Shown here piece by piece: positions 1 to 64,000 of a DNA stretch of 64,000 nt (position 1 is its first letter; each line of letters begins with the position of its first letter). The position numbers and the translations under genes are program-made. The notes under the pieces were generated by a model, which saw only the letters and a list, made by a program, of their open reading frames with translations, searched no databases and was not told where the DNA came from. The stretch covers positions 28,546,367 to 28,610,366 of the forward strand of contig NC_092525.1 in assembly GCF_037038585.1 (NCBI RefSeq), written 5' to 3'. This DNA is from Patagioenas fasciata (lineage: Eukaryota > Chordata > Aves > Columbiformes > Columbidae).

Positions 1-70
1 CCTTATCATGTAATAAAGTTACAATCCAGTTCTTGAGGGGAAAAAGCATTACTCTTCAATTTGATTACCA

Positions 71-76
71 TTTATT
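71..76 (-). promoter_or_regulatory. Polyadenylation signal of amylase copy 1
   Basis: AATAAA on the minus strand, 103 nt after the stop codon of copy 1. It implies a short 3' UTR ending near position 50. The stretch 1-178 holds this 3' UTR and flank and is repeated at 9070-9247. Confidence 0.8.
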
Positions 77-178
77 ATTCAGTCAATACAGAGAATCACT
101 TATGCTCAAATACCAGGAAATCACATATGGGGGAAACAGAAATGCACAGACCAAACGGAGAAAGACGTTTCTCCTGAG

Positions 179-4360
<4,182 letters not shown>

Positions 4361-4398
4361 GGTGCCTTCAGTATAAGGCTGTGGTCTCTCCACTGCCA

Positions 4399-4405
4399 AT
4401 TTATA
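4399..4405 (-). promoter_or_regulatory. TATA box of amylase copy 1
   Basis: TATAAAT on the minus strand, with its near edge 39 bp upstream of the ATG. Transcription would begin about 10-15 nt before the ATG. Such a very short leader matches what is known of mammalian pancreatic amylase promoters. A CAGCTG E-box at 4531-4536 is a possible upstream element, but the arrangement is not a textbook PTF1 site. Confidence 0.75.
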
Positions 4406-7400
4406 CTCCTGCAGGATGACAAAGTTCGTACTGCAGCCGTCAAAATTCACACAGATCAACGCTATCAGTTCTGATGTGGCTAGCTAGCTCATTATCATTC
4501 TTCTGTTTTGTTTTTTCCTGGATTGCCCAACAGCTGAAGATAAAATACCTTTTCACAATGATAATAACTTATCACAAACCAAGCCGTCTGTGAGCAGGGC
4601 ACCCAAACTCAGAATTGTACTCTTTCCAACCACATAAGCAAAGATACTTCATCAAAACTATCCCAAAACGTAACACACAGACCCTCAAAGGGGGCTCTGG
4701 AAAGTAAAAGGAAAGGAGGGTGATTAAGAGACAACGGGACATCTAACTGCTCTACGAGAATGAAGGTGTGTGCCAGCATTCAGAGGCATCAAGCTCTCAG
4801 GATTAGTCGCAGCTCGGTCCGCAGTACCTGATCAGCCACTCTCAGGCAATAGCAGATGTATTACACAAGACCTCCTGGGTCTTCACCAGGCAAATCACAT
4901 TGGTAACCAGAAACTGACCCCTCATCATGCTTGCAGTTCTCCCAGCGACATTGTCCAGTCCCTGCTGGGAGCTGCTATCAGTTTTCTTCACATGGTCGTG
5001 CAGAGCAACTGTTGCACTGCCTGATTGAAAGTGATCAGAGCTGCAAGCGTTTGCCTCTCCAACAGGGACTCTGCACCAGGTTTCATCTCACCTGAGTCGA
5101 GGAAGGAAACCCAAAATCAGGGGTAAAGTGATACCGCAGATGAGGTTGAGCTGCCTGACATAAAAGCGAATTTGAAGGCCAGAGCTGTTGCCCAAGTCCC
5201 TTCTGGCTTTTCCTACAATCTCCTCCTTCAGAAAAAAAAAAAAACAAACCTTCTGACTTTGGCCTGTGACATAATTTCATGTCTCCGTTTGGAACTGACT
5301 CACAGGATCAATGTCTCGGGAACAACATTCCATGAATAAGCTTGAGTCCCACTCAAGAACACTCTGAGAGAACACAAAGGCCAGAAAACCCCTGACGTTT
5401 GATGAACACCTGTGAGAAAAACAAAAAGCCCACAAAATGGCACATCCACTCCAAGAGAAAAGAAACCTCGGTTCACTTTGTACCTGAACTGCCTCTAGTG
5501 CGTTCTCTCCGAAACTACCCAGGCCACTGATTATGTCACATGCATCCTTCTCGTGCCCAGAATTTCTCTTCAAGGACAAAACGCAGAAACAGGTCCTATT
5601 TGCCCACCTGTTCATTTTCATATCACACACCTTATCCAAGGTCTCTTTTTCCACTACAACAATGAAATAGTAAATCACTCAAAATGACCTTGCCTGCTCG
5701 CCAACAGCAAAGAACCAGCAAGTTCACTGCACCTTGTGACTACCAACTCAGCGAGAACGAGCCCCCCCATTCCTCGGTATTACCGAGAGCAACCAAACAT
5801 GCCTGAGGCAAACCACCCTCTCCATTCTCCGAGGGGTTCCACTGATGTGATGGCACGTCACTGCATAATGCTCAGTTTCACTGACACGTGCTTTCCACTG
5901 AAATACCCTGCTATCAGCCAAGGAGAGTAAGCACCCAACCTTGATGCCCAACCCACTGGCAAGAGGACTGGGAGCCCTCACATGACAAGCTGTTCAGCAG
6001 CTCAAGCGGAAGAGGCTGCAGTGTTTTAGCATGCTGAGGAAACACGAGGGCAAGAGAGGAGGTGGTCGTGCAGCACTGATGGTTTATGAGCCTCTCTGAA
6101 GTAAAACCCCAAGCAGAAAGTCTTCAATGTACAGTTTCTGACATGGCATCTCTTTTGGTACGTTAAAAAAGTCAGGTGCCTAACAAATTGCTTCTGATTT
6201 TCAGGGGAGTTCTAGGGGAGTAGAAGCTTTGGGCAGACAAGACATTGGGAGGGTTTGGCTTTGTTTTGAAAGCCCACGTTTTACGTCATTTCATCTCCCA
6301 GCATCCTTGGACACCTGGTTGTGAGGCACTGGAGGATGTGGGTTCTAGCTATGGAAATAAGACCCTTTCATTTGCAAGCTTTTACGCTGCAAACCTAAAA
6401 AAAGGAGGCCCACCCCTATGCTTCCCTATGTGGTTATAGTACAGACCTGTCAGTCAAAGACACAACCAACACTGTGCTGCAAAGGCAGCGTTGTCCTAAT
6501 ACACTGGTGTGGCATCAATGTCTACACAAGACCTACCCGCATGTGACCAACACACCCCGCCAAAGCAAGAAGGCTCAGAGGAGACAGGCAAGAGTGACCG
6601 GCCCTTGCAGCTCGGGGAATAACGCAGGCTGTGACTGTCCACAGGTGTTGCAAGGAATGCTGACTTTATTTCATCAAAAAGGAGAGCTGGAGTGCGGCCT
6701 TTTAGATAAGCAGCTGTGGCAGCTGAGTGCCTCAGCTGGTTCTGTATCTGTTTGTCCCTGAGGTCATTCAAAGAGTGTGAATGGCCTCCAGTTTACCCAG
6801 ACCACCACAGGGAGGAGTGTATACATGGCTCATCACAACAGAGAGTATAAAAACTAAAGAACTAACTAAAGATTTTCGAAGACAGTAATGGGCTTCTGTG
6901 CAGTGAATGGGGATGCCCAACTCCCTGATGGTGAAGTTAACTTACGTTTGTCTGGTGATTTCAGTATACTTTGTATTACTCTGCCAATTTAGAAAAAGAA
7001 AGTAGCATCAATTATCTTCAAGTAAGTAAATTTTATTTTAAACGTTACACCCTCAACATGTGGAATACCCAAAAGAAGATGGTCAGATAGTAGTGGATTC
7101 TGACAGTCAAAGCGATCTCAATGCAATTCTCCATCTTGCTGCTATTTAGCTTGACCAAATGAATAGCCACTATTGTTGTGCTCTGTCATAGAAATGGCTT
7201 GAATGGCATAAAAGGGCAGCTAAGTGTGCCTGTGTATTAAACACAGTATTCACTCATTCCCAGACAGGTTATTAAAAACAACATCAAAGACCAAGGAAGA
7301 TGACAGTCTTAAAGATGCTCGCTTAGAAATAAGAGACTTGAATTACCATCTTTAAAAAAAATAACACGTCTACACTTATTGCTGCTCACTAGACAAGTGA

Positions 7401-8252
7401 GTATTACAACATGCTGCAAAGTTGAGACTGTTCTCTTCTTGGGAAAGGAACAGTTCTCAAATTTCAGGGGTATCTGCCACATAAGTCCACTACAAATCCC
7501 AGGAATGATGGCAAAGAGATGTTTCAGAGAAGCAGAGAAAGAGCCATCACAAGAAAAGATTAGGATGTCATAGCCATGGGACCTAAAATACCATGCCAGT
7601 TTCCACAGCAGAGATGTATTCGTTGCATTAATTGTAAATGTTCATATCGCCACTGTCACACACTACATGAGATGTCATGCTTTAAACCAGTTTTCCTGAA
7701 AAATTGACATGAGGGATGTTCCAGCACAACATGGATGTGAATCCATTCCTTTGTCATCCCAGTTTGCACAAACAAGTGGGGACAGTCTGAGCCAATATCC
7801 ACCCCACCTGTGCACACTCTCTCCTACCACACAAGGGAAACAGCACTTGGAAGTACATCTTAACCTCAAAAATAATAAATACAGGTGTACCTCTCCCATT
7901 TGCCCCACAAGACTGGGTCACAACAAGTACTTCTGGCTGAGCAGATATTCTGATTTAAAGCAAGGGCTGCACTCTGATGTTACATTGGCATTTGCTCAGA
8001 ACTGACAACAAAACCTGGAAAGCCAACATGTCTGTTCTCCATCTGCATAATTCCCTGAGCTATTAAAGAATACGTAAACCTAACACACCTCAGAGACAAG
8101 AATATGCTGTGCTTCAGCCACTGTCATGACGTTTAAGTGATCTCTGGATATACAGCTGTCTTCTCAGACACCTTTCAAACAGTCACAGTCAATGCTTGTT
8201 TGCACAAGCCATTGGGGCTAACAGTAGAGATCTGTGGCTTTGATTTGTACAG
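4406..8252. other. 5' flank of amylase copy 1 and spacer 1
   Basis: Non-coding. 4406-6802 is shared with unit 2 (13475-15892). 6803-7660 has no counterpart in spacer 2. 7662-7852 has diverged counterparts in spacer 2, at 15,915-16,040 and 16,338-16,400. The short open frames here show no family resemblance and several overlap on both strands, so none is called. The site of the 21-bp length difference between units is at about 5092. Confidence 0.7.
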
Positions 8253-8721
8253 TGTGCTGGTTTTGGCTGGGATAGAGTTACCTTTCTTCACAGTAGCTGG
8301 TATGAGGCTGTGTTTTGGATGTGTGCTGGAAACAGTGCTAATAACACATGGATGATTCAGTTCCTGCTGAGCAGTGCTTACACAGAGCCCAGGTCTTTTC
8401 TGCTCCTCCTACTGCCCCACCAGTGAGCAGGCTGGAGGTGCACAAGGAGTGGGAGGGGACACAGCTGGGACCGCTGACACCAACTGACCAAAGGGATGGT
8501 CCCTGCTGCTCGGGGACTGGCTAGACATCAGTCGGTTGCTTGTGAGCAGTTGTTTTTGTTTGCATCACTTGTCATTCTTGTGTTTTATTTATTTCTCTTA
8601 TTTTCCTTGTCATTACAATTTAGTAGTAACACTAGTACCGCTAGTATTCTATTTTCTTTCAATTATTAAACTGTTCTTATCTGTGTGGTGCTTAGCTGCC
8701 AGCTGGGGTTAAACCACAACA
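8253..8721 (+). mobile_element. Solo LTR of an avian endogenous retrovirus
   Basis: About 469 bp that starts TGTGCTGGTTTTGGCTGG and ends AAACCACAACA, so it has TG...CA ends. It has the inner landmarks of a very common avian ERV LTR family: a 'ggcggggataga'-like opening block, 'gctgagcagtgcttacacag', and 'attaaactgttcttatct' near the 3' end as the polyadenylation region. No internal viral genes flank it, so it is a solo LTR. The flanking 5-mers TACAG (8248-8252) and TACCG (8722-8726) match at 4 of 5 positions, as expected of an aged target-site duplication. Spacer 2 has no counterpart. Confidence 0.8.
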
Positions 8722-9069
8722 TACCGGCACAAACTGACCAGGAACCAGGCAACACGCTGGCTTGACTGTTGTCATAGGCTGGAATAACTAATGGGCACAG
8801 CCCAGCTTCCTCTGTTGACTCGCAGCTTGGGTTTGCTTTGTCACAAGGAACGGGTAAACCCTCTGCATGCATAGGCACCGCTCGTAGGCGACTGCCCACA
8901 ATGCGGCTGCTCGTGGATACAGATGCGTGTGTATGTATTGACCTTGGAAATACTGCATTTTAACTCACCCAGGTGTTGGTTTGGCCTTTTTGTTTATTTT
9001 AGTTTCTACCTTCTTTCTGTGATCTGGGAAACACATTGCTGCGTTGCCTCAAAACCCACCACTGCATTG
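8722..9069. other. End of spacer 1, shared with spacer 2
   Basis: Non-coding. From about 8826 to 9069 the sequence aligns at clearly lower identity with 16,404-16,682, for example around 'ctttgtcacaag' and 'aactcacccaggtgtt'. It is therefore ancestral spacer that predates both duplications. Confidence 0.7.
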
Positions 9070-9139
9070 CCTTATCATGTAATAAAGTTACAATCCAGTT
9101 CTTGAGGGGAAAAAGCATTACTCTTCAATTTGATTACCA

Positions 9140-9145
9140 TTTATT
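9140..9145 (-). promoter_or_regulatory. Polyadenylation signal of amylase copy 2
   Basis: AATAAA on the minus strand, 103 nt past the stop of copy 2. Its position is identical to that in copy 1. Confidence 0.8.
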
Positions 9146-9247
9146 ATTCAGTCAATACAGAGAATCACTTATGCTCAAATACCAGGAAATCACATATGGG
9201 GGAAACAGAAATGCACAGACCAAACGGAGAAAGACGTTTCTCCTGAG

Positions 9248-13429
<4,182 letters not shown>

Positions 13430-13467
13430 GGTGCCTTCAGTATAAGGCTGTGGTCTCTCCACTGCCA

Positions 13468-13474
13468 ATTTATA
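13468..13474 (-). promoter_or_regulatory. TATA box of amylase copy 2
   Basis: TATAAAT on the minus strand, 39 bp upstream of the ATG of copy 2, within a promoter identical to that of copy 1. Confidence 0.75.
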
Positions 13475-15892
13475 CTCCTGCAGGATGACAAAGTTCGTAC
13501 TGCAGCCGTCAAAATTCACACAGATCAACGCTATCAGTTCTGATGTGGCTAGCTAGCTCATTATCATTCTTCTGTTTTGTTTTTTCCTGGATTGCCCAAC
13601 AGCTGAAGATAAAATACCTTTTCACAATGATAATAACTTATCACAAACCAAGCCGTCTGTGAGCAGGGCACCCAAACTCAGAATTGTACTCTTTCCAACC
13701 ACATAAGCAAAGATACTTCATCAAAACTATCCCAAAACGTAACACACAGACCCTCAAAGGGGGCTCTGGAAAGTAAAAGGAAAGGAGGGTGATTAAGAGA
13801 CAACGGGACATCTAACTGCTCTACGAGAATGAAGGTGTGTGCCAGCATTCAGAGGCATCAAGCTCTCAGGATTAGTCGCAGCTCGGTCCGCAGTACCTGA
13901 TCAGCCACTCTCAGGCAATAGCAGATGTATTACACAAGACCTCCTGGGTCTTCACCAGGCAAATCACATTGGTAACCAGAAACTGACCCCTCATCATGCT
14001 TGCAGTTCTCCCAGCGACATTGTCCAGTCCCTGCTGGGAGCTGCTATCAGTTTTCTTCACATGGTCGTGCAGAGCAACTGTTGCACTGCCTGATTGAAAG
14101 TGATCAGAGCTGCAAGCGTTTGCCTCTCCAACAGGGACTCTGCACCAGGTTTCATCTCACCTTAGACGACCGATAATTCATCTGAGTCGAGGAAGGAAAC
14201 CCAAAATCAGGGGTAAAGTGATACTGCAGATGAGGTTGAGCTGCCTGACATAAAAGCGAATTTGAAGGCCAGAGCTGTTGCCCAAGTCCCTTCTGGCTTT
14301 TCCTACAATCTCCTCCTTCAGCAAAAAAAAAAAACAAACCTTCTGACTTTGGCCTGTGACATAATTTCATGTCTCCGTTTGGAACTGACTCACAGGATCA
14401 ATGTCTCGGGAACAACATTCCATGAATAAGCTTGAGTCCCACTCAAGAACACTCTGAGAGAACACAAAGGCCAGAAAACCCCTGACGTTTGATGAACACC
14501 TGTGAGAAAAACAAAAAGCCCACAAAATGGCACATCCACTCCAAGAGAAAAGAAACCTCGGTTCACTTTGTACCTGAACTGCCTCTAGTGCGTTCTCTCC
14601 GAAACTACCCAGGCCACTGATTATGTCACATGCATCCTTCTCGTGCCCAGAATTTCTCTTCAAGGACAAAACGCAGAAACAGGTCCTATTTGCCCACCTG
14701 TTCATTTTCATATCACACACCTTATCCAAGGTCTCTTTTTCCACTACAACAATGAAATAGTAAATCACTCAAAATGACCTTGCCTGCTCACCAACAGCAA
14801 AGAACCAGCAAGTTCACTGCACCTTGTGACTACCAACTCAGCGAGAACGAGCCCCCCCATTCCTCGGTATTACCGAGAGCAACCAAACATGCCTGAGGCA
14901 AACCACCCTCTCCATTCTCCGAGGGGTTCCACTGATGTGATGGCACGTCACTGCATAATGCTCAGTTTCACTGACACGTGCTTTCCACTGAAATACCCTG
15001 CTATCAGCCAAGGAGAGTAAGCACCCAACCTTGATGCCCAACCCACTGGCAAGAGGACTGGGAGCCCTCACATGACAAGCTGTTCAGCAGCTCAAGCGGA
15101 AGAGGCTGCAGTGTTTTAGCATGCTGAGGAAACACGAGGGCAAGAGAGGAGGTGGTCGTGCAGCACTGATGGTTTATGAGCCTCTCTGAAGTAAAACCCC
15201 AAGCAGAAAGTCTTCAATGTACAGTTTCTGACATGGCATCTCTTTTGGTACGTTAAAAAAGTCAGGTGCCTAACAAATTGCTTCTGATTTTCAGGGGAGT
15301 TCTAGGGGAGTAGAAGCTTTGGGCAGACAAGACATTGGGAGGGTTTGGCTTTGTTTTGAAAGCCCACGTTTTACGTCATTTCATCTCCCAGCATCCTTGG
15401 ACACCTGGTTGTGAGGCACTGGAGGATGTGGGTTCTAGCTATGGAAATAAGACCCTTTCATTTGCAAGCTTTTACACTGCAAACCTAAAAAAAGGAGGCC
15501 AACCCCTATGCTTCCCTATGTGGTTATAGTACAGACCTGTCAGTCAAAGACACAACCAACACTGTGCTGCAAAGGCAGCGTTGTCCTAATACACTGGTGT
15601 GGCATCAATGTCTACACAAGACCTACCCGCATGTGACCAACACACCCCGCCAAAGCAAGAAGGCTCAGAGGAGACAGGCAAGAGTGACCGGCCCTTGCAG
15701 CTCGGGGAATAACGCAGGCTGTGACTGTCCACAGGTGTTGCAAGGAATGCTGACTTTATTTCATCAAAAAGGAGAGCTGGAGTGCGGCCTTTTAGATAAG
15801 CAGCTGTGGCAGCTGAGTGCCTCAGCTGGTTCTGTATCTGTTTGTCCCTGAGGTCATTCAAAGAGTGTGAATGGCCTCCAGTTTACCCAGAC

Positions 15893-16682
15893 CAGCACAG
15901 GGAGGAGCATACACGTTCACTACATGAGATGTCATGCTTTTACAGCAGCTTTCCTAAAAATTGATTCAATGAATGTTCCAGCACAACATGGATGCAAATC
16001 CATCCCTCTGCCACCCCAGCTTGCACAGACAAGTGGAGCTGGTGTGTGTCAGAGGGGCAGGAGGGGTCCTCTGTCCTGATCCTGGGGCCAACCCACATGG
16101 TTACAATGGCTATTAACATCCAGCCACATCGGCCTCCCAATCTCTGACACCGCTCCAGTGAGCAGATCCATTGACTGTGTTTTGGCAGCAGGCCCCTGCT
16201 CTCAGCAAGGCAGTGCTGGCCACAGCCAGCAAGGGAGACAGGCAGCAGATCAAGCCCATAGGCCAGGGGCACTACCTGGCCCTTTCTCCCTCAGCATCAT
16301 GGCCTTGCCAGACACTTTGACCCCTTGCGCACATCAAGGGCCAATATCCACCCCAACACCTCTGCACTCTCTGCCACAGAAGAGAAACAGCCTTTAGAAG
16401 CCCACCTTGGGTCTGCTTTGTCACAAGAATGAGATAAACTGTCTGTGCGTGTAGGCAGCTCTGGTAGGTGCTACACACAATGTGGCTGCTCTGGGATACA
16501 GATGTGTGTGTAAGGATCGTCTTTGGAAATACTACACTGTAACTCACCCAGGTGTTAGTTTGAGATCTTTTTATCTATTTTATTTTCTTCCATGTTTCTT
16601 TGATCTGGGAATTGCAGTGCTGCATTGCCTTAAAACCTATCACTGCTTTGCCAGTAGTTATGAAGTTACTAATTTACAATCC
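15893..16682. other. Spacer 2 between amylase copies 2 and 3
   Basis: Non-coding mosaic. 15,915-16,040 aligns with 7662-7790, 16,338-16,400 with 7790-7852, and 16,404-16,682 with 8826-9088, all at reduced identity. 16,041-16,337 is GC-richer and has no partner in the window. The LTR and about 1 kb of spacer 1 are absent here. Confidence 0.65.
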
Positions 16683-16915
16683 AGTTCTTGAGGGGAAAAA
16701 GCATTACTCTTCAATTTGATTGCCATTTATTATTCACTAAATACAGAGAATCACTCATGCTCCAATACCAGGGAATCACATATAGGGGAAATAGCAGATG
16801 TACAGACCAACAGAAGAAACAGATTTTCAACTGAGTTATAACTTGTCATCATCTTGAATTCCACCATGGTTCAGCACAAAGGTGTCTTCTCTTGATCTTT
16901 GGACGTGCTGTTAAT
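16683..16915 (-). pseudogene. Relic amylase exon 10 and 3' UTR
   Basis: 16,683-16,836 matches the 3' UTR and flank of copies 1 and 2 (about 21-179) with moderate divergence, and includes an AATAAA at 16,726-16,731. Minus-strand reading then continues into a decayed terminal exon: the block AATTCAAGATGATGACAAG followed by TTATAACTC aligns with the copy 1 end AATTCACGTTGGTGCCAAG. Further in, the frame holds a TGA stop and similarity fades by about 16,915. This is the tail of a lost copy-1/2-type amylase, just downstream of the functional exon 10 of copy 3 (17,261-17,450). Its AATAAA may now serve copy 3, whose own nearest candidate is only an ATTAAA at 17,130-17,135. Confidence 0.75.
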
Positions 16916-17260
16916 TCCCAGTCCAGCTTCCAAATAGAGAGAATCACATTTCCACTTATGCACAGAGCAGCAAAATTTAAAATTAAGTAATTTCCATTTT
17001 CTCCTTTCATAGTTTTTTAGTACTTTAACCAAATAAAGAACAATTACAAAGGCAAACAGGTATATACTGCCTGTTCCAGATCTGCACTAGCAGCACTAGC
17101 TCCTGTCTCTGTATAGCAGCTACTCAGTATTTAATTAATGTAAGCTAATACACTTTGCTCTGTCACAGTTCATTCAGTGCTGAAGAGCCAAGACAATCAG
17201 ACCACCATGTATGCTATTAGCAAAAAAAGAGAAGAAACAACATGTGCACAACGGATGTAG

Positions 17261-24494
<7,234 letters not shown>

Positions 24495-24532
24495 CCTGTG
24501 CTCTGTGATCGGTTGCATTCTTCTTACTGCCT

Positions 24533-24558
24533 ATTTGTGTACCTGCAAGAGGGTAAAG
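24533..24558 (-). promoter_or_regulatory. Degraded TATA box and possible splice acceptor, copy 3
   Basis: At the position of the copy 1 TATA box (39 bp from the ATG), copy 3 reads CACAAAT instead of TATAAAT (24,533-24,539); the flanking bases GGCAGT are conserved. Directly upstream, the minus strand reads CTTTACCCTCTTGCAG followed by G. This is a plausible 3' splice site that would give a 49-nt leader segment joined to an upstream non-coding exon. Confidence 0.55.
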
Positions 24559-26899
24559 TACACATTACAAAATACACATTAAAAAGTAAATGCCCATCTC
24601 TGGCATCATTTATTTAACTTTACTTGATTGTCATTTTGTTTGAGAATTGGATTCTACTTAAGCCATACCAACCTCCCATACTAACAGTAACTGGGTTTTT
24701 CTGAAGTTAAAATTCAGACGTTGTCTAATACAGAGTCTCTCTAGTGCGCAAATTTTTATTAGTATAAATCCAAAATAACCCAAAAAGGCAAAGGAGTAAT
24801 TATATAGATTGAAATGGACATTTTATGTCTCATTTTAATGTATAATACTTTACATTCCTATTTATCCTTGAGAGTCATCTTCCAATCTGTGTTACTATGA
24901 CTTGTGCATATTTAGACAAGGCCTTGGAGAAGAAGCATGTTTCTCATCATGAGTTGCCATGAAACCCCAGATACTTTGGAGGTGTAACATATGTGAGTCT
25001 GTCATTTGTAATATGCATGACATCTACCATTCAAACAACAGCCCTAATTTTGGAAGATCTCTCAGGTAAAAAAGTGACCATACTGACCCAAAACCAGAAA
25101 CACTAAATGGTTAATCTCTGTACAGCTGTGCAATTTGGGTGGAGGTATTCTTCTTCCCAAGGACACAGCCCAATGGTATGCAAAGGTTAGAGGTGCCGTG
25201 AAGCTCCATAACCAAGAGTTCTCCTCAGTGCCCAGGTACAGAATTCTGCAAAGGCACTGAAGGAGCTTTCCAAAGGAACAAAAACAGCTGCCTTACCTTC
25301 TGACAAGCCAGGCTAGGAACTATACTTCGCAATTCATAGCGTATTTGTATTTACTTATATACCAACACAGATGACAGGCCTATTGAAATTGCCTCTCCTT
25401 TTTCTCATCTAAAGAGAGATATAACTAACCAAAAGTTAAACACTGATTAAAGTTTACACTACACCATTTAGGATGTCACTCTGCATTCCTTATGTTTAGA
25501 AGTTGATTTAGAGAGCCTGAGATACAAAGTCCTAGAAGGACATCTTTTGCAAACAAAAGGCTGAATGATTGCTTCCCCTAAATAACAAAATACAGAATCG
25601 TCTTTCTTTCCTCTAAGTCTCTACATGTTGCAAAAAAAAAAAAAAAAAAAAACACCAAAAAAAACCTGTTGTAACACAGAAACAACACAGGACAAGGAGG
25701 GAATACGAAGATTCCCAAGTGCTGTCACAGGGGACAGCAAACACCTCAGTGAAGGTTTAAACATGAATACATGTGTCTTCGGGTTTGTTACATGAAATAA
25801 ACCTGCAACCTTTCCGGATTCAATAGACATTTAGGAGTGCACTTCTGAACATTCCAATCTGCTATCACACTGATACAAAAAAATAAACAAACAAAAGTTT
25901 ATATAATATCTTACTGATTTCTACAAAACTACCCTCCCTCTCTCATTTTTATTTTAGGAAATGTACGATCCCTATGTCTCAGTCAAGCTGCACTCTTTGG
26001 AGCTAATTCAAGTACAAAAATATGCCAGTTTATAAAGTATGGAACCTGCCTTCCACAGCCTGTTAATATCATCTGTCACCACACTTCACACGCTGCCAGA
26101 GTTATTTAGAACGAATCATTTGATAATTTTAGATTGGTTTTATGCTTGTGAACAAGACTATTTTAATGAACTTATTTATTTGTAGCTCTTTGGCAGAATA
26201 TACAGATAAATTTCAGCTGTAAGCAGCTGTTCTGTGCACTTCCATTTTCATGGAAGAATGCTTATTTGCCCTGATAGGAAGAACACAAATTAACAGAAAA
26301 CAAGCTAAAAAAGTTCAGTCTTCCCTCTTGAGGGAAGTCATTTATCAGATTGGCAATTTTTACTTACAGCAGTAAGTACACAAAGCAGTAAGAATAATAC
26401 ATTTTGACCTAACCAGCTCCAAGGCCTAGGGCTTGAAGAGACAACTCAGCATAGTTTTTAATGTATTTGAAACCGGTTTATTGCTGCTTTGGCTTCAGTA
26501 GAAGCCATGCTAAAAGAACAGAGATGTTGAAATGCTCAATGCACTCTGAAGGCTCTAGCTTCAAAATGCTTTTGAAACTTGGAAAAAAGGAATAGGCCCA
26601 TATTCCTGTATGGAAGAAAAGAAAGCACAACTGATTGCAAGTCAAAGACCATGGGAGAGAACTGTTTCTGGAGAACACTATTGCTGTCTTGGGCAACCTG
26701 AGAGCTCAGGTCAGCTCGTCTTCTGCTGAGTTAGTCTGTGGTATGACACTCAGCTGCTATCTACAGAATACTGGCAACAATATTTAAATTCCCGAGAAGT
26801 TTGAGGAAGGCCTGTTGAATCTGCAGGTGGTAAAAGGCCGATATAGGAAAGTAGTTGTAGTCACCGCCCACAGAACTCCGCTCAGCAGCTGCATGTTTC
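24559..26899. other. Intergenic, upstream of amylase copy 3
   Basis: AT-rich non-coding DNA. I see a poly(A) run at about 25,630-25,671, no convincing coding exon and no recognisable repeat family. It could hold the regulatory region or leader intron of copy 3. Confidence 0.6.
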
Positions 26900-27180
26900 A
26901 TGCACACGAAGCAACTCCGCTTCGGCGCCTCCTTTAGAGACGCAACACTACCCCTCGCACAACCCTCGCCGGGAATCGCTCTACCGCCCCACGTCCTGCC
27001 GCGCCTCTTGAGCACAGACCACGAACACCCCGAGAGAGAGCAGGGAACGCAACACGCACGTTTCGGGGCCCCCGCGTCAGCTCCAGCGGCTCCAGCAGCC
27101 GCCGCCGCCCGCCCAGCGCCGCCGCGGCGCCGGCAGCCCCGCCCCTTCCGCCTGCGTTAGCTGAAGGGGAACGGGCTCGT
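26900..27180. promoter_or_regulatory. Orphan CpG island
   Basis: GC-rich and dense in CpG, sharply bounded by AT-rich DNA. It includes a GC box (CCCCGCCCC, at about 27,135) and CGG/GCC-rich runs near 27,100-27,135. It is 2.4 kb upstream of the copy 3 ATG and about 4 kb beyond the 3' end of RNPC3, so neither annotated gene start explains it. Open frames through it (for example minus 26,934-27,281) read as compositional artefacts. It is probably a promoter for an unrecognised transcript or a distal first exon of amylase copy 3. Confidence 0.65.
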
Positions 27181-30100
27181 CTAACAGCTTCACAGCACAC
27201 AAGATCATGTCGGATCAAGATAAAATTACATTCTGGAATACACTGAGGCTCGAGATTCGAGAAAGATCTCTGCATATACATTTATCTCTTTTTTTCTGTT
27301 GTTAAAGGATATTTGTCTTTTGAGTATAGCACCACCTTGCTGTCACGCTACTTCACTACTTCGCAAATCTGCTTGGGAGCCTTCTATGTAATGTTTTAAT
27401 AGCTTGGTTCCGTACTTGTAACTCATTGTGGGTGTTAGGACATACTGCGCATTTCCTCTATTATATACCTCTTTATATGCAATAAACTGAGTCACAAAGC
27501 TTTGTAAAGTGGCTCCATCCCTATACAGAGTAAAAATACAGTAGCACAAGGAAGGGTTCTGAATCTTTGAAGGCTACCATGAATTAACTAAAGTTTTCTA
27601 CTTTAATGTTGCTGGAGTGGCTTTGCTAGACAAAGTAACAAATGAAGTTTGTCATCAGAATGTTTCTTTTCTCTGGAAACAGTCAAAAACACAGCTACGG
27701 TATATGTTTCTCTATGTAAAATATAAAACGATCTCACACCAGAAGCTGCTTGCTAGGCTGGAGTAAAAGATTCAGGCAGGAGCTCTAGCACTCAAGTGTT
27801 TGTCCTACAGCAGCAACAGAGGCAATTCTCAAGCTATTGAACAAAACCTGTGTATTGACAACCACAAATGTGTTCCCTGCAGCCTTGTATCCAGTAGGAA
27901 GATACATTTAATGGATAAACTGGAAGCAGTTGGAAATGTCCTAGAAAATAATAAAGGAAAAGTGATTCCCAGTTTGAGATCAGGTCCTTTTAGGTGTCAG
28001 CTTCCAAATACATGAAGAGATAAAGATGCAAACTATGTCACATGTGAAATGTCTCATTGAATTTTTCAAGTCACTAGTGTCATAAGGATAAACTAGCCAG
28101 AAAGGGCCCACTAGTAATGCATGTTAACTCCACAGATTACATTATTCTATTTTCACCCTCTCAACCCCAAAATTTCACGACCATATAGTGAAGTCCCCAA
28201 AATTCACAGTTTTTGTGGGGAAAAAAACAAAAACCAAAACCAAAAACAAAAACCACTCAAAAGACTGGAACTAGAGATGAGCCTTATGTATCAAATTCAC
28301 AGCAGGGATACTGGAGAAATGTGCATGCTTTTTAAAATCCATCTCTTTAGAATTAAAAGTATATTAGAATGACCTGAATTTGGCTTTCACAGAGAATTCT
28401 GACAAGGCACACAACTCACATTTATAGGTAGAAAATAAAGTTAATTTAGTTTCTGCTATCACAAGATCTTTGCTATATCAAGGAGTCAATTTATATGACA
28501 GCCCTACAGTAAAATTCATTATTTAGATTATCTGAGCCAGCTTCACCTTGAAAATATAGTGATCTGAGTATGTTCAAAATTTAATTAAATGAGAAAGGTT
28601 GCTGTGTCTATATGTCATTAACTAATGAAGAAAATTTGTGAAATAAGCCTGCACTCACTGCTTATAGGCAATCTCAAAAGCCAGCTCTAGTGACTTCTTA
28701 AAAAATAGAGGTCATTTGACCCGAAATATCAGACCAAAGGTTCCGAGGGGAAAACAAAACCAAAAAACCCACAAGAAGAACAACAACAACCACCACACAC
28801 AAAACAAGCAAACTCAAAACAAACTAATCAACCACCGAACAAGAAAACCCACACCACCAACCCAAAACAAAACACAAAACCAGTTGATTCAAGGGAACAA
28901 AAGCTTCGCCTTCCCATTTTAAGCAAGTTCTCTCAACTAGACTGCAGAAGCAGCTTCCTTGACAGATTCTTAGTACATGATGGTGGGGAGTATGCTTTAT
29001 TTATTCTTTAATAATATAACCCCACCAAGAACACAGCTCAGCTTTAATCATAATGAACAGCCACAGAACATTCATTTTTTTTTAAGCCACTTTTTTCTCT
29101 TCTAAGCGTCATAAACTCCTCAGAAGTTCTCATAAAACATCCTCAGTGTATTTTTCTTGGCCTACTACCAATGCAGACAAGATAAACTAATGAACAAATA
29201 CACAGTCCAGATGGGAACGCAGCAAATAAGCTAGAAGAATTCCAGTAAAAGCATTTAAAAGTAATCTGCTAAACCAGTTCATATTGAAAAAAACAGCAAA
29301 GATATACTTATTTTGGTCAGCAATCAATACTAGTGATTTAGGTTGTTTGCAGCTGGCATTATGACAAAGGTCTTTAAACCAGCCTGTTACCACACCATCA
29401 ACCATGAATTAATATTTTATGGAACAATTTTCTCCTTAAATCAAATGGACTCTTCTTGCAAAGTGAACATCACTGCAACGTTTCCCATGTGGTTTTAGGA
29501 AGTTATGCTAATCTTCCTAGTATGTAACAAATCTTACTATGTGACCTCCACAGCACTGATTTTTACTACACACAGTTCAAAAGGGCAACGACCACACCTA
29601 CACTGGTTTGACAGTTTTAACTGCTACTCTTGTTTTAATGACTTTAGTCTCACTAGTGATATTTTTCAAGATGTGGCTGAACAATGGAAGTTATCACTGA
29701 GGAAAAAAGTGCCTAATTTCACAGTACAAATTCATGCCAGTGCACTAGTCCTCCTGCTTAGTTTCCAAAACAAGAAAAATATTTACACTAAAATGAGATT
29801 ATCCTTAGATTTTCTTATCTTTTTACCCTGAAACACTAACAGCTAAACATCACACTCAAGTAGGTGCACATGAGTATACACTCTGAATCATCTAGAACAT
29901 ACTGCACAGTTATAATTGGACTGTCCATCTTTTCAAAAAATAAAGTGTCTTCCTCCACTTTCCCCCTCCCAAACCCCAGGACAAAAGTCAAAACAAAGAA
30001 AAAAGGCAAAATGAAGACCATGGAAATAATTTATTAGAGATTTTACAAGCAAAGTAACATACATTCAATTAATCATGTAAGTCTTGTGACAGTTTAAAGA

Positions 30101-30880
30101 TAACTGGAATTTTTAAGATGAGAAAATTCATACTCTGCCTTAAATACTTTAGAACTGCTACTACGCACAGTTCAAGAGTCCCGATGATTACACTGCTTCT
30201 TCCCCAGCTTGATAACACTTGAAAGAGATGGAACACAAAAGGGACCTGGAACATCACAAAGGCATGTTAAAAGTAAGAACAACTAGAAAATAGTACTGTT
30301 ATGCTTTCTTTTTGACAACTAAATCGAAAAATCCTTAGTATTTAGAAAAGTGCAGAATGTCTGAAAAAAATCTGACTTGATATTATTAATTTTATGTTAC
30401 AATAAGCTAACACTATTGCAGTACAGAGAACAAGAGCAGTCTAAAAAAAAAAAAGAACCAGCAAAAATGTAGGATTGATTAATAGTTGATTATTAGTTCA
30501 ATTCCAAATACTTCATTGCAAGATATTGTTAGATTTTCTTCTCTAATAAAAAAGGAAAGAGTAAGGAATGTAAAATCTAAGTCAACTACAGATTGTTTCT
30601 CATATATCAGGACAACAGTAATCATCAAGAGATCTAAATTACCAGTCAACCCTTTCATATTATTAAGAATTGCTCTGCAACATATTTTAACCAATGTATT
30701 ATTATTGTATTTATTTAAAGAAAAAGACATCCTCCGTGTAAGCTCAGCACAGCTCCATGCATATCAGTGGAACACTTCTAGCTCATACAAGCCAGAGAAT
30801 TGGATCACAAATTAGCAAGTTATATGACCTTTGACGAACAAGGTGGAGGCCACATTTCAAAACAAGGAAACTTCATTGTG
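27181..30880. other. Non-coding DNA between the CpG island and the RNPC3 3' end
   Basis: AT-rich. No coding exon is supported. A 68-codon minus-strand frame (27,343-27,549) has protein-like composition, but it has no family match that I recognise, no clear splice sites and no partner exons. An A/C-rich low-complexity tract lies at 28,751-28,881. Confidence 0.55.
28751..28881. repeat. A/C-rich low-complexity tract
   Basis: About 130 bp almost free of T and nearly free of G on the plus strand (AAAAC, AAC and CAC motifs). Shorter tracts of the same kind occur at 21,800-21,885, 28,218-28,258 and 45,366-45,422. On the minus strand these read as G/T-rich. Confidence 0.8.
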
Positions 30881-30886
30881 TTTATT
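30881..30886 (-). promoter_or_regulatory. Candidate distal poly(A) signal of RNPC3
   Basis: AATAAA on the minus strand, about 174 nt below the USSE repeats. It is the first canonical signal I see after the alternative terminal exon begins at 31,127, and so may end the long RNPC3 isoform. Other candidates lie further on, so this is a weak call. Confidence 0.4.
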
Positions 30887-31059
30887 CACACAAGACAGAT
30901 AACTCATTGACTTTCTTTCCCCCCATCCCCCCAAAAAGTGCCCTTTGCTTTTAAAATTACTGGGTTAGTTCAAGTTCTAAAATATGTAAACTCCTCCCCA
31001 CACCTACTCTATATGAAAACTTAGATGTGGTTGAGTGCTATGAGAAACATCGCGCAAAA

Positions 31060-31083
31060 AAAGGATACAACAAGAAAGGATAC
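31060..31083 (-). promoter_or_regulatory. U11 snRNP-binding splicing enhancer (USSE)
   Basis: Two exact copies of GTATCCTTT on the minus strand (31,083-31,075 and 31,068-31,060), separated by CTTGTT. Each is a perfect U12-type 5' splice-site sequence and so a binding site for U11 snRNP. In the U11/U12-65K and -48K genes, paired sites of this kind are known to recruit U11 and to activate the 3' splice site just upstream without being spliced themselves. Here a strong 3' splice site lies 44 nt upstream (exon start 31,127). The function is taken from the known family mechanism; the sites themselves are seen directly. Confidence 0.85.
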
Positions 31084-31126
31084 ACTCTGCATGACAGTAT
31101 TACTGCAGTATTTACGCAGGAATGTT

Positions 31127-31149
31127 TCTAAAGAAGAACAGCAGAATGT
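31127..31149 (-). promoter_or_regulatory. Alternative 3' splice site of RNPC3 (long isoform)
   Basis: The minus strand reads TTCTGCTGTTCTTCTTTAG followed by AAACATT: a long pyrimidine run ending in AG at 31,129-31,128. It sits just upstream of the USSE, where an enhanced acceptor is expected. The natural partner is the donor at 33,985, which would give an intron of about 2.86 kb. Confidence 0.7.
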
Positions 31150-33953
31150 GGTTTAATTTTACTTGATTCTCAGTATTGCATACACAACTTTATGCTACCT
31201 ACCAAAAGCAAATATGCTTCTTTGACAAGACACAGTTTTGACCCCTTAAGAGATTTAATGAGGGCTGATGAGTCCACCAACACTAAACTCCATATCCAAA
31301 AGTAAATACATTTTTGATAACTTGAACTACTAGGACAACACCAGATTTTTCTGTCTCATTAATTCTCCTTCAAGTCTGCCATTTTACAGACTCACTTTTT
31401 CCACCAGGTCCAAAACCCAATCGTGTTTCCACTCAATGCAGGCTTTCAAGTCACTTCTTCCCTATGAAGAAGCTGGAGACCTCTCAACATCAGTTTCTTC
31501 TACATAACCTTTCTCCCAAAGAGCTGTATTTTAGCTACAGAAAAAACAGACACCCCAAATACTAACTGAAATTTTTGCTAGTCCATCAAGAAAAAGCCAT
31601 TTCAGCCTGTAAGGATTTACATAGTATTTTTATAAACCATATATATTATTGCAACTAAAAAGGATGAAACCTTTGTAGAGAAAATACTAAAAATAACAAC
31701 AATCATTAACTTAACGCAGCTTCTTCCTGTTTAAAAATAACCAGAAGTTTAACTTTTGTGAATTTAGTTGTTAAAAAACCCCAACCAAAGAACAAAAAAA
31801 ACTTGAGACACAAGATACAGATCAATTTGAAGTCCCTCAAAAGTTTGCATTAACTTGTCTATATGCATATTTATTTTTCAACGAGATCCTTTTGTCACTG
31901 TTCTTCCTTACAGACTCAGATTTCTATCATGGAATTTTGCATCATAAATCAACATCCATCACAATATTCCATCAGGAGCAGGAAAACATAGTCATGCAGA
32001 CAGAGGGTTCAGTTTTATCATTACTTGGGAAGTAAGTATTTTTAATTAAACCTCATGTATCCCTAGAGATCTCTATTAGTCTATGGCACATACTGTGATC
32101 GTTACATATAAATGATCAAGGTAAGGAAGAAGTTCTACCCCATGACACATGAAACCAGTGACACCAAGGTAAGTCATGAAGACTTTCAAGTTCACAAGTC
32201 TTGCATAAGTATGTGTTTGCTCACTCAAAAAAAGCTTCCGAGTTGACCATCAACATGATTAATAACCAACTAAACACCTCATTGTTTTCTTTATGTAATT
32301 CAAATATTATTTAGCATGTTTAGTAAAGTCAGAATTAGATTTAATGTACAAAACTAGTTGGAAGGACACGAAACTCCTAGAAGTGTCCAGAGTTCATTTA
32401 TAAGGCTTTCAAATAGCTAAAATATTTCAAGTTTCTATTTTGCATTTAAGGAAACCTTACTAATTTCTTCTTATGAGGTACTAGATAAAATAATATAAAT
32501 GCAAGGTTATTTCTAACATGGAAGGAGTAAGAAACAAGACTGAAACATTCTCATAAATCTTTGTTCCTTATGGAATACTTTAGCCAAGGTTCATTTGTCT
32601 TTTCCAATAACTGATACAGAAGAATGCCTGTAAAAAACCTGATCTTTAATTTGATAAAATAAAGACTTTTGCAAACCACAAATCAGTAACTCAAAATAGG
32701 AACTTGTAAAACCAAACAGCATCTCAGAAATGAGGGAAACCATCTCAAATATAATCTGAAGAAAAAAATCCTTAGACAACTGACAGAACAAGAATCCTAC
32801 AATTGAATTAGTTGTTATAAAGAGAAGTACTACCCTCACAATAACCATACAAATTTCTGAAAATAAAAACCAGCTGTTCACATTCTTTATTACAAACTTC
32901 AGGGTTTTTTTCCAAAGTAACAATGATCAAAACATTCAGATTAAAAACACATAATGGATTAAGTAGAACGTTTCAGAAGTGTTCAGCCTAAACTTTTAAG
33001 TTCATGTGGTCACCAGGGTGATGCCCAACTGTAATCCGTAATTAAGTTTAATGCCCTTTAAATTTGAGCTGATCTATCAGAGGGTGCAGAATAAGAAATA
33101 AGTGCTTCTAATTCTTGCACCAGTTATTTCACACAATAATTCGAGACAGTTCACTACTCAAATGTTTTTAGTCCACGAAACCCCTCCCAGTTAAATTAGA
33201 GCTGATTTGGCTTGAGTTACTCTCATATAAAGCAAATACTTAGAGTAAGCAGCAATGAAGTAAAGCTATACAACAGGAACAGTTAAATAGTGGTTACTTT
33301 CTGCTAACAGTTACTTTCCCATCAAGTTTAGACAAAAATGGCAAAAAAAAAGGACCTATGCATTCCACAGCAAAGGAAGCCTTGATCAAATGATTAATTA
33401 TTAAATAGCACTTTCTGACACAACATCTTTTCCTAAATCACACAAGTTTAAGGCACACTGCAACAGCACTAAGATCTCATTTTTCTAAAGTTAGCAAAAC
33501 CAAGGGTCCATTTACAGAGCTAGCAGAAGTGGGTTAATTCCTGGAAACAGTTCTTCAGGTTCACTTTAAACGGTAGGGACAGAAGGGAAGGAGAAAGGAA
33601 CAAGTCTTTTCAAAGCCGAAGCTCCAGATTACTAAAAGGTAAGTGGTTCGATTCCACAGAATTATTCTCATTAAATTCCCCAGATTAAGGATTAGAGAAA
33701 CTGACAACTACCCTAGGATATCAGGATTAGGGAAATGGCAGTCTCCAGGTTTCTAAAGAGAGGAAGATGCAACATCTTAAGCTTAAACCAACTATATACC
33801 TTGCATTCTGGTATTCTGATGTAACTGCACATTTAAGAAAAAAAAATTGTATGGAACATTTCCCCCCCACCATCACTATTCCTAAAGGTGCCACTAAAAA
33901 TATAATAAATATAACCAAATGAAAAAACCCCAACAAAACAAATGAACAATTTG
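31150..33953. other. RNPC3 3' region (intron of the long isoform)
   Basis: AT-rich non-coding DNA between the two alternative 3' ends of RNPC3. No coding exon or repeat is recognised. Short frames such as 32,591-32,923 have no support. Confidence 0.55.
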
Positions 33954-33959
33954 TTTATT
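33954..33959 (-). promoter_or_regulatory. Proximal poly(A) signal of RNPC3
   Basis: AATAAA on the minus strand, 40 nt after the stop codon. It would give the short, export-competent mRNA. It lies 26 nt below the alternative donor at 33,985, so cleavage here and splicing of that donor compete. Confidence 0.7.
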
Positions 33960-33979
33960 TGTATTTTCAGGCAGAGAAT

Positions 33980-33988
33980 CCATACCTT
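33980..33988 (-). promoter_or_regulatory. Alternative U2-type donor in the RNPC3 3' UTR
   Basis: The minus strand reads AAG then GTATGG, a strong 5' splice site, with the exon end at 33,986, 13 nt after the stop codon. Because the stop is less than 50 nt from this junction, splicing here should not trigger nonsense-mediated decay. It pairs naturally with the acceptor at 31,127. Confidence 0.7.
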
Positions 33989-33998
33989 GTGCAGTGTT

Positions 33999-36900
33999 CT
34001 ACTTTTTTCTTTTCCCTTCATTGGCATCCTGTTTTGGTCTAGCTGAACGAGCAAATTGCTAAGATTCTGTTAAGGACTAAAAGTGTCAATGATAAAAGGA
34101 CGTCAATTAGAAGCAAAAGACAAGCATTATTTAAGCAAGAGTTTAAAAAGTGGCCTTTATCTGTGAATCAGTTCCACTACAGTATTCAATATTAGTCAAA
34201 GATTAAGCCTTCACTGATCTGCAGCACAAAACAATTTTAAGAGACCCTGTCCAAGAGTTTACAATACTAATAAATAAGGAGGACTAAGTGGGAATGGGTT
34301 GGGTGCAAGCAGAGCAACTACAGGATAAATGCTTGATATTTACAATCTTCCACCCCAGCATGTTGATTCCGTAACTTTGATGTCTCAGTAGGTAGTTGGG
34401 AGGAAAAAAAGCTAAAAGGAACAGAGGTCAGAATGAACAACAGTACGAAGAAATAAACTATAAAACATTTAAGTGAAAAATAAAAAAGGACTCACAGACA
34501 CAAAATAGGGTAATGCAATCAAAAAGTGTATTACACAGGCCCAAAAAGTAACTGACAGTTCCAGCTGGAGAAGCAGTCTAAACAGAGACCACAGAGAGGA
34601 ACCACCTCTTTATATTATTAATTCTGCAAACACAGGGTTAACTAAGTCAAAAGCCTACTTAATTTAAATACAATGGTCACACAAGCTAAATTGTCTTTTA
34701 TACTGTGTGTGCAGGATCAAAGAGCTAACACCAGAAGAGACAATTTTATTGTCTTAAATCAAGCACATTTACTTTCCTATATCAGAAGAGTTGCTTCTAT
34801 ATACTTTTCAGTTATCTTAAACTTGACAATAGCACATTGTGCTACGCTGCCTGGTTTTAAGGTATTTCCTCTTCCCATAATGTTCTACCAATTGGAAATC
34901 TATGACAGCAAAACTACAGACTGACAGACAGATTACAAATAATATAATGTAAATGTTTGAAGAAAAAGATACAACCACCATGGGTTTTTCAAATAAGACA
35001 TATCCATTTGCTTCTTTTAAAGCTTTAGCAGCTGCTTTTTCATTAGGAAGTCCAATGAAAGCCTGTCCCTTCATACGACCTTCTTTCATCAAACGTATAT
35101 CAAACCTAGAGGCAAAATTGAGAACAGGAATGACTCATGTTTAACCGCACTTTCATATTTCACAGTACAAATGTAATTGTAATGCTTCCAGTTGGAGAAA
35201 TCGCAGAAACAGGAGCAGAGCCTACAAGCAGGAATTATGTCATTGTAGACCATTTTGCCTGGGGAAACCATTTAACAAAAAGTGACATTAGACTGCAGGA
35301 CAGCAAATTGGTGTGCAACTATGGTAAATATGACATATGCAAAATAATCAGAAACAAACAATCATCTACACTGTTCATTCTGTGTTGCTCAGCCAATAAA
35401 CCGTATATTTGGTAACAAAAAAATATAAGGGCAAAATAGGGTTTTCAGACACTGTTCAAAAAATAATTCTATTTCTGTATTTGTGATAAACTAAGGTTTT
35501 CAGATGGAGCATAAAGGAGCATAAAGAAGAAAGTACAGATGACTAGATTTAAATCACAATTTTCAACAGTATTATAGAATTTAACCTAAAAGGCTTAATT
35601 TTAACCAGGGACCAAATTAACTTACATATTTCGTTCCTCTTCTGACTGGAAGTTAACGTATCTTCCAAAAATGAACTTGAGATCCTGAAATTAAACGGTA
35701 GGTATAAGATGAAAGCTGATAAAAAGCCCTTTTGATAAATATTTCATTTGCTTGTTTACCTACCTTTTCTTGAACTTGTTTAGCTAAATTCTTCACATAT
35801 ATCCTGCAATTTGGATCACCTGGCTCATAGTTTTTGAAAACAGAAAATTTTTCCATTTCTTGAAGAAGAAAGAAAAACAGACTGTTTTAGCTTATTTACT
35901 TACTTCTTATTTTTGCTCAGTATAAAATAACTAAATTTAATATATGATCAATTAATAAATGAAATACTGATTTTAACTATTTCTTGCAACAAATCAAAGA
36001 ACTATTATTAGATAATGTATTCTCACAGTCATACCTTCTTTAGAAAGCCTGTTTTTTTCTAGATCCCTTCTAGAAATAAATTCTGATGGTATTTCATCTT
36101 CCTCCTCTTCAGTTTCCATTTTATCATTTGAGCTAGGAGCTGGGAAAATCCTTCCAAAGCCTGTATTATTGATTTCTTCTGTGGTTGCATAAAGGTCTGA
36201 AATATCAACACATTATATAAGTGGTTTATATGTTATTCACAAGAGGATCGACAGCAAGCAAAAAATTATACTCCTTTCAGTAACGTTTTAATATAGTTAC
36301 AGTTTTACTTTGTGAAGCAATTTGGACATATCCTTAAAGAAGGGCATCTTAATCCCTGGTCTGACAAACACAACTGCTCTATATAGTCCTATAAAATCAA
36401 CTGTGGTACAAAGAAAAGCCATTGCACATGCCAGTTAAGGTAAAGCTAGCCTTGCTGTTCAAGCCTGTATCCATTTCAATGGTTTATCTCCCTTTCATTC
36501 AAAGAAGCTGTATAGACCTGTAAAGTACCAAGAAACACAGACTGACCATAAACCTCTAAGAAACCATCACACCTCATTGCAATTATGACCCCGCATTTTT
36601 AGAGCGGATAATCAGTGCATCCCAGAGAAGAAGCTGGCAATCACTTGAACGATGCTTTTTAAAAGCTGGAAAAGGAAAATCTGAAATTAGCCTGATACAT
36701 TCAATTGCACATATAATACCGAGAATGCAATTCACCATAAACCCACAGATCATGTCAGAGAGAAAGAGACCTTTAAGATTGTCTGGATCCTTTACTATAC
36801 CAAAGCACAGAGGTCTGTGCTTTAACATAGGAAAAACAGCAAATGCAGACAAGACACAAGTTGGTGTTCTTAAACCCTGATGTATACTATTTATAAAACT

Positions 36901-39900
36901 TCCAATACAAAAGAAGAAAATTATTCCCAGACCTAAATTTCAGCAGCCTCCTACACACTGAAGCCACATGAATTCAATATCAAATACATTTGAAGTATGA
37001 ACACTTACCATTTTTTTCTTCTTTTTCTGAGTTTATCTGAAGAACAGCTGGGATGTCAGTAGTAATATGGAACTCGATTTTCTTATGACCTACATGCTGT
37101 GGCTGATCAAAGACATCTGAAGGTGACAGTGCAGGGTGCAAATTACTGTTTAAAACAACAATGTTAATTAAGATTCAGACACTAATGAATGCATAGTGTA
37201 CAAGATTTTTTCCAGACACTTTTATGCTGTTGTTTACCACAAATATGTAAGTTCCCTATTTCATAAATTTCACCCAATACAGTTCAGGTTGATTAAAACA
37301 CTGCAAATACAGAAGGCTGGCAGTCAGAGACACAAAAAAAAAAAAAAAAAAAAAAAAAAGACATACCACACTAACTTGAATATGAAAAATAACTGGCCTT
37401 GCTGCTGCTCTCCAATAGTGTAGAAAATATACAGTGTTCAAAAAATATAGCAAATCACATGGAGAAAGAATGCAGCTATGAGCAAAAATGCATTCACTAT
37501 AGATCATCACTACGAAGCAATACTACACTGGTGCCTGCTGTGCTATGGTACTGCAGTTTCAAAAGACAAAAACTTATTTTAAACCAAATCATCCGATTTT
37601 TATTTTAGATTTTTATTTTAAGAAGTATCTCATACAATAAACCCAGATGGCTTCTGTCAGGGTTGTGATATGAAAATTGTTTTTCTTTTTTTATGAAAAA
37701 GGGATTTTTATCAGTGTGACAGCGAAAGAAACACAGAGCTTGAACCAGCTACACTTTACAGATCAAGGTTGTTGAGCAGACTAGAGTACAAATTACAAAT
37801 TTTGACCTTTAAAGCAATACAACCAAGCATGAGGATAAGGGAAGATCAACTCCACTACCAAATTTACATAGCAGTGAAGAATGCTTGTTTTAAAACAGCA
37901 ACACTGAAGCAACATGATACAGAGAACACCGTGTAGTAAAAGGAATAATCTTCTGAAAAAGTTCAAAACCCACAGAAATAATACAAACCTGTGAGGAGTA
38001 CACACTGGAACATTCAATAAGTCTTTAATTCTTTGCCTTTTTCTAACACCACGCTTCTTTGTGTTTATTGGTCTTTTAGGCTGAAACGTTGCTAATTCCA
38101 TCAACTTGGTCATTCTGTTTAAAACAACATTTAAAAAAGAACCAAAGTGGTTTACAGTTTATTTGAAAACACCAATTTTGAAAACCTTTCCCTCTTCTTT
38201 AAAGCCCTTGAAATACAGCTTTTCCAAATATGGTTATAAATAAAGCTGCCTTAAGACCCACACTACATTAACAAACTGTAACACATAGCAAACCAATATA
38301 CACAAAACACTTAAGTGACAATCAAAATTATAATGAGTTCCATGATGCCCTTCCTTTCCCAAGCATGCACCTAATTAGGACACTGAAGCTGGAGGAATGC
38401 TAAGAAGCCCTAAGCTGAACCTTTCTGGGAAGAAGCTTTTGAAGGTGTTGGGATCCCCCAGTGTTGGTTTTTTAAGTACCACCTACTAAGAGCACAGGAC
38501 CAGGCAATTCCAAAATGCTGAAAATGTAGCAGACGAGGTAAAAAGCCAGCCTGAAATACAGCGAACAAAGAAATTACATGATCAGTGGAAGCAAGGTCAG
38601 GCAACATGGAAGGACTACAGAGATGCTGCTCGCCACTGTAGGGAAGAAATACATGCTGTCAAAGCTCAATCAGAATTGAAGCTGGCCAGTACTGTGAAGG
38701 ACAATAAAAAAGGCTTTTTAAAACGTACTAATTGCAAAAGGTAAACTAGAAATAACATTGGCCCATTGCTTGATGAGCATGGTCACCTTATTAACAGGCA
38801 CACAGACAAAGCTGAGACGTTTAATGCTTTCTTCGTCTCAGTCTTCAACACCGATAATGGACTTGGGGGCTCCCATAACCCTGGGCTGGAAAATCATGGC
38901 TGTGAGAATGATAAACTCCCAATCAACCCAGAATTTGTACGGGATTTACCACTCCAGCTAGATCGCTACAAGTCAATGGGGCCTCATCGGATTCATCCAA
39001 GGGTGCTTAAAGAGCTGCCTGACATCATAGCGAGACCTCTCTCTGTGATTTTTCAATGCTTCTTAGTATCTGAAGAGGTCCTGGATGACTGGAAGCTGGC
39101 AAACACCGTCCCACCCTACAACAACGGCAACATGGATGACCCTGGCAACTACAGGCCTGTCAGCCTCACTTCTGTTCCTGGTAAAATCATGGAAAAGATT
39201 GTTCTGGGAGTTACTGAAAAACATCTGAATGAAAATGCAGTCATTGGTCCCAGCCAACACAGGTTCATGAGGGGAAAGTCTTGCTTGACAAACTTAATTT
39301 TATTCTACGACAAGGTTACCCACCTAGTTGACCAAGGGAAGCCTGTCGATGTAATGTTTTGGATTCAGTAAAGCCTTTGATACTGGTTCTCACAGTATCC
39401 TCCTGGACAAGATGTCCAGCACACAGCTGGGTAAGTACACAATGCAGTGGGTCAGCAACTGGCTGACAGGCCAGGCTCAAAGGGTTCTAGTAAATGGGGT
39501 AATGTTGGGCTGGTGACCAGTCACTAGCAGGGTTCTGCAGGGATCCAACTTGGGGCCAGCATTCTTCAGTGACTTTATAAACAACTTGGACTCAGGACTT
39601 AAGGGATTGCTTAGTAAGTTTGCTGATGACACAAAATTGGGGAGAGCTGTCAACACTCTTGAGGGCAGAGAGACCCATGACAGAACCCAAGGGAATGGCA
39701 GGAAGATGCCCCAGGGAGGCTGAGGTTGAACATCAGGAAAAGGTTCTTCACCCACAGGGTGATGGAGGACTGGAACAGGGTCCCCAGGGAGGTGTCACAG
39801 CTCCAAGCCTGACAGTGTTCAAGAAGAGACTGGACAACTCCCTCAGACACATGAGGTGAACTGTGGAGTTGTCATACGCAGTGACAGGAGTTGGACTCAA

Positions 39901-42900
39901 TGATCCTTGTGGGTCCCTTCCAACTCAGGGTGTCTATGATTCTTTTTTCATAATACTATTTCCACAGGCATGTATTTTTCTGAATATAGCATATGGACTT
40001 TCTGATTTACTTTTCAGCTTAAATAGCAAAGAAAGAAATTCGCTTCTTCATTTAGTATGAATATAAAGCTTAAAAAAATAAAACCAAATCACTCACAACA
40101 AAAAACAACAGCTAGAATGTAACTCAGTCCAAAAACTGCAAGGGAATCCTCAGCACATGAAATCTCTCATTATCACTACTCCTAGCAACACACACAGATA
40201 TACAAAGAACGGTCTGGTAGTCAGAATGCACGTATGATTCAGGTTGCAGAAAAATGAGAACTCCCAAAAGCAAGCTAATTATTAACTCCTTATATCTGCA
40301 TTCTATCTTCATTCTGAGTTTTTGTTTTGTTAGGTTTTTGGACATGGGAACAAATGATGATTCGCGTACCATTTGGCCATTTTCCTTCTCTTTCTAGGAT
40401 TAAGAACAGCACTGCCCTCCTGCTTTTCAGTCACTGGAGCTTCCCCAAGCATCTGGAAAGATTATCTATGTACTGCAAATATTAACAGACTCTACCATTT
40501 GCTGAACTAGAAGCTAGAAAAGTAAAAACACCACTTTAAAAAAGCCAAAATTCTCACAAATGGCTGTAAAATGCATACCTCTCCTTTTCCTCCTCATCAT
40601 CACTTTCATATTCTGATTCATCTCCACTAGATAGTGGCTCTTCTTCCTCGTCAGGCAAAGGAGGCTCTTCAGGAGGCAGAGGTGGGACTGGGGGAAGTGG
40701 TACAGGCACTGGTAGATACTCCTCATACTAATTAAGGGGAAAAAGTTTAAAAAAGGTAATTAAACATTTTTTCCTCTCCATAACAAAAATAGCCAAATCA
40801 CTAAATCAGAAGATGACAAGAAGCAGGGTTTTTTAAAGTATGTTTTTAGGGATCTAGATGCTACTTTGCTAAACTATATCACTAATGAAAACTTGCCACA
40901 AGAAAGTGTAACACTGAATATTCTCATTCTAACTTGAGGAGTTTAAAACAAAAAAGCAACCATGGCCCTGGGTTTTTACTTTGCATTCAGCTTTAAGGAC
41001 TCTCCCGAGAAGAACATGGTCAAAACATATGGTAGGTGGCCTAAGCTCCCAGGCCATCTCAGTTTCTACACTGAACCTATCCAAGTTACAGTTCTATGTC
41101 TGTAAGGAGAGAGGATTTCATTAAATGAATCGTTTTTTCCACCGAGACTGCAAAAAACACATATTAGGAATTCCCTATGTACAAAATCACCTCCAGCCTC
41201 ACTTTCAACAGTCTTAACTACACTTAACAGTTACTTCTATGCACCATCAGTTCCATTAGGCACTGATGCCTTCTGGTTTTAGAAATGCTCTGTGCCCTTT
41301 AGAAACTGCTCCAAGAATCCTGAGGCTTCTCACCTTACTACTCTTTTTCGCATGACCATTAAATTCACAGTGCTTAACCTGTCCCAATACCAGGCAACAA
41401 ATAAAATTATTCCCAGAAAATCAGTGTGAATTCACTTATTTGACCGACTTATTTCATAGTTTTCTTTACCAGTCAGCTTGCTCTTATTAGCAGCAAGTGT
41501 TTTGTTAGGGCAAACACCAAGTGCCGTGGAGCACAACTTCACTATATCCAAATACTGTAGACAACACTATTAATGTAAGTCCTTACTTGCTCTGTCTACC
41601 ACTGGCAGTCAAACTACTCTATCACAGCAATAGAAAACTCAGACCACAGAGCTGGTATTTCTATTTCCCTGCAGAAAGAGCTCCCCATAAGCCTCTGTCA
41701 GTTTCCCTCAGCCCTGCCTCATTGAAAAAACATCCTGGAAACAGAGCAAGTTAAGTACAAAAGTGTTGTATGATCTCTATCAATCTGAATCTAATCAGAA
41801 CTCCAAATGAACACACAAATAAAAGAACTTAGTACATCTTTGTAAGGCAATGGGCTAATGGTATTCTTTATTTCCTGCATCAGTAATATAATGTTATAAC
41901 CTCCCTCTTCTTTTTTTAATACCCAACAGCTTGACATATTCCAGTGCTGCTGTCATATGGCCATATTTCTTTGTTGTAAGTACAGTGAAAAAGATTTCTT
42001 TATAAAATTAACATGTGCATCTTACGCAATGAAATGCAGCAGTATTTGCTCTCCTCTAGAGATTTCTCCAACTTTTAGAAGTTTGAACTTAGATCTCCCA
42101 CCATGTTGCTAACATTTTAAATTGTGAATCCATTTTACAGTACTTAAAACATATATTTTAAAAAGTTACCATGGGAGGGCGAGCAGTAATTGGTCCAAAA
42201 GGTGGAGGAAGATTCATTTTATTCATAAGATGAAGTACCTGAAATTATGCAAGATAAGTAAGATTTCCTCCAAATAAATAAATAGCTAAATATATAAATG
42301 AAAATAGTTCCTTGCTAGGTATCATAGCCGATAGCTTTTTGCATACTTTTAATGAAGACATAACTACATTGGTTATTAAACAATGTGAAAGTCTGCACTG
42401 GAGATCCAACACTAATAGCAAATATCCCAAACACCCTAAAAAGGCTAACCAAAAAAAGTAAAGCATCTTCTCAGAACGAAATTTCAAGTACCCACTTCAC
42501 ATCTAATTAGGAAGATCATACCCAGTTAAGTCTCCAGTACTAATGAAATCTTATTTTCTCAACATAATAAAAACCTAACATTTTAATAGTATCACAGCAA
42601 AGCTAACTTAGTATTTACTATGACAAAAATTATTTCTGTAGGTAACTAAAAGAGGAAAAAGGAGATGTTCTTCTTTTTATACTTTTTATACTTTTTTTTG
42701 CCATTTTCCACTTACCTGGACGTAAAATTTGGGCACACTTGCCAAGGCATTTGCTATATTTGCTAGAATTGTACTTGAAGGTGGTGGATACAAGTATTTA
42801 AGGCAAGAATTGATGGGAAAGGTGAGGCTGAGGAAAAAAAAAAGATGAAAACCAGGACATCTTAGCACCACTGCCACAATGACTGATAACAATTGATGAT

Positions 42901-45900
42901 TACTAGAGGTTTAACTATTCATTACATCTGAAGTATCACTGAAATATTGTTTCCCCTTCAACAGTTTTGGGTCACTTACATCATGTCTCTAACACCAGGG
43001 AACAGTCCCCTAATGCATGACACACTTACTGGGTTTGGGCACAATGAAAGTACCAACACATGCAGAAAGCCTACAGCATACAGAAACAATCAACATGTCC
43101 AAAAGCAAAACGACAGCATAGCATGCTGTACAACCATCATAAATTAAATGCTCAAAGTGCTGGATTTACTAGCCCCAAAATAAATTTATTCTTCATGTAT
43201 GCAAAAATGCAAATGGGGGAAAAAAGAACAAGAAACGTCTGGAAAGACAGAAGTTAACAGTATTCTGTTGTTAACACCGGGACAACCTACCCAGTCCTCA
43301 CGCTCCTCCTGAGAAAGCAATGTATAGTGCTAGAAGGCTATTCTGCAGCCCACAACTTCACAGCTCAACACACCAGACACTATGAGGGTTCTAAACCTGA
43401 AGAACTGAAATGTCATTTTTATGACAATTACTATAAATATGCACGTGGAACAGCAGCATGGTATGAAACAGTACACTGCATAACACTTCTTTCAAAATGA
43501 ACTCTAACAGAATAAAATCATTAAGACAAAAAAACACACTAACCCATGGTTGGGTGCAATTCCATTCTCTATTTTAACACAGCTTGGTTCTTTCTTATCT
43601 TCTTCTTTCACTGGTTCTTCTGAACTGAAAATTAATCTAGCATTAATTAAAACAGGGCAAAATTTAAGTGTCTAACATGCAATATGTTTAACCTCATCTA
43701 TTTAAAATAAAATAAATATATAAGTCTTTAATCAAAGACATTACTACAGCCATTATTAATTCTTAAGAATTAATGCATGTGGATAATTATAGTAGCCAGA
43801 CTAAAATAAATATTTATTCAGATTTAAGTAAGTATCCCTATATTCAAACACTCCTGACTTAAATCTAATCACAGGAAAAGAACTAAAATTACTTTATGTT
43901 ACTCTCTGTTCAGAGACTGTAAAAAATCAAAGGCATTAAATAATGGTTTTGTTAATATTCAGAGAATGGAATAAATAACTTAAAACCTTGGTAGTTGATT
44001 TTAATTAAAGACTACCACATAGTTTCTATCACTTAGTTACATATTACTCAGGCAAACTTGAAGCCTAACTATGCAACTTAATTTTTTAATTAAGTATTTG
44101 ACAGACAACTGAAATCCAAACTATCGCAGTTCCTGGTCACACTAGCACTCAGATGCATTAATTTATTTTTATTTTTAAATATTACATATCCTTTAATTAT
44201 TTGAAGAGAGACTTGGATGGTTTTATGTTTGTTCTCCTCATGCTTCAAGCTAGATAGATGCAAATCAGCTCCAGCTTAGAAGCCAGTGGCTATAGTAGTA
44301 CAGTCTTACAGTTATGCTAGGTGTCAATCCTGCCTGACTCTTGATTAGATTAGAAAGAAAACAGTGCATGCAATGCTTTCCTGGTCTTAACAGCAAAAGA
44401 CAAGAATAATCCTGAGACACACCAAAAAAAGTAGAATAGTCTTTTTTTAAACACAGGGAACCTGTGCAACAGAGATCAGCTTACACACACTGGAGTCTTG
44501 CTCTGTAAATGAGAACAAACAGGACCATCTGCTGATTAAAGATATTAATAACTACACAGGAATAAAGATGGGAATTATTTCACGATGATACTGAATGAAA
44601 CAATACTAATGAGAGGAATGTAGCCACTTATCTGTAAAACTGAACCTCCTTGTTAACACTTCTAAATGGTTATAATTTATTCTTTGACTCAAGAGCAAAG
44701 TATCATGAATACAGAATTTCCTTTCCTTGACCCCAAACACAGAAACTAAATTATAATGCACATACCTTTTACAATTCTCTGAGACAGAAGGTTGGCTAAG
44801 TACCTGCACACTATCTTGCTCCTTCGCAAATTCAACAACTAAGGTGTGACCTAAAAGTTTCAGCTGATGCAGTCTTGACAAAGCCTTCAAATAATTATAA
44901 TGGAGAAAATAAAGAAAATGAAGAGGAAAAACATGAGAATTACTTCAAACTGTAACTGATTTTTCTTTGGTTTGTAAACTAGCCAGACAAAGCAGTCCCA
45001 GCTTCTTTCTGTGAAGTCTGGGCCACTATAGACAGAGGTGGTTCTGTACCTGCCTTCACAGCCCTGCTTTCAGCAGCCTCTTTCTGGTTAGCAGAAAGGA
45101 AAAAGAAGAGGCTGCACAGCTAGAACCATTGCAGAGACTTAGGTCATCGGAACACAGTAGAAGGAATGTAGCCTTAACAAAGTCCACTAGTAACAGCTGG
45201 GAATTTTGAAATCAAGATTCTGAACAGTGACACTAGGAGCTCTAGCATTTTGCAAGTCCAGATCCTCATAGGTTGCTAACAACTGACAGAAAGCAACCTA
45301 AATTCAACATTGTTCAATTTGTGTAATCTTTGTAACTTTTTGAGCAGTACTTTACAGCACGGCCTAAAAAAAAAAAAAAAAGCCACAAAAAAAACAAAAA
45401 CAAAAACACAAACAACAACAGAGCATAATAGAAAAATTCAGGACACAAGCTTTTTACTAGATTCACATTTTAAAAGTATTATTAGTATCATCTTTTCAGC
45501 ATTCATGTCCCACATTAACATAGTAGTTTTCTTTTTCTTACAAAAGCTGGGCATTCAAGGCAGTCTTGAATTCAGTACATCAGTATGTCTGAATTTTATG
45601 GCAAATATGCAATTAAGCAGGAGACAAGTAAATTACATTTGGTTTATAGTTTATATATAAACATGCACACACATTAGGCAGGGCTCTGATCAGTCTCAAT
45701 TCATGTAAATTTGCCATGCAAATTACAAGTGACAGGTTGGAGAAGATGACTTTCACAAGCCACTTCCAACCCACCTTTTCTTATGATTCTAGAGAAGTGT
45801 TCATTTTATCAAATCCTTCAAGCACCTACTGAAACAGAACTCTAATATTACATTGCTCTGCATTTTTTGCCCCAACACTGGGTACTAGATGACGTGTAAA

Positions 45901-47205
45901 ATGTTTAGAGAACAGCTGGCAATTCAGGAAAGTGCTTTGCTAAAACATTCAAAACCCAATACAAACCTTCACAGCTGCATTTTCACTGGGAAAGGTAGCA
46001 AAAGCAGTATGTTTCTAGAAAACAAACAAAACAAAAATTGTCAAGACAGGAACTCACCAGTTTGAGAAATACAGGAAAACAGTATTTCTTTTCTAGTGAA
46101 CAAAACCCATCCTAAACTGCAAGAAAGAACATATCAATAAAATAGTTTAATCCTCTTTTCAAAAAAAGGAAATTTATTTCAGCACCTCTCAGCAGAAGAT
46201 TTTCATCAAAGCAACTCCTAAAAGTAATACTTTTCCCACTACACAAGTCATAACTATTGTAGTGCTATAAAAGTTCAGATGGTTTCTAACTAACATTCTC
46301 TCTTACTTTCCAAGTCTGATCAAATCCTCACACAATACATAGTTCATCTTACACTTCAATTTAACAAACTTTATTACTTCATTTTGCCACCACATGATTT
46401 GGTATTAAAAACCCAAAACATTAACACTTTTATAAGAGCAGCTAACAGAAAAATCATTGTAATGAAGCCTGTATTTTTAATATCCTATAAAAGAAAGCAT
46501 GGGCCTGACAAGGGATGTGGACATCGTTTATCCGCAGTAATCCAAGGCTCTTTCCAAACAGCATCTATTGGCTGACAGACATTCCCACGTTTTTGTAATT
46601 TTGAGAAAGAAAAATAAAGATTTCAAGAGACAGACCTGTGAAACTGCATCCCAACACCTACCAACAGACCCTCCCACACTGCTTTTCCATAGCCTTACTC
46701 CTAACGACAGGGAAGGCCAAAGCTGCAGCCAAGGGCACGGGACGGGCAGCCAGCGGGAGACGGGCCCCCGTGTCAGACAGCTTCCGACCGCTCCCCTCGG
46801 CCCGGCAGTGCATTCTGCCCGCGGGGCCACCGCGCCGCAGCGCGCTCCGGCCCGGCCGGGAGAAGGAAGAACTCTGACCCTGCGGCCACCTCACGCTCCT
46901 GGGGGGCGGCAAACGGCCCGGGCCGGCGGCAGATTTCTCCTCCCGTCCCACCGCCCGGAGCATCCTCAGGCCCCGGCCCTCACCAGCCGCCCGTGGTCCG
47001 ACAGGACGCGCACGGACACCGCCCCGAAGTGCTTCAACAGATCCTCCTTCTCTGCCGCCGTCAGCTCAGCGGGCAGGTGCCGCACCAGCAGCGTCCGGCC
47101 CCGCCGCCGCGCCACCCCGGGGTGAGGCGGGACGCCGGGATGAGGCGGGACGACCCCCAGCCCCGGACCGGCTGCCCGTGTCTCCTCGCAGCCCGCTGCC
47201 GCCAT
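33999..47205 (-). CDS. RNPC3: RNPC3, U11/U12-65K minor spliceosome protein
   Basis: Protein of the U11/U12 di-snRNP, which recognises U12-type introns in the nucleus. It has 14 coding exons: 47205-46984, 46014-45967, 44884-44766, 43624-43544, 42827-42716, 42238-42170, 40727-40579, 38114-37989, 37145-37009, 36196-36035, 35858-35764, 35684-35626, 35105-34973, 34058-33999 (1572 nt, 523 aa; human about 517). RRM1 spans about residues 37-115 (RNP2 LLVRHL, RNP1 KHTAFATF). A proline-rich then acidic stretch spans about 217-267 (exon 7), followed by a basic segment in exon 8. RRM2 spans about 426-510 (RNP2 IYVKNL, RNP1 KGQAFIGL); in the family it binds U12 snRNA, while the N-terminal half contacts the 59K protein. 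The start has a strong context (GCCATGG). The N-terminus carries a duplicated PPHPGV. Intron 13 looks U12-type, and the 3' end carries a USSE switch. Confidence 0.96.
34059..34972 (-). other. Probable U12-type intron 13 of RNPC3
   Basis: The donor is GTATCTTTT, one base from the U12 consensus GTATCCTTT. The branch-site candidate TCCTTAAC at 34,076-34,069 matches the U12 consensus and lies about 11 nt from the AG, inside the narrow spacing U12 introns require. There is little pyrimidine tract between branch and AG. None of the other 12 coding introns has this signature. Confidence 0.75.
35106..38439. other. RNPC3 introns 7 (part) to 12
   Basis: Apart from the RNPC3 exons, this is AT-rich intronic DNA with a 26-bp A tract near 37,333-37,358. 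The remaining RNPC3 introns (40,728-42,169, 42,828-43,543, 44,885-45,966 and 46,015-46,983) hold nothing I recognise beyond the CR1 pieces listed separately. Confidence 0.6.
38440..39946 (+). mobile_element. CR1 LINE fragment with dead reverse transcriptase
   Basis: CR1 in intron 7 of RNPC3, antisense to the gene. 38,440-38,760 is the region before the RT domain (FFKYHLLRAQDQAIP-like, then KDNKKGF), with frameshifts. The longest open part, 38,766-39,371, encodes the RT N-terminal half (KAETFNAFF, MGPHRIHPRVLKEL, NYRPVSLTSV, MRGKSCLTNL). A frameshift at about 39,357 breaks the FLDFSKAFD block, and the catalytic FADDTKLG follows at 39,618-39,641 in another frame. From about 39,660 it jumps to the CR1 3' end (DNSLRHM-like, then 'ccttccaactcagg') and stops at a TATGATTCT tail. 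It is not mobile. Confidence 0.92.
45730..45793 (+). mobile_element. Short CR1 3' end fragment
   Basis: The terminal 60 or so bases of a CR1 ('gacaggttggagaagatgac', 'cacttccaaccca', 'ttatgattct'). It is heavily truncated and lies in intron 2 of RNPC3, antisense to the gene. Confidence 0.65.
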
Positions 47206-47345
47206 GGCAGCCCACCGAGCCCGCGCGACCGCTGAGCGCACCCGGAAGCAAAAGGACAAATCTCGCGAGAGTTGAGGCAGCCGCTTGGGCCTCAAGTTTC
47301 GCGAGACTGGCGGGGCTCGGGGCTGGGGTGTCTGGGCTGGGAAGT
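46700..47345. promoter_or_regulatory. CpG-island promoter of RNPC3
   Basis: GC- and CpG-rich DNA covering RNPC3 exon 1 and its upstream flank. There is no TATA box. An ETS-type site (CCCGGAAGC, 47,241-47,249) and the palindrome TCTCGCGAGA (47,261-47,270) lie 36-65 bp upstream of the ATG. A second near-copy, TTTCGCGAGA, lies at 47,297-47,306. The CGCG palindrome is a known core-promoter element of housekeeping genes, read by BANP. Confidence 0.85.
47117..47152 (-). repeat. Tandem 18-nt duplication in RNPC3 exon 1
   Basis: Two 18-nt units (47,117-47,134 and 47,135-47,152) that differ at one base. They encode the repeated PHPGVP segment at about residues 20-31, ahead of RRM1. The repeat is in frame, so the protein stays intact. 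Confidence 0.8.
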
Positions 47346-50300
47346 GAGCGCGCAGGTGGTGGTTGCGCTCTGGGTGTCAGCCGTTATGCGCGTGCTTTCT
47401 GGCTAAATTGTGACAAGTTTTATTGCTTTCAAAACACCATTCTCATTAGCATTTAGCTCAAGAGGCTTCTGTTTTCAATTTGCCACTTCCCCTGAACATC
47501 AAGATCTTTTTGGTGGAGCTTAACATGCTGCTTCGGGGTAGCAGCTGCTGAGTGGCAAAGGCAAACAGCAGGGGTGAGGCACAGCGCCAGTTACAACCTG
47601 TAATAGTGGGCCTGAAGGGGATTCTGCAGCATGAGCAGTGAGCACAGAGGCAGTCATCAGCCAGCTGCTATCCAAACCAGACAGAATAATCCAGAGCAGG
47701 ATGCTTTTTCTGAGGCCACAGGCCATGAACTCGAAAGGAGGGAAAGTAATCTCCACACATGACTGCTGAAATCTCAGGTTTTACCGTATCTTACCAGCTA
47801 TTTGCTGGCTGGTAGATCCACCACCTGCCTGTATCCCCATTGCCATGGGCTTTGGGCCTGACAGAGCCACAGTGCCTGGTGCCGCTGGGCAGAGCCTGCG
47901 GGACCTGACCTGACCGGCCCCTAGGCAGCAGAGCCCTGAGTGACACCCAAGGGCTGGGACTGCCAGGGTGCACCGAGGCCGGCCTCAGAGAAAACATGTT
48001 CTGCAGCCTGTGCAGTGTACCTGGTGAATAGGGAATGTTTATTGAATCTTTCAACAGAACAAAGTCTTCGGTCCATAACGTCCTCAAGACCGCTGCTTTT
48101 CCTTGAAGAGTCATGATGGACCTGGTGCTGTACGGCAGTACACCTGAAGGCTCTTGGGCCATGCTCATTTTGTGACTGAACACTGATAATTTGGGGAAAG
48201 ATCTGGCCATCATGGGTAGTCACAGGGGTCTCGCTGGGTGGATCAGATGACTGTCCAAGTTCGTCCAGATGGGCTTGGGAAGGAGTTGAGAAAAAAGACT
48301 GTGGAAACACAGGATGTTCAAGAAGGACCTCGGAGGAAAGCAGCAATTTAGCAACAATTTCTTACAGGATCCATTAGTGCCTTTTTTGTTGCTGTCATTT
48401 GTATAAGCTAGGAAATATCCATGAACTTGGAAACAGGTGGAAGAATTGGCACAGTATGCAAATATGACAGTGTTCTTTCTCTCTTGATGATACCAGTGGT
48501 ACTGGTTTTTTTTTTTTTCTGAGCCTGTTGAACTTTAGAAGTAACACCATCCAGTTTAGTAAGTTCCATGTGTGCCTGTCGTTTGTATAAAGTCTAGACT
48601 TCATGGGTTATGCTAGTCAACATGCAATTGTAGCAGATGGGGGAACATCAGGATTGCAAAAGCAAGGTTGTGGTGGCTTTGCTGCTTCATCCTGTTTAAA
48701 TTGGCCTGACTTCTAGTTCACTCCTTGCTAATGACACAGGAGAACTTCTTATGCAGCAGGTCTGTGAAACTTGTAGGCAAAACGAACTTCTCTGTTTCCC
48801 TTATACCTCTCTTGTACATTCCAATTATTAATATGCACATCAGTCACCAGATGGTGAAATAATGATATAACTTCAAATATGTTTTTCCCTCAGAACTAAG
48901 AAACACTGTTCTCAATTCCAATCAGGGTAGGCTGAGAAAAATATGTGTTTTCTTAGTGACCTTGGACACTGAAGTGACAAGACCAGTTTCACTGGAAACA
49001 ACCCTAATATCTCATGGCTGTTCAACCCACCTCTCCTTCTCAGCACAGAATCCTCATCAAAGAAAGATAATTTTTTTTTTAAAAGTCTGATCACCCTGTT
49101 GGACCACGGAACTGAAGCTGAACATCTCTAAAGCAGAAGTTTAACAGAGTATCATGCAAGTCAGGGCGATAAAAATGCACAGGATTTTCTTCTCTAAGAT
49201 GCATAGAGAAAAAAATAATTAAAAAAAATTCCTTTCTCCCTCATCTTCACATTCAAAATAGGTGACTATTTATTTATTTTTTTAATTTTTATTTTCCAAG
49301 ATGTTAAATTTGGAGATACTCAAACAACACATGTGCATCATGTTTTGTTGAAATGCTAGGTTTAGGGGTTCTTTGCTTACACAGAGGGTAATGTCAATGC
49401 AACTTCAAGTGTTTTAGTAATATCCCTATGAGTCAGAAATACAGACTCGATCAGGTTGGAGAGGAAGAAGATCCTTATGTAGAGATTTCTAGTACAGTCT
49501 CCTGCTCAAAGCAGGGTCAACACCGAATTCCAACCACATCACTTGGGACTTTCTCCAGCCTAAGGCCCTAAGAGTGAAGGTTCTAAAGCCTCAACATACA
49601 AGCTTTTCTACTCATTAATTAACCTCCCAGTGATTCTTTTTCCCCTTTTATCCACTTGGAAGTGACTGTATAAATGTGTGGTAACTTAAGACAAAATTCC
49701 AAATTTTGAATTAAAATCTTTTGAGTTGGTAAGGAGAACACTTTTGAAAAAGATCAAGAAAGCCAGCTTTGCAGAATATCCTGACGTTTTGCGCACCATT
49801 CATTACCCACCCCATAAGGTTCACATTAGTGACATCAAATCAGCAGTAGCCAGGGGCAGATACAGTTGTCCAAAGTAACAGAAGCCCAACTAAGCCTGTC
49901 CTTTACAGTTACTAATGGAAGTAGCAAATCTGTGATACATTGAAAAATAAACTGGTTTATTTAAATTTCTTTTAAAAGTATGTAAGGGTCCACTTGAAAC
50001 AGTTCAGTTTACTTTTGGATGGTATGAGTAGGGAGGCTCACAATTTTGTTGCATCCTTAGACAGGGAAAGATGAGCTTTATTATGAAAGCAGCAATGCTA
50101 CTGTTTCTTGGAACAATTAAGATACACAAAGATGCTGTTAGATCATCATCCTGATAAAGTGAGACTAGAATGAGGCTAAACACTGAAGAAAAGCTTCAGC
50201 AGTGTGTGATTTCTAGACTTTACTCTTATCATTATTGATTGTCTTTTTTTTTTTTTTTTTTTTAATATAAACCTCTAAGTATTTTCTGTTGTCTCCAGTA

Positions 50301-53300
50301 GATGTTCCACTTGACTGTACACAGTCAAGCTCTAAGTGAGGAGATAAATAGCTGTGTTAGCAAGAAGATAAGCCCAAGGTAGTATGGCTTGTTTTACCTT
50401 GTCTACAAAATACTGTATAGCCATGTACTTAAATTACTTTCCAAGAGCAACCTAACAGTTTTGAACTCTCTTGCATGGCTAGGACCAGAAGGCCACCAGA
50501 AGTAGAGTTTTAAATAGCTCCCCAAACTGGTTGCATAGTCCACAGAATAAATAACACAGCATAATGGGGTCACATTCTTTCATTAATGAAATTGCATGTT
50601 AGAGTTAGTACTACAGAAAGACTGTACGTTTGAATTTATTGACTCTTCTGGTTTTGCATTCAGCCTCTACTGACACAAGAAAAAACCTTTGATTACAACA
50701 GTAGCAGCTCCAAATAACCTTAATTCAAGTTCCTTCCCACTGAAAGAACAGTCAGAACTTTTAATATCATTTGAAAGGCTGTCAGAAAAGCTTTTTAAAA
50801 GAAAACAATCTCTTCACTAAAGGGAAGAAAAATTGCTTTCCTTGTTCTTTCTTGTTTTTTGTTTTTTGTGGTTTTTTTCTACCTTTAATGAAGCGCTTGA
50901 AAGACTTTTGTTACTCTCCATGTATTCTGTACATTACTCAGACTCTGACAACTGGAACTCCAGTATCAGAATAAGGAAAGAGTTGTTGTCCCTGCACACT
51001 GAGAAGCCTCAGCAGCAAGTTCTAATAATTTCTTTAACCTTTTAAACAAAGTTCACAGAGTTTGTTCTAACAGTGGTGCTTTTTGCCTTTCTTTCCTTAT
51101 GCAGTTAGTTTCTGGTTGCTTTTCCTCCAAGCCTTTGAATAAATTTATTTTAACAGCATCTGCACGTTAAAGCGTGTCTTGCAGCATAAGAGTAAGAAAC
51201 CATGTAGTGTAACATTTTATTATGAAGTGCTACCGTTAAAGTGAAGTGTCAATCAAAACAAATTACCTGTCACTCAGTGTGTTGAGGGGAAGAACTACAC
51301 GCTACATTTCATCTGTTTTCAAACTCAGTTCTCAGGTAATACATCTAATGCTAAGGCAATGGATTTCATATCTTAAAGCAAGTGTCAAGAACCTTTCAGG
51401 TGAAAGCATAAAATCCACCTCTACATAAGCCGAGAGCCTGCTTTTTTCACCCATAGGGTGTCAGGTTCAGGACCAATGCCTTATTGCATGTTATACTTCT
51501 ATGTAAGACACTGTCTTTTCCACTAAATCAATACTTTATATGAAAGTACAACTTCGTTCTAGATCATTGGGCTATGGGGTTTCAGACATGCTGCTTTACA
51601 TTAAGATGAAGAGCCTGGACACTCAGTTATACACTGTCATTCCAGAAGTAGCTGACGTGTTACTTTCAGCAAGCTGTTTGACACTGAAAGATCTGGCAAT
51701 TGCAGTCTGCAATTTCTCTTCTTTCTGTTCCTCCTGCTCTGTGGAATGATATCTGTAGCTATGTGAGAAATCATTATAGGTGAAAAAAATATCTAGGGAA
51801 GGATTTGCTTTCCTTCAGAAAGAGGAATGTATAACAAGCAAATGGCTTATTCCACAGGAATATTTTAGTTCTCCAGAGCTACAAATTTGGCACTTGTCAA
51901 AATTCACTTTTTTACTCTCATCCTGGATTTTTAATTCATCTATTTTCTGCCTTACTTCAAAAAGTCATCAAAAGTGACTTGATTTAATGAAAGATTGTCT
52001 AGTATAGGGCGTTTGTTACCTGTGAATCAGAATTAATACACCATAAAGGATTTGGTGACATCATTACTCTGACTTCAGTGTTAGAAGTGTCTAGTGACTA
52101 ATATTTGTATACCGACTATTTGGCACAAGACATTCAAAGCTTTACATAAATTTCATTGCATTCCATTTGCATGTTGATATGTGGATTTTCTCAAAATACC
52201 AAAAATGTTGACCTGTTCAGCATTAGCTGTACTTTAGGGTGATATATGTTGACTTTGTTGTTTCTGCAGTTGCGTCCTTTAAAGCAGAACTTCTCAGTTT
52301 GTGGATCATGGCACAGCGTAGATTCCATTAACTGGCTGTTAAGTAAATAGATTTTCTCTATGGAAAAGCAGGAGTACCTCATGGGAAAATAAGCCATGTA
52401 GTTCTCAGAGATGCCTTCATCACAAGTCTCTCTGTCAAACCATATCCAATGCTAGGGTACTCAGCCTTATTCTTGGGACTGGTGTTGAAGAAAGACTAAT
52501 ATAACTTCAAAGTACAGGTTCCATCTTAGCTCTCAAACTCCACATGCAACAGCTGATATGTAACTATACAGTGACTTGCAGAACTGTGTAATGTGCAGCC
52601 AGGACTTGATTGACTGGTTTTCTGAGTGAAGTCTGCTTTTACTTTTGCGCAATGGATTAAAAATATAGGTTACAAATACTGTGTAGCACTCCAGTTTCTA
52701 TAAAGCTGCTACAACCACTATGGTGTGTTTGCATACAATTACAGACAAATTGAAAGGTTGATAAGAAGGTCTCCATACACCTCATTGCTTTCAAGACCTC
52801 TATTGTCATACTAGGCCTGTATTTCTGCATTAGAGTGGTAAATATTTCATTCTATACAGAATGACTACTTTTTACTACAGTTTATATAAAATCTCTTTCT
52901 CAGTAGAGAGGTAAACAAAAGTAAATGAAACTAGGCATAGCCACCTGGTAAGAAGAATCAGTTAACATCTAAACAAGTTAAGATAAAGCTCCAGGCAGGT
53001 CTAGGTGGATTCAAGCAAAGCAAGTCTGATGTGCCTTAGTCCTGAGGCTTTGCAAACTCAGTGAAACCCTGTGGCTCATTATTAGTAATGCCAATACTGT
53101 ATTTATTGGCCTACAGGGTAACATCCTCTATTACCAGGTCATTATTGCAATAACAACTCTGTAGATCAAAATTATAGGAGGTAAAGGTGGCATTATGTGT
53201 TGTTCAAATTCACTTCCCGAAAAATATTTTTTCTGCCAAATTTCTTGTGAGCTAGAGAAGGCTGGCAAGGCATTTTTAAAGTTTTAGAAACCTCAGGGCA

Positions 53301-56300
53301 AAATGTTTTAATTATTAACGTCAAAAAGAAAACTACGAGAGCAGCTTTGAGACATAAAAGGCAAAACTGATGGGGAAAATCTGATTATCATGGTGATAGT
53401 TCTGTAACTTTCTTCATATTAATATGAATAGTGTAGTGTAACGAAATAGCCTTAGAAATAAGGTCACAGAGGACCAGGATACCGCTGACAGTATCTCTGA
53501 CTGTTAGCATCATGTATAGATGTTACAGACGCTTCAGGCATGGACAAGAGCTGTATTTTTTTAGGTACCATGTAAGCATGTATATAAGCTCAAAGAGACT
53601 GCAAAATGATTGCTAAATGTCATTTATTTGACTTGTACATTTTGTGGAGGATTTTAGTTCCATTCGGAGTATATCTGGATACAGTTAAAGAAAAAGCAAG
53701 TAAGAGTACATGTTGTCTCTGTTAGTGTGCTTTATTAAATTTCTTTTCTGTGAAAAGAAAAGAGAGAGTAGCCTTTTTAAAAGCCCTAAATCAGTTCACT
53801 GCTTTCCTGGCTTTTGCCTACAACGCTCCCTGAAGTGTAAGTAGCCATTTTCTTCATGCTTTTGATTGTTTTTATTTGAATAAACAGATGAAACAATGGA
53901 TAATTCACTTAGAATTCTGCTTTTCATATTTGGCCACTAGATGATGCTGTGACTCAATTGCAGATGATACAGTACTGTTAACATTTTGTTGTTATTCTTT
54001 CATTTTATACAGCTGCAGCATTTTCTTATATGAAAAATTGGTATTTTCTTTCTTGTTCTTACATGCATTGTAGCTGTTACCGTATATAGACTAGTTATAT
54101 TTTATACAAATCCGTGTAGATGACATCTTAGCAGTAGCTCTTTCTTCTAGTACTGAAAACATCACTATTCTAGATGATGTGCATATATATATTCTCCATA
54201 TATGCAGATGCGTGGTCCTTTGAGTAATGGTGTGGGTCCTGTTTTCAGTTTGTAAGTGAGGAAACTACACTCTTTGAGCAATAAGTAGTATGTAAAGTCT
54301 ATTTTGCTCTCACTGAAATAGCATCTGCTGGTCGCACTGGGGTCTAGTCAGGAAATGACCACATTGTACTGCAATGCCAGCTTCACTGTGACATGATCTC
54401 CACAGGAGGCTCTGAGTTGAGGTATATTCAACATTCATTTTAAAAGTGAGCTTCCTTTTTGCAAAGTCATTAACAATTATACTGGACCTGAGCTCCTGTC
54501 ACATAAGTGTGCTAAATCTTGTTTTGGTGCATGTTTCTACTAAATTACTTGGAGGTAGGCTCATGTAAAGGACAGCAAGTTGTAGTAGTTATGCTAAATA
54601 TATACTTCCAGGTATAAGCTCACTGGCATCTTCAAAGACATCTAAAATTGCCTTCAAAAAAGTCCTTATATACTTATATAGGCAACAAATACATGAAGTA
54701 GAAGTCCTTAAGTGAAATATTCACCATTAAAATTTGTTGAAAATTCTGTGCCACTGGAATGACAGTGTTAGGGACCTCAAATCTACAGAGTATGCTTACA
54801 CACTTGCAGTGTGCATGCAATAACACTTTCTAATGAGACAGCATGACAGAGAATTGTAAGGCTTTCTTCTGGCTTAAGTGAAAGGCAGTCTTACATTCTA
54901 GAGAATGACAAAGCCACTTGTTTTTCTTTTTCCACTCCGTGACTGGGAAGCTTAGATCTGTATTTCACTGGTGGTCCCACTTATATCCAGGTACTGCATG
55001 AAGTATTTATTTAGTATTAGTGAGGATATCAGCATTATAACTGGACTTTACCTGGTCTTAAAACTATTGACGTACAACTGTAAGGTTTCAAACTATTACA
55101 AAAGGCTTCATCACCAGAATTTCCATTCAAATAAATCTATGTATTTCCCAAACCCTGAAGAATCTTGGGTTGTAACACACTGCTATTTGGTTTGAGGGTG
55201 ATTTTTTTTTACCTTTTTTTATATTTTTCTTTGTGTTTCAACTCTGGTTTTAGATGCTAGTAGGTGTATATGTTTCTAGTCTGGCAGAACTTCATTGGTC
55301 AGAAAAAGCCTCCCTGCTGCCAAAACAATTTTCTTTGATAACTTTAACAAGTCATCTGGAGATTTATTGACTTGAATTACAGCAGCTCACTTGTTACTAA
55401 GGCTTTGTGTAAATCACAGAAGAGGATGACAGATTCCATATAGGAATATAGTGGATTTCACCCATTAATATTAGATGTGTACATTTACTTTATGTATTGG
55501 TACCAAAGTCAGCCTGAGATTGGAGTCAGGTCATGTTTAAAGGAAGGAACAGAGAAGAATGAGAGAACACTATCTTAAGCCAAACTGCAAAACATAAGGA
55601 ATATTCAATAGTGGTTAAACTCCTTCCAGTATAGTGTCTATAAAAGTTCTTTTGCAGCTCTGCTTCATTTAAGACACAGCTATAAAAGGCTGTAATTCCC
55701 TCTAGGTTTTTCTCCTTGTACCCTAATTAGAATTTTTATCCAGTGCGTTATTGTTCTGGCTCTACTGAATAAGAGCTTGACTGTTGTAGAAGGCTTTTGA
55801 GTACACACTCTCCTAAGTACACTTGTTTTTTTCTGGCTTTTAGAAAGCAATTTTTTTTTTTTTTTTTTACATGTATGTTGATATTTAAGTATTAATTCTC
55901 CCCTTGAGACAAACATTTTTTTTTACTTTTTGCACACTAGCTGAAAAAGCTGTAGGGCTAACAAAGCATTTTATACATTTAGAACAATAATTTTGTAGTG
56001 CAACTTTGATAAATCTGTACAGCAAAGCATCACAATGCCTTCATCTGTATGCTTTCAGAATGAGCTGTCAGAGGTCTTCAAGTGAAAGATCGTCTTACTA
56101 GACCTTTTTTCCTATAAGTTTAATAATTTTCAGACCAAGCTACCTTAGGCCAAGACCCTGCAGTTTCACTGAATCCTAGTAGTTGCAGGAAGTGTCACCC
56201 ATGGATTGCTCACTTTGCCATAAGCTTCTATGTGCCTTGTGCTGAGCACTCTGCCTCAAGTAAACCACTTCAAGCAGAAGCTGTGAGCACATCAGTCTCA

Positions 56301-58654
56301 TTAATTACTGGCTGGATTGAGGTCTAAGTATTCAATATAGTTGAAACTTGAAACCCATGGGTAAAACTGCAATTTAAATGTACTACACATTGAAGGAGAA
56401 CACGCATGTGGCATACCCTGGTCTAGATAACCATAGGAATTTCCTACTCTTAGTTCCTTACCTTAGGAGGAAGGAAGGACAGACTGCCTTACTGAATACT
56501 AAAGTAGCATTTGTGTCAGCTGTAGGGAGACAGCAGTGAAATGGCATGGTGGAACAAATAGGAACAAGGCACTGTCAAACACAGCCTTGGGAGCACGGCA
56601 GTTAGGAGGTCATGAAAATAGCTATTTTGACTATCAGAATGATAGTGGGAAGAGATTTGGAACTGTAAAGATGTTGGCTGCTGTCGTTTGATTCCTGTCA
56701 TAATCATAGAAGAAGATTTTGTACTGAAGTAATACCTAGCACTCTCTATCTCTTCACGTAGTGGAAGAAAATATTGTCAGGGAAGTGAAAGAGGCATGGT
56801 ATGGAAGGAATGGGAAAAAATGGTCTTTGATGTTCTTACATGACTTGCTCAGATGGAATCATTCCATTGCTTTCGTTTCTGTATTCTAGTAACAGTTTAT
56901 ATCCACTTTTTCTTTAGATGACTTTTTTTAGTCTGTTGTGAAATAGCTTATTTCCCTAAACCTGTATTGGCTGGGATTGTACTCTTTTTTAATTTTTCCT
57001 TGCAGTGGTTTATGCCACTTCCTCATGGTGGCCACTGAGACATGCATAATCCTAAATTTTCTGTAGTATTTTCATCTTCTTATGGATCTTCCTTCTAGTA
57101 AAGCTACTTTCTGTTAAATATCTTTTTTGTGGTTTAAGAGACAAATTATTAGGCTTTTCATTTTGTGTAAAACTGTGTTAACCAAGAGCTCAGGTGGTTA
57201 ACATTTTCAGCAGTCATTCATTCATTTCTGCATGTTGCTAGCTTCTTCAAGCTTCTCATTATGATTGTGTGCCCTCTCAAAGGCCAATAACAAACACAAT
57301 ACCATATGTATGAATCAATTAGACTTTCAAATGGATGTAAGGTTTGACAGCTGTTAAACATTACTGTTGTTTGGTGTCTGCTATAATTAAAATTGTAAAG
57401 TATACCCATCTTGAAGACATATTTTTGAGCTTTGAACTGTAGTTCTCAAACCATTTATTGTGAGATAAATGGATCATTTAATATAGTAAAATACATTTAC
57501 TTTCAACTTCTTAAATGCAGCACTGGTCTGCCCACCTGAATGCACCTGGTGGAGGCAAAAATAGATAGAACTGGGGAATGGGATGGAGTGGATACATATT
57601 AAACTGACTCCAGTTTTGCAAAAGGATCATGTCATCTGCATAAACTGAAGAGTTGTTGGGCAGGAAGCTTTACGGAGATGTTTTCTGTGCAAGGGAAATT
57701 TTTCTGACTCGAAGATATTTTCTAACTGAGTACTGAAAGCGGCATGTTTGGGTATTTCAAGGATACTTGAAGTGGACCAACTGAAAAAGTTGCAGATTAC
57801 AGTAGGGAAATGGAACTGGTATTGTGTTGTTTGGTTATATAATATGCTTATATTTGAATGCTGTACAAATAACTCTTTGCCCCTTAATGATAATAGAGTG
57901 AAAAATAACATGACCGTTAGTTAGTTATGGAATATGTCCATTTTTCTAAAGATTATTCTATTTGATTTTTGTTTAAATCTGTTTTAAATTTCAAGCAACA
58001 TTTGTTCTAAGAAAGATTAATTTAAACTGATGTAGCATAGCAAAGCTCCCAAGTAACGCTTCTGCTGTCAAGAAGTAAACTTAGTTTCTTTTACTTTCTA
58101 TTTTATAGAATCTTGTAACATAAAAGCTAAATTTCTGTTCAAAAATACTGTTACAAAAAGCTGGAACACCTCCAGGAAAACATGTTCTACTTCCCAAACT
58201 GACTTTGACAAATAAAAAGCTACAGTGACCTTGACATTTACAAACCCTTTAAAATGTACCATCTACCCTTAGGATATAAAAATCCATTTTAGAACTAATT
58301 TTTACATTAGACACTAATAGGCACCACTCTAGCCAATTTAAAATTAATTTGGTGTGCAGCAAGAATGCTTCAAAGCATCCTAAAAAATGGAGCACATATC
58401 AAATGGCATTGAAATTAATATACTAGTGACTGAAACTGTATACAAGTGCAAGTTTTAGTCATCTGTTTTCTTTTGTGCCTTCATTGTTAATGTTACAAGC
58501 TTATCATTGAAAGCTGAAGACTTCTCTCCTTGCTTGGGCAGTATTCCCACCGAGAGCACATAATGACAATGGAACTGGACCTGAAATGTGTGAATCTAGG
58601 GCAAATATATTTCTTAATGAGTTTTGCGTCTGTATGGTAAAACTAGATTATTTA
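47346..58654. other. Intergenic DNA upstream of RNPC3
   Basis: No gene recognised. 47,500-48,350 is GC-richer, with two overlapping minus-strand frames of about 140 codons (47,791-48,213 and 47,921-48,346) in different frames, so at most one could be real. The rest is AT-rich, with T runs (50,248-50,265, 55,850-55,869) and a G/T-rich patch near 50,850-50,880. No repeats or exons can be supported. Confidence 0.55.
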
Positions 58655-58716
58655 ATTCTAAGTGATCAGGCAGTTGGACTAGATGATTGTTGTAGGTCCT
58701 TTCCAACTGAAATATT
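58655..58716 (+). mobile_element. CR1 LINE 3' terminus
   Basis: Last 60 or so bases of a CR1: 'gatcaggcagttggacta', 'gatgattgttgtaggtcc', then 'tttccaactga'. It runs directly into the ATTCT repeat that grew from its tail. Confidence 0.8.
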
Positions 58717-58806
58717 ATTCTATTCTATTCTATTCTATTCTATTCTATTCTATTCTATTCTATTCTATTCTATTCTATTCTATTCTATTCTATTCTATTC
58801 TATTCT
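58717..58806 (+). repeat. (ATTCT)18 microsatellite
   Basis: Eighteen uninterrupted copies of ATTCT (90 bp) at the 3' end of a CR1 fragment. CR1 tails normally carry a few ATTCTATG octamers. Here a 5-bp version has expanded and is perfectly pure, which suggests recent growth. Confidence 0.95.
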
Positions 58807-60554
58807 GCAATCTTTATAAGTAGAAAGAATGTCAAAGTCATGGCACAACGCAGGTGTCTGGTCTGTGGTTCATGCTGTTCTTCCATTAACTATGGACTGC
58901 CATGAACCCTAGATGGTCCCCCAGGGAAAGTAGAAGACACTTTGGCTTTGCATCCTGTGTATTTGACAAATAGCAATAAAAACCAAAACCAGAACCAAAA
59001 TAAATTCTTCATCCAGATCCTAGAAAACAGATCACTGCACCTTACACAAGAATAAACTGAGGAACTGCCTCTTGTGCCTGAAATCCTGTAGCCCCTTTTA
59101 TAAAGGCAGATAAAGAGCACTAAAGTTGTATGAACCAGAAGCACCTTACCAGGCACTGTAATTCAAAAATTGCGTTAAATAAATTATTTCAAACTCTGAA
59201 CAGGACTAAGACCAATTTAGAATTGAAAAAGTGTTGAAAGCCCTAAGAGTTCTTCTCCAGGTTTCTGGGAGTGCCCAGATGAGATTCAGCCCCCCTGGCT
59301 GTTGTAGTCAAGGAGGTTACTGCAGTATAGTGCAAACCTGCCTTAAAACCAGCATGCTGATCACAGTAAGAAGTTATGTCACTTGAAATGGTGTTACAGC
59401 AGTCTCCTGATAAATCTTTTTCTGAGTACTTATAGAAGACTGAAGCAAAATATACTGTGTGCAGAATAACAAACTGTGAAAACTAGTGTGAGAATCAGAC
59501 TTGGAAATCACTTATAATCCACCTTTTTCATTCTTCAAGTAATTTTTCAAATCTGTGAAGTCATCATACAGTTTTGGTTTTGTGAATGAAATATTCTACA
59601 CAAATTAGTGACATGTGACTGCCAGGAGAAAAATATAAACTTCCTATGCAATCCAAAGCAGAGTAAAGGAACTGTTATAGCAAATTGGCTGGCTGGATCT
59701 CTAATGTTGAAAGGAGAGTTCCAGTGTAATATCTGGAAGTACTCTAGTGCAAATTAGATGATTGTTTTGGCAGGCTGGCAAGAAAGGATTGTAGTGTCAT
59801 AATCAGCTAGAGCTGACTAATGCTGCTGTCAGAAGTGGCGTTCCCTCCCCCTCAGCCACACGTTCTGCTGTCTCTCCTGTGTTGGCAGGCTGCTGGTACC
59901 ATCATACCACTGGATATTTCTGCCTGCTGATCTGGCTGAAAGCTAACCCAACAAGAGCAGAATTGTTTAACTTCAGACATGCACCTGAGATGCTTCTGCT
60001 ATGAAAAAAGCTTCCCTGTCCAAGAAGAGATCTATAACCCCTCTGGGGGTAATGCAGACCATTTTAAGTTAGTAGCTTTTTTCTGCATTGGCTTTAGGCA
60101 TCATAATGTTAGTCATTGCAAATAACCCCTAATATAGATAACCGTGAACATTAATATTTATTTTCATTTTGAATATGGTGTTTGCAGAGTGCCTAAATGA
60201 GGTGTCTACGTGTTAAAAAGCAGACAGAACTCTTCTGAGATAAAATTATTCCATGTTAATGTTGTTTGTCCCTTGGCAGTTGTTTCAGTTTTCCATCAAA
60301 GTTGAACACAGACAAATCATGTGTTCTACTCCTGCTGTAAGCCTTTGCTTCTGCTCATGAAGAAGGATGATTATTTGGCTATTAATTGATAGAAATAATA
60401 GGTCATTGGCTTGAACGGCTTTTGGAGAAATAATTGGATAACTATGAGCAGCTACTTAGAGTATGTGAAAGAAGATGTATTTTGTTTCCAATTCAAAAGT
60501 TTCCTACAATCCATTTAATCCGTCTGTTTTGAGCAGATGTCATGATATTATATT

Positions 60555-60650
60555 TTGAGGTGGTTTTGTTTGGGTTTGGGTTTTTACTTGTTTGGGGGTT
60601 TTTTGTTTGTTGGTTTGCTTTGGTTTTGGTTTGTGGTTTTTGTTTGTTTT
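60555..60650 (+). repeat. G/T-rich low-complexity tract
   Basis: About 95 bp made almost only of T and G (GTTTG, GGTTTT and TTTGGG motifs). It immediately precedes a local tandem duplication. Confidence 0.8.
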
Positions 60651-60654
60651 ACAC

Positions 60655-60855
60655 TGAGTAGGCCTCAGGATAGCAAACTAAAGGTTTCACTAATATTTTT
60701 ACCAAAACGTTTGCTATTCTAAGTATGTTAAACTTTTTTCTTTCTTATTTTTTTTTTTTTTAGCTTTGAGTAGGCCTTAGGAATGCCAAATTAAAAGTTT
60801 CCCTGATATTTTACCGAAAGTTTTCTAGTCTAAGTATGTGAACTTTTTCTCTTGT
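60655..60855 (+). repeat. Diverged local tandem duplication, 112-bp period
   Basis: 60,655-60,745 and 60,767-60,855 align along their length: both start TGAGTAGGCCT, share 'ttttaccgaaa'-like and 'tctaagtatgt' blocks, and end in 'aacttttt'. I estimate about 80% identity. A T tract separates the units. Confidence 0.8.
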
Positions 60856-63800
60856 TTTTCCTTAAACATTAATAAAGGTCATATTGCTGCCTGCTGAATC
60901 AACTATAAATATTTCCTGTGAGTTGGATTTGATTTCCAAAGCTGCTGACCTGACTTCTGTGTATGACTTTGTATCAGATGACCATCTGGGAGACATCTGT
61001 TAAGCTGTAATATCTCCCAGACAGGGAACATATCCTACAGTACAAATGTAAAAAGCTGAGGTAACCTTCTACCTCTGAACAACTGTTTTTTAATAAATAG
61101 CAAACAGTGAATAATAAAACACTGATTAAGTTGCTTCGATTCTATGACTAACTGTGGATAAGACCCACTTAAAATTTTGTGACCTGGTGTTTGATTACAG
61201 TAGACAATAGCTCAACATTTTTGTTGCAAATCTGTCTGAATTTCTTATAGCACTATGTCCCCTTTCCTTGGAAAAAACTAAAACCAGTTCATGTTGTGTC
61301 CTTGCTTTCAGCCATCCCCATGGCTTTAAGAGATTAATATTTCAGGAAGTGACCACATAGATTTTACCAAATATATTCAAATGTGTTTGCTGGTTCACCA
61401 GGTGTATTTTTACATGCTATATTAGTCTCAGTGAAAAAAAAAAAACAGAAACAAACCCAAAAAACTCTCAGAGCAGTGCATACACAATGTAAGACAAAAA
61501 GCCCAGAAAATGTCAGTGGAGACAGATGATCCACATCCATTAACGTTGAGTTTCAGAAAACCATCCAGTGGAAAAAAGTCTCCGTTAGCTTAATTTTTAC
61601 TTCATGCCAGCACTCTCTATAGACAAATTTGTACCTTCCTATTATGAATCCGTTAATTTGGCTTGTTTTATTGTAGTATTATAAAAAGTCTAGTTGGAAA
61701 AACAGAAAAAGCTTACTATAACGCGGACATTGTAAGGCTTAGAAGAAGTTGTATCTTTTAAATTCAAACAGTAGTTTTCAAGTTAAGAAAATGTGTATTT
61801 TCCTTGAGGAGTATATTGGTATAGGACATCTTATGACATTAGCTAGTTAAGAACAAACTTATCTCATTCATTAACATGGCGTAATACATGGTCTTAATCC
61901 TTCACCACTGAAGAAGGGTAATTCCCAGTGAATATCACTGAACTAGAGTAATTGCTTGGTGTATTATACTGTGAAATAATTCTGTCATTGGCACTTAACA
62001 CTATAGTTCTATGCAACAGCAGGAATGGACTTGCTAACTATACAAGTTACCATTGAACAAAAAATTTTAGTAAGTATAATATGACATGTTTGCTTGGCTT
62101 AAAAATACAATATGGAAATGAGTTACAGGATTTTTATTTTTTAGTAATCGTACTTCTATATGATTATGCTTAAATAAAAAGGAAATCAAAAATTAAAATC
62201 TTTCAAATAGTTTGATATAGAAAAGTATTTCTTTTATTACTTCTATTGTACACACTGCAAATTCATTCAATGAGAGAAATAAAAGAAATTCACAGAAGCC
62301 TAACAGTCAGTTAAGTAAAAATGGTGTAGTTCCCTATTATTTTCTAGAGTAAAAGCTAATAGTACAGAAAATTAGAGAAAAGCAGGAGTCTAGAAAGCAT
62401 TATGTCTCATGTTGGTGTTATATTACTAGAAAACAGAGGAACAGAAATAATTTGTTTTCCAACTTTCTAATAATCTCTTCCGGCTCCTGATTACTATTTA
62501 AATGGGAAGTGTGAGGACAAGAGTGTGAACATGATTAACCTTCAGAAGCAGTGCTGTAAAGTCCTGAGCATACACCGGACTGACCGTGCTGCAGATCTGC
62601 TAGGATTTTCTTTATTATCTTGGACAGCTGTGCTTTCCATGATCATTAGATTGTGCTAAGCTGTTCTCCTGAAAAGTGTCTAGTATGGTCTGTACTTTTA
62701 TAATTTAATTTTAAACCACTGAGAAAACGGTCTCTGTTTGCATTCTTCAGCAAAAGCATGCTACAGCTAACATGTCACCAGAAGTAGTCTAGAATAGGTC
62801 TTCATCTTGCTTTAATACAGGACTGAATCATCATTGAACTTTGCTGCTTTTGCATCAAAAATACAATTAAACAATATTTTCTAGTTCGTCCAGGAAAAAA
62901 AGCTGGTTTTCCCTTCCTTTATGCTGCAGGCATCCAGAAATGACAGGATATTGGGTCTGTGGGCTTGCCTAGAGTAACATCACATCTGAGAGCTAAGGAA
63001 GGCATCAGGAAGCAGTTATCTGAGTGAAACCAGACAGAACAGATATCGTTTTCTACAATGTAGCATCAGTCAAAAAGTCTGCTAGGAAAGTTGTGTCTTG
63101 CTGATGCTTCTCTTTTGCTGACCAGGTACATAGTGATAAAGACCAAAGATGTCTTGGCAATCTGGAAAGAGCTACTGCAAATAACACTCATCCATCCAAT
63201 CCAATACAGCTGGTACTGAGACAAATATCTAAATCGATCCACAGCAGGGTGGTCCAGTTCTGAGATTTCCCAGTGGTTTTCTCAATTAACAGTACGTCTC
63301 TGTTCTACTCGCTGCATTATTTGTTTGACTTCACTTATTCGTTCAGGTTCATTATCAGTTTATATCTGTTCTATAATCTTTCACAAGAACATATACATGA
63401 GTCTTGTACATGCATGATTCATGTTCATCCATATTCACAAAGCTCAAAGCTTCTGCAGTTAAAACCGAGCTATAAAGTTTTAAGAGATAAAAGACATCCT
63501 GACACACTTATAATGATGCATTTAAAACATGAGCATATCTGCAATCATCTGAGCAGGCGACATAAAGGTGTTTTTTCTCTACTCATTTTGTTTTGAAAAA
63601 AATAGCCGTTGTTTCCCATTATGAATTTTTTCACTCCTTTCTAGAGAAACAGAGAAATGTTGTTATACTTTATATACTCCAGTTCCCTCTTATTAAGGCT
63701 CATATCACATACCTATGACAGCAAGAGAACAGTCAGTCCCATTAGGACAAAGTGTAATAATCTTCACATTTTATGCTATTCAACTCACTAGACTAGGACT

Positions 63801-64000
63801 TTGAGAACAACAGAAAATAATTTTCCTGTCAAAATGACAAAAGAGAAATTAAATTTCTTTACCTAGAGTATTTGGACTGACAAGCTGTCAGAAGTGGTTT
63901 TCCTGATCCAAAAATGAAGGCTTATAAACCACAGAAGGATAATATAATCTTTGAATTTTCTGACCTTGAATGACCTCTTTCTCAGTGATTTTTGGTAGCA

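Follow-up and report, generated by a model that had tools for sequence, protein, structure and literature searches.

For RNPC3 (U11/U12-65K), a USSE switch was reportedly described in human and mouse by Verbeeren et al. in 2010. In the sections of the 2017 paper by Verbeeren et al. (PMC5473595) consulted here, the 65K USSE of these two species comprises two U12-type 5′ splice sites which remain unspliced; U11/U12 binds to them, and a U2-type acceptor upstream is activated. The resulting form with a long 3′ UTR is retained in the nucleus and is prone to read-through in the direction of the amylase locus. Productive splicing employs an acceptor farther downstream, and the terminal exon of that form harbors a suboptimal U1 site, with the poly(A) signal approximately 100 bp below it. 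Furthermore, the same sections report that this U1 site is kept in all tetrapods examined there (30, birds included) and term the USSE ultraconserved.

Two other systems are closely related. In mammals, SNRNP48 (U11-48K) contains the same element and uses the same ligand as RNPC3, as stated in the parts of PMC8329584 and PMC5473595 that we used. Whereas the USSE of SNRNP48 drives a poison exon and decay, that of RNPC3 drives the long 3′ UTR. The review PMC8329584, as far as its text was available, notes high conservation of the stretch from acceptor to USSE and states that a regulatory cooperation of the two spliceosomes of this kind has been shown for no genes other than SNRNP48 and RNPC3. 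The autoregulated minor intron of Srsf10 (PMC7244321, consulted in part) resembles RNPC3 in that a splicing-factor gene reads minor spliceosome activity. However, in Srsf10 real minor and major donors compete, while RNPC3 relies on an unspliced U11-bound enhancer.

The present analysis covers a 64-kb window of a bird genome (the window being the whole stretch of DNA that was analyzed). We conclude that RNPC3 in this window very probably carries, at its 3′ end, the orthologous counterpart of the USSE switch known from RNPC3/65K. The likeness to human and mouse extends to the gene itself, the tandem U12-type 5′ splice sites, the upstream U2-type acceptor, the donor in the stop-codon exon, the downstream weak U1 site and AATAAA (candidates here), and the amylase genes beyond. 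The bird locus is a good example of an already described system rather than a new one; what it contributes is a record of the cis-acting parts of this switch in one more tetrapod, together with a proposed placement of the downstream half.

Gene identity and structure

The coding part of the gene is delimited by the following features:

34002 to 47109, minus strand: RNPC3 coding region; 14 exon peptides placed, extreme 5′ end of the first exon not localized
33986 to 34058, minus strand: final coding exon, 73 nt, holding the terminal 19 codons, the stop and the donor AAG/GTATGG (the slash marks the exon border)

Judged by its translated product, the minus-strand gene between about 47.1 and 34.0 kb encodes RNPC3, the U11/U12-65K protein. 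The joined peptides of the 14 exons match human RNA-binding protein 40 (chain 3egn, E 1.2e-69; 5obn, E 6.8e-69), the matched region being its solved C-terminal domain, and contain two RRM_1 stretches. These matches uphold the identification of the gene as RNPC3, which the original prediction had made from the letters of the DNA. The stop codon TAG occupies 34001 to 33999 on the minus strand. Within RNPC3, retroelement remains are found on the plus strand at 38490 to 39860, where one frame scored 25.6 bits against the RVT_1 reverse transcriptase, under the curated cut-off of 29.6.

The donor beside the stop codon

An RNPC3/65K switch has a donor in the exon which carries the stop codon. At this locus, the donor CACAAG/GTATGG has its last exonic base at 33986, 13 nt past the stop, and ranks first among the 417 GT sites between 34050 and 28000 on the minus strand, the stretch in which all donors and acceptors were ranked with approximate matrices. 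The strong donor that had been postulated at this position thus stands. Its nearness to the stop had also been read as fitting an outcome which avoids nonsense-mediated decay. The distance of 13 nt does fit, and the nearly equal half-lives of the long and short isoforms given in the consulted sections of PMC5473595 agree with this reading.

A further element had been noted directly below the donor:

33954 to 33959, minus strand: stop-proximal AATAAA, 26 nt below the donor, intronic and outside the published switch

It had been proposed that this hexamer competes with the donor as a poly(A) signal. The hexamer is indeed present, with a GT-rich stretch below it, but its placement is no better than chance: an AATAAA starts within 40 nt at 52 of the 1300 GT sites on the minus strand between 47300 and 28000. 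Five AATAAA are counted between 33985 and 30036. In addition, the published productive form relies on the downstream acceptor, and 3′RACE and RNA-seq in mammals gave no nearby alternative poly(A) site (both according to the available parts of PMC5473595). We regard the role of competitor as very unlikely.

The tandem sites, their predicted ligand and their chance level

The two features that characterize a USSE, tandem sites and an upstream acceptor, are both present:

31117 to 31152, minus strand: acceptor TTCTTCTTTAG/AAACATT, exon start 31127, rank 4 among 361 AGs
31060 to 31083, minus strand: USSE, GTATCCTTT-CTTGTT-GTATCCTTT, two sites with a gap of 6 nt

Each copy of GTATCCTTT (31083 to 31075 and 31068 to 31060, separated by the spacer CTTGTT) matches at 9 of 9 positions, and the exon start at 31127 lies 44 nt above the first one. 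The pair of perfect sites was accordingly recovered as predicted, as was the strong acceptor upstream of it, the strength of the latter being measured with the approximate matrix.

One U11 gene exceeds the family cut-off in the genome (C32:58800-58930), and its 5′ end reads AAAAAGGGCTTC. In silico pairing of this end gives -4.9 and -6.1 kcal/mol at the two USSE sites and -1.9 kcal/mol at the donor beside the stop codon.

Within the 64-kb window the GTATCCTTT tandem is unique (expected 0.00; 0 of 100 shuffles), and lone GTATCCTT is common, with three occurrences against 1.62 expected. Across the whole 1.454-Gb genome, a perfect tandem with a gap of 2 to 12 nt occurs four times compared with nine (3 + 6) for a reversed-pattern control, so that the motif by itself is not unusual at the scale of the genome. 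Unlike the motif alone, a tandem that falls within RNPC3 and follows a good acceptor by 44 nt is remarkable; arithmetic from the genome-wide rates puts the odds of a tandem match in one strand of a 17-kb gene at about 2e-5 to 5e-5.

The three other tandems of the genome are referred to as L001, L002 and L004. In a 172-nt stretch surrounding the tandem, L001 and L002 share 75% identity, and they therefore probably belong to one dispersed repeat. L004, on C21, holds the sole other perfect tandem outside this repeat pair, GTATCCTTT-GA-GTATCCTTT at 1501 to 1520 (G000 C21:9132938). It lies 14 to 15 nt behind the pyrimidine-rich CTGCTCAG, in surroundings which, in the part judged by eye, appear gamma-glutamyltransferase-like, and we have left it as chance. 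The tandem scan of viral contigs amounted to 17 stretches.

Perfect tandems that exist elsewhere by chance or in repeats such as L001/L002, as well as a SNRNP48 without such a tandem in the same genome (see below), would be compatible with a relic or chance pair that has no function in bird RNPC3. However, both copies are perfect, they follow a good acceptor and they reside in the one part of a gene that should contain the published element, which makes this explanation highly improbable. That a minor intron in the 3′ UTR genuinely uses the sites as its U12-type donors can practically be dismissed: they match the U12 donor consensus at 9 of 9 positions, but a search of the minus strand between 47300 and 28000 for branch sites of the exact form TCCTTAA[CT] gave only 34076 and 33691, each of which lies upstream of the tandem, and the published USSE sites are unused as donors in the consulted portions of PMC8329584 and PMC5473595.

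The proposed downstream half of the switch

The orthologous USSE switch, our preferred reading, requires further elements. In its published form two acceptors compete for one donor, and the switch as first described was therefore incomplete. The original prediction had called it complete; this did not hold, as it had missed the downstream acceptor and, in the terminal exon, both the weak U1 site and its accompanying poly(A) signal. Candidates for these elements are:

30440 to 30465, minus strand: candidate short-isoform acceptor, exon start 30440, T run and AG, rank 1 among 361 AGs
30245 to 30270, minus strand: alternative candidate short-isoform acceptor, exon start 30245, GTTCCAG/GTCC, rank 14 among 361
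30163 to 30171, minus strand: candidate suboptimal U1 site ACT/GTGCGT, last exonic base 30169, donor rank 35 among 417
30030 to 30035, minus strand: proposed poly(A) signal AATAAA of both isoforms, T/GT-rich stretch below

The U1 site was located by deduction. The compensatory U1 in the accessible text of PMC5473595 carries T4G and CT8/9AG, and these changes, combined with the 5′ end of U1, require positions -2, -1 and +4 of the human site to be C, T and C, respectively. The search pattern CTGTRCGT deduced in this way has a single occurrence on the minus strand of the window. This copy precedes the AATAAA at 30035 by 135 nt, which agrees only roughly with the ~100 bp reported in that source. 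Two copies are found on the plus strand, neither of which is followed by AATAAA 60 to 160 nt below. We deduce that the downstream half would be located at 30440 or 30245, 30169 and 30035. Depending on the choice between the acceptors at 30440 and 30245, the stretch specific to the long isoform would measure 687 or 882 nt, respectively. A search of the genome for a second copy of the proposed terminal exon returned none, so that the splice is visible in no processed copy.

Two other placements were tried and rejected. A U1 site at 30425 (CTCT/GTACTG), behind the T-run acceptor, has no G at +5, ranks 282 among 417 and has its next AATAAA 390 nt below; it was dropped, and the site at 30169 fits better. 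A terminal exon formed by the AATAAA at 30886 and TAG/GTGTGG at 31004 does not contain the C, T and C required by the deduction, and its exon would measure 5 nt if the nearest AG were used.

Proposed mechanism

By analogy with the mammalian genes, bird RNPC3 is expected to use the USSE switch. The U11/U12 di-snRNPs would pair with the two GTATCCTTT sites, as the computed pairing suggests, and, following the work on the human gene, the bound particles would activate the acceptor at 31127 by exon definition. The stop-codon exon would then be joined to 31127, and the resulting RNA with its long 3′ UTR and bound U11 particles would be kept in the nucleus. When U11/U12 is scarce, the donor at 33986 would instead be joined to 30440 or 30245, and a terminal exon ending below the AATAAA at 30035 would give an mRNA with a short 3′ UTR which is exported and translated. 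The weak U1 site at 30169 may restrain cleavage of the long form and thus permit read-through toward the amylase genes. With the choice of acceptor depending on U11/U12, more U11/U12 would mean less 65K.

A probable U12-type intron and the partner gene SNRNP48

Signals of the minor class are seen in the last coding intron:

34059 to 34972, minus strand: final intron of the RNPC3 coding region, with GTATCTTTT as donor and TCCTTAAC as branch site

We classed an intron as U12-type by an RTATCCTTT-like donor and a TCCTTAAC branch site close to the AG. In this intron the donor GTATCTTTT agrees at 8 of 9 positions and the branch A of TCCTTAAC precedes the G of the AG by 11 nt; by its signals it looks U12-type. 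A gene for a minor-spliceosome protein would consequently need the minor spliceosome for its own mRNA. If the intron is retained, the reading frame continues to a stop inside it. RNPC3 is listed as a minor-intron gene in the consulted text of PMC6865273, which does not name the intron; which RNPC3 intron is U12-type was not found in our literature searches, including the parts of PMC12332006 and PMC3958305 they covered.

The partner gene was also inspected. SNRNP48 exons lie on C2 at about 77091.4 to 77082.9 kb on the minus strand, with the first exon not pinned. The human SNRNP48 USSE is located in intron 4. A search for a USSE-like tandem on the gene strand of 37 kb around the bird gene (G000 C2:77062001-77099000; L010-L013), run with no positive control, gave a best pair of 15/18, and 51 of 100 shuffles of its 8.5-kb part reach 15. 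SNRNP48 would thus appear to have no tandem pair of U12-type sites above chance in this genome. We treat this absence as a lead, not a result.

A more speculative scheme, which we consider unlikely, is that in this lineage the published two-gene U11 feedback has been reduced to RNPC3 alone, with loss of the SNRNP48 USSE and a bell-shaped dependence of RNPC3 output on minor spliceosome activity. The bell shape would arise because the donor of the U12-type last coding intron pairs with the U11 5′ end more weakly (-3.1 kcal/mol in silico) than the USSE sites do (-4.9 and -6.1 kcal/mol). If true, too little minor spliceosome activity would leave the intron in place, and too much would fire the USSE. 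Should the SNRNP48 of birds truly be without a USSE, whether one feedback arm suffices would become a directly askable question.

The amylase neighborhood

As in mammals, RNPC3 is followed downstream by an amylase locus that lies on the same strand:

1 to 24530, minus strand: amylase gene cluster, exon frames assigned by eye; the read-through target in mammals

The Alpha-amylase family PF00128 was over the cut-off in three of the five frames tested, and the two shortest gave no match. Between RNPC3 and these genes, a G+C-rich stretch at 26760 to 27280 with overlapping long open frames (by eye) is perhaps a promoter island. Within the cluster, the blocks 1 to 6817 and 9070 to 15907 are 99.5% identical over 6.8 kb, a degree of identity by which they are classed as a recent tandem duplication. 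A third match of 1.2 kb, at 18585 to 19765, is 97.7% identical.
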